NCBI RefSeq assembly: GCF_001531445.1
Contig: NZ_LQYA01000006.1
Coordinates: 1-64,000, forward strand
Reading direction: 5' to 3'
Length of the DNA stretch: 64,000 bases
From: Sporosarcina koreensis
GTDB taxonomy: Bacteria > Bacillota > Bacilli > Bacillales_A > Planococcaceae
How positions within the stretch are numbered: position 1 is the first letter of the stretch; each line of letters opens with the position of its first letter. A model generated the notes under the pieces. The model was not told the origin of the DNA. It saw only the letters and a program-made list of their open reading frames with translations, and searched no databases. Made by a program: the position numbers and the translations under genes. Below, in pieces: positions 1 to 64,000 of this stretch.

Positions 1-119
1 CATGATATATACTCGCCAAACCGCCACTGGCGTCGCCACAATCCCCATCAATCGAAAGAAGAATGAACGATCGACAACAAGCGAAAACAAAAGTCACGAT
101 GACAGCTGCAATCAATAAT

Positions 120-346
120 GTAAACCAATTCTTTGATTTCTCCACTCTTGATCAGTTGCTCGTAGAAGACGCTGACAGGCATGTGGAGAACTTTTTTTGT
201 TCTTCCAGAATGTGATCCTTATCTTCCGGCGAAAGCCTTCTGGAACCTCCACGATCTCCGCGCCTTTTCGGTTTCAGCGCTTTAAATCCAATGCGACGGT
301 AATTCAGTAGCCACACCTTCATCGTCTTCGCAGCGACTTTACGTTC
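120..346 (-). pseudogene. Transposase remnant (helix-turn-helix part)
   Basis: Read on the minus strand, a frame encodes KVWLLNYRRIGFKALKPK, then a basic stretch, then RLSPEDKDHILEEQKK. This is the usual layout of the N-terminal HTH of DDE transposases (recognition helix, basic linker, second HTH starting with LSPE). A frame change then leads into MPVSVFYEQLIKSGEI, which fits the next part of the same type of protein. No start, catalytic domain or inverted repeats are visible. It is a decayed fragment; the IS family cannot be settled. The surrounding bases 1-119 and 350-480 show nothing else that I can recognise. Confidence 0.5.
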
Positions 347-488
347 TCAAAACATGGTAAGATTAATGTGCGTTAAAGTATTTATCCAAATGACCCCAGC
401 TCCTTCTTGGGAAGGTTGATTCGCCAAAATCAAGGATCATTTTTAAATATTTTGTGGCCTCTTTTTTTAGATCTCCAGAAATCCCACG

Positions 489-668
489 ATTCTGTTCGAA
501 TTAGCAACAGATGGTCCTGGATTCATGGGTGATGAGCCATATGAAACGCTTGGCGAAAAACTTTCCTTGCCCCCATTCTATGAAAACAAACGCGAGACAA
601 TCGAAGGTCTTGTACGATCGATCGACACTGTCCGCAGCACAAAGAACTTTGAAAAAGAGTACTTGTGA
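489..668 (+). pseudogene. Ring-cleaving dioxygenase, C-terminal remnant
   Basis: An open frame without a start encodes ILFELATDGPGFMGDEPYE and continues to a TGA stop at 666-668, about 59 residues. It closely matches the C-terminus of the intact VOC-family dioxygenase at 20618-21562 (ILFEIATDGPGF, then ETLGEKLDLPPF). The rest of the gene is gone; upstream sequence does not continue the frame. This is the 3' scrap of a second MhqO-like dioxygenase gene, cut off near the transposase remnant. Recognition by comparison within the window is firm; loss of function follows from the missing two thirds. Confidence 0.8.
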
Positions 669-686
669 GAATAGGATTTAATAATA

Positions 687-737
687 AAGAGTAACCATCC
701 CTTGCGAATATACCGCAAGTAGGAAGGTTACTCTTTT
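687..737. terminator. Bidirectional intrinsic terminator
   Basis: AAGAGTAACC pairs with GGTTACTCTT, with an inner TTGCG/CGCAA stem, followed by TTTT on the plus strand and on the minus strand by TTTATTATT. It ends the brnQ operon, which stops at 739, and also the dioxygenase scrap. Confidence 0.8.
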
Positions 738-738
738 C

Positions 739-2040
739 CTATTCAATCACTTCATTATTACACTTATCCATCCCGTAACCAACCATTGCAGCAACAAATG
801 CAGGCAAGACCCAGCCCAGTCCATGCTCAAAGAATGGGATCACATCTAGCCATCCGGTTACGCCTTCGACTTCATACCCGATACTCGTCAACGCTTCGTA
901 CAATGCAAAAATTGACGCAACGCAAACCGCAAGCCGATACATCATCTTCCCTCCGCCAGCAAAATGCTGGAACAAGGACAGGATGATCAACACAATGGAA
1001 ATCGGATAAATGAACACCAACAGAGGCGTTGCAAAACTAAGAATCGCGTTCAACCCCAAATTAGACACCAACAAGCCTATCAATACAAAAATAGCGACAT
1101 ACGAACGGTATTGAATTTTCGGATAAATTTCATTAAAAAATCTCGCACAGGCATTGGTCAAGCCGACACAAGTGGTCAGACATGCCAACGTCACGATTGA
1201 TCCGAACAGAAGTCCGCCACCACTGGCGAACAATAAATCCGATGCAACAGTCAGTATCTCTGCGCCATTCGCAAAGTCGTTCTCCCCGGGGATGACCCTG
1301 CCGATCCATCCTAAGGATACATAGACAACGGCCAATCCAAGCCCGGCTATGACACCGGCTCCCAACGTACCTTTCACCAGTGCCGACTTGGAGTTTGCGC
1401 CTTTATCTTTCAGAGCGTTGATGACGACAATCCCGAATGCCAGCGCCGCCACGGCATCCATCGTGAAATACCCTTCCACGAAACCTTTGACAAATGGAGA
1501 CGAAGCATAGCTTCCCTTCGCCGGAGAAGCAATGTCCTCAAATTTGACGAAAGCCTGAATGACGAGAATAGCTAACACTACTAATAAAATAGGTGTTAAA
1601 AGTTGTCCAATGCGATCCACGATTTTCTTTGGATTTAAACTAATGAAGTAGGTCGCTCCGAAAAACAGCAAGGAGAATACAAACAGCGCGAGCCAGCCGT
1701 TAACGTTTACGATTTGCTTGAACCCCAACTCGTAAGCGACATTCGAAGCTCTCGGTATCCCATATAAAGCCCCGATTGACATATAGATGATAATCGCAAA
1801 TATCAGGCCGAACAGCTTATGCACCCGGCTGCCAATGGAGACGAGTCCGTTCTCAGACAAAGAGATTGCCATAATTGCCATGAATGGCAACAGCACACCA
1901 GTAATCAGAAACCCGGTAATCGCCGACCCGAAGTTATTCCCTGATTCCAACCCTAGGAGGGGCGGAAAAATAAGATTGCCCGCTCCGAAAAATAAAGAAA
2001 ATAGCATCAAGCCTAAAAACAGCACATTTTTTCTACTCAT
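739..2040 (-). CDS. brnQ: Branched-chain amino acid transport protein BrnQ (LIVCS family)
   Basis: A 433-residue membrane protein that imports leucine, isoleucine or valine with sodium or protons. It starts MSRKNVLFLGLMLFSLFFGA and contains GAGNLIFPP near residue 20, the family signature, with about twelve hydrophobic segments across its length. The start at 2040 is chosen over an upstream in-frame codon at 2076 because AGGAGG lies nine bases before it and the longer form would run into the neighbouring gene. It follows a YitT-family gene, which ends at 2054, and both lie behind an isoleucine-type T-box leader, fitting uptake that rises when the charged tRNA falls. Specific substrate preference is inference. 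Confidence 0.93.
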   Translation of the reverse strand: MSRKNVLFLGLMLFSLFFGAGNLIFPPLLGLESGNNFGSAITGFLITGVLLPFMAIMAISLSENGLVSIGSRVHKLFGLIFAIIIYMSIGALYGIPRASNVAYELGFKQIVNVNGWLALFVFSLLFFGATYFISLNPKKIVDRIGQLLTPILLVVLAILVIQAFVKFEDIASPAKGSYASSPFVKGFVEGYFTMDAVAALAFGIVVINALKDKGANSKSALVKGTLGAGVIAGLGLAVVYVSLGWIGRVIPGENDFANGAEILTVASDLLFASGGGLLFGSIVTLACLTTCVGLTNACARFFNEIYPKIQYRSYVAIFVLIGLLVSNLGLNAILSFATPLLVFIYPISIVLIILSLFQHFAGGGKMMYRLAVCVASIFALYEALTSIGYEVEGVTGWLDVIPFFEHGLGWVLPAFVAAMVGYGMDKCNNEVIE

Positions 2041-2053
2041 TTTGTGAAGCCTC

Positions 2054-2860
2054 CTAATTCTTAGCGAAAACACCATCTACTTCAACAGTCTCAAATATAT
2101 TAATAAATGCTTTCTCGTCATAGCTGCGGACAACCTTTTTCACCTGCAACATTTCATACCGTGTCACGACCGTCATTAAAATGTGTTTTTTCTCTTGCGT
2201 GTAGCCGCCGTACCCTTCCGTGATCGTAATGCCCCGATAGATGGACTTCAATAAATCTTCCCGGATTGCCTCCCCTTGCGAAGTGACAATTTGCATCGTT
2301 AACTTGATATGGTTTGTATGAATGCTATCAATCATCTTGCCTGTCAAATAGATGGACAAAAGCGTATATAAGGCGATATTCCAATCGAAAGCAGCACCGG
2401 AAATAAGAACGATGATGCCATTCATGCCCGTTAGGAGAAGACCGATACTAATATTACTCGTTCGGGAAAGTATAATCGCAATAATATCCAAGCCGCCCGA
2501 AGTTCCGGAAAATTTTAAGATCAGTCCGACTCCAATGCCTCCTATGACCCCTCCAAAGATCGTCGACAACAAAATATTGTCTGTCACTGCGACAACCGGC
2601 ACCAAATATAAAAATGCGGAAAGCGACAACACACAAATCAGTGTATTAACCGTAATCACCTTCCCAAGTTTAACGTATCCCAAAATCAACAAAGGCAGAT
2701 TCAGCAAGAGGTTCATCAAACCAATATCAAATGGTGTAATCAATCCAATCAAAATAGCAATCCCACTAATTCCACTGCTCAAAATTCCATAGGGGACGAG
2801 AAAACAGTTAAAGGCAAACGCAACAATCAATGAACCTGCAACGACGATCAGATTTTTCAT
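2054..2860 (-). CDS. YitT family membrane protein (DUF2179 C-terminus)
   Basis: A 268-residue protein of the YitT/UPF0750 family. Five or so hydrophobic helices fill residues 1-165 (for example the GIGVGLILKFSGTSGGLDIIA segment), and a soluble DUF2179-type domain follows (GYTQEKKHILMTVVTRYE, FINIFETVEVDGVF). The family is common in Firmicutes, and its transported substrate is not established. GGGAGG stands ten bases before the ATG. It is the first gene after the T-box leader and its stop lies 13 bases before brnQ, so the two are one transcript. Amino-acid control therefore suggests a role linked to branched-chain amino acids, which is inference from context only. Confidence 0.88.
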   Translation of the reverse strand: MKNLIVVAGSLIVAFAFNCFLVPYGILSSGISGIAILIGLITPFDIGLMNLLLNLPLLILGYVKLGKVITVNTLICVLSLSAFLYLVPVVAVTDNILLSTIFGGVIGGIGVGLILKFSGTSGGLDIIAIILSRTSNISIGLLLTGMNGIIVLISGAAFDWNIALYTLLSIYLTGKMIDSIHTNHIKLTMQIVTSQGEAIREDLLKSIYRGITITEGYGGYTQEKKHILMTVVTRYEMLQVKKVVRSYDEKAFINIFETVEVDGVFAKN

Positions 2861-2914
2861 AACAATCGAACCTCCCTAAAGTAAAAATGATGCAACTCAC
2901 CGTTATTTTCCCCA

Positions 2915-3185
2915 TAAAAAAACTCGCCCCTAAACAGGGACGAGTTTGTGCTCGCGATACCACCCATATTCCGCAAGTCCCTCAAAAAGAAACCGTGCGG
3001 CGCTCAGTCAACGTACGATCATACGCGTTCCTAATAACGGAGGAAATCCGGCAAAGCTTACTGTTTTCAGCATTGCATCTCGGAGAATGATTTTCGGAAT
3101 AGATCTGTCCATCGACTTCCACCAAGCGTCGACTCTCTAAAGAACAGGGTTCTTCTCTTACTGTTTCTCGTCACCGATTTTCATT
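2915..3185 (-). promoter_or_regulatory. T-box leader, probable Ile (AUC) specifier
   Basis: On the minus strand the conserved T-box GGGTGGTATCGCGAGCAC lies at about 2950-2966 and is followed by a terminator hairpin CTCGTCCCTG/GGGGCGAG with seven T (2916-2944). The anti-terminator can form with the T-box. Upstream is a Stem I region with a distal GCTTGGTGGAAG. On its 3' side, CCGAAAATCATTC offers ATC (3089-3091) followed by A as the specifier, which would read tRNA-Ile. That matches the branched-chain transporter downstream. The T-box and terminator are certain; the specifier is a reading by eye. Confidence 0.9.
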
Positions 3186-3191
3186 TTATAC

Positions 3192-3220
3192 AATACAACT
3201 TTACAGAGGGTGATTGTCAA
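3192..3220 (-). promoter_or_regulatory. Promoter of the T-box operon
   Basis: On the minus strand TTGACA (3215-3220) and TGTATT (3192-3197) are separated by 17 bases, a good SigA spacing, placing the transcript start near 3185, just before the T-box Stem I. Confidence 0.6.
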
Positions 3221-3301
3221 AGTCAATAAGCATTGATTATTTCATAACTTTTCGACCATTCATTTTTACTTTCTGGTAGATCACTGTTCACCGCGCACAA
3301 A

Positions 3302-3318
3302 CGGTAATCATTACGATT
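3302..3318. promoter_or_regulatory. Zur-box-like palindrome
   Basis: CGGTAATCATTACGATT resembles the Zur consensus TCGTAATNATTACGA, with the right half intact and one change in the left. It lies after the rpmG stop (3339) and about 85 bases upstream of the -35 of the T-box operon, so it is not at a normal position for either gene. Confidence 0.55.
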
Positions 3319-3338
3319 TAAAAAACAACAAAAAAATT

Positions 3339-3488
3339 TCACTTCGTTTCTCGATGAAGAGTCACTCTCCTCAAACGTGGGCAATACTTCTTTAATTCGA
3401 TGCGCTCTGGCTTATTACGTTTATTTTTCGTCGTAATATAATTTCGATCTCCCGTTTCCGTACAGACTAGTGTGATTGTTACTCTCAT
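3339..3488 (-). CDS. rpmG: 50S ribosomal protein L33, zinc-independent form
   Basis: A 49-residue protein starting [20 protein letters not shown] and ending near [13 protein letters not shown]33 occurs in a zinc form with two CxxC pairs and a zinc-free form. Here the first pair is CTET and the second is YCPR, so only two cysteines remain and a four-cysteine zinc site cannot form. It is the last gene of a run with the COG0523 GTPase and znuA, behind a Zur box. In Bacillus, zinc-free L33 is made on zinc starvation to release zinc held by ribosomes. The start has GGGGAGGTG upstream. Identity is firm; Zur control of this copy is inferred from operon order. Confidence 0.92.
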
Positions 3489-3503
3489 CTCTACACCTCC
3501 CCT

Positions 3504-4607
3504 TTACAACCTTGTTAGCAGATCTTCAACATTGGACCAATCTTGCTTACGCTCTTCATCTGTAAGCAGACATTTGTTCAAACCTTGGATAATCTCTTGC
3601 TGATCCATATCGATTCCAATGAAGACAAGCTCATTCATTTTTTCCCCGGACTCCTCATCCCACATTCCCGCTATTTCAAACGTTATAGATGGACCTGCTT
3701 GGGATAGTAAAACCATGCTATCGTCACGGGTAGCCAACCATAGAAACCCTTTTGCCCGAACGATCTCAGCCGGCCATTCTAAAAGCCAATTCTCCAGGCG
3801 CACTGGGTGAAATGGAATTTTATCCCTATACACAAACGACGCAATTCCGTACTCTTCCGTCTCAGGAACATGCTCCTCGTTCAATTCCTTAATCCATCCA
3901 GCACTTTGACTGGCAGCCTCAAAATCAAACAATCCCGTATCCAACACTTCGCTTATCGGTACTTGGGAACGCACTGTCTCAATGATGTTCGCATCAGGAT
4001 TTAACGCTTGCAGCATACCTTTTAACTCGCCAACATTTTCTGGAGATAGTAAATCCGTCTTGTTCAATAGCAGGACATTGGCAAATTCAATCTGCTCAAT
4101 AAGCAAATCAGCAACCTCTCGTTCATCGACTTCCGAAACAGCTTCCCGTCGTTCCAGCAAAGTATCGCCAGATGTAAAGTCGTTCCAAAAAGCATTCACA
4201 TCTACAACGGTCACCATTGTATCCAATCGACATAGTCTCGATAGATCAATGCCAAGCGCTTCGTCTACATAGGTAAACGTCTGCGCAACCGGAATCGGTT
4301 CACTAATTCCCGAAGATTCGATTACAATGTAGTCAATATCCCCAAGAGCCGCCAATTTTTCCACTTCAAGCATTAAATCCTCACGAAGTGTACAGCAAAT
4401 ACAGCCATTTTGCAGCTCTACCAATTTTTCTTCTGTCCGTGAAAAGCCGCCTTGTTTTAATAAAGAAGCATCAATATTCACTTCACTCATATCATTGACA
4501 ATGACAGCAACTTTCAACTCATCCCGGTTGTGTAAAATATGGTTCAACAACGTCGTCTTCCCTGCGCCTAAATAACCACTTAGCACTGTAACAGGTATTT
4601 TTTTCAC
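3504..4607 (-). CDS. zagA: COG0523 GTPase, zinc metallochaperone (ZagA/YciC type)
   Basis: A 367-residue G3E-family GTPase. It has a P-loop GYLGAGKTT (residues 11-19), the metal-binding [14 protein letters not shown] (around residues 64-78, the CxCC motif) and NKTD for guanine recognition (near 181). A C-terminal CobW_C domain contains FLWLATRD. Members of this branch deliver zinc to client enzymes such as GTP cyclohydrolase when zinc is short. It lies 25 bases after znuA and 15 bases before rpmG on the same strand, behind the Zur box at 5696-5716, which fits a zinc role rather than nickel or cobalamin. The exact client is unknown here. Confidence 0.88.
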
Positions 4608-4632
4608 CCTTCACTCCTCCTTTTAACAGAAA

Positions 4633-5670
4633 TTATTCGTTGCTCAATGCTTTCTTCAACGTTTCGATGTTGTGCTCCATTAAGGATAAATAATCTTCAT
4701 TGTTTTTCACATCGTCCGCAGTTAAAACACCCAGATTATGAAGCATCAATGATTCTGCTCCGATTTCTTTTCTAATGACATCCGTTAGTTTAGAAGAAAC
4801 GTTTTGTTCAAATAACACATACTTAATATGATTTTCTTTCGCATATTCAACGAGGGATGCCAGTTGTTTTTGTGAAGGTTCACTTTGTGAATTCAGTCCA
4901 GCTACCGCCACTTGTTCTAATCCATACGCATTAGCGATATAGCCAAATGCTGCATGCGAGACAAAGAATGTTTTCGTAGGTGCATGGACTGCCATCTCTT
5001 TAAATTTTTGGTCCAATTCTACTAAATCACTTTTCAAGCTTTCAAAGTTTTGTTCAAATACATCCTTTTTCTCAGGCATAGCTTCAATAAGTGAATCTTT
5101 AATCGTCGTTGCTAGCTCAATGCTCAATAATGGAGAAATCCATACATGCGGGTCGTACTCCCCATGTTCATGATTGTGCTCCTTATGATTATGTGTATCT
5201 TCACTCGCTTCTTCATGGTCATGCGACTCTTCGCCTTCCCCATCATGACCGTGATCATGGTCATGATCGTGATGATGCCCTTCACCTAACGATTCTTTAG
5301 GAATACTGTCCGCTACCGCTACAATTTTGACATGCTCGCCTTTCATTGTTTTTTCGGCGTTTTCTACGAAGCCTTCAAGCCCAAGCCCGACATAAAAGAA
5401 GACATCCGAGTCAGCAAGCGTCATCATATCTTTTTGAGTTGGCTCGAATGTATGCTCATCGGCTCCGGGCGGATAAATTGATTGGACTTTAACCGCTTCC
5501 CCGCCAATTCGCTCCGTGAAGTATTGAAGTGGATAAACAGTCGTATATACAGATAAGACTTCATCACCACCTCCCGTTTTTTCTTTCACATGTACAGGCT
5601 CGTTATTGCTGCATGCAGTGAGTAGTACTAAGAAAATCACTGACAATGCGGAAAGAAACTTTTTGTTCAT
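4633..5670 (-). CDS. znuA: Zinc ABC transporter substrate-binding lipoprotein ZnuA
   Basis: A 345-residue lipoprotein that captures zinc outside the membrane. The signal sequence MNKKFLSALSVIFLVLLTAC ends in a lipobox cysteine (residue 20). The mature part has the cluster A-I metal fold, with YTTVYPLQYFTERIGG, HTFEPTQKD, a long His/Asp/Glu-rich loop (several HDHDH runs, about residues 132-170) typical of ZnuA, and HAAFGYIANAYGL. An in-frame start at 5775 exists, but it would place the Zur box inside the coding region. The chosen ATG has AAGGAGG eight bases upstream and begins a proper signal peptide. No permease or ATPase gene is adjacent, so znuBC must lie elsewhere. Confidence 0.92.
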   Translation of the reverse strand: MNKKFLSALSVIFLVLLTACSNNEPVHVKEKTGGGDEVLSVYTTVYPLQYFTERIGGEAVKVQSIYPPGADEHTFEPTQKDMMTLADSDVFFYVGLGLEGFVENAEKTMKGEHVKIVAVADSIPKESLGEGHHHDHDHDHGHDGEGEESHDHEEASEDTHNHKEHNHEHGEYDPHVWISPLLSIELATTIKDSLIEAMPEKKDVFEQNFESLKSDLVELDQKFKEMAVHAPTKTFFVSHAAFGYIANAYGLEQVAVAGLNSQSEPSQKQLASLVEYAKENHIKYVLFEQNVSSKLTDVIRKEIGAESLMLHNLGVLTADDVKNNEDYLSLMEHNIETLKKALSNE

Positions 5671-5695
5671 TTCGTAAATCCTCCTTTCGATCGCC

Positions 5696-5716
5696 AAATC
5701 GTAATCGTTACGATTT
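5696..5716. promoter_or_regulatory. Zur box upstream of znuA
   Basis: AAATCGTAA-TCG-TTACGATTT is a perfect 9-3-9 inverted repeat containing the Zur core TCGTAATNNTTACGA-like sequence. It sits 26 bases before the znuA start, positioned to block transcription when zinc is plentiful. Confidence 0.88.
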
Positions 5717-5902
5717 GTCGGTTTATTTATCTTACAAGAAAGGTTTCTACTATGCAACTGTTTTTTTAAATTCATACCATTTGTCTGACATTGATTTCGG
5801 TTCTAAAAGTCATACGCCCACAAGCTTTTTTTGTAAAACTTGGTTACATGCGATTTGTAAGCCCAATTGATATCGGAAGGCAATGGTTCCAATTTCACGA
5901 CA

Positions 5903-5938
5903 AAAGCCCCTTTCCAATTCATATTGGAAAGGGGCTTT
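5903..5938. terminator. Perfect 16-bp hairpin between divergent genes
   Basis: AAAGCCCCTTTCCAAT and ATTGGAAAGGGGCTTT form a perfect stem with a 4-base loop. It is terminator-like, but the flanking genes (znuA to the left, helD to the right) point away from it, so neither ends here. No gene is seen between 5717 and 6141. It may be left from a lost gene or end a short unannotated transcript. Confidence 0.55.
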
Positions 5939-6141
5939 CAGTTTTCATTTCATCATAGGAAAACGGACAACATTATTATGTATACGACAATCCACCCATT
6001 GAACAAAATGAAGTCTTATGGTAAATTTATTAAGATAGACTTTGTATTGTTAAGATGAATATATTATCCCAACTTTAATTATACAACACAATCTATTCAT
6101 CAGTCAACCCTTTTACTCATTTTTTTAAAGGAGTGTTAGCT

Positions 6142-8478
6142 ATGAAGTCAACTTTTCAGCAGGAGCAGCAACGCGTAGACAATGCGCTGGAAGTCATTAC
6201 AGAACGGATTCACAAACTGGAGGAAGATACGACCCGACAACGGAACGAGGTCGTACAAATCCGCAAGCATTTCTGGGATGAAGTCAAAGTCAATGTCGAT
6301 ACGTTTGACGACTATCTTGAGACGATCATCGGTCTAAGACAGGAAGCGCAAGCACTCGCTGTCAGTCAAACCACTCATCGCCATGCATCCAAACGATTGT
6401 CCACACTGCGTCGAATGAAGGAAGCTCCTTACTTTGGCCGAATTGATTTCATTGAAGATGGTGTTTCAACTGAAGAACAAATTTATATTGGAATTGCTAC
6501 GCTATCTGATGACAGCGGTGAAGATTTCCTTATATACGACTGGCGGGCGCCAATTTCAAGTGTTTACTATGATTATCAGCCGGGAGACGCTTCCTATGTA
6601 ACCCCCGGTGGAGTTATCGAAGGAAAATTGGTGAAAAAGTGGCAATATCTTATTCGCGGCGGTGTTCTTCAATCGATGTTCGACACGAGTCTCACGATTG
6701 GGGACGAAATTTTGCAGCAAGTGCTAGGTAAAGGCACTGATAAACATATGCACAGCATCGTCGCCACCATTCAGCAGGAACAGAACCGGATTATCCGCCA
6801 CGATCAAGGAAAACTTCTCATCGTCCACGGTGCGGCAGGAAGCGGAAAGACGTCAGCCGCCCTCCAACGGATTGCCTATTTGCTATACAAATACCGAGAT
6901 TGCTTGAAGGCCGACCAAATTATTCTTTTTTCACCGAACACATTGTTCAACAGTTATGTGTCCAATGTTCTGCCGGAGCTCGGCGAAGAAAATATGCAGC
7001 AAGTCACCTTCCAAGAATACTTGAATCATCGATTAAGCAAGAACTATCAAGTCGAGAATCCTTACGATCAGTTGGAATATGTGTTAACCGCAACGGATTC
7101 CCCTTCCTATCATTCAAGAGTGGCAAGTATACGATTCAAAGCATCACCACTTTTCTTCGATGCGATCGAATCATATAGGGAGTCATTAGAGATTTCCGGC
7201 ATGCAATTCAAAGACTTGATTTTCAGAGGAAAGCCGATTGTATCCAAAGAGCAAATAGCGGAACGATTTTATCGAAAAGACACCTCATTACGCTTCCACA
7301 ACCGTCTCGAAAAGCTGCAGGATTGGTTGCTGAACAAACTGAAAGAAGCGCTAAAAGTTGAACGGCATCAACCATGGGTGCTAGAGCGAATCGAGCTACT
7401 TAGCGACGAGGAATACAATAAAGCGCATGCGTACTTAGCGAAAAAGCACGGTTTTAAAAGAGACTCAATCGCTGATTATGAGGTGGACACAAAAGAACTG
7501 GCTCAATTGATCGTACAACAGAGATTGAGGCCGTTGCAAAGACGAGTTCGGGCATTTGAGTTCATCGATATGAAAGGCATCTACAAGCAGCTGTTTGCCG
7601 ACCCTTTGGCAATAAAACAATGGATGAACGGGGACACACCTGCGGAATGGCCATCTATTTGCGAAGAAACGGCACAAATATTAGATGAAGACCAACTTCG
7701 CTACGAGGATGCAACTCCCTTTCTACTGCTGAATGAGCTCATTAAAGGCTTTCAGGCAAATCGTACGATTAAACATATCGTCGTTGACGAGGCGCAGGAT
7801 TATTCCCCTTTCCAATTTGAGTTTTTGAGACGTTTATTTCCATCTGCAAAGATGACTGTGTTGGGGGATTTCAATCAGGCAATATTCGCGCATGCAAGCG
7901 AAACAGTCGATTTCCACGTACTCACGAATCTATTTGGCCCCGATGAAACAGAAGTAATCACTATGACAAGAAGCTACCGATCTACAAAACCGATTATTGA
8001 ATTCACACGTAAATTAATGCCGAAAGGCGACCAGATTATCCCATTTTATCGTGAAGGAGAGTTGCCTGAACTCAAACGGGTGATCGATCATGAAGAACTG
8101 CGCCGCAGCATCGCTGAAAAAGTTGCTCATTTTCAAAGCGTCGGCTACAACACCATCGCAATCATATGCAAATCAGCAGAGGAGAGCAGACATGCATATG
8201 AATCACTGTCTACGATTGAAGACATAAAATTGTTGCGAAAGGGTTCCATGGAATATGAGCAAGGAGTTGTCGTCGTGCCAGCATATTTGGCAAAAGGCAT
8301 TGAGTTTGATGCGGTCACCATTTACGATGCATCCGAGCATATTTATGGAGACGAGAGCCTTCGCAGAATTTTTTATACCGCGTGCACGAGGGCAATGCAC
8401 GATTTGCAATTGTATAGCGTCGGGGAGGCTACCCCGCTGTTAGAAACCGTTCCGCGGGATTGTTTCATCTTAGCTTAA
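6142..8478 (+). CDS. helD: RNA polymerase recycling motor HelD (UvrD/Rep-like ATPase)
   Basis: A 778-residue superfamily 1 ATPase, close to the length of Bacillus HelD. An N-terminal coiled coil (residues 1-60, EEDTTRQRNEVVQIRKHFW) would reach into the polymerase secondary channel. The Walker A box VHGAAGSGKTSAALQR lies near residue 230, VDEAQDYSPFQ is the Walker B box, and TRSYRSTKPI and FYTACTRAMHDLQLY are helicase motifs IV-VI. HelD frees stalled or non-productive RNA polymerase from DNA using ATP. The ATG at 6142 is chosen over the GTG at 6133 because AAAGGAG lies at the right distance. It is a single gene followed by a strong hairpin. Confidence 0.9.
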   Translation: MKSTFQQEQQRVDNALEVITERIHKLEEDTTRQRNEVVQIRKHFWDEVKVNVDTFDDYLETIIGLRQEAQALAVSQTTHRHASKRLSTLRRMKEAPYFGRIDFIEDGVSTEEQIYIGIATLSDDSGEDFLIYDWRAPISSVYYDYQPGDASYVTPGGVIEGKLVKKWQYLIRGGVLQSMFDTSLTIGDEILQQVLGKGTDKHMHSIVATIQQEQNRIIRHDQGKLLIVHGAAGSGKTSAALQRIAYLLYKYRDCLKADQIILFSPNTLFNSYVSNVLPELGEENMQQVTFQEYLNHRLSKNYQVENPYDQLEYVLTATDSPSYHSRVASIRFKASPLFFDAIESYRESLEISGMQFKDLIFRGKPIVSKEQIAERFYRKDTSLRFHNRLEKLQDWLLNKLKEALKVERHQPWVLERIELLSDEEYNKAHAYLAKKHGFKRDSIADYEVDTKELAQLIVQQRLRPLQRRVRAFEFIDMKGIYKQLFADPLAIKQWMNGDTPAEWPSICEETAQILDEDQLRYEDATPFLLLNELIKGFQANRTIKHIVVDEAQDYSPFQFEFLRRLFPSAKMTVLGDFNQAIFAHASETVDFHVLTNLFGPDETEVITMTRSYRSTKPIIEFTRKLMPKGDQIIPFYREGELPELKRVIDHEELRRSIAEKVAHFQSVGYNTIAIICKSAEESRHAYESLSTIEDIKLLRKGSMEYEQGVVVVPAYLAKGIEFDAVTIYDASEHIYGDESLRRIFYTACTRAMHDLQLYSVGEATPLLETVPRDCFILA

Positions 8479-8513
8479 CTAAAGCAAGGGATTCCGTTTC
8501 GACCTACTTCTGT

Positions 8514-8553
8514 CCTTATATCGACCGTCGATGCATTGACGGTCGATATAAGG
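8514..8553. terminator. Perfect 16-bp hairpin after helD
   Basis: CCTTATATCGACCGTC and GACGGTCGATATAAGG form a perfect stem around an 8-base loop. It is followed by only short T runs, so it is a terminator-like or RNA-stabilising hairpin rather than a classic terminator. Confidence 0.6.
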
Positions 8554-8638
8554 ATTAATTTATTTACAGACGATAACTGCTACAGTAAAAAATCAGCTAT
8601 AATTTTCTCTAGCGGAATAAAAACTAGGAGCGGATTGT

Positions 8639-9369
8639 ATGACCAATTTAGATGAACCTGCCCTTCAGTTTCGAAACGTCGATTATAGCGTTAATGGCGT
8701 TTCGATTTTACATGATATTACAGGTTCTTTTCCAAAGGGAACGATTACAACACTTGTCGGTCCTTCCGGCTCTGGAAAGTCGACATTACTTAAACTTTGC
8801 AACAGCTTGTTAACCCCTACTTCAGGTGACATATATATAGATGCCAAACATATTTCTACATACGATCCAATCGCGCTGCGTCGCCACGTCGGAATCGCTT
8901 TACAAAGTGCTCCAATGGTGAAAGGCACCGTTTTTCAAAACTTAGCACTTCCTTTCGAACTTCAAGGTAAGGAACTTGCCGAGCAAGATGCCTTCGAAAT
9001 CCTGGAAGATGTTGGCTTGAAGAGCGATGTGTTGCACCGAAAGACGAGCGACTTATCAGGCGGGCAGCAGCAAAAAGTTTCAATCGCACGCACATTGCTT
9101 AACCGATCGGAAATCTTATTGCTGGATGAAATCACATCTGCTCTAGATAGGAATTCGTTGCATGAAATCGAGCAATGATCGTCAACATCAACCGTAAATA
9201 CGATTCGACAATCGTATGGATCACCCATAATTTAGAGCAAGCCATTTCCATTGGCCATTTCACATGGGTGCTAATTGATGGCAAACTTATCGAAACTGGT
9301 GACAGTGATTTATTAAAATCACCGACTCATGCATTGGTGAAGCAATTTGTACAGGGGGACCATCGATGA
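8639..9369 (+). pseudogene. fetA: FetA-like ABC ATPase, split by a one-base frameshift
   Basis: ATP-binding subunit of a FetAB-type (YbbL/YbbM) exporter, linked in other bacteria to iron export and oxidative stress. The first frame (8639-9178) holds Walker A GPSGSGKST (about residue 41), the signature LSGGQQQKVS and Walker B ILLLDEITSALD, then stops with TGA. The second frame (9175-9369) continues the same protein with IVNINRKYDSTIVWITHNLE, including the H-loop histidine. The frames meet at ATGA (9175-9178). Restoring one T (CAATTGATC) would give one 243-residue protein of normal length. It may be inactive, a sequencing error or two coupled chains. The fetB partner next to it is intact. Confidence 0.8.
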
Positions 9370-10121
9370 GTTACACAACCTTGGCTATCGCACTCGTTTT
9401 TATCGTCATTCCTTTACTGCTGTCAAGGACGCTTCGTCTAGGGTTGGAAAAAGATACAATTACTGCGACGATCCGGTCAATCCTCCAATTGCTTGCAGTT
9501 GGCTATATACTGAAATTCGTTTTCGATTCGGATGATGTTGTGTACATCATTCTCATGGTGACATTGATGATTGGGGCAGCGACACAAAATGTGCGCAAAA
9601 AAGGGAAAGCGATTGGCGGGATCACATGGAAAGTTGCTGTAACATTAGTGACTGTCGAACTTTTGACGCAAAGTATTTTACTAGGCTTCCGAATTGTACC
9701 CCCTACCGCACAATATATCATTTCTATAAGCGGCATGATTATTGGCAATTCCATGGTACTCTCCATTCTATTCCTCAATCGATTTACGGCGGAGATCGAC
9801 GCGCATCGCGATGAAACAGAATTGATCCTTTCGCTTGGCGGTACACCAAAACAAGCAATCCAAAGACAATTGATCCAATCAATCAAGGCAAGCATGATTC
9901 CAACAATCGAAAGCCAAAAAACAATCGGCCTTGTGCAATTGCCTGGCATGATGAGTGGACAAATCATCGCTGGTGCCGACCCGATGCAAGCCGTTCAATT
10001 TCAATTGTTGATCATCTTCCTGTTGCTAACGACTGCCGCAGTGACAAGCATCCTACTCGGCCTTTTATCGTATCGTAGTCTATTCAATAAACGTATGCAA
10101 CTTCTGCAAGAAAAACAATAA
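9366..10121 (+). CDS. fetB: FetB-like ABC permease (UPF0014/YbbM family)
   Basis: A 251-residue integral membrane protein with about six or seven helices and the family features LLSRTLRLGLEKDTITATIR at the N-terminus and IGLVQLPGMMSGQIIAGADP near residue 200. It is the permease of the FetAB exporter. Its ATG overlaps the end of the ATPase gene by four bases, so the two would be co-translated. Function in iron export is known for the E. coli pair and is assumed here. With the ATPase split, the working state of the transporter is uncertain. Confidence 0.85.
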   Translation: MSYTTLAIALVFIVIPLLLSRTLRLGLEKDTITATIRSILQLLAVGYILKFVFDSDDVVYIILMVTLMIGAATQNVRKKGKAIGGITWKVAVTLVTVELLTQSILLGFRIVPPTAQYIISISGMIIGNSMVLSILFLNRFTAEIDAHRDETELILSLGGTPKQAIQRQLIQSIKASMIPTIESQKTIGLVQLPGMMSGQIIAGADPMQAVQFQLLIIFLLLTTAAVTSILLGLLSYRSLFNKRMQLLQEKQ

Positions 10122-10265
10122 GTTACGTCAATACGACTGAACTTTTACAGCCATTTACACCTATACACCGTACGGCAGATTAGTAAGAAAGACGGGACAT
10201 GGAAAAATATGTTGCCGATGTAAATCCCTTTGGATATGATAATCAAAAGGGATGGTGAATTTTCA

Positions 10266-10736
10266 ATGAAAAATGATATTGAAGATTTATTTGACAGAGA
10301 AAAGCGAAATGAGCCAAAGATGAAAGTGGAAAGAAAAGATGGGGAACCGACTGCAGCTTTCAAAGGGGCTTCCTGGGCAGCGTTATTCATTGGGGTTTCG
10401 GCTTATCTGATAGGATTGTTTAACGCAGGAATGGAACTGAATGAAAAAGGATATTACTTTGCGATATTAATATTCGGGCTCTATTCATCCGTGTCTTTGC
10501 AAAAAGCGGTAAGGGATAAAGATGAAAACATTCCGGTTACAAATATTTACTATGGCCTTAGCTGGTTCGCACTTCTTATATCGATATTGTTAATGGGCAT
10601 CGGTTTGTACAATGCCGGAAGTATTGTTTTAAGTGAAAAAGGGTTTTATGCCATGGCCTTTGTTCTAAGTATATTTGCAGCAATTACAGTTCAGAAAAAC
10701 GTCAGAGATACACAGAAGGCAAGGGAGATGGATTGA
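10266..10736 (+). CDS. YiaA/YiaB two-helix domain membrane protein
   Basis: A 156-residue protein with a charged cytoplasmic N-terminus (residues 1-35) and two repeats of a two-helix unit. The units contain AALFIGVSAYLIGLFNAGMELNEKGYYFA and ALLISILLMGIGLYNAG with EKGFYAMAF, each ending in a similar VQK.VRD-type tail (SLQKAVRD and TVQKNVRD). This duplication is typical of the yiaAB domain, whose role is unknown. The ATG at 10266 follows AGGGATGGTG and is favoured over a codon at 10230. It stands alone and is followed by a terminator. Confidence 0.75.
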   Translation: MKNDIEDLFDREKRNEPKMKVERKDGEPTAAFKGASWAALFIGVSAYLIGLFNAGMELNEKGYYFAILIFGLYSSVSLQKAVRDKDENIPVTNIYYGLSWFALLISILLMGIGLYNAGSIVLSEKGFYAMAFVLSIFAAITVQKNVRDTQKAREMD

Positions 10737-10757
10737 ACCATTTCTTTACTAGCGTTT

Positions 10758-10787
10758 AACCCCGTTCTAGACTTAGAGCGGGGTTTT
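10758..10787 (+). terminator. Intrinsic terminator
   Basis: AACCCCGTTCT pairs with AGAGCGGGGTT (one G-U pair), followed by TTTT. It lies 20 bases after the yiaAB-domain gene. Confidence 0.8.
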
Positions 10788-10841
10788 GCACGGCTGGCTT
10801 TCATCCACCAAACCTTCTCAAGCATAACTAAAAATTAACCG

Positions 10842-11132
10842 TTACTTTTCATGAAAAACAAATGCTAACTCTTCTCCTTCTACAACCACTTTCATATCAA
10901 ACTCATTCAAAAACCAAGAATTATTCTTATTAAAGTAAAATGTGATTCCTTCCACCACATCTTTTACAGCAATGTCCCCTTCTTTCCCAATAGACATGCC
11001 CAAGGAATAATTCGGATGCGCAGTAGGGATGCCGCCGTAAAGTTGAACGTAATATTGAACATAATCCCCCTGCTTCACATCCATCTCTTTTTTATACCAA
11101 TTAGCCGCTTCCAGACTCACTTCAAATTTCAT
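10842..11132 (-). CDS. HesB/YadR/YfhF family protein (YneR-like)
   Basis: A 96-residue protein of the HesB-like fold: MKFEVSLEAANWYKKEMDVK at the start, YYVQLYGGIPTAHPNYSLGM in the middle and ITFYFNKNNSWFL towards the end. True IscA-type Fe-S carriers have three conserved cysteines; this protein has none, as is usual for the YneR branch, so Fe-S binding is unlikely. Its function is not known. It is a single gene with GGGTGG before the start. Confidence 0.8.
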   Translation of the reverse strand: MKFEVSLEAANWYKKEMDVKQGDYVQYYVQLYGGIPTAHPNYSLGMSIGKEGDIAVKDVVEGITFYFNKNNSWFLNEFDMKVVVEGEELAFVFHEK

Positions 11133-11307
11133 CTTCTAACCACCCTTTTCTGTTTTTACTCAGTAATAGAATCTTTGCACTGCTCATTTCTTCTTAATTG
11201 TACATAAAGATCGCGAAATTATCTTCAATTCAAGACTTTCTTCTTGCACCACTATCAATTGATTGGTAAAGTGATAAGTATCAAGGGAATATAATGGAGG
11301 ATGGAAC

Positions 11308-12813
11308 ATGTTTAAGAAAAAAACGGATACTCATTTCGAGACATTACTTACTGAAATTGATCGGCTTAGGAAAGAATCCAAACAGGAAAAACCTACTTCT
11401 ACTCAACTATCCGTTCAGACAAATAATCGTGATTTACAAAGAGTAGTCGAATCCATGAATAAATTACTAGACGCTTTACAGACAAAATATGAAAAGCTTT
11501 ATATAAAACATCAGATCGTTACAGAACTAAACGGCATCGGAACATGGGATTTGGAAATAGAAGACGGCATTCCCGCTGGTAATAATGTTTATAATGATAT
11601 TTTCAGAAAGTCATTAGGATATCAGAATGAAAATGATTTTCCGAATGTTTTCGATAGCTGGTATAACACAATCGCTCCAGATGAAGTCGAAACCGTAACA
11701 AACGTGTATCAGGAACATTTTTCAGGACAGACAAGAGAACCATATGACATAGAATATCAAAGTATAAAAAAAGATGGATCCATTGAATGGTTCCAAGCAA
11801 AAGCAGAAACATTACGAAATGAATTGGGCGTACCCTATCGCAACGTCGGAACGTTACTGAACATCCATGAAAACAAAACGAACACAATAAGAATCCAAAG
11901 TTTATTATCCCGCCTGGAGTTGATCGAAAAGTCACTGGGCTTCAGTGTGACAACTCTTGAAGGTGCCTGGGGCATGGACTTGAAAAACAACTTGGATACT
12001 CAAGAGGGATGGTTTTCTCCACAATTCAAGCGATTACTAGGATTTGAAGATAGTGAATTTGAACCAAAAATAGAATCATGGTTGAATCTGGTTATTGCAG
12101 AAAACAGAGAAAATGTACGAAGAAACTTTATGTCCCAACTTTATGATACAAATCAGACAGAGTTTGAGATGAAATTCCAGCTGATAATAAAAAATGGTGA
12201 TGAAAGATGGTTTACCATGATGGTAAACATACTTCGTGACGACAAGGGAAATCCGACACTCATTTCAGGTGTTCTACGTGATATCAATCATGAAATAACT
12301 CGAAGAGAATACGACCTGAAAATTGAAAGAGAAATGAGCGACTTTACACACTCCCTACAAGACATCGCGGAGAATATTAAAGATATATCAAATAACGCTA
12401 CAGAAATCGCCTATGAGCATAAAATAACGGCAAAATCCTCCGATGAGGCAATCGAATGCATTGAATTGACAAAATCCATAACGGAACTAATTAGAAACAT
12501 TTCGACTCAAACAAATTTACTTGGACTAAATGCGTCTATCGAAGCAGCACGCGCAGGTGAACACGGAAAAGGATTTAGCGTAGTTGCTGCAGAAGTCCAA
12601 AAATTATCTTCCAATACATCTGAAGCGGTTGGGCAAATAGAAGAGATATTAGATCAAATCAACTCATCTGTACAAAGCATCGCTACAAGTGTTAATCATA
12701 TGAGTGATAAGATTCAATCGCAGGCGACCGCGACCGAAGAGATTAATAGCTCGACGGAAGCTATTCATGGGATGTCTGGAAGATTATTGGAATTGATACA
12801 ACAAATAAATTAG
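11308..12813 (+). CDS. Soluble chemoreceptor-like protein with two PAS domains
   Basis: A 501-residue cytoplasmic protein with no membrane segment. Residues 1-70 are coiled coil. Two PAS-type domains follow (about 75-195 with [12 protein letters not shown] and [18 protein letters not shown]; about 215-330 with [12 protein letters not shown] and [15 protein letters not shown]). A short methyl-accepting signalling domain (about 360-501) carries the tip motif [20 protein letters not shown]. It probably senses an internal cue such as redox state or a small ligand and signals to CheA. The tip has LLGLNAS where most have LLALNAA. No cofactor ligand can be assigned. It ends in its own terminator. 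Confidence 0.85.
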
Positions 12814-12823
12814 AAAATCATGT

Positions 12824-12853
12824 AACGCCCGCTATAATAGGCAGGCGTTTTTT
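12824..12853 (+). terminator. Intrinsic terminator
   Basis: AACGCC pairs with GGCGTT around a loop containing CGCTATAATAGGCA, followed by TTTTTT. It ends the PAS receptor gene. Confidence 0.8.
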
Positions 12854-12885
12854 GATGCTTACGTTGTAAACAATAAGAGATCATA

Positions 12886-14274
12886 TTATTGCTTTTTACT
12901 TTTTAATTTAAATGCCAATAATATACCTAAAACTGCCAATACAGATGCAAGCATAAATGCGTTTTGAATCCCTTCCATCGCCGCTTGTTTCGGTTGTTGA
13001 AGTGATGTGTTCAAAGATGCATAACTCATCACAGAAATGAGTGTTGCAGTTCCAATTGATCCGCCAACCATACGAATTGTATTATTCATCGCCGTACCAT
13101 GTGGAATAAGGTGCGGAGGTAGCGCATTAATGCCCGCCGTCATTAACGGCATCATCATCATAGATACACCAATCATCATAATGGTAAATATCGTCGCAAT
13201 CCATATAAGAGATGCGTTAAGCGACAAGTTTGCATATAGAATTAACGCCATCGTAATTAAGGAAAACCCAATGACAGAAAGCCATTTACCGCCAAATTTA
13301 TCGAACGCTTTACCGGTTATTGGAGACATAAAGCCCATAATTAGCGCCCCGGGAAGAAGCATTAATCCTGATTCAAGAGCAGTAAAGTCAGCTACATCTT
13401 GCGCAAAAATCGGTAGTAATGTTTGTGTTCCTACCATGATCGCAAAGACAAAGACAGACAAAATCGTTGTAATCAAAAACATAGGTGAGTTGAATACACT
13501 GAATTCCAACATAGGTTGAGTAAGTTTTAGCTGTCTTGTAATAAAGATAGCCAGCGCTACCACCCCTACACCAATTGCCCCAAGAGTTTGTGCACTCGTC
13601 CAACCAGCTGTACCCGCAATACTAAATCCGTACAGTAGTCCTCCCCATCCAAATGTTGAGAAAATAACAGATGCAATATCTATTTTCACTTGCTTTTGTT
13701 GCGTTACATTTTTCATTAAGAAGAACGCTAAAACGAGCACAATCAAAGCAACTGGAAGTACAGTGTAAAATAGAGAACGCCATGAAAACTGCACAATGAG
13801 CAATCCTGCTAATGTCGGACCGATTGCAGGAGCGAACCCTGTAACGAGACCTACCATCCCCATTGCAGATCCCCTTTTTTCAGGTGGAAAAAGCGTAAGG
13901 ATAACCGTCTGCATTAACGGCATCATAATTCCAGCGCCCATCCCTTGAACAATTCTCGCTACAAGCAAGTAGGAAAAACTAGGTGCGATTGCTCCTATAA
14001 GCGTTCCAATTGAAAAAACACTTAACGCTGCAATTAAAAGATGTTTACTCGAAAACCTTTCAATGAGAAATGCTGTGACAGGTATTAATATTCCGTTCGT
14101 TAACATAAACGCTGTTGTTAACCATTGCGCTTGACTCGGATCAATTTGAAAATCGTTCATGATAGGCGGAATGGCTATAATAATTAATGTTTGATTCAAT
14201 AGGGTAACAAACGACGCCGCTAACAAAATTCCAACAATAAGATTTCGATTAAATGACTGCTTTTCAGATATCAT
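12886..14274 (-). CDS. MFS multidrug efflux transporter (DHA2 / EmrB type)
   Basis: A 462-residue major facilitator protein with fourteen predicted helices. Features are LNQTLIIIAIPPIMNDF near residue 25, GRIVQGMGAG-like ARIVQGMGAGIMMPLMQ (about 108-124, motif C/A region) and GLVTGFAPAIGPTLAGLL (about 140-157, the antiporter motif of drug efflux pumps). It would export toxic compounds using the proton gradient; substrates are unknown. It follows a TetR gene by 26 bases and shares its promoter, so efflux is expected to be released from repression by a ligand of the regulator. Confidence 0.88.
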   Translation of the reverse strand: MISEKQSFNRNLIVGILLAASFVTLLNQTLIIIAIPPIMNDFQIDPSQAQWLTTAFMLTNGILIPVTAFLIERFSSKHLLIAALSVFSIGTLIGAIAPSFSYLLVARIVQGMGAGIMMPLMQTVILTLFPPEKRGSAMGMVGLVTGFAPAIGPTLAGLLIVQFSWRSLFYTVLPVALIVLVLAFFLMKNVTQQKQVKIDIASVIFSTFGWGGLLYGFSIAGTAGWTSAQTLGAIGVGVVALAIFITRQLKLTQPMLEFSVFNSPMFLITTILSVFVFAIMVGTQTLLPIFAQDVADFTALESGLMLLPGALIMGFMSPITGKAFDKFGGKWLSVIGFSLITMALILYANLSLNASLIWIATIFTIMMIGVSMMMMPLMTAGINALPPHLIPHGTAMNNTIRMVGGSIGTATLISVMSYASLNTSLQQPKQAAMEGIQNAFMLASVLAVLGILLAFKLKSKKQ

Positions 14275-14300
14275 CTATTTTATACTCCTGTCCATTAAAC

Positions 14301-14876
14301 TTATTTTTTTAATGCCTCACAAAATAATTGAATCGTATTCGTTACAAACGACTCCTCCCATTCATGTAGGAAATGCTCTTTCCATAAAGACGTCGATGAA
14401 AAATATCCATACAAAGTCGTTAAAAAAATAATTGCCTGCGCTTCTGCATCTGTCTCCTTTATTCGATTTTTTTCTTGCATGGAAGTGAAATAATCAATGA
14501 TTAAGTCTTTAAGTTCATTCGTTTTTTTAGCGATGGCTTCATTTAACTCCGGAAAATCACTTCTTTCTTGAACAGCAATTAAAAAGATCGGCTTATTTTT
14601 ATTCATCAATTGTAAATAAGACTTAGCAAGTAAGGTCAAATCCTTTTTCAAATCCCAAACAATACGTTTACCGAATATTTCTTCGAAACATGGGATATAA
14701 GAAAATTTATCTACCGCTGATTCGAAAACTCCCATTTTCGTCTTAAAGTGTCGAAAAATCGTCATCTCACTAACTTCGGCCTGTTGCGCAATTTCCTTTA
14801 TTGAAACCTTTTGGTATCCTTTGTCTTCCATTAACGTCAATGCTGCCTGCAATATTTTATCCGAAGTATTTTGCAT
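14301..14876 (-). CDS. TetR family regulator of the MFS pump
   Basis: A 191-residue protein with an N-terminal TetR HTH (residues 8-54, GYQKVSIKEIAQQAEVSEMTIFRHF) and a ligand-binding C-terminal domain without recognised relatives. It is the first gene of a pair with the MFS transporter. A long palindrome 22 bases upstream of its start is the probable operator, so it should repress itself and the pump. Confidence 0.88.
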   Translation of the reverse strand: MQNTSDKILQAALTLMEDKGYQKVSIKEIAQQAEVSEMTIFRHFKTKMGVFESAVDKFSYIPCFEEIFGKRIVWDLKKDLTLLAKSYLQLMNKNKPIFLIAVQERSDFPELNEAIAKKTNELKDLIIDYFTSMQEKNRIKETDAEAQAIIFLTTLYGYFSSTSLWKEHFLHEWEESFVTNTIQLFCEALKK

Positions 14877-14897
14877 CTTATCCCCTCCAATAATTTT

Positions 14898-14931
14898 TTC
14901 CGATGTGAGTTAGCCATAACTAACATCGGAA
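14898..14931. promoter_or_regulatory. TetR operator palindrome
   Basis: TTCCGATGT and ACATCGGAA are perfect arms at the ends of a 34-base sequence, with inner arms AGTTA and TAACT. It lies just upstream of the TetR gene start. Confidence 0.75.
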
Positions 14932-15010
14932 GCAAAAAAATAATCGAAAACAATTGGCATAAAAATCCTCATGTCAGACGAAATCCCCTACGACTATTAA
15001 AACCACTGAA

Positions 15011-15046
15011 AGCGTCAAATCTTTTACAGTTGCATTATTTGACGCT
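15011..15046 (-). terminator. Terminator of the flavin reductase gene
   Basis: AGCGTCAAAT and ATTTGACGCT form a perfect ten-base stem about 70 bases beyond the flavin reductase stop. The T run after it on the minus strand is short. Confidence 0.5.
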
Positions 15047-15114
15047 CCCCAAAATGTATCTTTTCAAAAATGAAGTTTTCTACTGTTATACTCAGCTGCT
15101 ATAAGAAGGAGATT

Positions 15115-15615
15115 TTAGTTCTCATGGAAGCTTGACGGTAATGCACCCATCTTTCTTCCGTGATAAACAAGGGGTGATTTCTTTTCAACAGTGATTTCCG
15201 ATATCTCTCCAATAAAAATCGTGTGGTCTCCAGCTTCAATTCTCTTAAATACGTTACATTGCAACGTGGCAGCTGCCCCATGAATAATCGGCAGATGATT
15301 AGCCGAAAGATTCCACTTACAATTCGCAAAGCGATCTGTGTTCCTACTTGCAAATAAAGCAGCAATGTCTGCTTGATTGTCTGCCAAAATATTAACTGCG
15401 AACTTATCTACCTTAAGAAATGATTCGTATGTAGAAACCCTTTTATCAATTGACCATAAAATAAGCAATGGATCTAGCGATACGGATGCGAATGAATTGA
15501 CTGTTAAGCCAATCGGATTATCTTTTTCATCAATTGTTGTAACGACCGTTACACCAGTGGGGTAATTTGCCATTGCTTCTTTAAAAGAATTGACTTTATC
15601 AAGACTGCTTTTCAA
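15115..15615 (-). CDS. Flavin reductase family protein (FMN-binding split barrel)
   Basis: A 166-residue protein of the short-chain flavin reductase family. PTGVTVVTTIDEKDNPIGLT near residue 19 and NSFASVSLDPLLILWSIDK give the FMN-binding split barrel, with FAVNILADNQ and GDHTIFIGEI as later family blocks. It would reduce FMN or FAD with NAD(P)H, often to feed a two-component monooxygenase. A luciferase-like monooxygenase is encoded at 19557-20615, but not in the same operon, so a link is only possible. An inverted repeat and sodA precede it. Confidence 0.85.
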   Translation of the reverse strand: MKSSLDKVNSFKEAMANYPTGVTVVTTIDEKDNPIGLTVNSFASVSLDPLLILWSIDKRVSTYESFLKVDKFAVNILADNQADIAALFASRNTDRFANCKWNLSANHLPIIHGAAATLQCNVFKRIEAGDHTIFIGEISEITVEKKSPLVYHGRKMGALPSSFHEN

Positions 15616-15652
15616 TTCGTCACTTCCCTATATGTGGTTGGTTTTGAAATGC

Positions 15653-15686
15653 ACAAGATAAGAGCCCGGAAGGCACCTTATCTTGT
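15653..15686. terminator. Inverted repeat between sodA and flavin reductase
   Basis: ACAAGATAAG and CTTATCTTGT are perfect arms with a 14-base loop, directly after the sodA stop. No T tract follows, so it may be a weak terminator or an operator. Confidence 0.45.
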
Positions 15687-15695
15687 AGGCATCTA

Positions 15696-16319
15696 TTATT
15701 TCTTCAATGCATCTTCATATTTTTCGCTTACAACATCCCAATTAATGATTTTGAAAAAGTTTGAAATATAATCAGGTCTTCTGTTTTGATAAGACAAGTA
15801 GTAAGCATGCTCCCAAACGTCCAATCCTAAAATTGCTGTGTCGCCTTCCATAATTGGATTGTCCTGATTTGGCGTGCTTGTTACCTCGATTTGTTTTTCT
15901 TTATTGACGACTAACCAAGCCCATCCAGACCCGAATCTTCCTGTTGCCGCTTTCGTAAAAACGTCTTGGAATTTTTCGAAGTTGCCAAATTCCTTGTCTA
16001 GCGCCGCCGCTAACTCTCCAGTCGGTAAATTGTTTTCAGATGGTGCCGTGAGGGTTTCCCAGAATAACGAGTGGTTCATATGTCCCCCGCCATTGTTTCG
16101 AACAGCTCCTTGGATCGCCGCAGGCAGCGTATCCAAATTAGTCAGCAGATCTTCCAATGTCTTGTTGCGTAGCGTTTCATGTCCTTCAAGTGCAGCATTG
16201 AGATTATTTACATAGGTTTGGTGATGTTTCCCATGATGAATCTCCATCGTCTGTTGATCAATAACCGGTTCCAATGCATCAAATCCATAACGTAATGCTG
16301 GTAAAGTAAAACTAGTCAT
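15696..16319 (-). CDS. sodA: Superoxide dismutase (Mn/Fe family)
   Basis: A 207-residue enzyme that turns superoxide into hydrogen peroxide and oxygen. The metal ligands are visible: His in [12 protein letters not shown] (residue 28 area), His in [13 protein letters not shown] (about 82), and Asp and His in [12 protein letters not shown] (about 168-172). [10 protein letters not shown] and GSGWAWLVV fit the manganese type. The protein starts with a threonine-serine insertion ([18 protein letters not shown]) but is otherwise normal in length. It is transcribed alone or with the flavin reductase downstream. Confidence in the family is very high; metal choice is inferred. Confidence 0.95.
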
Positions 16320-16493
16320 TAATATTCCCCCGTTTCTCCATTTTCTTTTTATACTTTATAAACCCTTTAGTATAAAAAGTGTTCATCGTAATGATAGACC
16401 AAGTATTCAGCTGAAGTCAATGGAGTTGTCTCCAACACGCTTCCCTTTTACGATGGAAAGTTGTTGGCAACTCAGTCCCTTTTAATCAGCTTT

Positions 16494-17129
16494 TCAATCT
16501 TCATTGAAATTGATGAGAAAATGACAATGGTGATCGCCGTCAGCTTTGCAACTTGTTCGTTTTACACTTTTCGTATTTAATATTTCTTTGAACATATTTG
16601 TCTCGCAATTACAAGCTTGCTTAAAGTTTTTAGACACCTCAAAGATTGGACAATTATGTTCGATTAACTCAAACTCATTGTCGTCTATTTTAATGACATC
16701 AGCCATATACCCTTTTTCAATTTGAATATCCTTCAACTTCTCAACCATCTCTTCATTTGAAAAGTTGGATTGCATGTATGATGAGTATTTACTCGCCAGC
16801 CGTTCACTTCTCTTTTCAAAAAGGTGATTAATGATTTCATCTCCTTGAATTTCCTGCAGGTCATTCAAAAAGTCAACAGTAAGGTTGTCGTAGTTTTTAG
16901 GAAATAACACATCTGCCTGGGGTGTCAATGAAAAAACTTGAACGGGTCTACCAACAGGTTGCCTTATTTCAGACACATGGATGAAAGAATCTCTTTCAAG
17001 TGTATTAAGATGTTTTCTGACTGCCATCTCTGTAATTTGCAATCCTTCAGCCAATTGATTTACGGTCATTTTCGTTTCTTTTTTTAATAAATTTAGTAAT
17101 TTTTCTTTTGTTGTTAAACGAGTGTTCAT
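16494..17129 (-). CDS. wHTH regulator with Cys-rich C-terminal domain (SufR-like)
   Basis: A 211-residue regulator. The N-terminal winged helix (residues 7-70, TVNQLAEGLQITEMAVRKHLNTLERD, wing QPVGRPVQVFSLTPQA) matches the DeoR/ArsR-like HTH of SufR proteins. The C-terminal part has CPIFEVSKNFKQACNC, a CX12C arrangement, then two further cysteines (RTSC and HHCHF). SufR-type proteins bind an Fe-S cluster with such cysteines and control Fe-S or stress genes. The spacing after the first pair is not the standard one, so cluster binding is likely but not certain. It sits between sodA and pirin, fitting redox control. Confidence 0.75.
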   Translation of the reverse strand: MNTRLTTKEKLLNLLKKETKMTVNQLAEGLQITEMAVRKHLNTLERDSFIHVSEIRQPVGRPVQVFSLTPQADVLFPKNYDNLTVDFLNDLQEIQGDEIINHLFEKRSERLASKYSSYMQSNFSNEEMVEKLKDIQIEKGYMADVIKIDDNEFELIEHNCPIFEVSKNFKQACNCETNMFKEILNTKSVKRTSCKADGDHHCHFLINFNED

Positions 17130-17225
17130 CGTTTTGCCACCTCCGTTGCCAGTAGCCTATCATAGCATGAATACTTCACTAATTACAAGATAGCCTTGAT
17201 ATACCTGGGTGGAGGCTTTTTCAAA

Positions 17226-18068
17226 TCATTCAAATTTGCCCTCTCTATAATCTTTGTAAGCCTGTATAATCTCTTCCTCCGAATTCATCACAAACGGACC
17301 ACGAGCGACAACTTTTTCTCCGATTGGTTGTCCTGCGTATAAAAGGACACGCAGTTTTTCTGTTGCATGAATGGCCACTTCCGTTTGTTGTTCATCCCCC
17401 GTGCGCTCAAGCCACAGTACTTGCCCTTGTTTTCCTTCCGTACTGTCCTTACCAAACGTTCCTTTTCCATCAACAATATAGAGGAATCCATTATAACTTC
17501 CAGGCAGATCTTGTGTAACCGACGCACCTGCATCCACATTACATTCAACCATTGTAACAGGGACATGATTTTTCGTATTCGCCGATACGCCCATCGAAGA
17601 ACCAGAAAACACCCGTATTGCTGCCCCTTCCTCAAGGCGAACAGGCATATCCTGTGCACGCATATTTTGATAACGAGGTTCCGTCATCTTTTTGTCGCTC
17701 GGAAGATTAACCCACAGCTGCAGAGAGTGAACCGTTTCACCAGCAACTGGATCCTCAGTATGAATAATGCCTTTACCAGCTGTCATCCATTGAACGTCGC
17801 CCGGTTCTAGTACACCTTCACCCGCTTTATTGTCCACATGTTCAAGCTTCCCGTCAATCACATACGTAACTGTTTCAATGCCGCGGTGCGGGTGCATGCC
17901 AAATGTGCCACGGACAAAAAAATCTTCAGCCATCAATAAAAATGGGTCTACATCCTCCCAATTATTCGGTTCTATAACCAATCCCGCTTTGTGTCCTGGC
18001 GATCTCTCTTCGACAAGTACATCCCTGACACTTCTAATTCCTCTCGACACAATATGATCGTTGCTCAT
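17226..18068 (-). CDS. Pirin family protein
   Basis: A 280-residue bicupin. The N-terminal cupin has the metal ligands HPHRGIETVTY (His, His, about residues 59-61) and a later His and Glu (GIIHTEDP, about 101-104). The C-terminal pirin domain includes RVLLYAGQPIGEKVVARGPFVMNS. Some pirins are quercetinases; others act in stress response or bind regulators. It is followed by azoreductase and quinone-response genes on the same strand, which suggests a role with phenolic or quinone compounds, though this is inference. GGAGGAAC precedes the start. Confidence 0.88.
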   Translation of the reverse strand: MSNDHIVSRGIRSVRDVLVEERSPGHKAGLVIEPNNWEDVDPFLLMAEDFFVRGTFGMHPHRGIETVTYVIDGKLEHVDNKAGEGVLEPGDVQWMTAGKGIIHTEDPVAGETVHSLQLWVNLPSDKKMTEPRYQNMRAQDMPVRLEEGAAIRVFSGSSMGVSANTKNHVPVTMVECNVDAGASVTQDLPGSYNGFLYIVDGKGTFGKDSTEGKQGQVLWLERTGDEQQTEVAIHATEKLRVLLYAGQPIGEKVVARGPFVMNSEEEIIQAYKDYREGKFE

Positions 18069-18108
18069 TTTTCAGTTCCTCCTTCTAATGAGATTGTTCT
18101 TTGAAAGT

Positions 18109-18138
18109 AGAGCCAATCGATGATTTTCGATTGGCTCT
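18109..18138 (-). terminator. Terminator of the azoreductase gene
   Basis: AGAGCCAATCGA pairs perfectly with TCGATTGGCTCT around a 6-base loop, 45 bases beyond the azoR stop. It separates azoR from the pirin gene. Confidence 0.75.
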
Positions 18139-18182
18139 CTCTGCAGCCCTGCATAGGCCATATCCATATAGAACGTTTCACA

Positions 18183-18827
18183 TTAAGCGTAAACAGTCAT
18201 TTCTAGTAATCGTTGGGCAGAAGCTTTTACTTCATCCATGCCTGTTTCTATAATTTCTTGTGCTTTATGGGGCATTGCATTGTGACCTTCAATAATTACT
18301 TCATCAAGGATTTGCATACCGAAGACCCCACCGAATACATTGCGCATATAGTTGACAGCCATTTCCATCGGTGCTGCTTCTGGAGCAGAGTAAATACCGC
18401 CGCGCGCATTCAAGAAGATCGCCTTTTTATCCGTCAATAGGCTGACCAAGTTGCCTTCAGCGTCGTATTTGAATGAAAAGCCTGCAGCATATATATAATC
18501 GATAAATGTTTGCAATTTAGCTGGGATTGTCAAGTTCCATAGCGGGAATGCAATGACGACTACATCAGCAGCTGAGATGGCATCCATCGCTTTTTGTTTT
18601 GCAGCTAATAGGCGTGATTCAATATCTGTTAACTCTCCTCCGTTTTGAACTTTGCCAAAAGCGTCAAAGAGTTCTTGACCAAAATAAGGTGTGTCTTCTT
18701 TAAAAAGATCGTAAGTCGTTACGTTTACATCTTTACCTTCTACTTCAGCCATAAACGTTTCATACATTTTACTTGAAACTGCTTCTGTCGCGGGGCGATT
18801 ATTTGCTTTCACTACTAAAATATTCAT
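18183..18827 (-). CDS. azoR: FMN-dependent NADH azoreductase
   Basis: A 214-residue flavodoxin-fold enzyme that reduces quinones and azo bonds by two electrons. Typical blocks are MNILVVKANNRPATEAVSSK, VVIAFPLWNLTIPAKLQTFIDYI (about 83-105), FLNARGGIYS (about 142) and YMRNVFGGVFGM. The ATG at 18827 is preferred over a start at 18893, because MNILVVKAN is the family start and AGGAGAG lies upstream. Bacillus AzoR enzymes protect against quinone thiol stress and are controlled by MhqR or YodB. It neighbours the MhqR-type operon but has its own promoter region. Confidence 0.88.
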   Translation of the reverse strand: MNILVVKANNRPATEAVSSKMYETFMAEVEGKDVNVTTYDLFKEDTPYFGQELFDAFGKVQNGGELTDIESRLLAAKQKAMDAISAADVVVIAFPLWNLTIPAKLQTFIDYIYAAGFSFKYDAEGNLVSLLTDKKAIFLNARGGIYSAPEAAPMEMAVNYMRNVFGGVFGMQILDEVIIEGHNAMPHKAQEIIETGMDEVKASAQRLLEMTVYA

Positions 18828-18975
18828 GCTTGAAAAAACTCTCCTCTTATATCTATTTACTGTACTGCATCTTCCATTATAAATCACTTGCACTCTTTTT
18901 GTAAGTACGTATTTAATTGTAACATAGTAATAAAAAGTAAACAGACAACTATCCTATCTGTATTCAATATATTCC

Positions 18976-19542
18976 TCAGAAATCATATTCTTCATCTTTT
19001 TTCTTACGAATTGCTTCGAAGGCTTCCACTGTCAATACGGTATCTTCAACCAGTCGGTCTAAACGGAAATGGATATCATCATTCACAATTTCTTTACGCA
19101 AAAAATCCTTTTCCTCAATAAAAACGTACGTCGGAACGATATGGGCTTTCATATAAGCTAAGATTGGCTTTAGTTGTTGCTCTACCATTAAATAATGCTT
19201 TGCTGTACCGGCTGTCACAACATTGCTTACGACTTTGTCCCGAAAAGCGTTGACCGGAAGCAAATCGAAGATGTTTTTCAGCGTTGCAGGAATGGATGCT
19301 TGGAAAGTTGGTGTCCCAATGATGATTGCATCAGCTGCCATAATCGTCTCTGTAACGTATTTTGTATCTCCGTCATATTCAAAGTAATTGCGCCCATCGC
19401 TAAATTCCAATGAATAGTCGGCTAGGTCAAGTAGTGTCACTTCATGTTGCGGGTATTTATGTTCAAGAATGTCAGTCACTTTTAACATGGCTGTTTTAGT
19501 TTTCGAACCGACGTTCGAGCCGGCTAGCGCTACAATTTTCAT
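18976..19542 (-). CDS. NADPH-dependent FMN reductase
   Basis: A 188-residue flavodoxin-like reductase. MKIVALAGSNVGSKTKTAML at the N-terminus is the phosphate-binding loop for FMN, and ADAIIIGTPTFQASIPATLKN (about 76-96) is the second FMN block. The start at 19542 is preferred to the ATG overlapping the upstream gene at 19560, because GGGAGTG precedes it by the right distance. It lies directly after the LLM monooxygenase gene in the MhqR-type operon and could supply reduced FMN to that enzyme, which is inference from order. Confidence 0.85.
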   Translation of the reverse strand: MKIVALAGSNVGSKTKTAMLKVTDILEHKYPQHEVTLLDLADYSLEFSDGRNYFEYDGDTKYVTETIMAADAIIIGTPTFQASIPATLKNIFDLLPVNAFRDKVVSNVVTAGTAKHYLMVEQQLKPILAYMKAHIVPTYVFIEEKDFLRKEIVNDDIHFRLDRLVEDTVLTVEAFEAIRKKKDEEYDF

Positions 19543-19556
19543 GCTGTTCACTCCCA

Positions 19557-20615
19557 TCATGATTTGGCTGTATATTTTTTAATTGCCGGGATGATGTCAT
19601 TCCCGATGATTTCAATGTTTTTCATGATCTTTTCGAATGGAACGCCGCCAAAGTCGACCTGAGCCATGAACCGCTGCATTCCGTAAAGCTCATATTGATA
19701 AAGCATCTTTTCAATAATTTCCTGAGTGCTGCCAACCATTAATGCATCACGCGTATCAGGCGCTTGGGCGAATTGCTGCTTTGGATACCCCCCGCCACGA
19801 ATCGCTTGAAATCCTCCATTGATATGTGGATACATGCCTTGTAATGCCTCTTTTGTTGTATCCCCTACATAAAACAAGCTTGTTGTCGCAATGGGTAATG
19901 TTGCGGGATCAAAGCCGCTTCGTTCAGCGGCTTCACGATAAGCATCGACAGAAGGCTTAAAATTGATTGCCGGCCCTCCCAATGTAGTCAACATCATTGG
20001 AATCCCCATATAACCAGCTTTAATGGCACTCGCAGGTGGTCCTCCCACAGCTCGCCAAATAGGCAAAGAGCCATTTTTAGGTTGCGGCAGGATTTGGGCA
20101 TTTTGTAACGGGGCACGGAATTCTCCTTGCCAAGTCACGCTTTCTTCTTCGTTTATTTTCATGAGAAGCTCTAATTTCTCTTCGAATATTTCTTCATAAT
20201 CCTGTAAGTCAACACCAAGTAATTGATATGCGCCTACCCGTGAACCACGACCGGCAACGATTTCCGCACGGCCTCCAGAAATCAGATCAATTGTCGAGAA
20301 ATCCTCATACACACGTACAGGGTCCGAGACGCTTAGCACCGTAGCGGAGCTTGTAATTTTAATCTTGCTCGTCGCCTGTGCGATAGCCCCAAGTACGACA
20401 GTGTGGGCTTGAGTTGTAAAGTACGTTTGATGACTCTCCCCGACGCCGAAGACATCAATTCCGGCTTGTTCGGCCAATTTGCTTGCTTCAATCAATTCTT
20501 TGATGCGCTGTTCGGCGGAAACACGCTCTCCTGTCAGCGGATTGGGAATGTGGTCGCCTAGTGAATAAAGCCCAAATTCCATGCCTTTTGAAGGTTCAAT
20601 GCGATATTTTTCCAT
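19557..20615 (-). CDS. LLM class flavin-dependent oxidoreductase (luciferase-like)
   Basis: A 352-residue protein of the bacterial luciferase-like family (TIM barrel using FMNH2 or F420). MEFGLYSLGDHIPNPLTGER at the start, GIDVFGVGESHQTYFTTQAH (about 53-72), TVLSVSDPVRVYEDFSTIDL and GGRAEIVAGRGSRVGAYQL (about 131-149) are family blocks. It oxidises an unknown substrate. Its start lies two bases from the stop of the dioxygenase gene upstream and its stop overlaps the region of the FMN reductase start, so the three are one operon headed by the MarR gene. Confidence 0.87.
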   Translation of the reverse strand: MEKYRIEPSKGMEFGLYSLGDHIPNPLTGERVSAEQRIKELIEASKLAEQAGIDVFGVGESHQTYFTTQAHTVVLGAIAQATSKIKITSSATVLSVSDPVRVYEDFSTIDLISGGRAEIVAGRGSRVGAYQLLGVDLQDYEEIFEEKLELLMKINEEESVTWQGEFRAPLQNAQILPQPKNGSLPIWRAVGGPPASAIKAGYMGIPMMLTTLGGPAINFKPSVDAYREAAERSGFDPATLPIATTSLFYVGDTTKEALQGMYPHINGGFQAIRGGGYPKQQFAQAPDTRDALMVGSTQEIIEKMLYQYELYGMQRFMAQVDFGGVPFEKIMKNIEIIGNDIIPAIKKYTAKS

Positions 20616-20617
20616 AA

Positions 20618-21562
20618 TTACTCCTCCTCAATTGGTTGTAGTTTTTCTTCAATTTCCTTACGGCGTTCCTCTAAAAATGGCGGCAAGTCTAATTTTTCAC
20701 CAAGCGTTTCAATATCACCATCGATTGTAAAGCCCGGGCCATCTGTCGCAATTTCAAATAGTATTCCGTTTGACTCCCGGAAGTATAAGCTTTTAAAGTA
20801 GAAGCGGTCCACAATACCAGATGACTGGAAGCCACGCTCCCGCACTTTTCCATCCCAGTACGCCAACTCTTTTTCATCTTTGACACGGATCGCCAAATGG
20901 TGAATGCTGCCACGTCCCGGTTTTTCGGATGGACCGTCTAAAAATTTCACTACGATCTCACCGAACACTTCGCCTTGAACCGATTGGAAAATCGCCTCTT
21001 CTTCCGTACGTGACACCTCCGTATAACCGAACATTTCCGTAAGAGTATTTGCAAGTTTATCGATTCTGCGAACAGTCATCTCTACTGAACCCATTCCTTG
21101 AATTTGATGCTCTTCCGGTACCGTTGACTTTTCCCACGTTTCCCAATGTGCAACCTTCTCCCCATTAGATACAAGGAGAACCATGCGCAAGCCTTCTGCA
21201 TCTTCAAAGTGCAAAGCGGGACGGTTTGCGTATGAAATGATGTCACCGTGCTGTACACCGAATTCCTCAAAACGTGCTTTCCAGTAAGTTAAGCTAGCTT
21301 CCGAAGGGACGAGCAACCCGATTCGTGTGATAGCATTTGTCCCACGGTGGGTACTGCCTACAACCGGAATTTCAAAAAATGAGAGTTCCGTTCCCGCGCT
21401 CCCTGTTCTGTCGCCATAAAACAAGTGATACATGGACGGAGAGTCCTGATTGACTGTCATTTTCACGCGGCGCAAACCAAGTACTTCTTTATAGAAATGA
21501 TTGTTTTGACTTGCATTTTTTGTGATCATCGAAATATGGTGATGCCCTGGAATTGTATACAT
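20618..21562 (-). CDS. mhqO: Ring-cleaving dioxygenase (MhqO-like, VOC family)
   Basis: A 314-residue extradiol-type dioxygenase with two glyoxalase/VOC modules. The first begins MYTIPGHHHISMITKNASQN, giving the first metal histidine; the second includes GRGSIHHLAIRVKDEKELAY (about 225); ESNGILFEIATDGPGF holds the metal glutamate (about 272). MhqO/MhqA proteins of Bacillus degrade hydroquinones under MhqR control. The start at 21562 has GAGGAGGAAC upstream; a longer frame from 21598 lacks support. It lies 54 bases after the MarR gene in the same direction. A scrap of a second copy survives at 489-668. Confidence 0.88.
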   Translation of the reverse strand: MYTIPGHHHISMITKNASQNNHFYKEVLGLRRVKMTVNQDSPSMYHLFYGDRTGSAGTELSFFEIPVVGSTHRGTNAITRIGLLVPSEASLTYWKARFEEFGVQHGDIISYANRPALHFEDAEGLRMVLLVSNGEKVAHWETWEKSTVPEEHQIQGMGSVEMTVRRIDKLANTLTEMFGYTEVSRTEEEAIFQSVQGEVFGEIVVKFLDGPSEKPGRGSIHHLAIRVKDEKELAYWDGKVRERGFQSSGIVDRFYFKSLYFRESNGILFEIATDGPGFTIDGDIETLGEKLDLPPFLEERRKEIEEKLQPIEEE

Positions 21563-21616
21563 GTATTGTTCCTCCTCTTCATTCATTTGATTAGTCAAGT
21601 GAATGGGTAAAAAAAA

Positions 21617-22060
21617 TTACCTATTCGGCAACTCCTTTTTTTCACTGTTTCTTTGTACACGTGACATGAGTGTATATAAGGTTTTCATTTCTTCTTCTGA
21701 TAAACATTCCTCAAAAAACGAAGACTGGAACGCAAGCTGGGCTTCAAATGCATTGTCCAATTTTTGACGACCTTTATCCGTTAACGAGATTGTTTTCGTC
21801 TTCCATTCCTGCTTTCGTACAATGAGCCCTTCCTTTTCCAGGCGAGTGAGCATGCGCGAAATACCGCCTTGTGTCACAGTCACTTTCTCAGCTAATTCAC
21901 TTTGTGTTAACGGTTCATATGTCGAGATTTGCATTAACACATCAAATTGCGCAGTCGTCAAATCATATTGTTTTAAAAACTCATTTGAAAGTAGATTGCT
22001 TTGATGAGTGAATCGAGTGAGCCGCAGCCAAATTAACGATCCGCGTGTATTCTTTTGCAT
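21617..22060 (-). CDS. mhqR: MarR family regulator, MhqR-like
   Basis: A winged-helix MarR regulator of about 148 residues: [40 protein letters not shown] and [20 protein letters not shown] span the DNA-binding part (about residues 35-95). It heads an operon with the ring-cleaving dioxygenase, LLM oxidase and FMN reductase, the type of genes controlled by MhqR in Bacillus. Upstream in-frame starts at 22069 and 22072 lie too close to the AAAGGGAG site; the ATG at 22060 has an 11-base spacing. An MhqR-like box precedes the promoter, so it probably represses its own operon until quinones appear. Confidence 0.82.
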
Positions 22061-22092
22061 ATTGCTCATCACTCCCTTTCTCTACTATCACT

Positions 22093-22141
22093 TTACCACT
22101 CAACTGACGGAGATGCAAGCGAAATATCTCGAATTAAAGAT
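22093..22141 (-). promoter_or_regulatory. mhqR promoter and MhqR-like box
   Basis: On the minus strand TTGCAT and TAAAGT are 17 bases apart, a fair SigA promoter. Just upstream (22125-22141) is TATCTCGAATTAAAGAT, an imperfect inverted repeat close to the Bacillus MhqR box as I recall it (ATCTcgaAtTCgAGAT). Confidence 0.6.
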
Positions 22142-22166
22142 TTGAATAAATTCCTGGAAACTTGGT

Positions 22167-22460
22167 TTACTTCTTAAATGATAACCCATTGGCTTTCAAA
22201 GCATCTCTAAGCTTCGGTAAAGAAGCGGGTCCCATACCGTGAAATTGCAAAATCTCGTTTTCACTACAAGTCGATAGCTGTTGCAAAGAAGTGATACCGT
22301 TGCTTTCCAACGCCCTTCTTGCCGGTGCTGAAAGTATCGAAAGAAATCCATTTTCAGGTTTACGTTCTTGCTCACAAGTCGGACATGTCGGGCAATCGCT
22401 GCTTTTATAGTAGCTATGTCCTTTGCTACAAGTCCGTATAGTTTTCTTTGAAGTTGTCAT
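22167..22460 (-). CDS. RNA polymerase alpha-CTD-like helix-hairpin-helix protein
   Basis: A 97-residue protein. Residues 1-33 hold paired cysteines (CSKGHSYYKSSDCPTCPTCE) that may bind zinc. Residues 40-97 read LSAPARRALESNGITSLQQL, then FHGMGPASLPKLRDALKANG, the helix-hairpin-helix fold of the RNA polymerase alpha C-terminal domain. Similar short proteins occur in many Bacillales and their role is unknown; binding DNA or the transcription machinery is plausible. It stands alone with GGAGGATT before the start. Confidence 0.8.
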   Translation of the reverse strand: MTTSKKTIRTCSKGHSYYKSSDCPTCPTCEQERKPENGFLSILSAPARRALESNGITSLQQLSTCSENEILQFHGMGPASLPKLRDALKANGLSFKK

Positions 22461-22661
22461 TGGTAATCCTCCTTAAACAAAACAAAATACAGTTTTCAAC
22501 TTCCGGCATAGCATATGTTACTTTGGCTATTCTACACATTTTCTCCCTCCCACACTACCCCCTATCCCAAATACGTTATCCTTAGTAAGAAGTAAACTTT
22601 TAAATAATTTTGAATCGAAATGGACTTTTGTAGGGTCTAATAGAGTGAAGGGGGGTGCGAG

Positions 22662-23222
22662 ATGTTAACAACTCAAAATACACTTGTGGAAAAGGCTCAA
22701 TCGGGGGATGAAAAAGCCTTCTATGAACTGCTTGAACCATTACAGACACAATTATATCGAATTGCATTTGTATATGTTCGGAACGAAGATGATGCTGTTG
22801 ATATTTTTCAACAATCTGTTGTTCGTGCATTTGAAGGACTACCTAAATTAAAAGAGCCAAAGTACTTCTCTACTTGGTTAACACGTATTGTTATCAATTG
22901 CAGTAAATCATACATAGAAAAAAATAATCAGGTCAAACTTACCGATCCGCTCAAGTTTGATGATTATGAATCGAAAAGCACTACTAATATAGATGAACAA
23001 TTGGACTTATGGCAGGCATTAAGCCGGTTAGAGGAAAAATATAAAACAGTTTTACTGCTGCGTTTTTATCAAGATCTTGTCGTAAAGGAAATTGCTCTTA
23101 TTTTAGACTGCCCAGAAGGGACTGTAAAAACAAATATTCGGCGAGGTTTGCAAGCTTTGCGCCAACAGTTGAAAGGAGCGTATATAGATGAGTGGGTTCA
23201 ATCCATTGAAAGAAGTGATTGA
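22662..23222 (+). CDS. ECF-type RNA polymerase sigma factor
   Basis: A 186-residue sigma factor. Region 2 spans about residues 25-90 (FVYVRNEDDAVDIFQQSVVRAFEGL) and region 4 about 125-180 (LLLRFYQDLVVKEIALILDC, then PEGTVKTNIRRGLQALRQQL). It directs RNA polymerase to a small stress regulon. GAAGGGGGG precedes the start. The next gene begins inside its 3' end (35-base overlap). Usually an anti-sigma factor gene follows; here the follower is an ABC ATPase with an anti-sigma-like N-terminus. Confidence 0.9.
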   Translation: MLTTQNTLVEKAQSGDEKAFYELLEPLQTQLYRIAFVYVRNEDDAVDIFQQSVVRAFEGLPKLKEPKYFSTWLTRIVINCSKSYIEKNNQVKLTDPLKFDDYESKSTTNIDEQLDLWQALSRLEEKYKTVLLLRFYQDLVVKEIALILDCPEGTVKTNIRRGLQALRQQLKGAYIDEWVQSIERSD

Positions 23223-24000
23223 AAAGATCCCTGTTCCGCAATCGAGATTAACAGAAGTGTTACGTATTGAAGGCATGTCAAAAGTTTTCAAACAAAAAGA
23301 ACACCGGGTGAATGCATTACAAAATATTCACTGCACCATATTTCAAGGGGAAATGGTGGCCATCATGGGGACAAGCGGATCGGGGAAAAGCACCTTGCTC
23401 AATATGATCAGTGCCATTGACGAACCAACTTCGGGCACTATTTTTCTATTCGGGAAAGAGGCGAATGCCATTTATAAAGAACCAAAAGCATCGAATTTCC
23501 GCAAAGAAAATATCGGGTTCATCTTCCAGTCGTTTCATTTATTAAAAGATTTGACGGTTGAAGATAATATAGCGCTCCCCCTTATTTTACAGGATGTACC
23601 GTCCAAAGAGATTGAATCTCGTGTACATATGATGATGAAACAATTGGGAATCGCGAACTGGAGAAAGCATCGTCCACATGAGCTGTCGGGTGGGCAAAAA
23701 CAACGCGTTGCCATTGCCCGTGCCATTATTACGAAGCCTCCAATTTTGTTAGCCGATGAACCGACCGGTGCCCTCGATGTGAAAACAACAGATGAGATTC
23801 TACAATTGCTTGTAGATCTACAACACAGTGGACAAACCATTCTGCTTGTAACACATGATCCGTACGTTGCAACATTTGCAAACCGGGTTCTGTTTTTCCA
23901 CGATGGATCGATTGCAGATTCTTATCAAAATAAAAAAACAGATGCCGACTTAGATAACATTCTTACCAAGTTTAAGACCGTCACACGAGGTGAGGGATAA
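23188..24000 (+). CDS. MacB-type ABC ATPase with anti-sigma-like N-terminus
   Basis: A 270-residue ATPase of the LolD/MacB/FtsE group. Residues 27-260 are the nucleotide-binding domain: Walker A GTSGSGKST (61-69), Q-loop IGFIFQSFHLLKDLT, signature LSGGQKQRVAIARA and Walker B ILLADEPTGALD. Residues 1-26 (MSGFNPLKEVIEKIPVPQSR) are not part of an ABC domain; the KIPVP pattern is common at the N-terminus of anti-sigma factors of the RsiV/YlaD type. AAAGGAG nine bases before the ATG shows this start is used. It overlaps the sigma gene by 35 bases and the permease by one base. The fusion may be functional or a deletion scar. Confidence 0.85.
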   Translation: MSGFNPLKEVIEKIPVPQSRLTEVLRIEGMSKVFKQKEHRVNALQNIHCTIFQGEMVAIMGTSGSGKSTLLNMISAIDEPTSGTIFLFGKEANAIYKEPKASNFRKENIGFIFQSFHLLKDLTVEDNIALPLILQDVPSKEIESRVHMMMKQLGIANWRKHRPHELSGGQKQRVAIARAIITKPPILLADEPTGALDVKTTDEILQLLVDLQHSGQTILLVTHDPYVATFANRVLFFHDGSIADSYQNKKTDADLDNILTKFKTVTRGEG

Positions 24001-26462
24001 TGTTCGACCTAAAATCGATTGCCATTAAATTATTCCGCGCAGCTAAGACCCAAGTGTTGACGAGCATCAGTATTATTACCATTTCAATTTGTTTAATCAT
24101 GACGATGGGCGTGTATATGTGGAACGCCAAAGCGCAGATGGAATCAGAAATTTATCATCTATTCGGCAATGCGGATATGACAGTTGGCTATAATCCGGAA
24201 CAGCAGAAATGGATAACATCAGAACAATTCAACTCCATCGCGACGATGGAAGGTGTAGCGGAGGTTTCCCCCGTTTTACTGACGGCGACAAATGTTGAAA
24301 ATGTTTTGCCTACCGTTTATACAATAGGCGTCAATAACGATGCGCTTGTAAAAAGCCGGTATCATTTCGAAGAAAATCTAGACGAAAACGAAGTGATTTT
24401 ATCACAAAAGATCGCCTCTCTATTCGATAAATCGATTGGTGATACAATCGAAATTGAATCCGATCCTTATGTGATTAAAGAAATTCTAACGCCTCTCCCT
24501 GGAGCTTCAGATGTTAAGATTATTATTTTGTCAAATACTACTGTAAGACAATGGCTAGATATTACAAATGACAATGCTGTTGGCCTTTTCACATTAATGA
24601 AGCTAAAAGAAAATGCGGCACCTTCATTGATTGCAAATAAAGTAACTGAACTAGACGAGACATTGCGCATTGATATTACAAACGAGTATGATTTTGTGAA
24701 AGCTAATTTCCAATCACTCGCTATTTTTATGGTTGTGCTCTCTATATTCATTTTGATAATTACTACAATGCTATTGACGTCTACATTCCAGCTTGTATTC
24801 TACAAATTAAGGGAACAATTAATGGTGTTGCGTGCACTCGGTGCGACCAAAAACCAAGTCGGGAAAATTGTTCAAATACAACTAGTAACAATCATTACAT
24901 CAGGCGTTATCTTCGGCACTATATGTAGTGTAATCATCATTACGCAGTGGTTGCCGCTACTAATAGAAAAAATGCAACTGCCAGAAGCGAAGACGGACTT
25001 CCCATTGTGGCTTGCGATAAGTATATGTGCATTTACTTTCATGCTCCTCCAGGGTGTTATGCAATGGCAAGTGAAAAAAAGCATGCGGCTTTTGCCACTG
25101 CAAATCGCATCAGATAATCACGAATCATCGCCTCGTATGACAAAAACGAAGTTATATGTGGCGGGCCTTTTCATTGCAATCGCATTGATTTGTCTTTTTT
25201 CTGCGGCGTTTGAGCAAAACGATAGCCGACGAGCATTGCAAACCGTCATCGGCAGCCTGCTTATTTGCACCACCATCCTAACTACGATCCCGTATCTTTT
25301 TAGCCTGCTCCTGAAGTTTGTCCTTCAGCCGATCAGAAGGATATTCGGGAAGGAAGCTTATTTGGCGTGTCAGCAACTTATGTCGCAAGTTCGGAAAAAC
25401 ATGCCCATCGTGCTAAGTGTTATAGGCTTAATGGTCATATTGATATTTGGAACAACATTATTTAAAACTGTTCAGGAGAATGAGAAAGCCTATATTCAAT
25501 TTTTATACGAAACGCCCATAGTCATTCACAATGACTTGCAAGATCCTACTTTGACAATTGATATAATCCGGGAGATTGAGGCCCTTCCCACCGTTGATTA
25601 CGCCTATGCGAAAAGCGATTATCCAATTGTGGACTTCTATTTACATGATAGGTGGCAGAGTGTGAACTACACATCCATTGACATGAAGAAATTCACTGAA
25701 GTCGGGAAATTACCAGAACTACATGGAAAAGTTGAAAATGGCGTCATTGTTTCAACACAATTCGCGAAGGAGCATTCGCTAACTATCGGGGATTGGCTCA
25801 ACACCGGGAAGTTCAATGTTGACTTGCAGTACGTCGAAGAAGTTGAACCGGTTCAAGTTATATCCATTACAGATCAGTATGGGAAAACACCTATTTTGTT
25901 TGATTGGTCCTCACCCTTTGTGAGTAATTCTTACGCAATCGTGAATGAGATCATGGTAGAAACATCAAATATTCAACAAACAATGATGGATTTACAGTTT
26001 TTACATGAGCAATGGCCAGCACTTACTTTTTCGGATTATGAAACCTTTTCGGATGAAAATAATCGGATGTTTTATCAGCGTTGGAGTTTGTTCGTGGGCA
26101 TTATAATTATTCTTATAGCCGCAACTTGTCTCGAAGTCATTCAAACGTTACTGCATACGATTTACGGAAAGCGTAGTGACTATGCGATCCAACGACTCGT
26201 CGGCCTTACGCCGAACGGACTTATTAAACTGATTTTGACGCAAGTATTATCGTTTGTCTTATTCGGTCTAACTGTCGGAACAATGATAGGCTATCTTTTA
26301 ACGCAGCTGCTTGCCTCTATTGACGCGGATACGGTTGTCGTTTTTGATCATACAACGCTTCTTTTTGTCATTGGCTTCTTTTTGTTTTTGACATACCTCA
26401 TTTTCAGTGTGCAAGGATACTTCATTAGCCGCAAGACATTGACTGCCGAGTTAAGTGACTAG
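24000..26462 (+). CDS. FtsX-like ABC transporter permease
   Basis: An 820-residue permease with two FtsX domains. An N-terminal helix (SISIITISICLIMTMGVYMW, about 22-41) is followed by an extracellular region, then helices near 245, 300 and 340 in the first FtsX unit (LREQLMVLRALGATKNQVGK). The second half repeats the plan with helices near 390, 420, 475 and 690-800 (SDYAIQRLVGLTPNGLIKLI). Such permeases with MacB-type ATPases handle peptides or lipoproteins, often in cell-envelope stress or bacteriocin resistance. Control by the ECF sigma factor encoded first in the operon fits that. The substrate is unknown. Confidence 0.88.
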   Translation: MFDLKSIAIKLFRAAKTQVLTSISIITISICLIMTMGVYMWNAKAQMESEIYHLFGNADMTVGYNPEQQKWITSEQFNSIATMEGVAEVSPVLLTATNVENVLPTVYTIGVNNDALVKSRYHFEENLDENEVILSQKIASLFDKSIGDTIEIESDPYVIKEILTPLPGASDVKIIILSNTTVRQWLDITNDNAVGLFTLMKLKENAAPSLIANKVTELDETLRIDITNEYDFVKANFQSLAIFMVVLSIFILIITTMLLTSTFQLVFYKLREQLMVLRALGATKNQVGKIVQIQLVTIITSGVIFGTICSVIIITQWLPLLIEKMQLPEAKTDFPLWLAISICAFTFMLLQGVMQWQVKKSMRLLPLQIASDNHESSPRMTKTKLYVAGLFIAIALICLFSAAFEQNDSRRALQTVIGSLLICTTILTTIPYLFSLLLKFVLQPIRRIFGKEAYLACQQLMSQVRKNMPIVLSVIGLMVILIFGTTLFKTVQENEKAYIQFLYETPIVIHNDLQDPTLTIDIIREIEALPTVDYAYAKSDYPIVDFYLHDRWQSVNYTSIDMKKFTEVGKLPELHGKVENGVIVSTQFAKEHSLTIGDWLNTGKFNVDLQYVEEVEPVQVISITDQYGKTPILFDWSSPFVSNSYAIVNEIMVETSNIQQTMMDLQFLHEQWPALTFSDYETFSDENNRMFYQRWSLFVGIIIILIAATCLEVIQTLLHTIYGKRSDYAIQRLVGLTPNGLIKLILTQVLSFVLFGLTVGTMIGYLLTQLLASIDADTVVVFDHTTLLFVIGFFLFLTYLIFSVQGYFISRKTLTAELSD

Positions 26463-26511
26463 CTAGCACATTCACGTTCTAATGATAACAGCATAATTTT
26501 TGGCGCTAAAA

Positions 26512-26555
26512 AAGTCGCATACGACGCTGGTATTGCATGCGTCGGTATGCGACTT
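26512..26555 (-). terminator. Terminator of the opuAC-like gene
   Basis: On the minus strand AAGTCGCATAC.GACGC pairs with GCGTC.TATGCGACTT in a long stem ending in TTTTTT. It can also stop the permease transcript coming from the left. Confidence 0.85.
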
Positions 26556-26566
26556 GGATTTCATCG

Positions 26567-27466
26567 TCAGCTCTTCAAATCTTCTATTGAATTAACGTCT
26601 TCCATATAAGCCGGAACCACGAGTCCTTGTCTGACACCGGTCATATTCGGACCAAGATCGTCAAATTGCCCTTCGTATTTTTCCACATATACTTTGTGGG
26701 TATAGGGCAGCCAAGGGGCGACTGATGCATCAGCTCCGCCGCTTGCGAGCGAAGAAAATAGCGGGCCGGGTTCAACTGAAGACAATGTAACAGTATACCC
26801 CATGTCTTCCAGCACAAGTTTCATCATGTTATGGCTGGCAAGTTCACTGTCCCATGGTGCAAAGACGAGCGTAATCTCATCGCCATCGACAGGATCTACG
26901 CCATCTGTCCATTCCGCGATTTTTTCAGGATTCGCTTCGACCCAATGACGGGCAGCTTCTTCTGGTTCAACGCCATCTTCAATCTCAATCATGATCTCCC
27001 CCATGTCTTCTGCTTCCCAATGGAAACGGTCCAAAATCGTATACGCTTCAGGCATATCCTCTTTCAAACCGAGGCGTGCGTATGTGTGAATTTGCTCCTC
27101 ATCCCCGTAAATCTGTTTTGGATCATCTAAAAACTTTAAATCATACGTCAAGAACTTCCAATGCGGGTTCCAACCCGTGACAATAATCGGTTCTTTGTTG
27201 TCATACGCTCTTTTCAAAGCAGCGGTCATTGCAGCACCGTTACTTGAAGTAACTTTCCAATCTGATAAATCGTACTCGGTCATTACCCTTTCCGTAGCTT
27301 GCATATGGCCTGATCCCGGATCTATTCCGACAATTTCATAGCCAACTGAATCACCGACAGTTTGATCCCCTTTTTCTTGTTCTGCACTCGTTGAACCACA
27401 AGCTGCTAGGCCTACTGCTAAAAATGCGGCAGCTCCAAGCCCTGTGAATTTTTTCAACAATGTCAT
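26567..27466 (-). CDS. opuAC: Glycine betaine ABC transporter binding lipoprotein (OpuAC-like)
   Basis: A 299-residue lipoprotein. The signal ends at LAVGLAACGS (Cys about residue 23). The mature part follows Bacillus OpuAC over its whole length: IVGIDPGSGHMQATERVM, IIVTGWNPHWKFLTYDLKFL, DEMGEIM-like DMGEIMIEIEDG and VVPAYMEDVNSIEDLK at the very end. The tryptophan and aromatic residues of the betaine cage (GWNPHW, WDSE) are present. It captures osmoprotectants outside the cell. No opuAA or opuAB gene is adjacent, so the protein works with transporter parts encoded elsewhere or is a spare receptor. Confidence 0.88.
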   Translation of the reverse strand: MTLLKKFTGLGAAAFLAVGLAACGSTSAEQEKGDQTVGDSVGYEIVGIDPGSGHMQATERVMTEYDLSDWKVTSSNGAAMTAALKRAYDNKEPIIVTGWNPHWKFLTYDLKFLDDPKQIYGDEEQIHTYARLGLKEDMPEAYTILDRFHWEAEDMGEIMIEIEDGVEPEEAARHWVEANPEKIAEWTDGVDPVDGDEITLVFAPWDSELASHNMMKLVLEDMGYTVTLSSVEPGPLFSSLASGGADASVAPWLPYTHKVYVEKYEGQFDDLGPNMTGVRQGLVVPAYMEDVNSIEDLKS

Positions 27467-28060
27467 GAATACGTTTCCCCCTATGTTAGTTACAAGTTTC
27501 TTAAAACGGGTTTCTAAAGAATTGACTCAGTGAGATAAGCGTGAGTCAGTAGAAAAGAAAAATTCGAGTAGTAAGTGAGGACTGACACGAAAGTTCAGCT
27601 AATGGTATTTGAAACTTGGGGTGTTTTTAGTGCAATGCATCTGTTTCGACCACTCCCATCTACCTCGTCCCGCGTACTGAAAATGACGAGTTTTTAGTGT
27701 ATGGCGACATAACAACCGTAACATAGATAAGGGAGGAGCTGGGCGCTCTATGGAAGATTAAGGCTTTAGGGCTATAGCATATTCTACTCTCCCCCCTTCT
27801 ACCGCAAGACCCTAGATTTAGAGATTCACTTTATGATATGGTTGGTAAAAGAATTTATTGGTACCTTTGTCCAATCATATAAACGAGCGAGTGGGATAAT
27901 ATACTATTATTAGTATGTATTACAATGTAGACAATTAGTTGCTGAACTATCGAATAGGATAGTAGTATTTGCCACTCCTAATTAAACCGGTATTCTGTCA
28001 ACTCGTTCTGCTTACTTTCATCGTAACTGCATTATTACTAAACAGTTTGGGAGGGTCGCT
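27467..28060. other. Gene-free stretch before the PAS receptor
   Basis: About 600 bases without a convincing frame, RNA gene or terminator on either strand. The start would hold the opuAC promoter on the minus strand. The remainder resembles no sequence I recognise. Confidence 0.5.
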
Positions 28061-28080
28061 AGTGTCAGCTAGTGTCAGCT
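28061..28080 (+). repeat. Tandem 10-bp duplication at a start codon
   Basis: AGTGTCAGCT occurs twice in a row (28061-28070 and 28071-28080). Each copy contains a GTG. GGGAGG lies seven bases before the first GTG, but only the second GTG is in frame with the PAS receptor. Confidence 0.85.
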
Positions 28081-28893
28081 ACTCGCATTTACTCCAGTTC
28101 GCAAGTTTTAGATCAAGCCGCAGTTTTATCTGCACTGGAATCCAATTTAGCAATGATTGAATTTAACCTACACGGGAATGTCATTTGGGTTAATGAAACT
28201 TTTGCACATACTTTAGGATATAAGGTACGTGAAATGAAGAACCTTAATCATGAACAATTTTGCACAAAAGAATATAGAAATAGTAAAGACTATGCAAACC
28301 TATGGGGAAATCTCCAACGGGGGATGAAATTCCAAGAGAAAATCCAGGGGATCGGAAAAAAGGGGAATCTTCTGTGGCTTGAAGCTACCTATATTCCAAT
28401 CCTAGATAAGGATAGCAAAGTAAATGCCGTTCTTAAAATGGCTACTGATATTACGGAACGCGAGCATAAAGGTGAAGAAATTGTTTCCGGACTCAATAAT
28501 ATGTCAATTGAATTAGGGGATATCGTCGTTTCTCGCTCCAAGGAAAATATGCAAGCCCTTGAGGCATTGAGGGAACAAACTAAACGTGTTAGCGAAATAT
28601 CAAAGACTATCCGATATATCTCTTCCCAGACGAATTTATTAGCGTTAAATGCAGCTATTAAAGCCGCTAGAGCTGGTGAATTTGGCCGTGGATTTGCAGT
28701 TGTAGCTGATGAGGTTCGTAAGTTGGCTACGAATGCAGAGAATGCAATTAAGGACGTCAATCATAATGTGGAAAATATAACGAGCGAAGTATCTAAAGTG
28801 AGCGAAATTACGGAAAACCTACAAATGACAGTTGAAGAAACGCGAGCGAAAATTAATAAGGCAATGGACGACTTTAGAGAACTAAATGCTTAG
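28072..28893 (+). CDS. Short PAS-domain methyl-accepting receptor
   Basis: A 273-residue soluble protein: one PAS domain (about residues 20-130, [20 protein letters not shown] and [17 protein letters not shown]) followed by a short signalling domain (about 150-273) with the tip [20 protein letters not shown] and [20 protein letters not shown]. It has no membrane segment. It belongs to the small PAS-MCP group near McpB/YfmS-like cytoplasmic receptors. The in-frame GTG at 28072 is 17 bases from the ribosome site because of a 10-bp duplication; the correctly spaced GTG at 28062 leads into another frame that soon stops. Translation may therefore be weak or start at the ATG at residue 28. Confidence 0.78.
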
Positions 28894-28988
28894 ATAAAAG
28901 ATACCGAAAGCAGATGCATCCAAAACGCCTTCAGCAGCAATTGTGTAAGAACTGACTTTAGATGAGGTTCTATAAAGCAAAAACAAAT

Positions 28989-29917
28989 TTATAACCTCGG
29001 CAATACTTTCCTAACGCTAAGAACTATCCATGTGCTTAATACAAAGGGCATGGTTAATGGAGGAAGCCCAAAAGGGAGAAGCCATGAGTGAAGACTCGCT
29101 GTGATTGGAACAGTCAAACACGCAGCGAAAATCCCTGTAACATAAGAGAGTGGCCGTTTGCTTGTATTGAATACGACCGCTACCGCGATGGCAGTTAAAA
29201 TACCATTGTAGCCGTACAAGCCTACAAATATTAATGAACGTTCCGCCCCTAGTACTAAAGCTGTTACTAACGCTACTGCATTTCCCAATAAAGCATAAAG
29301 ACCATATCACCAACCAGCCCAAAAAACGGCAACGAAAAGCAAAATTCCGGATATTGTATAATCGAGAAAAAATACTTGTCCGATTCCGGTAAAGATGCCT
29401 TCTTTCAAATTAAACGGCCCGGTAATATCCAATTTCCATTGCCACAAACTTTGAGGAACGAGTGCGTTACTAATATGTACTGCACTTAGACGATAAGAGA
29501 TTAGCAACGTAAACAAAGTTAATCTAACAAAAGGGAATGTTAGAACCGGCAAGCCCGTATTTTTCATCACATGCATCAATGCGGCAGTCACGATGGCAGC
29601 AAGAAAGGCACCGATTAGACTGAGGATCCAATGGTATGGACCCGTTAGAAATAAGTACAAGGCCATGCCTGTAAGTAAAGAGTTAAAACCAAATAGGCCT
29701 TGATTAACGAGCTTTTCATCAGCACCTCCCAATCTTCCTACTAATGTGCCAATCATTGTAGATAGCAAAGCAATGACTCCTAAAGAAAAGGAAGATACCA
29801 TAATGGCAAGTAGAATGATAGCTCCAGTACAGCATTTTCTATCAAAATAACTTGAGAAATCCCTTTCAGTGATACTGTCAAAAAACGAAACCGGTTGACG
29901 GATAAATTATTTTTCAA
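28989..29917 (-). pseudogene. Urea transporter (UT family), two inactivating changes
   Basis: The frame begins with TTG at 29917 behind GGGGGAA and reads RFLTVSLKGISQVILIENAV. Near 29828 one base is missing, and the protein continues in another frame as TGAIILLAIMVSSFSLGVIA. At 29307-29309 an in-frame TGA follows VFWAGW; beyond it the same frame continues YGLYALLGNAVALVTALVLG to the natural end. The two repeats with GLFGFNSLLTGMAL and GLYGYNGILTAIAV are the urea-transporter signatures. Restored length is about 309 residues. No urease genes are nearby. Two independent lesions make loss of function likely rather than a sequencing error. Confidence 0.85.
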
Positions 29918-30164
29918 CGTATGTTCCCCCAATCGTCATGTCGTTTCGCGTTCGATTTCATGGAAAGTAATCATCACTTCGTCTTGGATCAAAACGACAG
30001 ACTACAATTTTGCATACGCCAAATAAGGGAATAGTCTGCAAATTTATTGTAAGCTAGAGAGGCTTGAAATGCAATTGAAGTTCAATCATTTGGGGCAAAC
30101 TTACTTTATCTAATCTTAGATTACATCTCCTATTTGAAACTCATGGCTTTTTAAATTCAATAAT

Positions 30165-30202
30165 AAAAAAAAGGCGCCAGTCGCGTAAACACAGCTGGTA
30201 CC
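30165..30202 (-). terminator. Terminator of the 30.2-kb gene
   Basis: On the minus strand GG.ACCAG-type arms (GGTACCAG and CTGGCGCC, two mismatches) close a loop and are followed by eight T. Confidence 0.6.
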
Positions 30203-30215
30203 ATTACAATATGAT

Positions 30216-30941
30216 CTAACTCTCAAGCGATTCACTTACTACCTCTTCCTTCTCTTCCTCAGCAGAAACCTTCTCATTCATGTCGTTAGAAGATTCCGCC
30301 GCTTTCCTAATTTGGTTGTTCACCTCATTATCGAGGCTTCTCATACGCTCGGCAAGTTCGTTAATTTTCTTGGCCTTACTCTCCACAAATGTCCCGCGCC
30401 CCAGGTCATTTTTCATTTCCGTTTTGAGTCGGCGATGCGCATTTTCAATCGGTACTTTCACTTGTTTTAACGCATTAACTTGTTCAAGCGATTGAACTGA
30501 TTGAAGAAGAGATGTCAATTGTTCACTTCCGTTTTGTTCCTGTATTTTAGCAGCTGCTTTTTGCTTTTCTTCTTGTTCACGCTGTTCTCTTTCTCGTTTC
30601 TGCGCTTCTATTGCTGCCATTTGTCCTTCGATTTCAGCAATTTGTTCATCGAATGCTCCCAGTTGCTCTTTAATCGTCGAAAGTTCTTCCCCAGCCTCTA
30701 ATGTACGTTCTATTAATTTACTTTTCGCCTCTTGAACTTTTTGGCGTTTTTCCATTAAGCTTTCAATCATGTTGGCAGACCTTTCTTGCCAATTCCCTAG
30801 CTGTGCTCGTGCTTCGTCGCTAATCATAATCGTATCTCTTTTGCCAGATTTCCCCGCGTCCTCATCATTTGCTTTTTGGGTAACCTGTGGTGAATAAGTT
30901 TTCGCGACTAGACTTACTTTTACTCCACTAAACACTTTCAT
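30216..30941 (-). CDS. Uncharacterised coiled-coil protein
   Basis: A 241-residue protein with no signal peptide. Residues 1-35 are short and basic. DTIMISDEARAQL (about 36-48) resembles the motif seen near the C-terminus of FlgM-like and in several flagellar or exported proteins. Residues 50-150 form a long Glu/Lys/Gln-rich coiled coil, and 175-225 form a second helical part (AKKINELAERMRSLDNEVNN). The C-terminus is acidic. I do not recognise a family. It is the last of three same-strand unknown genes that all begin with short MK(I/V)-type or MNIS-type N-termini. Confidence 0.6.
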   Translation of the reverse strand: MKVFSGVKVSLVAKTYSPQVTQKANDEDAGKSGKRDTIMISDEARAQLGNWQERSANMIESLMEKRQKVQEAKSKLIERTLEAGEELSTIKEQLGAFDEQIAEIEGQMAAIEAQKREREQREQEEKQKAAAKIQEQNGSEQLTSLLQSVQSLEQVNALKQVKVPIENAHRRLKTEMKNDLGRGTFVESKAKKINELAERMRSLDNEVNNQIRKAAESSNDMNEKVSAEEEKEEVVSESLES

Positions 30942-31154
30942 TTCCCAACACCGCCCTTTTAAGCTTCTTATCTCTTTATATCGACATATATTGGGTTTTA
31001 TTTAACAATGTGCCAGCCAACCAGACAAACATGTTTGTTTTAACTCCTGAAACGAAAAAAAGTTATTCGAAAGTCCAGCATTCGAATAGCACTTTTCTTC
31101 AAATCATCCGTTATTTACTGGTAAGTTCGTTGTCATTCCGTGGAAAAAAGTATG

Positions 31155-31631
31155 TCAACGTGATAATCGCTCCAATATCTCAACAGCTTTCATATTACTT
31201 TGATAACCAATTAAGTTACCAAACTTAAAATTCTTCGATGCCCTTGCCCCAAATTCCGCAATCCAATCTCTTCGTCCATTACTATCAGCAGATGTTTCAT
31301 ACATATTAAAATTGGACGGAACACCTGGCGCATTTCGTTTTAAATAGTTAGTAGCACGCTCATAATCAAATGTTATAAGAGCATGTTCCTTTAAAGATAT
31401 TTCTCCAGCTTCATATAATGCACTGGATAGTTCAACAAGTTCCCCAAAAGTAGCATTTCGAACATCGTATCTACTAGAAAGTTCTTCATAAACAATGGAT
31501 GAGTCCTTTTGTGTAATTACTACTGCTTCTGGTACTTTAAATACTTGTTCCCCAGTAGTCTCCATTTTCATTGCTGTACTTTTTGTATACAAAGATGTTG
31601 TTTGATAAGGTGCGACAGTACTAATATTCAT
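31155..31631 (-). CDS. Uncharacterised protein
   Basis: A 158-residue protein starting MNISTVAPYQTTSLYTKSTA. It has no membrane segment, cysteine cluster or known motif. The middle (YDVRNATFGELVELSSALYE, AGEISLKEHALITFDYERAT) looks helical, with the sense of a small globular domain. The end reads FGNLIGYQSNMKAVEILERL. AGGAGG precedes the start. It lies between two other unknown genes on the same strand; spacing of 21 bases to the upstream gene suggests co-transcription. Confidence 0.6.
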   Translation of the reverse strand: MNISTVAPYQTTSLYTKSTAMKMETTGEQVFKVPEAVVITQKDSSIVYEELSSRYDVRNATFGELVELSSALYEAGEISLKEHALITFDYERATNYLKRNAPGVPSNFNMYETSADSNGRRDWIAEFGARASKNFKFGNLIGYQSNMKAVEILERLSR

Positions 31632-31652
31632 GTAAGTATTCCTCCTACCTTT

Positions 31653-32042
31653 TTAGATACCTGTTTTATACTTTGTAATCCCGCTTTCCTTCTCCCAAGT
31701 TGCCTTGGTCTCTCTCTCACGCATTTGTGGATTAGATGATAGTTCAAGTTGTTTCATCAGCTTATCATGAGCAATATCGACTAAATTTCCCGATTCATTT
31801 TCCACTGTTCCATCAGGATTCTCCTTTTGTTTTGTCTCCATAACAAGAATTTCATCCCCATTGGCTTTTACAACATATTTGCGGATATATCCGCCTTCAT
31901 TTCTAACTACAAATTTGGGTTTATTGTTCTGTAATTCATCCTCATCCAACATCAAGTGTGAAAGATTTTGCTCTTTAGCTTCTTTGTTTTTCAGCGTTTT
32001 GATATAACCCATTGCAGCAACATTACTAGATTGAATCTTCAC
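31653..32042 (-). CDS. Uncharacterised protein
   Basis: A 129-residue, charged, soluble protein: MKIQSSNVAAMGYIKTLKNK at the start, NNKPKFVVRNEGGYIRKYVV in the middle and ETKATWEKESGITKYKTGI at the end. No family is recognised. It is the first of a three-gene run (with 31155-31631 and perhaps 30216-30941). GGAGGCAG lies before the start. Confidence 0.6.
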   Translation of the reverse strand: MKIQSSNVAAMGYIKTLKNKEAKEQNLSHLMLDEDELQNNKPKFVVRNEGGYIRKYVVKANGDEILVMETKQKENPDGTVENESGNLVDIAHDKLMKQLELSSNPQMRERETKATWEKESGITKYKTGI

Positions 32043-32209
32043 TGTAACTGCCTCCTTCTATTCATCAAACTTTCCAATTAATACTTCTATCGGTTATCAC
32101 ACAATATTTTGAAGTTATACCTTGATTGTTCATTAACGCTCTCATTTTCTGATTCTCTTCTTTTTATGACTGCACAGGGAATTCCATAACGGCGGCTTTG
32201 ACGTGTAGG

Positions 32210-32696
32210 GGGCCAGCCGCCTAAACAAACATGAATTTCTCGTTTGTTTAAACTTTCACGTCAACTAACACTAATCTCCACCCTAACTATGAATTAGTAA
32301 AACTCCGCCATTTATGCGATAATAATAGAACTAGCGTTTCTATTATCGAGTAAAAGAGGTGTACTCATGAAACCCGTCATCCTAGCTGAAAAACCATCTC
32401 AAGCGAAAGCGTATGCGGACGCTTTTTCTGTGCGGAGGCACGAAGGGTTCCTGGAGATCAACCCGTGTCCGATCTTTCCGGAAGGTGCCTATATCACATG
32501 GGGCGTCGGTCACTTGGTCGAGTTGAAGGAGCCGCATGCATACAACCCTGCTTGGAAACGTTGGTCGCTCGGAAGTCTGCCAATCCTACCCGACCGATAT
32601 GAGTTTCAAGTAGCGAAAGGGAAGTTCAAGCAGTTTCAGATTGTGAAGAAGCTCATTCGCGGGACGGATACGGTCATTAATGCTTGCGACGTGGAT
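32210..32696 (+). repeat. topB promoter and 5' region, copy A
   Basis: This stretch and 35075-35562 are diverged copies of the same DNA: both have an AAACAAAC.TGAATT-type start, a CGCCATTTATGCGATAATAATAGAAC / TTCCATTTATGC.ATAATAACAGAAC-type promoter region shown here only in part, and the first 110 codons of topB. Many third-base changes separate them, so they come from different lineages rather than a recent duplication. Confidence 0.8.
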
Positions 32697-32708
32697 TTAT
32701 CTTCATAA
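32367..32708 (+). pseudogene. topB: topB 5' fragment A (DNA topoisomerase III)
   Basis: A 113-residue N-terminal piece, MKPVILAEKPSQAKAYADAF through VINACDVD, followed by three foreign codons and a stop. It is the first part of the TOPRIM domain of topoisomerase III, cut at the acidic DxD motif that binds magnesium. The cut is exactly at the GTGGAT core (32691-32696), after which sequence resembling the left end of a mobile element follows. Without the rest of TOPRIM and the catalytic tyrosine domain it cannot be an active enzyme. AAAGAGGTG precedes its start. Confidence 0.92.
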
Positions 32709-32840
32709 AATCATGTGTACATAATAAACAATCTTATCCTTATTTAAATACTACATAGATATCTCGCTATTTTTTCATTTGTACATAAATAAAAAATGCG
32801 CATAATCAGATTTAACATCTAGATTTATGTGCATTTTCAA
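32697..32840 (+). mobile_element. Left end of a second, related element (scar)
   Basis: Directly after the GTGGAT core comes TTATCTTCATAAAATC, matching the left end of the complete element (ATATCTCCATAAAAATC at 35563). Both share an ACATAATAA motif and a hairpin about 97 bases inside: here AAAATGCGCATAA / TTATGTGCATTTT (32793-32837). No matching right end is seen before 35200. I read it as what remains of an earlier insertion into topB. Confidence 0.7.
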
Positions 32841-33167
32841 GTTTCTTTTATCTTTAATTCCCTAAATTGTTGCCATTTAATTTGCACGACTGCTTAACCA
32901 TTTCCGGTTAGTTGCCCCAAACCTTATCCTTTATGTTTTTATTAATTGTACAAGTATTTATATAAGTAGATTTAACAATATCAAAATCGAAACGTTCCAG
33001 TACTTTCAAACGGATGAATGGTATGCTTATAGATAGTTTTAGTAACTGTTCAATTCCCTCAAAAAGTGGTTGGTTTAAATAACCCTTAATTGGATGGTTC
33101 TCGAAAATGTTTTATATTATAAAATTATAACGATAGAATAAAAAATATTTATAAGAAGGAGTAAGTC

Positions 33168-33368
33168 ATGACGGTAGCACTCATCGTTTCATTCATTTTT
33201 GTAGTTATTGTTTTAGCTGTCGGACTAATTATGACCATATCCGCAGCTAATTCTATGAATAAAGGTTACAAGGGTGAAAACAGTTTTTCTTCTTTGCTAT
33301 GGGCTTATGTTCTAGCAATCCCATTTATTATTATAGTAGTTCTTGTAGGTATATTTATAATTTATTAA
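33168..33368 (+). CDS. Small two-helix membrane protein
   Basis: A 66-residue protein made almost only of two membrane helices (about residues 3-26 and 44-66) with a short loop NSMNKGYKGENSFSS. AAGGAGTAAG precedes the ATG at good distance, which supports it as a real gene. No family is recognised. It lies in the 2.5-kb stretch between the two topB 5' copies. Confidence 0.6.
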   Translation: MTVALIVSFIFVVIVLAVGLIMTISAANSMNKGYKGENSFSSLLWAYVLAIPFIIIVVLVGIFIIY

Positions 33369-33456
33369 CAACAGAGGACGGTTCGGAACCAGTGAAATAG
33401 TACATGTCGTTCTCGTGTCTCAGTAACCGTCTAAGATTGCTGGGGGAACTAAAAAG

Positions 33457-34926
33457 TTATTGGAGTTCTCTAGAATTTACATTTTCAAACATTCCCCCAT
33501 TATTTCTTAGCGCGTAGACAAACCTAGAAATGCCTTCTTTTATTGAAGCTTCGTTCCCTTTGCCATAAGTAAATCGAATGTATCCATTTTTCGAGCCCAT
33601 TATTCTCCCAGGTACAAATGAAACGCCTTTTTTCATGGATTCTTCAAGTAACTTATATTCATCAATTTCGTGATTTATTTTACACCATAAATGAATTCCG
33701 CCTTGTGGCACTAAATATGTAACCTCATCTTTAGATAAGCTGTCCAATGCCAAAATTAACGCATTCCTTCGCTCTCTCAGTTGAATCCTTAAATCTGAAA
33801 CGTGTTTGTCAAATTGGGGGGAATCTAGAAATTGATTTGCTATCCATTGCGGAAAAACACTATGGCCAAAGTCAATTTGCTGTTTGCCGTCTGACAAGCG
33901 TTTAATCACTTTTTCCGGACCAATAATCCAACCAATGCGCAGTCCTGATGCAACCACTTTTGATAACGAACTAATGTATAAAACATTATCATTATCGTCC
34001 ATTGACTTTAACGTAGGTCCAATGCACCCGTCGAATGACGTCAAATTATAAGGATCATCCTCTATTATGGGGAAACCGTGCTTTGATGATAATTCCAATA
34101 TTCTCTTTCGGCGTTCCAGCGACATTTTCGTGCCAGTAGGATTTTGATAATCAGGATTTAAGAAGAGCATACGAATTCGATGTTTTCTTTGTAAAGCTTC
34201 AATATCATCAGGATTTACACCATGTTGATCAACTGGGAGTAAGAGCGTTTTAACACCAAATGATTGAAAGATCGGTAAAGAGAATGCATAGGATGGGTCT
34301 TCAATCGCTACTGTATCCCCTGGTTTTAACAAGCATTGAACGATTAGGTGTATTGCTTGCTGGGCACCCGATGTAATCAATATGGAGTCCGGCTCAACTA
34401 CCATACTTTTATAAGTTTTCATATGTTTACAAATGGTCTCCCGTAATCCCGCATCGCCTAAAGGATGATCGTAACCTAAATGCTCATCAAATGCATGCTC
34501 CTTAAGAATCCTAGCGAATTGGACGTTAGGTAGTAAATCTGTTGCAAGTTCCCCGCTTGATAGGTTAATCACTCCTTTTTGCTCAGTTTCATTACGAAGT
34601 TTTTGTACCAACGGAAGATTCGGAAGAAATGAGCCATCCTCTACATATCTCCCCCAATTGGGAACCCTTTTATGAGTTAGCCCCCATATATCCGTATTTA
34701 TATACGTGCCGCTTCCTATCTTTCTGACAATTAATCCGACTGCCTCTAGCTCATCATAAGCAGTCACTACCGTACTTCTATTAACCTGTAAGTTTTTTGC
34801 CAACTCACGTTCAGATGGTAATGGCTGGTCCTGAGATAAATCTCCCGATATAATTGCATTCTCTATTTGTTCTACAAGTTGCCTATACATAGGTTTTTTT
34901 ATTGAACGGTCTAGCATAAATTGCAT
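33457..34926 (-). CDS. MocR/PdxR-type regulator (GntR HTH + aminotransferase fold)
   Basis: A 489-residue fusion. Residues 10-78 are a GntR winged helix (SERELAKNLQVNRSTVVTAY), and residues 110-470 are a class I aminotransferase fold with SGAQQAIHLIVQCLL, DDPYNLTSFDG and the PLP lysine in SSLSKVVASGLRIG. MocR proteins use PLP or an amino-acid/PLP adduct as effector to control vitamin B6 or amino-acid genes. No gene of that kind is adjacent, so its target is unknown. It sits in the segment between the two topB 5' copies and may be cargo of the earlier element. Confidence 0.87.
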   Translation of the reverse strand: MQFMLDRSIKKPMYRQLVEQIENAIISGDLSQDQPLPSERELAKNLQVNRSTVVTAYDELEAVGLIVRKIGSGTYINTDIWGLTHKRVPNWGRYVEDGSFLPNLPLVQKLRNETEQKGVINLSSGELATDLLPNVQFARILKEHAFDEHLGYDHPLGDAGLRETICKHMKTYKSMVVEPDSILITSGAQQAIHLIVQCLLKPGDTVAIEDPSYAFSLPIFQSFGVKTLLLPVDQHGVNPDDIEALQRKHRIRMLFLNPDYQNPTGTKMSLERRKRILELSSKHGFPIIEDDPYNLTSFDGCIGPTLKSMDDNDNVLYISSLSKVVASGLRIGWIIGPEKVIKRLSDGKQQIDFGHSVFPQWIANQFLDSPQFDKHVSDLRIQLRERRNALILALDSLSKDEVTYLVPQGGIHLWCKINHEIDEYKLLEESMKKGVSFVPGRIMGSKNGYIRFTYGKGNEASIKEGISRFVYALRNNGGMFENVNSRELQ

Positions 34927-35232
34927 TATACTCCACCCTTTATTTATAAGTTTTCATATAACAAATTATGTATTATGCTCATAATGATACAGTAAATGCT
35001 ATTATAGCATCTCCTGACATCAGTATCCTGAAGTAGTGTTAAAGATGACCTTGGCCATGAATCGGATGTCAGTCACTCAAACAAATGAAACAAACGTGAA
35101 TTCCCCCACTTGTTCAACCTTTCATGAAGATTAATCTCACTTTAGATCCTTGCTCCCAACTCGTAAACTTCTTCCATTTATGCAATAATAACAGAACGAA
35201 CGTTTCATCATATAATGAAAGGAGGGGCTAGT

Positions 35233-35574
35233 GTGAAGCCAGTCATCCTAGCCGAAAAACCATCCCAAGCGAAAGCGTATGCAGACGCTTTTTCCGTGCG
35301 GAAGCATGAAGGATTTCTTGAGATCAATCCATGTCCAATTTTTCCTGCCGGAGCATTCATCACATGGGGGGTCGGCCATCTCGTTGAATTGAAGGAACCG
35401 CATGCTTACAATCCCGCTTGGAAACGTTGGTCGCTCGGGAGTCTACCGATCTTGCCGGAACGGTATGAGTTCCAAGTGGCGAAGGGGAAATTCAAGCAAT
35501 TTCAAGTTGTGAAGAAACTCATTCGTGGGACAAATACGGTTATTAATGCTTGTGACGTGGACATATCTCCATAA
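35233..35574 (+). pseudogene. topB: topB 5' fragment B (DNA topoisomerase III)
   Basis: A second N-terminal piece of topoisomerase III, starting with GTG at 35233 behind AGGAGGGG (VKPVILAEKPSQAKAYADAF) and ending in NACDVD plus foreign ISP codons and a stop. It is cut at the same point of the TOPRIM DxD motif as copy A, at the core GTGGAC (35557-35562), which is the left border of the 21-kb element. Joined to the 3' part at 56693 it would restore a protein of about 716 residues in frame. It differs from copy A at about six of 110 residues and at many silent sites. Confidence 0.92.
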
Positions 35575-35660
35575 AAATCCAAGCACATAATAACTACATT
35601 TATCCTTATTAGTGCTCTTCATATATATCCGACTACAAATTCCTTTGAACAAAAATATAA

Positions 35661-35706
35661 AAACGCACATAACCAGATAAAGCATCTGTAATTATGTGCA
35701 TTTTTT
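35661..35706 (+). terminator. Conserved left-end hairpin
   Basis: AAACGCACATAA pairs with TTATGTGCATTT, with an inner AGAT/ATCT, and six T follow. It lies 98 bases inside the element, as does its counterpart at 32793-32837 in the second left end. It could stop transcripts from the truncated topB and also those of gajB from the right. Confidence 0.7.
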
Positions 35707-35744
35707 ATATTGCATTCTCGCTAGACAGTAAGTATCGTAACTAT

Positions 35745-37568
35745 TCAATCAATAAAAAGTAAATATTCTGAAGGTTGCTGCCTTTTCACATCTCCCCATG
35801 GCATCACTTTTATTAAAGGGTATGTCAAATAACACTCTCTTTTAGCACGCGTTATAGCAACAAACATATTATTTTTTTCTTCTATTTTTTGCGAATGCGT
35901 TTTAGCACGATAGTCAGGAAATGTTCCTTGTGTCAACCCGAGAACAAAGACGATTTCGTATTCTAACCCCTTAGACGTATGAACAGTTAATAACGAGACA
36001 CCCTCATTATTATCTTCTCTAAACTTCCCAAGTGATACTTGATTTCTAAAATAAGGTAAACTTCTACCTCCAGGTACTGACTGTTTACAATATTTACTCC
36101 ATCTTTCCTTCCAAAGCTCAAGATCATTTTGAATAAGAAATTGAAAGTTTTCCTCTAACTGACATAAAGATAGATAAGTCTTTTCAATTTCATTTAATGC
36201 CACCATGAAATCACTTCCATCTTTATCCAGAATATTCCAAGCGTTAATTATTGCATTCACAATTTCGTCATTCAATTCAAGGTTATTGATTTCCCTGTTA
36301 CTTAATAAGTCTTGTAAGAAATTCTCTGTTTGATTCTCTCTAGATAGATAAGAATTAACTTTACTATAGTTTAAATCGTCATGAGGATTTACCAAGACAC
36401 GCAAACCTGTTTCGAATATTTTCATCTCGATTGTTTCACACTCTAAATGAACATTAGAACCACCAAATGAATAGGAAAGCTTCTTTTTTTGAAGGCACTT
36501 TTCTAAACTATCAAAGAGGTATCTGTTTCTTCCGATGATTGCTATATCTTCAAGTTCAATTTCATTTTCAACCCAAGGACTTCCATTTTCAATTAAATAC
36601 TCAATTTGACTCGTAATCCAATTAGCTTCTTCTTCCTCGTCTGCAAATGAATGTACTTCCAATACACCTTCTAATGGATATACAGACTGAGACTTAGAAT
36701 GTGGCTGAATACGATTGGCTGCATCAATTATTTTATATGTTGATCGGAAATTTTCTTTTAGTATGAACTCTTTCGGTTCAAAATCTTTAACAAACTTCTT
36801 TGTCATAATATCACTATCTGATCCATTAAAACCATATATTGATTGGGCTGAATCACCAACCATCATAAGATTGTAAAAGTCTCTAGTTAAGGCTTGAATT
36901 ATTTTGTACTGCGTTTCATTTAAATCTTGTGCTTCGTCTATTAGAATATACCTATATAATCTGGTATAGTTCTTAGCGACTCTTGGTCGATCAACAAAGA
37001 CTTTATAAGCGTAAAATAAAATATCATCAAAGTCTATAACCCTGTTGGATATTAAAAGATTGTTGTAGCTTTCATATAGATTTATAACATCTATGTTATG
37101 CTGCTCTTTTCTTGCCAAGTCGGGTGTAATAAAATTCTGTTTGAAATTTTGTATTTGTAAATAATACTCTCTCAGTTCCCTTTCTTTAAGAGAAAGATTT
37201 AAACTATCACACGATCTTTTAAGTAATTCTAATTTGTCTTTTTCATTCTCAATTAATGCTAATCCACTAGGCAGGCCTATTTGATTCCCTTTATTTGTGA
37301 CAACATCTAAGCAAAAGCTGTGTATTGTACCGACTTCTACTCGCTCAAAATCCTCTTCCGCTATTTGTTCTTTGACTCTCTCTGATATTTCTTCTGCTGC
37401 TTTATTGCTAAACGTCAAAGCTAATACTTTTCCTTTTCGTTTCTCTATAATATTAGCTATACGTTGAGTAAGAACACGAGTCTTTCCGCTTCCTGGGCCT
37501 GCAGTAACAAGTAACGATCCATCTAAATACTCAACTATCTCTTGTTGTTTCGGTGTCAAATTCAACAT
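35745..37568 (-). CDS. gajB: GajB, UvrD-like helicase of a Gabija defence system
   Basis: A 607-residue superfamily 1 helicase: Q motif LNLTPKQQEIVEYLDG, Walker A TAGPGSGKTRVL (about 23-34), LIDEAQDLNETQYKII as Walker B, FRSTYKIIDAANRIQ, VSLLTVHTSKGLEYEIVFVL and the last motif FVAITRAKRECYLTYP. In Gabija, GajB joins the nuclease GajA and is thought to respond to nucleotide loss and processed DNA during phage attack. The ATG at 37568 has GGAGGGATTT before it and is preferred to 37580. It overlaps the end of gajA by 38 bases, so the two are translated together. It is longer than the B. cereus GajB I recall, but the pairing is diagnostic. Confidence 0.85.
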   Translation of the reverse strand: MLNLTPKQQEIVEYLDGSLLVTAGPGSGKTRVLTQRIANIIEKRKGKVLALTFSNKAAEEISERVKEQIAEEDFERVEVGTIHSFCLDVVTNKGNQIGLPSGLALIENEKDKLELLKRSCDSLNLSLKERELREYYLQIQNFKQNFITPDLARKEQHNIDVINLYESYNNLLISNRVIDFDDILFYAYKVFVDRPRVAKNYTRLYRYILIDEAQDLNETQYKIIQALTRDFYNLMMVGDSAQSIYGFNGSDSDIMTKKFVKDFEPKEFILKENFRSTYKIIDAANRIQPHSKSQSVYPLEGVLEVHSFADEEEEANWITSQIEYLIENGSPWVENEIELEDIAIIGRNRYLFDSLEKCLQKKKLSYSFGGSNVHLECETIEMKIFETGLRVLVNPHDDLNYSKVNSYLSRENQTENFLQDLLSNREINNLELNDEIVNAIINAWNILDKDGSDFMVALNEIEKTYLSLCQLEENFQFLIQNDLELWKERWSKYCKQSVPGGRSLPYFRNQVSLGKFREDNNEGVSLLTVHTSKGLEYEIVFVLGLTQGTFPDYRAKTHSQKIEEKNNMFVAITRAKRECYLTYPLIKVMPWGDVKRQQPSEYLLFID

Positions 37569-39438
37569 AAATCCCTCCATCTTTTATTTCCCCGAAGGCT
37601 GCATTTATGGGATATTTCTTTATTTTTGCTATTTTAAAGAAAAAGTTCCTAATTACTTGAGGTATCTTATCTATGTTGTCCCTTTGCAAAATTAGTTGCC
37701 CTATCTGAGAAGAATACTCCGTCTTAATACTACCAAGACATTCTATCAATGCTGTATTGAAGCCTTCCTCTCCTTCGTAATCTTTGATTTCACTTTTGAA
37801 AATATTTTGAGTACACCTAGGACATACTTCTTCTGTACGTTGGGGTTTTCCAGATTGACCATTATTTCTTTCTATGTAATCCTCAATAAAAGATTCTTTT
37901 CCTTTAACTTCATCTATTACCTTTAATAATTCATTCTTATACCCAGACTGCACTAAATACTTTTCAAAATCACCGTGATCTGGCAAGAAAGTAATATAAT
38001 CAGCTATCTTTGCATCGCTTACATCACCATACACTTGCTTATAATGTTTTTTTACATCACTTACTATCCTACTCTCTCCATCGCTAAATATAAATAATTC
38101 AATATCTAAGGCTTTGGCCACCCTCATAAATGGCTTATACTTTCCAGCTCCACCAACACCTAAAATATTTGTTCCAAGCTCAAAAGGTTCTAGTCCGTAA
38201 TATTCTTTAAAAAACTCTGGTAAAACTTGATCTTCTGTTTCTCCTTCGCAAAGAATAAGTGTATCTGCAAACAAAATATCTCCTCTTGTCTTTATAACCT
38301 CCTCCTTTATTTTTCTGACGTCAGTATCACCTAAACCTTCTAAATTAATGTAGTTTATACTTGAAGATTCTCCTTTTTTATAAATATGAACAATTTCATC
38401 TAAATTTACTTGCGCCGCAATAATAGGGGAGTGTGTGCTAATAACTTTTTGACCTGTCAGTTCTTGCATTTGTCTATAGATTTTTCTTTGGGCCTGGGGA
38501 TGAAGATGTGCCTCAGGCTCTTCAAGCAATAATAGAGGATGATAGGGTCTTCCTTCTCGCTCCATATCTATTATTTTCCATTCTATATAAGCTGAAAGTG
38601 TTAAAAATGCAGTCCAACTTCTCGTACCCATTCCCTGATTAGATATAGCAAACGATTCTGAATGACTATCACTAAATCTTACTTCCATTCCTTTATCTAA
38701 ATCTTTTATTTTTCTAGAAACCGGATTTATTTCAACCCGATTATTACTAGAGTTTACTACTTTACTAATATCGTTCAATTTATCACGTAAATGCTTTAAA
38801 ACGTCACTATTGCCTATTATCTGGTCATTTATATCATTTAGAAGTATTTCCATGTCTTTCAAATCGTCATCTGACAACTTTATATCTTTGACCAACTTTC
38901 CCCAATATGAAAAACGATCATTCATTTCAGATACAATATCCCTCTTTGCATCCAAATAAAAAACCGGAATTGCCTCTATAACTTCCCTTTTTACGGAGTG
39001 ACTATTGAAATCAGTAAAGGAAACAACATCATCAGATTCTGGCCAAGCGTTTAATGCCTTTCTATCTAATTCATATTCTCCTTTAGCTGCACTATATTTA
39101 ATTATAGTTCTCAAGGCCACAAAGTCTTTGCTTTCACCCTCCACGACAAAATCACCGAAAAATTCGTGCCAAGTATCATCGAAACTATCTCCGATTGGAG
39201 ATATCAAGACATCTAATAATATACTTTTTTCTCTACTTAAGACCTCATCTTTTTTTAAAAAGATTAATTCCTCACTAATCTTTTTATATGGTGTAAAACA
39301 TAGTTCCAGCGCCTCTAATAATGATGTTTTCCCAACATTATTTGCTCCTAGAAGTAAGGTTGAATTTTGTAATTTAACATCAGCACTTTCATAACATTTG
39401 TAATTTCTAATCCTCAATTCTTCAATAAAAACACCCAT
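37531..39438 (-). CDS. gajA: GajA, OLD-family ATPase-nuclease of Gabija
   Basis: A 635-residue OLD-family protein. Residues 1-380 form an ABC-type ATPase: LLLGANNVGKTSLLEALELC (about 28-47), NQGMGTRSWTAFLTLSAYIE as signature region, and LLLLEEPEAHLHPQAQRKIY as Walker B. A TOPRIM nuclease follows, with DTLILCEGETEDQVLPEFF (about 393), NILGVGGAGKYKPFMRVAKA and LFIFSDGE. A C-terminal stretch has a CPRC pair. GajA cuts DNA when nucleotide levels fall during infection, and works with GajB. It is encoded first, with gajB overlapping its 3' end. It reads towards the left border of the element. Confidence 0.86.
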   Translation of the reverse strand: MGVFIEELRIRNYKCYESADVKLQNSTLLLGANNVGKTSLLEALELCFTPYKKISEELIFLKKDEVLSREKSILLDVLISPIGDSFDDTWHEFFGDFVVEGESKDFVALRTIIKYSAAKGEYELDRKALNAWPESDDVVSFTDFNSHSVKREVIEAIPVFYLDAKRDIVSEMNDRFSYWGKLVKDIKLSDDDLKDMEILLNDINDQIIGNSDVLKHLRDKLNDISKVVNSSNNRVEINPVSRKIKDLDKGMEVRFSDSHSESFAISNQGMGTRSWTAFLTLSAYIEWKIIDMEREGRPYHPLLLLEEPEAHLHPQAQRKIYRQMQELTGQKVISTHSPIIAAQVNLDEIVHIYKKGESSSINYINLEGLGDTDVRKIKEEVIKTRGDILFADTLILCEGETEDQVLPEFFKEYYGLEPFELGTNILGVGGAGKYKPFMRVAKALDIELFIFSDGESRIVSDVKKHYKQVYGDVSDAKIADYITFLPDHGDFEKYLVQSGYKNELLKVIDEVKGKESFIEDYIERNNGQSGKPQRTEEVCPRCTQNIFKSEIKDYEGEEGFNTALIECLGSIKTEYSSQIGQLILQRDNIDKIPQVIRNFFFKIAKIKKYPINAAFGEIKDGGIYVEFDTETTRDS

Positions 39439-39659
39439 ATTTCTCTCTCCCTTAAATAGTAACTTGGATTAGTGCAGACATGTATAGAACCTTTTCTATA
39501 TTTTAACATAGTTCTGAAATATTTTTATTGAAGCTTCTTTAAACGTTAAATCATAGCACCTATTTAAATTTCAAGTTATGAATACTGATAACAAAAATGC
39601 TATCATAAGAACAAACACTCCTAGTTATCGAGGAAAGTCAAAAAAAAATTTATAAAGAA

Positions 39660-41822
39660 GTGAGTACAATAAGCAAAATAGCCATCCTAGCCGAAAAACC
39701 ATCCCAAGCGAAAGCCTATGCAGATGCTTTCTTAGTAAAAGCTCGTCACAAAACGCATATTGAATTAAATCCATGCAGCACGTTTCCTAATGGCGCGATC
39801 ATTACATGGGGAATTGGACATTTGGTAGAGTTAAAAGAGCCTAAAGAATACCGAAAAGAGTGGTCGTCTTGGAGTCTTTCGTCTTTACCCATCCTTCCAA
39901 ATAGGTACGAGTATAAGGTTTCCTACGGAAAGAGGGTTCAGTTCAACTTCATAAAGGATTTATTCAATGATCCTGCCGTTTCAACGATTTTGAACTGCTG
40001 CGATTGCGATCGTGAAGGATCTAATATTTTCTATTCCATCTACTACATGACAGGTGCGAGGAATAAGACAATTAAGCGCCTATGGATAAATTCATTGGAA
40101 GTTGATGAAGTCCGAAAAGGATTTAATAACCTCCAAGATAATAAAAAAGACTTATTGCTTTATTATGAAGCTAAAACACGACAAGTTAGCGACTGGCTTG
40201 TTGGAATGAACGGAAGTCGACTATACACCCTTCTGTTACAGCAAAAAGGATTCAATGAAAGTCTTTCGATTGGACGAGTACAATCTCCAACGGTATATCT
40301 CATTTACCAACGGCAAAAAGAAATAGAAAGCTTTGTTTCTACGCCATTCTATGAAATCGAGGGAAATTTCACTGCTGAAAATGGAACATATAAAGGAAAG
40401 GCCAAGATTAAGAGCGATAAAAAAGAAGAAGGCCTACAAATTTTGCAACAGCATAACATCTTGGAGCAAAATGAGGGATTTGTAAAATTCGCAACAAAGA
40501 AAGAGAAGCGTGCCAAATCTCCAAAATTACATGCCCTATCAACGCTACAAGCTGCCGCAAATAAGAAATGGAGATATAGCCCTGCAAATGTACTAAAGCT
40601 TGTACAGGGGCTCTACGAGAAGAAACTTGTCACCTATCCACGAACTGATACACAATTCATTACCGACAATGAGTTTGCTTATCTCGTAGATAACGTGGAA
40701 CGCTATCAACAAATTGCGGGTATCTCGTTCCCAATCGCTTCAAAACGACCAAACAAACGGTATGTAGACAGTTCCAAGGTCCAAGAGCACTACGCAATCG
40801 TTCCGACAAAAAGCATACCAACCGAAAGGAAGCTACAAGGATTATCCATTGAAGAACGTAACCTATATTTTGAAATTCTAAAAACAACATTGGCCATGTT
40901 TCATTCAGATTATATCTATGAAGAAACAAAAGTCATCACCGATGTGAATAGACTAGAATTTGAAACTACTGGGAATACGGAGATAAGCAAGGGATGGAAA
41001 GAACTCTTCACAGACATAAAACAGGAAACTGTTGATAGAAAAAAAGAGGCTATGCAAGCAATCCCATTGCTTTCAAAGGGTGAAAAGGTATTAGGTGTCG
41101 TAAAAATGACTGAAGGTATGACAACGCCTCCTAAACCATACACGGAAGGTCAATTAATCGGGATGATGAAGACTTGTGGTAAAACTGTTGAAAATGAAGA
41201 GGAAATGGAGATTTTAAAAGAAGTTGAGGGTCTTGGTACTGAAGCAACCCGGAGTGGAATTATCGAAACGATTAAAAGACATGGATATATCACAGTGAAT
41301 AAGAATATTGTTAGTGTCACTCCTAAAGGTGTGATTCTTTGTCAATCCATAGAAGGTAATCTTCTTTCTAGTCCATCCATGACGGCAAAATGGGAAGCAT
41401 ACTTAAAGAAAATCGGTAATGGGGAAGGTTCACCAGAACATTTTATAGCTACGGTTACAAGATTCATCAACAAATTAATTCAAGAAGTCCCTCTTCAATT
41501 ACAAGTCCAAGCTTTAGAACAAAATATCACAGCTATCCAGAAAGTCAGCGTCATTGCACCTTGCCCCACTTGTAAGAAAGGTAATATTGTTCAAAGAAAA
41601 ACGTACTACAGATGCTCCGAACATGAAAACGGCTGCAAACAAACCTTTCCAGGGCAAATGTTAGGAAAGAAACTCTCAGAAAAGGATATCAAGGATTTAT
41701 GTACTAAAGGACGAACGCGTGTGATTAAAGGTATGAAATCAAAAGCAGGGAAGAAGTTTAGTGCAGCATTAAAGTTCGAAAATCAAAACATCACATTCGA
41801 ATTTGCGAGCAATAAAAAATAA
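39660..41822 (+). CDS. topB: Complete DNA topoisomerase III carried by the element
   Basis: A 720-residue type IA topoisomerase that relaxes or decatenates DNA through a 5' phosphotyrosine. TOPRIM spans residues 5-140, with the intact acidic motif CCDCDREGSNIFYS. The catalytic tyrosine lies in KLVTYPRTDTQF (about 330). A C-terminal zinc-finger-like part has CPTCKKGNIVQRKTYYRCSE and GCKQTFPGQM. It is about 65-70 percent like the host pieces by eye and AT-richer. Where the host gene reads GACGTGGATCG, this copy reads GATTGCGATCG, so the element's target core is absent. Start is GTG at 39660 with only a weak ribosome site. It probably supplies the activity lost by the insertion. Confidence 0.92.
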   Translation: MSTISKIAILAEKPSQAKAYADAFLVKARHKTHIELNPCSTFPNGAIITWGIGHLVELKEPKEYRKEWSSWSLSSLPILPNRYEYKVSYGKRVQFNFIKDLFNDPAVSTILNCCDCDREGSNIFYSIYYMTGARNKTIKRLWINSLEVDEVRKGFNNLQDNKKDLLLYYEAKTRQVSDWLVGMNGSRLYTLLLQQKGFNESLSIGRVQSPTVYLIYQRQKEIESFVSTPFYEIEGNFTAENGTYKGKAKIKSDKKEEGLQILQQHNILEQNEGFVKFATKKEKRAKSPKLHALSTLQAAANKKWRYSPANVLKLVQGLYEKKLVTYPRTDTQFITDNEFAYLVDNVERYQQIAGISFPIASKRPNKRYVDSSKVQEHYAIVPTKSIPTERKLQGLSIEERNLYFEILKTTLAMFHSDYIYEETKVITDVNRLEFETTGNTEISKGWKELFTDIKQETVDRKKEAMQAIPLLSKGEKVLGVVKMTEGMTTPPKPYTEGQLIGMMKTCGKTVENEEEMEILKEVEGLGTEATRSGIIETIKRHGYITVNKNIVSVTPKGVILCQSIEGNLLSSPSMTAKWEAYLKKIGNGEGSPEHFIATVTRFINKLIQEVPLQLQVQALEQNITAIQKVSVIAPCPTCKKGNIVQRKTYYRCSEHENGCKQTFPGQMLGKKLSEKDIKDLCTKGRTRVIKGMKSKAGKKFSAALKFENQNITFEFASNKK

Positions 41823-41909
41823 CAGTGGGATAAAACTATTGTAATAAGTTTTATTCTAGGTCGCAACAAAATATTACAGACGAAGCACCTATCCTCGTTC
41901 GTTGACTGT

Positions 41910-41957
41910 AAAAGGACTACTCCGTGAATTAAAATGATTCATGGAGTAGTCCTTTTT
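41910..41957 (+). terminator. Terminator after element topB
   Basis: AAAAGGACTACTCC pairs with GGAGTAGTCCTTTTT, inner part TGAAT/ATTCA, strong stem with T run. It also works for the gene reading from the right. Confidence 0.85.
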
Positions 41958-41998
41958 GATCACCAAACTGATAGTAGGGGCAACGCCCCTACTGCTTT

Positions 41999-42460
41999 TT
42001 ATTGTTCATCGAAGGCGTAACCGACACCGCCCAATCTGTCCTGAAGCTCACCTTCATCAGAAGCCATAATTCCTGCGATTAACTCGTCATGTTCTTCTTC
42101 TGTTATATTTTCGTCCGAATTATCATGCCAAAATCCGGCAAGCCATTCTTTCATTTCATTGATTGTTTCAAATGAGAAATCTGTTTCATCCAGTGTGTCG
42201 TAGCGTTTGTAAAGTTTTTCTCCGGTTGCTGTGGTCATCTGAAGTCCCCCATTCAAATTGATTGCATATGAATTTATATTGTTTTTTGCTGCAAGTGCTT
42301 TTACTTCATTCATTAATTCTTCATGAGTGATTGAAAGGAATTCGATTTGGTTAATGAAGGTGGTATCAACTAATTCATTTCCGTTTTTCAGCATTAAGCA
42401 GGCTGTTTCTTTTACAAGTGTAATTTCATGAAAATCGGTAGTTGTTTGGGTTGTAGTCAA
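41999..42460 (-). CDS. Uncharacterised acidic protein
   Basis: A 153-residue protein with a TTG start at 42460 preceded by AAAGGAGGAG, which is why the longer frame from 42562 is rejected. It starts MTTTQTTTDFHEITLVKETA and ends GGVGYAFDEQ. The last 60 residues are acidic (TDFSFETINEMKEWLAGFWH, DSDENITEEEHDE-like). No signal, membrane segment or known motif is seen. It reads out of the hairpin-rich region upstream, which could hold its promoter or leader. Confidence 0.6.
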   Translation of the reverse strand: MTTTQTTTDFHEITLVKETACLMLKNGNELVDTTFINQIEFLSITHEELMNEVKALAAKNNINSYAINLNGGLQMTTATGEKLYKRYDTLDETDFSFETINEMKEWLAGFWHDNSDENITEEEHDELIAGIMASDEGELQDRLGGVGYAFDEQ

Positions 42461-42550
42461 TTGAATCTCCTCCTTTTGGTTTCGAGCGAAACGAATCTGT
42501 CTCCGAAGGGGATGATTTTCTCCGTTTCTATGAGCAGTTCGAACAATATG

Positions 42551-42978
42551 AATTAGCAGCACGTCAAGGGTTTCAGCCGGAAAAGTTTTTCATTGAAGCG
42601 TTTTTTGCTGAAAGGTTTGAAAAAGTTTTTCGCCCCTTGACGTACTGCTCGTTGACTTTGCCCTAAACAGGAAAGGGTTCGGGTCCCTACATGTTTAGGG
42701 CTTAGTCAACTTATGAAAGATTGTACGATTCGCGAGAGAAAGGGGGAAAATCACTAAATAAAAAAACAGGCCGCATTTGGCCTGTTATCTTCTTTTCATT
42801 CTTTTGTGGTCTTCGTCTCGTGCAGTACGGCCCTTGGGCAAACGGATCAGGAACTTACGGGTGTAGGAGCTTGCTCCGTACAGTCCGTATGTTATCGAGC
42901 CGTTTAGTGCTGTCAGCGACACGTTACAGACCGTTAGAAGGCGTTCTGTGCCTTTTTACGGTCTGTCGTGCTGACGCC
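42551..42978. other. Array of long hairpins, non-coding
   Basis: Four large inverted repeats follow each other. (1) 42553-42650: GCAG.ACGTCAAGGG outer arms and TTTCAGC/GCTGAAA inner arms. (2) 42651-42710: GTTGACT..GCCCTAAACA with TGTTTAGGGC..AGTCAAC. (3) 42840-42905: AAACGG/CCGTTT, ACGG/CCGT and GGAGC/GCTCC nested. (4) 42912-42975: GTCAG, CACG and ACAGACCGT arms with ACGGTCTGT, CGTG and CTGAC. A small terminator-like stem (AACAGGCC/GGCCTGTT) lies at 42764-42786. The last two are GC-rich against an AT-rich surround. Possible roles are a replication or transfer origin, or a structured RNA; none is shown. Confidence 0.7.
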
Positions 42979-43065
42979 CGTAAAGCAATATTAGTTGTTC
43001 AATAAAAAAAGAAGCTCTTAAAAGAACTTCTCAATTGATCTTATATCGTTTAAATTTAAAAATTA

Positions 43066-43263
43066 CTATCGAAAATAATGAGCTAAAACAGGAAGCAATA
43101 ATATGATAAGAAGACTTTGGATAAAAGATAAAGTTATATCTTTCTTCCATGTGTTTCCTTCGAGTTTCGAATTGGCTATTCTTTGGAACGCAAGAAGAAT
43201 GATCCACCATATTAATAGAGAAAAAATAGCTGAACTAATACTACTATAATAGTCGTGATACAA
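43066..43263 (-). CDS. Small membrane protein
   Basis: A 65-residue protein with two hydrophobic helices (about 8-28 and 44-62) and a charged loop ANSKLEGNTWKKD. The start is TTG, preceded by GGAGGTG at nine bases. No family is recognised. It lies in the element between the hairpin array and the exported proteins. Confidence 0.55.
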   Translation of the reverse strand: MYHDYYSSISSAIFSLLIWWIILLAFQRIANSKLEGNTWKKDITLSFIQSLLIILLLPVLAHYFR

Positions 43264-43473
43264 GTTACTGCACCTCCATTTTTCGTTCTTTTAAAACATA
43301 CAAAAACATAGATGGTTAGAAAATTTGACAAACCCTATCTTTAATAAGGCTATATAAGCATACAAAATTTTTAAAAAATTAACAAGAAAAGTAGAGAAGG
43401 GAATTTTTAAAATTACTCCCCACTCTACCATTTGGATCTGTATAGCTTACATCATTGGGATTTGAAAATCATT

Positions 43474-44049
43474 TCACTTCATACTACTTGCAATTTTCAC
43501 CATTTCTTCAGCACCAAGGCTTTTATCGTCAGCGAGTGTATTAATTTTTTGATCTTTTGTATTATGAGTTGAAGATGTTAAGGAGTAAGATAGACCATCA
43601 TCTTTCCAAAATAAAATTTCAACAGCTCCATTTGTGTAATACTGTGCATCTTTACCATTCAATTTCACAGCTATTAATCCTTCTCCATTCGCCCCATCTC
43701 CCATAGGAACAATGTCGGCATCAGTAACTTGGAGTTCTAATAAGTTGCCTGATGATTTGTTCATATAAAACTTATGAAAAACTTGTTCATTTTTAACTAA
43801 ACTTGTAATTTGCTCACTTGTAATTTCATTTTTAAAGGGAAGTGAAGTTTTATCTATGTCTTTTATTTTATTTTTAAAATCAACTTTACTTAATGATTCA
43901 CCTTCTGCTGTAATTCCTTGGGAAATTACATTTAGACTTTGAGTTTCACTGGAAGCTTGTGCTTTATCGTTCATTACTAACGTAGCTACAAATCCGCTTA
44001 CTCCACCAAAAAATGCAGTTGCAAAACAAATTAATATTATTTTTCTCAT
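43474..44049 (-). CDS. Uncharacterised exported or membrane-anchored protein
   Basis: A 191-residue protein with an N-terminal hydrophobic segment (MRKIILICFATAFFGGVSGF, ending near residue 26) that is a signal peptide or anchor. The rest is soluble, with an acidic and polar pattern (VTDADIVPMGDGANGEGLIA, AQYYTNGAVEILFWKDDGLS). It has no cysteine after the signal. It lies 30 bases after the cysteine-containing secreted protein gene on the same strand, so the two may act together outside the cell. Its function is unknown. Confidence 0.6.
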   Translation of the reverse strand: MRKIILICFATAFFGGVSGFVATLVMNDKAQASSETQSLNVISQGITAEGESLSKVDFKNKIKDIDKTSLPFKNEITSEQITSLVKNEQVFHKFYMNKSSGNLLELQVTDADIVPMGDGANGEGLIAVKLNGKDAQYYTNGAVEILFWKDDGLSYSLTSSTHNTKDQKINTLADDKSLGAEEMVKIASSMK

Positions 44050-44079
44050 ATTATTTTTCCACTCCGTTTCACTCCATTT

Positions 44080-44598
44080 TTATTTAAGGTCATATTGAAT
44101 TCCAATTGTGTAATCTTGGCATAGAAACCCTGCAGAACTTGCACAATCTAATGCATTTCCACTTCGGAATTTTTGTAGTGTGACAGGTCTTTCATAACCA
44201 GAAGGATAATAACCTAATTGTCTTGCTACACTTATTGAATGCGGTGAGACGTCTTGTAAAATTTTACCATTACGAGCGGAATATGTGTAATATTTAGCGT
44301 TTTTATTGTCATAAACTATAAAGTCTTGAAGCATAGGTGCACCTTTTTTCATTGTGCCGGAAATAGTATTATATGAAAGATGTAAGTTATAAGGATCAAC
44401 TTTCCTTACTGAGTCTGAATGTGTAATATCAAAAGTTGTATAATGGTCACTTGCACTACCATTCGCATTGCAGAATGTCGCAAGGCTACTCGAAACATTA
44501 CAAAATCCATAAAAATTGTTTGCAAGAGCATGATTACTGATTAGTATAAACGAAACAATAAATGAACCAGTGAAAACCAATAACTTTAAGTATTTCAT
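44080..44598 (-). CDS. Uncharacterised secreted cysteine-containing protein
   Basis: A 172-residue protein with a signal peptide (MKYLKLLVFTGSFIVSFILI, cut near ALAN, about residue 26). The mature part has four cysteines: two near the start (FCNVSSSLATFCNAN) and two near the end (LDCASSAGFLCQDY), which could form disulfides. A polar middle reads YYTYSARNGKILQDVSPHSI. The start at 44598 follows GAGGGGATA and is preferred to 44628. It is the first gene of a pair with 43474-44049. No family is recognised; a small secreted effector or matrix protein is possible but not shown. Confidence 0.6.
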   Translation of the reverse strand: MKYLKLLVFTGSFIVSFILISNHALANNFYGFCNVSSSLATFCNANGSASDHYTTFDITHSDSVRKVDPYNLHLSYNTISGTMKKGAPMLQDFIVYDNKNAKYYTYSARNGKILQDVSPHSISVARQLGYYPSGYERPVTLQKFRSGNALDCASSAGFLCQDYTIGIQYDLK

Positions 44599-44628
44599 TT
44601 TTTTATCCCCTCTCCGATTTCTGTACAA

Positions 44629-45064
44629 TTTTGTTTACCGTTAAAACATTGCGGTTACCATTGCCCTCCTTCCTTTATCGTATTGAATATACGATACATT
44701 ACCATATCCGAATTGTAAATGAATTCCATGTACTTAGAACGAACAGAATTGTTGGGAAAATTTAACCAGAAACAAGCCTATTTTCACATGTTTTAAACAA
44801 TCCATGTCGTTAAAGTCTTGATATATCAACATTCTATGTTGGGAAAATTACTCGCAAAGTAATGAAATGTAGTTCCCTCTTGGTAAAAATGCGATGTTTG
44901 ACCATAAAAATAGAAGCCCAAAATTGAGCTTCAATTGATTACTTTATCACTGTGAATTTTGTTTACAGGCTCCGCAAAAATACTTTCTCTTACGTAATCT
45001 TTCACCGCTTATCAACCTCTGTAATTAGTATTTCCATAGCAAAAAGAAGAGTACAGGGCCCTGA
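44629..45064. other. Gene-free stretch with a small hairpin
   Basis: About 430 AT-rich bases with the promoter region of the secreted protein gene on the minus strand and a GAAGC/GCTTC hairpin at about 44910-44930 that could stop the gene from the right. No frame with a credible start is seen. Confidence 0.5.
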
Positions 45065-45706
45065 TCACATGAATTTCCACTTGTTAAGTAAATCTTGAAT
45101 CGAATCAGTCACGGTACTTGTCGTGTCCTTTATATTTTCAAGGAAATTTGAAAGGAAAACAAACCAGGAATAATGTTCCTCGGACGAGTTATTGGTATTC
45201 ACATAACGTAATAGTTTCTTCAATTCAGACATTCGGCTATCATTCAATTCTTTTGAAAGGTAGGTACGAACAAAAATATTAGCAATATCCGTCTGTTTAA
45301 TGGTTGTATCTAACAAGATTGCAGCAGCTCTTGTCGGTGTAACGTTAAGTGCATAGGCGAGTGTACAAATATTTTCATGTGTTGCTAGGGAAACACGTGT
45401 ATGTACACGATCTGTAGCTTTGTCCGAATCCCTCTTTAAAACGGCTGGCCGATCCGGTCCACCTATAAAAAGCGAGTTATTCAATCGGACCGTCCTCTGA
45501 AAATGCACATTCAAATAAGAAAGGACTTTCCTTGAAACTACTCCATGATCGCAAATGTATTCCATAACATGCTGCATTGGTGTATCTGTAACAAAGGAAA
45601 GCCTTGCAATACAATCTTTTAATTCAATGGATACTGTTGGTTTAACATCAATTTTCTTATCACTTCTCACTTTTCTTTCTGCCAACACACCTGTCTTCCC
45701 CACCAC
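45065..45706 (-). CDS. Uncharacterised protein, possible DNA-binding
   Basis: A 213-residue protein. The N-terminal third is basic and helical (RKVRSDKKIDVKPTVSIELK). A middle section RVHTRVSLATHENICTLAYA with LNVTPTRAAAILLDTTIKQT has the look of a ribbon-helix-helix or HTH fold. The C-terminal third is helical and less charged. Similar proteins are, to my memory, seen on Bacillus plasmids, but I cannot name the family. GGGGGATTG precedes the start. It could be a regulator or a replication/partition accessory of the element. Confidence 0.55.
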   Translation of the reverse strand: MVGKTGVLAERKVRSDKKIDVKPTVSIELKDCIARLSFVTDTPMQHVMEYICDHGVVSRKVLSYLNVHFQRTVRLNNSLFIGGPDRPAVLKRDSDKATDRVHTRVSLATHENICTLAYALNVTPTRAAAILLDTTIKQTDIANIFVRTYLSKELNDSRMSELKKLLRYVNTNNSSEEHYSWFVFLSNFLENIKDTTSTVTDSIQDLLNKWKFM

Positions 45707-45863
45707 AATCCCCCCATTTGTTTAAATCAACTCCATGTACTGTGTACCTGTGTACAGGACTTAAATGATGTATATGTCAATGGGGAAGTAGTGATGTATA
45801 GAATATTTCAATTCTGTGAATGATAGAGAAAATGTGATTAAAAGATTGCAAGGAAGTGAAAAA

Positions 45864-45959
45864 ATGAAGAAAGATGTAGCTGAAAAGATGGCCCAACAAA
45901 TGAAGAAGAATGCCGAAAAATACAACATTCCATTGAAAAAGAAGAAAAAGAAGAATTGA
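45864..45959 (+). CDS. 31-residue lysine-rich small protein
   Basis: MKKDVAEKMAQQMKKNAEKY continues to a tail of seven lysines and asparagine, then TGA. AAGGAAG stands eight bases before the ATG and a terminator follows 30 bases after the stop, so the unit has a promoter-gene-terminator layout. It is too short to assign; it might be an amphipathic or nucleic-acid-binding peptide. Confidence 0.5.
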   Translation: MKKDVAEKMAQQMKKNAEKYNIPLKKKKKKN

Positions 45960-45989
45960 AATTTTGATTAGCACTTATGCTGAAAAAGA

Positions 45990-46022
45990 AAAGGACAGAG
46001 CTATTATGCCCTGTCCTCTTTT
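45990..46022. terminator. Bidirectional terminator
   Basis: AGGACAG and CTGTCCT form a stem with a 13-base loop, A run before and T run after. It can serve the small gene on the left and the pseudogene on the right. Confidence 0.75.
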
Positions 46023-46026
46023 AACT

Positions 46027-46424
46027 TTAGAACTTTTGGTGGAACTGTAGAATGTCATATATTCCTCCCACAATATCAATTAGGTAGAAACCTTGTGATT
46101 CAACAGTCGGATTATTTGCCGGGTGATAGCCCTTGAATTCAAAAGTGTATTGCCCTTTTGGTATGCGTTCAAAATCCGATCGCCATAGAATAGCTTCCCA
46201 CTCATATTCATATGTGCTTGTTCTGATCAATCTAAACTCTGAACTTGGAATTTGTACTGTTCCTACTTGACCACTGAAATTTACCCTCTACCCTATTTGC
46301 CGGGGAAGTTTTCAATCGAATGACAAACTGCTCTCCTGCAAGGAACATGTTTACGTCAGGATCGTGCCCTTCAGATATCCAGTAGTTTTTCCATTCATCA
46401 ACATGAGAAATAACCTTCCTCTTA
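46027..46424 (-). pseudogene. Remnant of an unknown protein, frameshifted
   Basis: The left frame (46027-46280) encodes QVGTVQIPSSEFRLIRTSTY and ends GGIYDILQFHQKF. To its right the same protein appears in another frame: HVDEWKNYWISEGHDPDVNM, then AGEQFVIRLKTSPANRVE, joining near 46285. No start is found. The beta-rich pattern with spaced aromatic residues suggests part of an extracellular or surface domain. The parent family is not recognised. Confidence 0.6.
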
Positions 46425-46462
46425 GTCTATTGGAAGGTTTTGTTTTATTTGGTTATCGCTTC

Positions 46463-46579
46463 TTATGCGTTATCTACAAAAGTAGAATTGGTTCTTAACA
46501 GGGCATAAATCCAATGTAAAAGCTTATTTGCACAGGCAATGACAGCTACATTATATGGATTCAATGATATTTTTAGCAT
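46463..46579 (-). pseudogene. IS110-family transposase C-terminal remnant
   Basis: MLKISLNPYNVAVIACANKL continues with LHWIYALLRTNSTFVDNA and a stop. The NPY..AVIACANKLLHWIYALL pattern is the usual C-terminus of IS110 transposases. Only 38 codons remain and no ends are visible. Confidence 0.7.
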
Positions 46580-46656
46580 CTGGTAAATTAGAAATAATGA
46601 AAAATGCTGTTGGTTCTATTGACCAATAGCATTTCCACTATTTATCTACTTAGTTG

Positions 46657-48174
46657 TTAACATAAATTCGACTTGGACGGGTTGGGATACACAGAGTAGT
46701 TTTGCATGACTGTGACGAACCTTTCTTGCATCTCTTTATTGAAAGCTTGTAAATCCTCCACACAATCCTTCACTTCCCCCGTAAATGCTCCCGAAAACAT
46801 TGTGGCATCGTAATGAAACCACGCTTCTTGATTAGCTTTACGTTGTTGTAGATGTGCTAAAATATCCACGTTATTTAATAACGCTTCTTCATAATTATAC
46901 AGGCCCATAAAGTGAATATTTGAACAGATATATTTATATTCTTCACTTTCAAGATCAATACTTAGTTCTTTCGCTACTCTAGGCAAAACTTGTTCACGAC
47001 TTACGTGACTGTCCTCAATAGTCAGAACAATTCCATATACATTTTCTTGTTTAATCTGAACATCTTTACCGAACGGAAAGTAATCGTGTTGGAAACGATT
47101 TTTCACATGATCATATGATTGTAAGACCATTTCTACGGTGCGCTTCACAGTATGCTCTATATCCTTTATTTTAAAGTTACGGATACTTAATCGTGGAGAC
47201 ATGCTTTTACTTTCAATCAGTATTGCACTATCGCCTTGTAGAATCATAACATCCGCAGTTGCTTCTTTCTTTTTCCCTAGCCTATAATCAAACTCTCCTA
47301 CTACTTCATGGAAATGTTTCGATTGCTTTGAAATATGGTAAATATAGTCCTCAACCACTTCTTTTCCACACATATTCCGTAATTCATTACTCTGGCCTTC
47401 AGTAAAGCGGAAATACATAGAGGTTGTGGTACTTTCTGTTACTAAGTGAGGTAACATAATATAGGCTTGTCCATCGTGATGAATAAAGGGATATTGATAG
47501 AAAAACTTAAAACCATATACATATTGCTCTATATCATTGGTAAATTTCCGTTGAACCGATTTAAAAGCTTCTCGACTAATTGTCAGCAACTCAGTTACAT
47601 GTTGATATTTCCTTAAAAGGAAAGTAAATTGGTCTTTGTTCATCTTGTCGATACTTATGAGATAAATCATAAACGCATACACGAAACCAAATGTCTTCAC
47701 GTCTTCGTATGACACTCCAAACTTTTCTTGAAAAAGGCTAGGCATATCAAGTTTTTCGCTTTGATAGTGAAAAAAGTAATTGTAACGATAGAATTTAATC
47801 AAATGGTTTCGTTGTATCGGAAACTGGTTTAACGCCATCCCCATCATTCGTATATCACTATCATGTTCATGAGGCACTTCGCTTTTAAAGAGTGTGGCAG
47901 TCGGAACATCATTTTTACGAATGGCAGAAATTATATTCTCGTAAATTGCTTTCCCTTGTTCTCCCTCAAGCACTTGATTTCCTTCATCCTCAGCTAGTAT
48001 ACAAAATAATGCAAATGTTTCAAGTTCTGTCGGAAGAAGAAACGACTCGTTATGAACATCTTTCAAGCTTATTTGATAAGGATGTACAAAACGACTAGAA
48101 ACCTTATTACATATCCCAGCTCTCGAATGAAAACTATAAGACTTTAGTATATTTAAAATTTCTCGAATTTCCAC
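46657..48174 (-). CDS. Putative PD-(D/E)XK nuclease, candidate defence protein
   Basis: A 505-residue protein. Residues 304-323 read EATADVMILQGDSAILIESK, a fair PD-(D/E)XK core with Asp308, Glu321 and Lys323, preceded by Glu294 in VVGEFDYRLG. The first 280 residues are helical and of unknown type, and the C-terminal third is mixed. No methyltransferase or helicase domain is present. It lies 66 bases after an HNH nuclease gene, which follows an XRE regulator, all on one strand. A nuclease operon with its own regulator inside a defence-carrying element suggests phage restriction. That is inference; the fold call rests on the motif only. Confidence 0.65.
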   Translation of the reverse strand: MEIREILNILKSYSFHSRAGICNKVSSRFVHPYQISLKDVHNESFLLPTELETFALFCILAEDEGNQVLEGEQGKAIYENIISAIRKNDVPTATLFKSEVPHEHDSDIRMMGMALNQFPIQRNHLIKFYRYNYFFHYQSEKLDMPSLFQEKFGVSYEDVKTFGFVYAFMIYLISIDKMNKDQFTFLLRKYQHVTELLTISREAFKSVQRKFTNDIEQYVYGFKFFYQYPFIHHDGQAYIMLPHLVTESTTTSMYFRFTEGQSNELRNMCGKEVVEDYIYHISKQSKHFHEVVGEFDYRLGKKKEATADVMILQGDSAILIESKSMSPRLSIRNFKIKDIEHTVKRTVEMVLQSYDHVKNRFQHDYFPFGKDVQIKQENVYGIVLTIEDSHVSREQVLPRVAKELSIDLESEEYKYICSNIHFMGLYNYEEALLNNVDILAHLQQRKANQEAWFHYDATMFSGAFTGEVKDCVEDLQAFNKEMQERFVTVMQNYSVYPNPSKSNLC

Positions 48175-48240
48175 TTGTATAACTGCTCCTTCCTTATTGA
48201 ATGGTAATAGGCCCTATAGTTTCATGAAAAGAATAAATTC

Positions 48241-49047
48241 TTACAGATTCCAAAACGGTGCATTTACGGAGCTAGTGGAAATAATTTTTGCCCCCTTTGA
48301 AGTATTACAGGACTCGCACAATAACTGAAAATTGGATGCATCATTACTTCCAAACATGTTCAACGGGATAATATGATCAATATGCTTAGTATTTTGAACC
48401 CTAATTAAATGAGATAAATCACACCTACATTGAGAACAAGTACCTTTATCTCTATAGAATACCGCTAATTTTAACCACTCAGGAAAATACTGACGTTTAA
48501 CCCTTTTCTTTTGTGATATATAGTCCGGATATTTCCTCTCTATTTCGCCCATATGTTCCTCGATAAACCTGGCTAATTCAAGATGAAAATCAAACAAAAA
48601 CTTTCTGTTTTGAAAAATAAATTGAAATGCTGCATGTATAATTAACTTGTTTATTTCTTCTTGATTATCAATGATGAATCCTTTCCATTTTTCTATAGCT
48701 TTATTACATTCGCAATCATTGTGCCCATAGGCGCTGCTGCAATTTTCAAAATCCGGCTCACCAAGTTCCGGATGGATATTTAACTCATCAAGTGTTCTAA
48801 TGATAAAGTTGTATATCCATTCAGCATCGAAAGCATCACACAACTTATGTAATTCATCTTCAATGTCTTGATAGAAATATAAATAATAGTGAATAGCGGT
48901 CATTCTAGTAGGCTTAACAATACATCCGATTATTTCCTCTTTGAAGACCCAAAAAGCCTCATAAGAACAATCTTCAAAATTTGAAACAGCAATTCCTGCT
49001 AAACCAATGCCAGAACTTAATGCAAGATGCTCATCTTTTGAAGCCAT
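48241..49047 (-). CDS. HNH endonuclease
   Basis: A 268-residue protein. Its C-terminal part (about residues 200-260) is an HNH nuclease: DKGTCSQCRCDLSH, HIDHIIPLNMFGSNDASNFQ and LLCESCNTSKGAK give the two zinc CxxC pairs and the catalytic His-Asp-His set. The first 190 residues are helical with a separate CECN cysteine group (about 115) and no known family. The ATG at 49047 is chosen over the GTG at 49059, though the choice is uncertain. It is between an XRE regulator gene (30 bases upstream) and a PD-(D/E)XK gene. Confidence 0.8.
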   Translation of the reverse strand: MASKDEHLALSSGIGLAGIAVSNFEDCSYEAFWVFKEEIIGCIVKPTRMTAIHYYLYFYQDIEDELHKLCDAFDAEWIYNFIIRTLDELNIHPELGEPDFENCSSAYGHNDCECNKAIEKWKGFIIDNQEEINKLIIHAAFQFIFQNRKFLFDFHLELARFIEEHMGEIERKYPDYISQKKRVKRQYFPEWLKLAVFYRDKGTCSQCRCDLSHLIRVQNTKHIDHIIPLNMFGSNDASNFQLLCESCNTSKGAKIISTSSVNAPFWNL

Positions 49048-49076
49048 TGCCCCAACCACCCTTGCTATTATTAGAC

Positions 49077-49334
49077 TTATAAATGTAATAAGTTTTCTGT
49101 TTCAATTACCAAATCACCCGGACTTTCATTTAGCCCCTTTGCCAACGCAAATATTGTATTTATTGTCGGCTTTCTTTTTCCTCTCTCCATAAGGCTTATA
49201 TAAGTTCGATCCAATCCACAAAGATGAGCAAGCTCTTCCTGTGATATTGACTTTTCCACCCTAATTTTCCTCAGTACTTTTCCAAAGGCTTCTTCTATTT
49301 CCACGAGACACTCCACCACACTCTTTTTCTTCAT
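49077..49334 (-). CDS. XRE family regulator, R-M controller-like
   Basis: An 85-residue single-domain Cro/C1 HTH protein: FGKVLRKIRVEKSISQEELA, HLCGLDRTYISLMERGKRKP and TINTIFALAKGLNESPGDLV. The DRTYISLMERGKRKPTI pattern is typical of the controller (C) proteins of restriction-modification operons, which time expression of the nuclease. Here it heads an operon with two nuclease genes but no methyltransferase. It probably represses or times the operon. Confidence 0.85.
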   Translation of the reverse strand: MKKKSVVECLVEIEEAFGKVLRKIRVEKSISQEELAHLCGLDRTYISLMERGKRKPTINTIFALAKGLNESPGDLVIETENLLHL

Positions 49335-49426
49335 ACTCGAAGAAATGTGGTATTCAGTCCACGGACTATAGTCTGCAAGAAAGGCCTAGATGTGCTACAA
49401 TATCAATAATATCAAGTAGCCCATAT

Positions 49427-49969
49427 TTGAAGAAAGGGATGAAGAAGTTGGATGAAGTGATTTCTTTAATTTTGGAATCAAAACTACCTGATCAATTAAA
49501 GGAATATCTTAAGAGCAGCTCACGGATCAAAGAAATAATTAGCATAGAAACAATTTTGGAAATCGAGGACTTGTACATTTTTTATGATTCCTTGTACATC
49601 TTTGACACATCCGAATTTAGTGCTTACACAATTACCTCATTACAAAAATGCAAAGACTTGGATGCATTTTATTATTATCTGAAAAAAGTGATTGATACAA
49701 ATCTAGAACTTGAAACCAAAGACAATAAAAGAAAAGATCAAGTATCAAACAAGAAGTCTATACCATTTAAATTCGAGAATTCTATTAAGGAATTCTGTTT
49801 ATTAGTCGATAAAGTGTATAAAAACGACAAAGATATTGACCTAAATGCTACTTACAAAAGCCTGGGGAAAATGGAATTGATTTATGATCTATTTAAAAAT
49901 CCATATCATAAAAAGATACTTGATAGTGGCAAGAATGTTCTCGAGAAGTATACAAAGCCAAACGAATAG
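49427..49969 (+). CDS. Uncharacterised protein
   Basis: A protein of about 176-180 residues, soluble and helical, rich in Lys, Asp and Glu: KKLDEVISLILESKLPDQLK, then IETILEIEDLYIFYDSLYIF and GKMELIYDLFKNPYHKKILD. No cysteine cluster, signal or motif. The start is uncertain: TTG at 49427 has no ribosome site and the ATG at 49439 is close to AAAGGG. It is divergent from the XRE-nuclease operon and could belong to the same function, for example as a sensor or inhibitor, which is speculation. Confidence 0.5.
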   Translation: MKKGMKKLDEVISLILESKLPDQLKEYLKSSSRIKEIISIETILEIEDLYIFYDSLYIFDTSEFSAYTITSLQKCKDLDAFYYYLKKVIDTNLELETKDNKRKDQVSNKKSIPFKFENSIKEFCLLVDKVYKNDKDIDLNATYKSLGKMELIYDLFKNPYHKKILDSGKNVLEKYTKPNE

Positions 49970-50034
49970 CAGCAATTAGAGTTATTCGTTTGGCAAAAGA
50001 ATCGTCCCTATAAAATTATCGAAATAATCTGTAA

Positions 50035-50745
50035 CTATAAGTCGAATCGATTCAACAATCTTTCCATATTTTTGTTTTTCTTCTCACTCTTACTTTCTTT
50101 CGATTCTACATTAACTGGGTTGTCCGGAAAGTAAACAGATAAGTCATCCAGATCGGCATTTTTCATCTTATATTTTTCCATATCAATCAGTTTCTCAGTA
50201 ATATTTAATTGTCCTATTTGCGAGTCTTGTATGCCTTGCAAATGCGGATATACACTTGATACGACAATGTTATTGTAGAGCTGCTCATAGTGTTCAGCAC
50301 GCTTTCTTTGTTTCTCTACTTCATCCTTCAACGACTGGATTTCAGCTAGTCCACTTTTAAATCGTTCTTCTTTCTCTTTGTAATCCTGAAGTTCTTTATA
50401 CAAGTCATATAGCAAGATCTCTAAATCAAGCAATTCATTTTTCAAAGCACGCTTGTCATTATCATATTTCTTGAAAATCAGATCAATACTCGGCAACAAT
50501 GTTTCATTCTTTCCATCTAGCGATATGTCCGAAATGATGGGAGCGTTCAACTCTTCAATATACGTCTTCATTCGACGACTCCAAGTGTTGCGTCCCACCT
50601 TAGTTTCCTTTTCAAGAAGGGAAGGGGTTAGCTTTTTTCCATGCAGCTTATATTTAGTATCTAACGCCAATTGTTTCAATTCTTCGTCTGTCCACTCTTT
50701 TGGTCTTCCACGGCTGTGGCTTTCATTGCTCTGTGTCAAACGCAT
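50035..50745 (-). CDS. TnpC-like accessory protein (DUF6262 type)
   Basis: A 236-residue protein: an N-terminal HTH part (RGRPKEWTDEELKQLALDTK, TPSLLEKETKVGRNTWSRRM, about residues 12-65) followed by a long coiled coil (about 95-165) and a basic tail ending in SEKKNKNMERLLNRFDL. In Tn554-like elements a small helical TnpC accompanies the recombinases and affects orientation or efficiency. It starts inside the 3' end of the third recombinase gene (23-base overlap), as in those operons. The exact family label is from memory. Confidence 0.65.
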   Translation of the reverse strand: MRLTQSNESHSRGRPKEWTDEELKQLALDTKYKLHGKKLTPSLLEKETKVGRNTWSRRMKTYIEELNAPIISDISLDGKNETLLPSIDLIFKKYDNDKRALKNELLDLEILLYDLYKELQDYKEKEERFKSGLAEIQSLKDEVEKQRKRAEHYEQLYNNIVVSSVYPHLQGIQDSQIGQLNITEKLIDMEKYKMKNADLDDLSVYFPDNPVNVESKESKSEKKNKNMERLLNRFDL

Positions 50746-52372
50746 CAGCCTCCATAATTTTTGAATCTATATATACCTTCATATCCATGTATGTCATTAA
50801 GTTTCTAGAAGTTGATTTAAGTAGATCGTCGTTCCCTTGCCTAAATGCTTTTGACAAACCACTGGATAGATCTTTCATGAAATCAATTGACTCACGAATC
50901 TTCACTTCAAGTTCCTTTGAAGTGTCAGAAAGCCAAGCAATCGCTTCTGACTGTTCGTTAACAGCAGGTTGAAACGCATAATTGGAGCAAAACTTGCACT
51001 GCTCAATACATGTTAATGGAAAGTTATCTTTTTGCTCAGTGCAATATCCATATTGTACTTTCCCTACAATATTATCCATACGATCTATGTCAGTAAATTT
51101 GCCTTTGTCATAAATATACCTTTTCCAACCAAAGATTCCGCTGGTCATTTCATCACTAATTTCACGCTCTACCTTTTTCTGTGCTAAACGATAAACATAA
51201 GACTGCGCAAAATGCTCAGCATGCGAATAGTAACTAAATTGACTCTTGATCACGTCATGGCCAGCCATTCTTGCTATAGATAGCATGTTAAATCCTTGAA
51301 GAGCCATATTAATAATAGCGAAATGTCTTGTATCGCCCGATTTAATTCTGTCTAAATCATACTTTCCGTAAATACCTTCCACAACTTTCTCATAAAAATG
51401 CTTCTTCAGCAGATCAAAATCTCTTCTGTTAATTCGCTCATTCTTCTTCGAAAACTTTGCTTTTCTATATGCCCATAGCAATTCAACCGGAAATAAAAAT
51501 TTTGATTGTGAGTCAATAGTGTTCAATAAGTTAATAGCATCTTTAATGACTGTGTATGCTTTTTCATCAATTTCTATTGAATCTATACGAACTTCAAAAC
51601 CAGGTGAAGTAGATTCATTTTTTATTCTAGGAACTTTAATTCGATAAGGCGAATTACTATTCTCAGCATATTCCAAGCAATCTTTTTCTAACATTAAAAA
51701 TTCCGACGGACGAAGAGGTAAAATATTGGTCAATAACCACCAAAGCATAATTGGAAAAAATTCTAATGTTTCTTCGGTGGGATGACTGTGAAAATAGTCA
51801 TTGATTATATCGTCGAAAATCATTATGCTTTCAAAATTGGGTAGCTCTCTCACTGTCCTATTCAATGTTTGGCTATTACATAAATCAATAATGCGTTCGT
51901 GGTTGGAGGCTTTATAAAATGTAAGGAAGCGCTTAATATCATTGGCCATTTGATAACCCTGATATGAATATTTTTGGCTCTGATTTTCTAGCAATACTTC
52001 CAACTTGGAATACAAAGTGAATCCTTGGCTCTCTAAGATTGCCTTTTTAATTAGGGCGACTTCATTATATGCCGTAATAGGTGTTCTCCCTGATAATAGA
52101 CGGACGACGGTATACGCTTTAAGCGCTATATTGTACTTATTATAAACTTCTATATCGAACGAAATAGTAATTGGATGATCCGCTATATTACATGGCAACT
52201 GCCAGTTAGTATCGCGAAATGCGCTTGAAACGAAATTACCTTCAATTAGCTGTTCAAACATTTTCTCATATTGTTCTATATCAAAAGTATCGAATTTCAC
52301 GTTTTGTTTTCTCTCTATCACTTCGTTTGAGTTAAGAGAATCTATTGTTACCTTGATTTCCAAAGAATTCAC
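50723..52372 (-). CDS. Third tyrosine recombinase of the element
   Basis: A 549-residue phage-integrase-type recombinase. A first arginine lies in LPLRPSEFLMLEKDCLEY (about residue 236). The C-terminal active-site part reads SGDTRHFAIINMALQGFNML, RMAGHDVIKSQFSYYSHAEH, giving Arg, His and Tyr. Beyond it lies a Cys group (CIEQCKFCSNY) and a helical tail, the same layout as the TnpB-like protein's C-terminus. It overlaps the TnpC-like gene and follows the TnpB 3' end by ten bases. Elements with three recombinases are known (RIT elements, Tn554 type); which one cuts and which assists here is not clear. Confidence 0.8.
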   Translation of the reverse strand: MNSLEIKVTIDSLNSNEVIERKQNVKFDTFDIEQYEKMFEQLIEGNFVSSAFRDTNWQLPCNIADHPITISFDIEVYNKYNIALKAYTVVRLLSGRTPITAYNEVALIKKAILESQGFTLYSKLEVLLENQSQKYSYQGYQMANDIKRFLTFYKASNHERIIDLCNSQTLNRTVRELPNFESIMIFDDIINDYFHSHPTEETLEFFPIMLWWLLTNILPLRPSEFLMLEKDCLEYAENSNSPYRIKVPRIKNESTSPGFEVRIDSIEIDEKAYTVIKDAINLLNTIDSQSKFLFPVELLWAYRKAKFSKKNERINRRDFDLLKKHFYEKVVEGIYGKYDLDRIKSGDTRHFAIINMALQGFNMLSIARMAGHDVIKSQFSYYSHAEHFAQSYVYRLAQKKVEREISDEMTSGIFGWKRYIYDKGKFTDIDRMDNIVGKVQYGYCTEQKDNFPLTCIEQCKFCSNYAFQPAVNEQSEAIAWLSDTSKELEVKIRESIDFMKDLSSGLSKAFRQGNDDLLKSTSRNLMTYMDMKVYIDSKIMEADAFDTEQ

Positions 52373-52382
52373 CTCTGTTCTG

Positions 52383-55267
52383 CTATTCCAATAAGACTTT
52401 TTGAGCTATATTCTCAATCCTTGTCCACGTTTTTTCAATTTCAATGTATGCCTTGACCCTTTCATCCCCATATTCGAGGCGAGCCTCTTTCCATATAAAT
52501 AGTGCATGCAATAAGAACTTCGATTCTCTTTGCAGGATAATCTCATTTGTTTCTTGTTCAATGCTATCTATAAGACGATTTATTTCCTCATTTAATTGGA
52601 TAAGCATTAAGTTCCCTGGGATGACAAACTCACATGAAAAACAACTTTTAAACCTTGGATTTTTACAGGTTGGGGATACTAGGCATTGTGCGTGTTCATT
52701 TTTAGATGGAAGATCGCCTTTAGCTAGCTTGGATATAATCTCCTTTGTTTCTTCTGAGAGAAATCTGTTAACTTGGAAATAACCGATTGCCGTTTCTTAT
52801 AGATGTCCTTGATAAAGTCTTCAATGTTGAATGATTGCTTCTTTGATGGTATAGGGCTCAAACTGTTATTGACGAACTTAGCTACACTTTCTAACTCGAA
52901 TGGTGACAATTCATTTCTAACCTGTTCAATTAAATTGCTGCGTTGTTCTAAGGTGTCCTGCATGCCCTGGAACCGCGAGACGTATAAAATAAGGTAATTG
53001 TATAGCCAACCGAAATGACCCCGTTTAAACAGGTTGTAGGATACTCTGTTGATCGATCCATCTTTATTAGTGGCTTGGATATATTGGCTTGTCGTGTCGG
53101 GGCTTTTATGTGATCTTGATACTTGTGTGAGATGTAGAGCTAGGTCACTATCCTGCCCATCCTCTTCAGTGACGGAATAAAATAAATATGTTGCAACAGA
53201 ACGGTTTAATTTTTGTGAACTAAATCGGAAATCAGCAAATCGATTTAAACCGTTAAAAAATTGTTGGTGGCGTTTCTTCCCTGCTGTTCGAACTGTGTTA
53301 AATGTACCCTCCATAAACGTATCTAGTAGCGTATCGCTATCTTCATATCTTCGATGTAATTCTGAAATGCATAAAGCCGTTGCCAAAGGGAGGACTAAAT
53401 TGGGCGCAACGATGAATGTAAGCAATTCGTCCGTTTTACTTGTCCTCTTATAGCGAAAATGAGTGTACAGCTGGTTTATGACTGATTGACCTTGAAATTC
53501 CGATATTTTATTTTCATTAAACCAATAAAGCGAATCGATATTGACCGATTCTAAATCGATTGATGGTGTATTAATTATTAGATCTTGGCCTCGTATGAAA
53601 TCGGTTAGTAACAGGATTGAATAGACCCACATATTGGAGTAAAACCGATCCTTTATAGCATTAGCTGTGTGAGTATTCAGCCCTCTGACATACTTATACA
53701 GTCCATGAAATTCTTCCGGCGAATACACCTCTTTTTCTCGATTATTCTTTCTTACAGTATTTACATTAAACTCTTGATTAACTTCAATTCCCATTTGGTT
53801 ATATACATACTTTACAAAACGAATCAACACTTTCTTTTCATCTTTCCGAATTGGTGATTTTGCACCTAACAGATTAGCTATGTCATCTTGAGGAAGAACA
53901 TAGATTTCGTTCTTTATTGTTGCAGCAAGCTTTTCATATAACCTTTTATAGAGAAGAATCCGATCGCGTTTGTATCTAGTGCTTCCATTTGTATTATTTA
54001 TTTGAAGTAAGCAATATTGCAGATATAATTTCTTCGTTTCCGGTAAATTCTCGTCATGCACAATATTTTCTAGGGATTCTTTCAATTCCTTATATGCTAT
54101 TTCAGGCGTATAACTAATTTTCTTACTTTTAATTGCTCTTGCTTCCTCAAATTCTTGAATGTCAGATACAGGGATACGCCATGATCCATCTTTTTTAAAA
54201 GCGTTTGGAAATTTCCCCTCTCCTATTAATAAACTTACCGTTCCATTATGCTTATAATTTAATCGTTTAGCAGCATCTTGAGTCGTAAGGTTATTTTGAT
54301 TAAATCCCTTTTGTTCCTCTTTTTCCCTTTGATACTCATCCAAAATGTCTTCGTGAATCCAGTACTTCCTTTTAAATTTAAGTGCGTTGCCAAACGCTCC
54401 TTTTTGAATTAGAGACAGAATGTTCTTGCGGCTTAATTGCAGTATCTCCGATAGTTGGTTAACGTCTAAGCAATTTTGAATTTGCTGATTTTCTTTGATT
54501 GAAAACTTTTTTTCCGATAACTCTTTTTTTATTTCATATAAATTCATCTGGAGTCTTTTGAGATCTGTTAAGGGAATCCTCCATCCAGTTCCTACTTTAA
54601 AAGCAGTGGGAAAGTAACCGTTATTTAAATAAAGGAGAACTGTAGATGTTGTTTTGTAACCAAGTATTTTTGCTGCTTCAAGAGTGCTGACAGAGCTTTC
54701 AATGCTTTTTTCCATCTCTTTTCGCTCTTCTTCTTTTTTTATTTGATACTCTTCTATGTCTTTGTACGGAACACGTAAGACTCCTAAAACATCATTGAAT
54801 GAATTGGAGAATACATGGTTACGAATCATCTCCGTAACTTTCGCTGGATTAACACCTAAGATCTGTGCTACCTTTTTAACGTCTAAATTCTCAGCTCTCA
54901 TTTTTTCTACAGCCTCTATATCGGCCAATGGAATCCACCATTTCTTCTTTATTTGAAAGGCGTTTGGCAGTATCGATTTTTCTATTAACTGGATGATTGA
55001 AAATGGGGCTTTGTATCCTAACCTTTCCGCTGCTTGCCTAGTATCTAAGCATCCACTCGTATCATGTGAAGGAAGTGATTTTTCATATTGCCGTACATCC
55101 TCAATGGGAATGCGCCACTGTTTTTTTTCTTTAAAGGCATTAGGAAACTTTTTTGACTTTATCAATTGATTAATACTTTCTCTGTGTTTTATCCCTAATC
55201 TGCTTGCTACTTCAGCCGTATCCAACACCATTATTTCATCTCGTAATTTATTGTTATCCAAAATCAC
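52383..55267 (-). pseudogene. TnpB-like recombinase with six HTH repeats, frameshifted
   Basis: The first frame (52724-55267, 847 residues) has six tandem repeats of about 47 residues at roughly 15-62, 74-122, 128-174, 194-240, 267-313 and 328-374. Each is a helix-turn-helix of excisionase/MerR type ending in an FPNAF...WRIP-like strand. The C-terminal recombinase part has DFIRGQDLI, SSQKLNRSVATYLFY and SRSHKSPDTTSQYIQ (Arg, Arg, His, Tyr). Near 52798 one A is missing: the protein goes on in the next frame as ETAIGYFQVNRFLSEETKEI, then a Cys finger (CLVSPTCKNPRFKSCFSCEF) and a helical tail to 52383. Restored length is about 961 residues. Its start overlaps tnpA by four bases. Confidence 0.8.
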
Positions 55268-56493
55268 TCATTCCTCGCAATTAATTTTGGTATGTAAACT
55301 TCATGCATGCTTGAAAACTTTTCTTCAATCTTTCTATGAATTCTTTCTGTCGATACCATATATGTTAACGAAGAGTTAATATTAGAATCCCCTCTGAGAT
55401 GGGCGATTTCATAAGGATTCTCTGCATCTTCTGCAACCATATTGGTAAATGTTCCGCGTCCAATATGTGTGGACCACTTCATGTACTTTAGATGCTTTGC
55501 CAAAATCTTTTGTTCACTGTCCCCGTGGTTCTCAAGCAAAGCAATGAAATGGTCCTTTACTTTCTGAAAGTACTGTCGGTAACTCCTTTGCGACAAGGCT
55601 TTTCCGTCCCTATTAATGAATAAGGCATTACTTCCATCGAGCGGTTTATAAAGCTGAATATGATCCCTCAAAAGACTATGTCCCCAGTCATTTATCTCTA
55701 ATACTCTCTGCGTACGAACCTTTTTTACTGATGAATGCTCTTTCAAATCTGTTCTAAAGTTTTGGTTCTGCAGCTGGAGGATAAAATCTCCTTCTTGCAT
55801 CCTCCGAGCTACTTGTGTTCTTTTTAAATTTACAACCTCTGATACTCTCAGCCCACCGAATATTTGAAAATACAGACCCAGTGCTATTGGCTTGGCTACT
55901 GCTATAGCTACCTCTAACAACATAGGTATATAATTAATTGGCAAAGTGTGTTCAATTTCTTTTGGCTTTTTTGCCGGATACAGTGGATGAAAAGGTGACT
56001 CAAAATAAGTGCCTAAGTGGGTTTCCTTTTTTTCAAGCACTTGTTCAGGTACTAAGGAAATTACATCAATTTTCATAAGCCAAAAGTAGAAAAGTGTTAA
56101 AGTTCTTTCTGCATCTTTTACAGTTGAAGTTTTTACCCCTTTTAATGCTAAGTGATTAAGATAGTCTGTTCCCAGATTAATCGTCAGTTCTGTCAAGGAT
56201 GAAATATTTATACTTCTCCTGTGTTCTACTAAGTAATTCAGAAATTGAACAATATTATTAGCATGCTTTCGTTGAGTGTTGAACTCTTTGTTCTTCCAGT
56301 TGTCCATAATGAACTGGCTAATTGGATGAATTACATGAACATCTAACTCTGTGTTTTTTAGACCAATAACAGCCAAATGTCTTTTTTCAATTTCACCTTT
56401 CTTATGGAATATATATTCCATCCACACTGGAACAGTAACAAACTTTATACGTTGGTTTTTATCAAGGTGAATAACATTCTTATCCAAGAACAT
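55264..56493 (-). CDS. TnpA-like tyrosine recombinase
   Basis: A recombinase of about 409 residues. The N-terminal SAM-like core-binding part spans about 55-160 (NNIVQFLNYLVEHRRSINIS). The catalytic part has GGLRVSEVVNL (Arg, about 205), a Lys in the following hairpin, STHIGRGTFTNMVAEDAENP (His-x-x-Arg, about 345), HLRGDSNINSSLTYM (His/Arg and Tyr). It resembles TnpA of Tn554. The ribosome site AGGAGGA touches the ATG at 56493, so translation may begin at the TTG six bases later (56487). It is the first gene inside the right border and reads into the element, with the TnpB-like gene overlapping its end. Confidence 0.85.
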   Translation of the reverse strand: MFLDKNVIHLDKNQRIKFVTVPVWMEYIFHKKGEIEKRHLAVIGLKNTELDVHVIHPISQFIMDNWKNKEFNTQRKHANNIVQFLNYLVEHRRSINISSLTELTINLGTDYLNHLALKGVKTSTVKDAERTLTLFYFWLMKIDVISLVPEQVLEKKETHLGTYFESPFHPLYPAKKPKEIEHTLPINYIPMLLEVAIAVAKPIALGLYFQIFGGLRVSEVVNLKRTQVARRMQEGDFILQLQNQNFRTDLKEHSSVKKVRTQRVLEINDWGHSLLRDHIQLYKPLDGSNALFINRDGKALSQRSYRQYFQKVKDHFIALLENHGDSEQKILAKHLKYMKWSTHIGRGTFTNMVAEDAENPYEIAHLRGDSNINSSLTYMVSTERIHRKIEEKFSSMHEVYIPKLIARNE

Positions 56494-56650
56494 TCCTCCT
56501 CGCTATTTATGTACATTATTAAGTGATTCCTAATATAGAAGATCTGTATTTGTTCTAACATACCAAGTATTTACTTTAAGTGCAATATCAGTTATTGTGA
56601 AATTAAGATATATCCTTGTTATTAAAGGACTATAAAGCTTAATTAGATAA

Positions 56651-56698
56651 ACTTTATGTACAAAATTATTATGTGCAATGTTATAGAGATAAGTGGAT
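56651..56698. mobile_element. Right end of the element and core
   Basis: Read inwards from the core GTGGAT (56693-56698), the end is TTATCTCTATAACATTGCAC, then ATAATAA and TGTACATAAAG. It mirrors both left ends, TTATCTTCATAAAATC (32697) and ATATCTCCATAAAAATCC (35563), and shares the CACATAATAA block. Confidence 0.75.
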
Positions 56699-58504
56699 CG
56701 TGAAGGGTCAAACATCTTCTATAGCATTTATTATCAAACGGGCGCCCGCAACCAGACAATCAAGCGGCTTTGGATCAACTCTCTTGAAGTGGATGAAGTG
56801 CGGAAAGGGTTTGCGAATTTGCGGGACAATCGCAAGGACTTGCAGCTGTACGAAGAGGCGAAGGCGCGGCAAATCAGTGATTGGCTCGTCGGCATGAACG
56901 GCTCTCGGTTATACACCCTTCTTTTGAAGGCGAAGGGCGTCCAGGAAGTGTTTCCGATTGGACGAGTGCAGTCGCCGACAGTCTATTTGATCTACCAGCG
57001 TCAGCGGGAGATCGAGACATTCGTGTCAGAGCCGTTTTTCGAAGTGGAGGCTACGTTCAAGGCTGAACACGGAACGTACAAAGGAAAGGCAAAAGCCAAA
57101 GAGCCTAAACGCGAAATCATCCAGGAACTCCTTGCGAAGCATCAAATACAGCCAAATTCTCCCGGCGTCATCACTTCTGTCATGCATACTGATAAACGGA
57201 CACCACCACCGCAGCTCCATTCCTTGTCGACGTTGCAGGCGACGGCAAATCGCCGGTGGAAGACGAGCCCTGCGAACGTGTTAAAGACGATGCAGGATCT
57301 CTATGAGAAGAAACTTGTCACGTATCCGAGGACAGATGCGCGTCATATTACGCCGAATGAATTTGCGTATTTAAAGGATCAAGTCGGCGATTACCAACAG
57401 CTGATCGGCCATCCCTTCCCTGTCGCTTCTCTTGCCCCGAAGAAACGGTATGTCGACAGTTCGAAAGTCCAAGAGCATTACGCCATCATTCCGACAAAGA
57501 AAATCCCGACGCAAGCGGTACTTGGCCGTTTGTCGACGCTCGAGCGCAATTTATACGATGAAGTCGTCCGCACAATGCTGGCGATGTTCCATACCGATTA
57601 TTTATTTACCGAAACGAAAGTGACGACGGATGTGAACGGCCTTCCGTTTTTCACTACGGGCAAAACGGAAAGGGATTTAGGGTGGAAGGCTTTATTCCAA
57701 CGGTCAAAAGATGAAAAAGAGGACCCTGCCTTGCCGCCGCTTCACACGCAAGAAACAGTCCAATCCGATATCGGCATTAAAGAAGGCAAAACGATGCCTC
57801 CAAAACCGTACACAGAAGGCCAGCTCATCGCAATGATGAAAACTTGCGGGAAATTGGTCGAGGACAAAGAAGAAACAGATATTTTGAAAGAGATCGAGGG
57901 ACTTGGGACAGAGGCGACTCGAAGCGGTATCATCGAAATGATTAAGAAGCATGGATACATTACCGTATCGAAAAACATCGTTTCGATCACGCCAAAAGGA
58001 CGGGTGCTTTGTGAAGCGATCGAAGGGAATCTACTAGCGAGCCCGTCGATGACTGCAAAATGGGAATCGTATTTGCGTAAAATAGGGAACGGAGATGGAA
58101 CCGGACAACATTTTCTCGATAATATCGCGAAATTCATTGCAAAGTTATTAGAAGAAGTACCGCGGCAGTTGGAGTCAAAACCGATCGATGCCTCGAAAGT
58201 TCCACCGCGGCAATCAAAGTCACGCGGCTCTTATCAAGCGGTCGAAGTCGCCCTTTGTCCAGCTTGTAAAACCGGTACCATTTTGGCACGTAAAAGTTTT
58301 TACGGTTGCAGCAACTATAAAAATGGCTGCAAGCAGACCTTTCCGGGCATTTTCCTCAAGAAGAAGCTGACACCGGCCCAAGTGAAACTCCTTTGTACAA
58401 AAGGGAAAACGAATACGATAAAAGGATTTACCGCAAATAATGGCAATAAGTTCGATGCCAGCCTTACATTGGAAAACGGGAAGCTAAATTTGGTGTTCCA
58501 ATAG
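56693..58504 (+). pseudogene. topB: topB 3' part (host DNA topoisomerase III)
   Basis: The remaining 603 codons of host topoisomerase III, beginning GTG GAT CGT GAA, that is the second Asp of the TOPRIM DxD motif, DREGSNIFYSIYYQTGARNQ. It includes the active-site tyrosine in KKLVTYPRTDARH, EGLGTEATRSGIIEMIKKHG and a C-terminal cysteine part with CPACKTGTILARKSFYGCSN and GCKQTFPG. The frame is open to its natural stop. It lacks the first part of TOPRIM, so it cannot be active alone. Its higher GC content matches the flanking chromosome and not the element. Confidence 0.92.
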
Positions 58505-58544
58505 AAAAATCCACTTGAGCCCTAGGGACCCAAGTGGATTTTTT
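58505..58544. terminator. Bidirectional terminator after topB
   Basis: AAAAATCCACTTG pairs with CAAGTGGATTTTTT, inner GCCCTAGGG. It ends topB and, on the minus strand, the symporter operon. Confidence 0.88.
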
Positions 58545-58555
58545 ACATTCTACTA

Positions 58556-60040
58556 TTAAACATTCAATTCTTCTTTACTTCCTACATCATCCAAAGACTT
58601 ATCTCTTCCAACCTTATGCATGTCCAACACATGCTGGGATGGTGGAATCAGGAAGCTTAACACAACAATCGTTACTCCTGAAACGATAACGCCGGAGAAG
58701 ACTGGCATATGCCATAATTCATCCAACAAGCCAATGAATCCTTCAGAAGTCGTCGTTGGACCTGGTACGCCCGTAATCGATGTAACCATGTAATAGATAA
58801 GCCCAACGGTAATGCTAGCCCAGACAGCTGGCGTGCTCACCCGTTTCCAGAACGGGCCTAATACGATCGGCCAGAACAGCGTAACGAACACGATATCCCA
58901 CGCCAAGTACGCTAAGTCGATTACTTTTTGTGCACCGATCGCCAATACTAAGCCTAATGCGGCACTTAACAGAATGATACTTCTTGATATGAACAATAGC
59001 TTTTTCGGTTCAGGATTTTTATTGATGAAATCCAAGTAAATGTTTTTCGTCACGATTCCTGAAGTTGCCACGTAGCAAGCTGCTACAGTCGACATCCCCA
59101 TCGCCGCCATCGCAGTTAAGAAGATGGCCGCTAAAATCGGTGGGAAGTATCCTTGCGCAAAAGCAAGCATTAATGTTTCCGGATTGGAGCTATTCGGGTA
59201 AATCGACTTGAACGCTTCCCCTAACATGCCCGGAATCCAGCTGATCGCAATGACAATGGAACCCGCGATGATCATACTCTTCTGGGCGACACGCGGGCTT
59301 TTCGCCGCGGCAACCCTTTGCCCTAAATCGACTGCAGGGATGTCCCCTAACGCCAATACTAAGTACAGCGTCCAGAACTCTACCCCGCCCCGGTTCAATA
59401 ATTCACTAATATTCCACCATTCCGGATTGAACGTAACGTCCGGATAATAAAAGAAAATGAAAATCGTGATTCCCAATATACCTGCAATGGCAAGTGCGCC
59501 TTGCACAATTTCCGTATAGGCAACCGCCCATAAACCGCCAATGACAGAGTACAATGCCGTCAACGACACGAACAGTATGGCAGCTGGGATAAAGTCAATT
59601 TGGAAAAGCTGCTGGATAATATATGTGCCGCCAACTGTCAATGCTGCAGCGTTGAAGACACCGAAAGCGACAGCCATCACGATGCCCGTATACGCACCTA
59701 ACTTTTTGCTTCCATAACGTAATCCGTAATAATCGGCCAATGTCCAGCCTCTTAATCTTCTAAGCGGCTTCGTCCAGATGAGCGCCCCTAAAATCATACA
59801 TGTTCCGAGGCCTCCCATTGTCGCGGAACCTTCAAAACCGCCGCTCGTATAGCCTGAACCGATTGCTGCGAAGAAAAATGGAGCTGCTAACATCGCAGCA
59901 ACCAAGCTGCCCGTCACGACAGGCAGCGGCATGCTCCATCCTGCTACAATCAAATCTTCGGCTGTATTTACCCGCTTATAGCCTTTGTAACCAATATAGT
60001 AAATAAAAATCAAGTACAATCCAAATACAACAATATTCAT
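58556..60040 (-). CDS. Sodium:solute symporter family protein
   Basis: A 494-residue transporter of the SSS family with about thirteen helices. It starts MNIVVFGLYLIFIYYIGYKG and includes DLIVAGWSMPLPVVTGSLVA (about 29-48), GLRYGSKKLGAYTGIVMAVA, TALYSVIGGLWAVAYTEIVQ (about 160-179, sodium-site region) and FLTAMAAMGMSTVAACYVAT. The family takes up proline, pantothenate, acetate or sugars with sodium. Substrate cannot be read from sequence. It follows the SDR gene by 25 bases in an operon led by a chemoreceptor, so substrate uptake, oxidation and sensing may belong together. Confidence 0.87.
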   Translation of the reverse strand: MNIVVFGLYLIFIYYIGYKGYKRVNTAEDLIVAGWSMPLPVVTGSLVAAMLAAPFFFAAIGSGYTSGGFEGSATMGGLGTCMILGALIWTKPLRRLRGWTLADYYGLRYGSKKLGAYTGIVMAVAFGVFNAAALTVGGTYIIQQLFQIDFIPAAILFVSLTALYSVIGGLWAVAYTEIVQGALAIAGILGITIFIFFYYPDVTFNPEWWNISELLNRGGVEFWTLYLVLALGDIPAVDLGQRVAAAKSPRVAQKSMIIAGSIVIAISWIPGMLGEAFKSIYPNSSNPETLMLAFAQGYFPPILAAIFLTAMAAMGMSTVAACYVATSGIVTKNIYLDFINKNPEPKKLLFISRSIILLSAALGLVLAIGAQKVIDLAYLAWDIVFVTLFWPIVLGPFWKRVSTPAVWASITVGLIYYMVTSITGVPGPTTTSEGFIGLLDELWHMPVFSGVIVSGVTIVVLSFLIPPSQHVLDMHKVGRDKSLDDVGSKEELNV

Positions 60041-60065
60041 TGTTCCGTATACTCCTGTCTATTTC

Positions 60066-60818
60066 TTAGCCATTCATGACGACGCCGCCATTTGGCGTTA
60101 AAATTTGTCCAGTATAGAAATTTGCGTTGTCCGATGCTAAAAACAAGACGCTCTTTGCAATTTCTTCCGGTTGAGCCAAGCGCTTCAGCGGATATTTAGC
60201 CGATTCTTCTTCGACATAATTATCTCCGAATGCGCTTAAGATATTTGTATGTGTACCGCTTGGCGCTACTGCGTTCACTAAAATATTTGGAGCCAATTCA
60301 CGTGCCAATGCTTTCGTAAATGCATTGATGCCGCCTTTTGCAGCTGAATAATGGGCGAACTCTTCACATCCTAAGCTGCCGATATCTGAAGAGATATTAA
60401 TGATCTTTCCTTTGTTTTGTTGCTTCATTCTCTTTGCCGCTTCACGACTGTTATTAAAACAGCCGTAAAGATGGACTTTAATCATTCGATCCCATTGCTC
60501 ATCCGTCATCTCCGTAATCGGAGCGTCTTGTGCAAATCCTGCGTTATTCACTAAAATATCAATGCCGCCAAGCTGTTCATCCATATATGCGTACATGTCG
60601 CAGACTTGGCTTGAGTCGGATACATCCGCAAGATACGTCAATGCACGGACTCCGTGTTTTTCGACCTCTTGGCGGGTTTGCTCGGCAATTTCTTGATCAC
60701 CGATATAGTTAATCAAAACGTTTGCCCCGTTCTCGGCAAATTGGAGGGCGATCGCTTTGCCGATTCCCATGCTAGAGCCGGTAACAAGCACGTTTTTACC
60801 TTCAAGACCTAACTTCAT
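60066..60818 (-). CDS. SDR family oxidoreductase (FabG-like)
   Basis: A 250-residue short-chain dehydrogenase. TGSSMGIGKAIALQFAENGA (about 13-32) is the NAD(P) glycine motif, NNAG (about 90) the structural motif, and Ser138, Tyr152 and Lys156 (in INISSDIGSLGCEEFAHYSAAKGG) form the catalytic set. The fold uses NAD(P)H to reduce a carbonyl or oxidise an alcohol. It is located between the chemoreceptor gene (11 bases) and the symporter gene, so its substrate is probably what the symporter brings in; that is inference. Confidence 0.88.
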   Translation of the reverse strand: MKLGLEGKNVLVTGSSMGIGKAIALQFAENGANVLINYIGDQEIAEQTRQEVEKHGVRALTYLADVSDSSQVCDMYAYMDEQLGGIDILVNNAGFAQDAPITEMTDEQWDRMIKVHLYGCFNNSREAAKRMKQQNKGKIINISSDIGSLGCEEFAHYSAAKGGINAFTKALARELAPNILVNAVAPSGTHTNILSAFGDNYVEEESAKYPLKRLAQPEEIAKSVLFLASDNANFYTGQILTPNGGVVMNG

Positions 60819-60829
60819 TCCATTTCACC

Positions 60830-62557
60830 TCATAATTCAAATCGTTTGATCAATGACTGCAGCTCTTCTGCTGTTTTGTCCAATGATTCGGATGCCTCGA
60901 TTACTTCTTGCATTGACCGTACTTGTTCATTCGTCAAGTTCGAAACGTTAATCGACAGATCAGCTGATTGCTGTGATGCTATTTTCATATTCGTAACCGA
61001 CGCGGCCACTTCTTCTGAAGAGGCGGAAATTTCTTGTGATGCAGCCGAAATTTCTTGGATTTGATCCGCAACTTGCTCAGCAGAGAGAACAATCTCTTGG
61101 AAGATGTCTCCGGCTTTCGCTGTTTGATCCATCCCGACGCGCACATTCTCTTTCCCTTTTTCCATGACTAACAATGAGTCATTTGAGTTAGACTGGATGT
61201 GATTGATGAGCTTATAAATTTCGGAAGCTGAATGAGCTGATTGCTCCGCCAATTTCTTCACTTCTCCCGCTACAACAGCGAAGCCTTTTCCATGCTCACC
61301 CGCTCTCGCCGCCTCAATCGCCGCATTCAAGGCCAATAAATTCGTTTGTTCTGCAATCGCTGTAATAATATCTACAATGTTGCTAATACGGTTGGAGTTT
61401 TCATTCAAACCTTGAATTGTTTCATCAATTTGATTGACGGATTCATTGATCAATTGCATTTGGTCGATGACTTGCTGAATGACTTCGTTTCCTTCCTTCG
61501 CAGCATTTGAAGTGAAATACGATGATTCTGACACGGTTTGTGCAGATTCTGCGATACGTTGAATGCTCGTTGCAGACTCTTCCATGGCAGAAGCTGTTTC
61601 TACTGTCATGACCATAGTCGTTTCAGCGTTTTTCGCAAGATGATCGATTTCTTTAGAAACATTCGTCGCATTGCGATAAGATTCTTCAGCAGTTGTCGTC
61701 AGCTGTGTTGCAGACGACGCAACGATATTCGACGTGTTTCGGATATTCATAATAACGTGCTGCAAATTGGATACCATCTCTTTAATGGAACCGGATAGTT
61801 TTCCGACCTCATCTTTTGATTCATCCAATTCCACATCACGCAAATCGCCGCCTGCCACTTGATTGGCAATGAGAACTGCTTTGTTCAACGGGCTGAGCAA
61901 ACGGATAATCGTAAAAAATAGGACCGCAAACAAAATGACCAGCCCGATCACTGCAATAACAATTTGCTTCGTAATGCTTTTTTGAATAATCGCTTCGATA
62001 TAGTCGGCTGAATAGTCGATGCCTAAGAGAGCGATCGTATTTCCTTTTTGATCCTGTATTGGACTAAATACCGTTCTCCACGATCCAAAGGTGTCTTCAA
62101 AAATGCTTGTCACTGCCGGCTTGCCATTTTCAATAGCCTGCTCTGCAGCTGTCATATGTTCGGGTGCAATATCAGTGAACAATTCGCCGACTTCATACAC
62201 TTCGTTCAAATTATTCGTATAGCCAACAGTGTTGACACCGCCATCTTCCATCTTCCAAATATAGCTCCAAAACATAATGCCTTGCTGTTCCAAAATATGA
62301 TCCAACTGATTCTGGACCTTTACGAAATCGGGATCTGATTCCCCTCTTGCATCAAAAACTTTTTCTACGTCTTTCGCATCCAACTGCATCGCCGTCAAGA
62401 GACCGACACTTTTCAGCTCTTGCTCAAGATCGCTTTCCAGCTGATTTTTCAGTTGAGAAATGCTTTGGATCGTTGTTACAGCGAACAAAGCGATGACAAT
62501 CGCAAAAACAGTAAGTAACAATTTGAATTTAAGCGGAATGTTTTTTAACAAACGCAT
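60830..62557 (-). CDS. Methyl-accepting chemotaxis protein with extracytoplasmic Cache-like domain
   Basis: A 575-residue receptor. Helix 1 (about 13-33), an extracellular ligand-binding part of about 160 residues with Cache-like features ([57 protein letters not shown]), helix 2 (about 200-220), HAMP (about 222-275) and the signalling domain with tip [20 protein letters not shown]. It signals to the flagellar motor through CheA. AGGAGC precedes the start. It is first in an operon with an SDR and a sodium symporter, downstream of a c-di-GMP riboswitch, so its amount should follow the motile-to-sessile signal. Confidence 0.9.
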
Positions 62558-62604
62558 ACCTTTTCTGCTCCTCCATCTGTATTAATTTTTTTATACATTA
62601 AAAA

Positions 62605-62632
62605 ATGCCCATTTCAATATAAGAAATAGGCA
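62605..62632 (-). terminator. Riboswitch expression-platform terminator
   Basis: On the minus strand TGCCTATTTC pairs with GAAATGGGCA (one G-U pair) around a loop TTATATT-like, followed by six T. It lies between the riboswitch and the MCP start. Confidence 0.8.
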
Positions 62633-62659
62633 AAATAAAAAACCAGAAAAACATCCAGT

Positions 62660-62745
62660 TTCATGCGGCTCGGCCATCATTGCAACAACTGCTTTAGACC
62701 CGGAGCTTTGCGTCCCTCTCTTTCGAAAGGTTTGCCAACTATATC
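62660..62745 (-). promoter_or_regulatory. Cyclic di-GMP-I riboswitch (GEMM)
   Basis: On the minus strand the conserved parts of the class read in order: GGCAAACC, a GAAA-capped stem, GGGACGCAAAGC, CCGGGTCTAA, a variable stem, then GATGGCCGAGCC. They match the c-di-GMP-I consensus, including the GCAAAGC/GGGTCTA ligand core. A terminator follows at 62605-62632, so ligand binding probably decides read-through into the chemoreceptor-SDR-symporter operon. Whether it is an ON or OFF switch cannot be told. Confidence 0.88.
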
Positions 62746-63017
62746 ACTAGTAAATAGTACCATATGTTTTTATATACAGCAATAAAAAGTCCTATTTTTA
62801 AGAAATAAACAATTACATTCATACTACCAGTCGTAGGATTATTGATACTTCATTAAACTAATCAAAACCTTATACTTTTGAGCTATTCAACAACTACTTA
62901 TACATTAAAGTTTGACGAGATGAGTGACCAAGACCTAACTATGATTAGCAAACATCCCCCGCTTTATCGTCCATTATGAACAGAACTTTTGCACTGCATT
63001 AGACATACAGTTGACAA

Positions 63018-63066
63018 TTGACAATAATTCCAAAGCTTGATATCATTTATTTGAACAGTGGTCAAA
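63018..63066 (+). promoter_or_regulatory. tetR promoter and operator
   Basis: TTGACA (63018-63023) and TATCAT (63041-63046) are 17 bases apart. TTTGAACAGTGGTCAAA (63050-63066), a near-palindrome, covers the start of transcription and recurs at 63684-63700. Confidence 0.75.
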
Positions 63067-63078
63067 CGAGGAGGAGCT

Positions 63079-63654
63079 ATGTCATCTCGAAAATCTGCGC
63101 AACGTGATCTAACTCGTGAAATGATCATGGATGCTGCAAGGGATTTATTTATCGTAAAAGGATACCAACACGTTTCGATGCGTCAAATAGCGAAAGAGCT
63201 TGGGTATAGCCACGGAGCTATTTATTATCACTTTACTAATAAAGCAGAGCTATTTTATGCACTCGTGCAAAAGCATTTCGGCATGTTAGAACATAAGCTG
63301 ATAGAGCTCGCACAAGCCACTCTCGCCCCGCGGGAAAAGCTTGAAGCCATCTTGCTTGGCTATATCGAATTTGGGTTAAACCATCAAAGCCATTATGAAA
63401 TCATGTTTTTAATCAAAGATGAAGAAGTGCGAGACTATCTTAATCAAAGCCCAATCGAAACGTATGAATTGTTCGCCCAAACCGTGCATAGTTTGAGTGA
63501 GAAGCAGCTTTCCATTCAAGAGATTTGGTCTATTTTCTTATCTTTGCATGGGTTTGTTACACACTATTTACGCCATGTGCTCCAATACGAAGACGTTTTG
63601 GATATGGCAAAAGCACATGTTCAGTTTCTGTTGAAAGGTATATTTCAAAGTTAG
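63079..63654 (+). CDS. TetR family regulator
   Basis: A 191-residue regulator with a TetR HTH (about residues 12-58, KGYQHVSMRQIAKELGYSHG, AIYYHFTNKAELFYALVQKH). The C-terminal domain (about 65-185) resembles the TetR_C of regulators for small redox or efflux operons. The ATG at 63079 follows GAGGAGGAG; an in-frame codon at 63058 lies inside the operator. It should repress itself and the oxidoreductase gene that follows, since both carry the same 17-bp site. Confidence 0.88.
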   Translation: MSSRKSAQRDLTREMIMDAARDLFIVKGYQHVSMRQIAKELGYSHGAIYYHFTNKAELFYALVQKHFGMLEHKLIELAQATLAPREKLEAILLGYIEFGLNHQSHYEIMFLIKDEEVRDYLNQSPIETYELFAQTVHSLSEKQLSIQEIWSIFLSLHGFVTHYLRHVLQYEDVLDMAKAHVQFLLKGIFQS

Positions 63655-63683
63655 CCGTTTATCGGCTTACTTTTTTCACCTCA

Positions 63684-63700
63684 TTTGAACAGTGGTCAAA
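63684..63700. promoter_or_regulatory. Second TetR operator copy
   Basis: TTTGAACAGTGGTCAAA, identical to 63050-63066, stands 21 bases before the start of the oxidoreductase gene. Confidence 0.8.
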
Positions 63701-63721
63701 TAATAATTTGGGGGTTTTTAT

Positions 63722-64000
63722 ATGAAAAGAGCACTTGTATTAGGAGCGTCAGGCGGCATGGGCTATTCGCTTGTGAATGAATTAATTAGCAGAGGCGTGG
63801 AAGTGATTGCATTCGCACGGTCAGCGCAGAAACTGAGGAATTTGTTTGAAGAGAGAGAGGGAATCACCATTCAAGCAGGAGATATTTTTAATCTACAAGA
63901 TCTCATTACCGCCTCTGAAAACGTTGACGTCATTTTCCAAGCGGCTAATATCCCTTATCCCGAATGGGAGGATAAGCTAGTCCCTTTCATTGGAAATGTC
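63722..64000 (+). CDS. NAD(P)-binding oxidoreductase, partial
   Basis: The first 93 residues of a Rossmann-fold protein: MKRALVLGASGGMGYSLVNE holds the GxSGGMG-type dinucleotide loop, then VEVIAFARSAQKLRNLF and IQAGDIFNLQDLITASENVD, and IFQAANIPYPEWEDKLVPF. This is the pattern of NmrA-like or atypical SDR/epimerase proteins. The gene runs off the window end. GGGGG lies before the ATG. It is probably controlled by the adjacent TetR protein through the shared operator. Confidence 0.82.
   Translation, partial: MKRALVLGASGGMGYSLVNELISRGVEVIAFARSAQKLRNLFEEREGITIQAGDIFNLQDLITASENVDVIFQAANIPYPEWEDKLVPFIGNV

Follow-up and report, generated by a model that had tools for sequence, protein, structure and literature searches.

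An integrative element inserted in a topoisomerase III gene of Sporosarcina koreensis carries an intact topB that may compensate for the gene it breaks

A 64,000-nucleotide stretch of Sporosarcina koreensis DNA (hereafter the window; genome G000), located on contig C425 (draft genome, 4.34 Mb), contains an inserted element that splits a host topB gene and carries a topB of its own, which raises the question of why an element should bring along the gene that it breaks. The original prediction was that the element replaces the activity it destroys and that its copy, having lost the sequence of the target core, cannot be attacked by the element's own recombinases. The features on which the argument draws are listed below.

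32367..32696, + strand: second, displaced topB 5′ piece, ending in the core GTGGAT
32697..~35200, no strand: segment A, left part of a different element, now a fossil; contains a MocR/PdxR-type gene (33457-34926)
35233..35562, + strand: host topB 5′ piece adjoining element B
35557..35562, + strand: tnpA-distal 6-bp core GTGGAC (footprint)
35563..56692, no strand: inserted element B, 21,130 bp, G+C 0.351
35745..37580, − strand: GajB (Gabija defence), PADLOC E=6.1e-219
37531..39438, − strand: GajA (Gabija defence), PADLOC E=1.2e-214
39660..41822, + strand: element-borne topB, 720 aa, GTG start, Asp-Cys-Asp at the TOPRIM motif
40002..40010, + strand: Asp-Cys-Asp codons GATTGCGAT in the element topB, homologous to the host target core
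50035..50745, − strand: 236-aa protein in the Srap/TnpC position
50723..52372, − strand: tyrosine recombinase 2, IntB/TnpB-like, 549 aa
52724..55267, − strand: 847-aa protein in a Tfp-like position, HTH_17 domains repeated, C-terminus resembling a recombinase
55264..56493, − strand: tyrosine recombinase 1, TnpA/IntA-like, 409 aa
56693..56698, + strand: tnpA-proximal 6-bp core GTGGAT, followed by host-gene CGTGAAGGG
56693..58504, + strand: host TopB2 3′ piece, 603-aa frame

The broken host gene is a second topB paralogue (TopB2), cut at the Asp-Val-Asp codons of its TOPRIM motif. Element B has a G+C content of 0.351, compared with 0.483 for the host topB 3′ piece, and 10 of the first 12 bases agree between its terminal inverted repeats. 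Its recombination module consists of four co-oriented genes adjoining the 3′ junction (409, 847, 549 and 236 aa); R216, H343, R346 and Y378 of tyrosine recombinase 1 are invariant across 12 aligned proteins, and a box-II His was not seen in the recombinase-like C-terminus of the 847-aa protein. GajA and GajB lie adjacent to each other beside topB and together constitute a Gabija system. No relaxase, secretion or conjugation family was found by Pfam in the 14 element ORFs of at least 150 aa, which do not identify element B as an integrative and conjugative element, and a tblastn search of phage records with the recombinase gave no match at E <= 1e-10. The Tn554 family possesses a three-gene tnpABC module without an extra HTH-rich gene, and the target of Tn554 itself is radC, whereas element B has four genes and is inserted in topB. 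A closer likeness is to the SEs (strand-biased circularizing integrative elements), which carry intA-tfp-intB-srap at one end and are described mainly in a subset of Gammaproteobacteria (PMC10214605). Judged by architecture and gene order only, element B is laid out alike: its recombination genes, four in number and all on one strand, are grouped at one end and include an ordinary and a large tyrosine recombinase. As in SEs, there is a 6-bp core with an intA-distal footprint unlike the target core, a feature seen in the window and more clearly in G129, G065 and G242; in the SE model the intA-proximal core is the target's own sequence (PMC10214605). The hosts differ, however, being gammaproteobacterial there and Bacilli here, and a carried copy of the target gene is not mentioned for SEs in the accessible part of that paper (PMC10214605).

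The predicted intact 720-residue topoisomerase III gene inside the element was confirmed. The frame at 39660-41822 has no internal stops, matches the NCBIfam topB model (TIGR01056) with 563.2 bits against a cut-off of 515.75, and aligns with PDB entries of E. coli-type topoisomerase III at E ~6e-73, with AEKPS, DxDREG and YPR(T/S)D in register. Toprim and Topoisom_bac domains and the catalytic AEKP, DxDREG and YPR motifs thus lie in a single intact frame, the shared domains and motifs of bacterial topoisomerase III (TopB) being here element-borne. The change of spelling at the target codons is equally real: the host topB reads GAC followed by GTGGAT or GTGGAC (Asp-Val-Asp), and the element copy reads GATTGCGAT (Asp-Cys-Asp) at 40002-40010, with CGTGAAGG directly 3′ of it and the same flank in the host. 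The element topB is not a copy of the host's canonical topB, since on a phylogenetic tree it groups with TopB2 proteins of the genus, apart from canonical TopB, with which it shares 31% identity. The canonical TopB-like frame of the host (727 aa, contig C47) is intact, so the host is not without topoisomerase III. A search of 68 genomes of the genus at E <= 1e-150 found TopB2 in 67, a few times as partial frames only, and gave no match in G056; given this genome and the retention of canonical TopB, TopB2 may be dispensable to the host. The original prediction was to fall if the host had another intact topB and the element copy were inactive; the former is the case, but the element copy does not look inactive.

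Relatives of element B were collected with a recombinase profile made from an alignment of 12 loci, which had been found via the window's recombinase or beside topB. At E <= 1e-40 the profile identified 26 loci, spread over 21 of the family's 261 genomes; the order-level search covered the same 261 genomes, and the class-level search matched 4 of 398 genomes at E <= 1e-100, the window's own included, and gave four new loci. The resulting 32 loci also take in L066 (Oceanobacillus alkalisoli) and one Paenibacillus lautus plasmid, these named hosts being Bacilli, and leave out a match on a Campylobacter plasmid. At 12 loci topB is cut next to the module, 17 lie away from topB, and three (G023, G050 and G052), at which the recombinase lies beside topB without a clear split, were excluded from both groups. 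In G050, G052 and G023 (L067, L083 and L063) a subfamily of the recombinase is encoded immediately upstream of topB; G023 was first noticed via a topB search, and its topB lacks the 5′ part.

Six of the 12 splits lie at the DxD/DxG motif (G000, G065, G129, L066, G607 and G242), three at YPRT (G202, G248 and G244), two in the GRVQ motif region (G009 and G236) and one elsewhere in topB (G002). An intact extra topB is present in the retrieved DNA at 8 of these 12 loci. Both pieces of the broken gene are on one contig at five loci (G000, G065, G129, G202 and G002), and all five have the intact topB between the two. In G248 and G244-C71, where the 5′ piece alone is visible, the intact topB is found on the stretch from that piece to tnpA. 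In G009-C24 just the 3′ piece is visible; an intact topB lies ~10 kb off on the recombinase side and, as the 5′ piece was not seen, is presumed to belong to the element. The split is not visible on a single contig at seven of the 12 loci, the two pieces of G242 being on different contigs. The remaining four loci expose ~11 kb (L066), 6 kb (G607), 3 kb (G236-C26) and 3 kb plus 1.4 kb on a different contig (G242) of element DNA, and a third contig of G242 holds a topB that is 89% identical to the copy in the G248 element. At the 17 loci away from topB, 9 to 60 kb of DNA was retrieved, and none of it matched topB at E <= 1e-10; neither target nor replacement was identified at most of these loci. 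The contrast between 8 of 12 and 0 of 17 gives p = 1.2e-4 in a Fisher test whose rows are related, not independent. The expectation that each such element carries topB is borne out by eight splitting loci, including all five with both pieces on one contig, and by none of the four that show 3-11 kb of element only.

The eight carried copies separate into four TopB clades, on a tree in which some deep joins are possibly false. Those of G000 and G065 group with TopB2, that of G129 is canonical and sits beside its own target, those of G202, G248 and G244 form a YPRS clade, and those of G009 and G002 form a distant clade. All eight are full length (715-737 aa) and possess the DxD/DxG and YPR motifs. 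The window's copy and the G065 copy, its closest element-borne relative, differ by a dN of 0.123 and a dS of 2.00 (saturated), and for the copies of G248 and G244 the values are 0.067 and 0.51. Carried copies exhibit 27-62% identity with the gene that is broken, the exception being G129 (83-87%). Topoisom_bac matches in G129 number three (one with a topA-like score on another contig, the split gene and the element copy), and the carried copy is the only intact topoisomerase III found in that genome.

Target genes other than topB are also split. In G057 a Y-family polymerase gene is broken and an intact one, 38-41% identical, is carried, and on the P. lautus plasmid a DNA polymerase IV gene is broken and the carried copy is 82-87% identical. 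In G203 and at two G573 loci the C-terminal part of the broken gene has seemingly been replaced by an element-borne part (61-76% identical). The insertions in G103 and G224 lie in a comGA-like ATPase gene of the T2SSE family, and no second copy was found within the 40 kb retrieved for each, so replacement of the broken target gene is frequent, not universal. G227, which has a DNA ligase 5′ piece, was not accepted as a further case of replacement: a 322-aa ligase 70 kb away is only ~26% identical, and its tie to the element is unproven. In L084 (10721-12736) a comGA-like 5′ piece is fused in frame with the recombinase gene (671-aa frame). Beside the element end in G203 (L055, 15680-19875) lie four identical copies of a 171-aa gene at 649-bp spacing and one diverged copy, as if they were pieces left by repeated insertions, and G573 holds closely similar elements on C1 (3.1 Mb, L111) and C2 (128 kb, L113), possibly owing to recent movement between replicons.

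The topB locus is an insertion hotspot with a long history. Segment A has counterparts of 94-97% identity in G055, G013 and G010, each located upstream of an intact topB, and the left-end pattern occurs beside a topB 5′ piece in 9 of the 68 genus genomes. Across the 261 genomes this pattern gave 43 hits, against 23 for the reversed pattern, which indicates that chance hits occur. Hits were kept only where a topB 5′ piece precedes the pattern: of the 43, 19 were inspected and 14 accepted (two each in G000, G016 and G065 and one each in G025, G034, G038, G044, G053, G055, G129 and G242), and the hits in G048, G142 and G143 and both in G124 were not. An intact host-type topB follows the left end in six fossils (G016, G025, G034, G038, G053 and G055), so the gene has also been restored by other means, and remnants of a window-type element topB persist in G016, G025 and G044. 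A divergent N-terminal part is present in 7 of 28 TopB2 proteins, with the best break after residue 100-102 and the core at 109-110; support for the break point spans 100 to 109 in three of the seven and is wider in four, and in three comparison proteins the break falls elsewhere, the likelihood ratios being 8 to 12 compared with 12 to 25. In G124 (L163), a left-end pattern follows a decayed frame ending in ISACDVD, which has no tblastn match to TopB.

The reading that we favour, with a probability of roughly 0.7 on the basis of target-matched carriage, four clades and mostly silent change, is that the element topB compensates for the broken one. Element B, with its four-gene tyrosine-recombinase module, is a site-specific integrative element that inserts at the conserved Asp-x-x-x-Glu-Gly codons of topB-type genes and so breaks the gene, as the sequence shows; the intact topB that it carries most likely restores the topoisomerase activity thus lost and makes insertion less costly. 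The predicted replacement of the destroyed activity is thereby supported, by the 8 of 12 against 0 of 17 loci, the four clades and dN << dS, but not proven. Elements that split a polymerase gene carry a polymerase and not topB, and in G129 the sole intact topoisomerase III found is the carried one, both in agreement with compensation, whereas the canonical TopB kept in the host, the possible dispensability of TopB2, the comGA-like insertions without a spare, the intact topB in six fossils, the 27-62% identity of most carried copies to the broken gene and the saturated dS of 2.0 speak against it. The copy could instead serve the element's own replication or transfer, a role that topB may have in conjugative elements, where its carriage is common, with the match to the target being secondary. 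The conjugative element Tn7100 bears topB (PMC9355037). Such a role is improbable, however, given that the 17 loci away from topB belong to the same recombinase family and hold no topB, that a polymerase is carried where a polymerase gene is split, and that the 14 ORFs include no relaxase or secretion family. A still smaller chance attaches to the carried topB being neutral, a passenger picked up when an element excised imprecisely from a previous topB site. Accidental capture would be easy, since these elements are often found at topB sites, and the divergent N-terminal parts of TopB2, with breaks close to the core, are in keeping with it, but dN << dS in both pairs tested, full-length frames in all eight copies and a span of four clades are not.

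A further rival is that the carried copy was selected to lose the target core, so that the element's own recombinases cannot break it, a proposal to which the used targets and footprints lend very little credence. Several differences at the target sites do favour it: Asp-Cys-Asp occurs in all four copies or remnants of the lineage that cover the site (G000 and G065; remnants G016 and G044), YPRS occurs in all three carried copies of the group whose target is YPRT, and in G129 an Arg codon is AGA in the carried copy and CGT in the target. At the DxD/DxG motif, the target consists of an Asp codon, 6 bp and a flank coding x-Glu-Gly, and of the six insertions there only the window (GTGGAT) and G065 (GTGGAC) have GTGGAY at the tnpA-proximal junction; the other four used GCAGGG (G129 and G607), GCTGGA (L066) and GCCGGT (G242). 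The target genes of G129, L066 and G607 are canonical topB. The two cores of a single insertion also differ, the distal/proximal pairs being GTGGAC/GTGGAT in the window, GTACAC/GTGGAC in G065, GTGGAT/GCAGGG in G129 and TGTGCT/GCCGGT in G242; the distal footprint GTGGAT suggests that the G129 element came from a TopB2-type gene. The next eight bases vary among used targets (CGTGAAGG in the window, G129 and L066, CGAGAAGG in G065, CGCGAGGG in G607 and ATGGAAGG in G242), and CGTGAAGG is retained unchanged in the element copies of G000 and G065. GTGGAY cores are present at 7 of the 14 accepted left ends preceded by a topB 5′ piece, and Cys-codon footprints at two: TGTGCT in G242 and TGCGAC (Asp-Cys-Asp) in G055, where the footprint belongs to a fossil whose topB 5′ piece is decayed. 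Among uninterrupted TopB2 genes of hosts, 23 of 31 have GTGGAY and the other 8 have another Val codon and so likewise lack it. Loss of the GTGGAT core is thus real, yet, given the variation of core and flank among used targets, it is no argument for immunity, and the predicted self-immunity was rejected on this junction and footprint evidence. Variation in the 6-bp core appears to be tolerated by the recombinases, so Asp-Cys-Asp most likely reflects the lineage and is not a mark of immunity.

Two described elements approach the present case. Tn552-II, which is related to Tn554, carries a gene, 'tgl', homologous to the gene that it breaks, for which a possible rescue role was proposed by its authors in 2025 (PMC12486829), and the cores at its two ends also differ ('att-brought-in'). 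It differs from the elements described here, according to the accessible part of that report, in its three-gene tnpABC, 7-bp core, yolD-like target and beta-lactamase cargo and in that its tgl retains a copy of att; here, topB and a polymerase gene are involved and several target sites are used. Tn7470 is a 5.4-kb recombinase-bearing resistance element in the topB of the integrative and conjugative element Tn7100, inserted in a relatively conserved part of the gene with 6-bp repeats (PMC9355037). Its target topB is plasmid- or ICE-borne, however, and a topB of its own is not reported in the accessible part of the paper (PMC9355037). No element that both splits and carries topB was found in the literature searched, which consisted largely of openly accessible papers and their accessible parts. 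The idea of rescue is thus not new, and the present elements stand out by a topB spare that recurs and matches the target.

A wider rule, to which we would give even odds, is that this recombinase family integrates into a DNA-processing gene of importance (topB or Y-family polymerase), at its most conserved codons, and carries a working paralogue of the same gene, the topB paralogue having been acquired at least four times. Insertion in a valuable gene would thereby become tolerable, and the locus would long serve as a hotspot for defence cargo. The usual view of integrative elements is that they limit harm by choosing tRNA genes or the ends of genes as targets, or by rebuilding the gene end, whereas the elements here insert at catalytic codons well within a widespread gene and apparently bring a spare, as a result of which the most conserved sequence on offer can serve as the target. 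If the rule holds, the identity of a carried housekeeping gene would predict the insertion site and the topB locus would be a place to search for defence cargo; whether the spare raises the survival rate of insertions is a question that can be tested.

Further observations concern the window itself. Positions 32367-35562 comprise tandem topB 5′ pieces with an element left end after each; such tandem pieces are also found in G065, where one of the two is nearest to another clade of the genus, whereas identity profiles gave no assignment for the two pieces of the window. Candidate origins are a nested insertion into the element's own topB followed by deletion, a one-ended insertion, or recombination between sister copies. 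An HNH endonuclease gene adjoins the frame at 46657-48174, which encodes a 505-aa protein with a weak match, far under the cut-off, to anti-phage GapS1. Gabija pairs lie in or beside topB insertions or fossils in three genomes (window 35745-39438, L047 8439-12250 and L108 6059-9872), and the best GajA and GajB models differ among the three.
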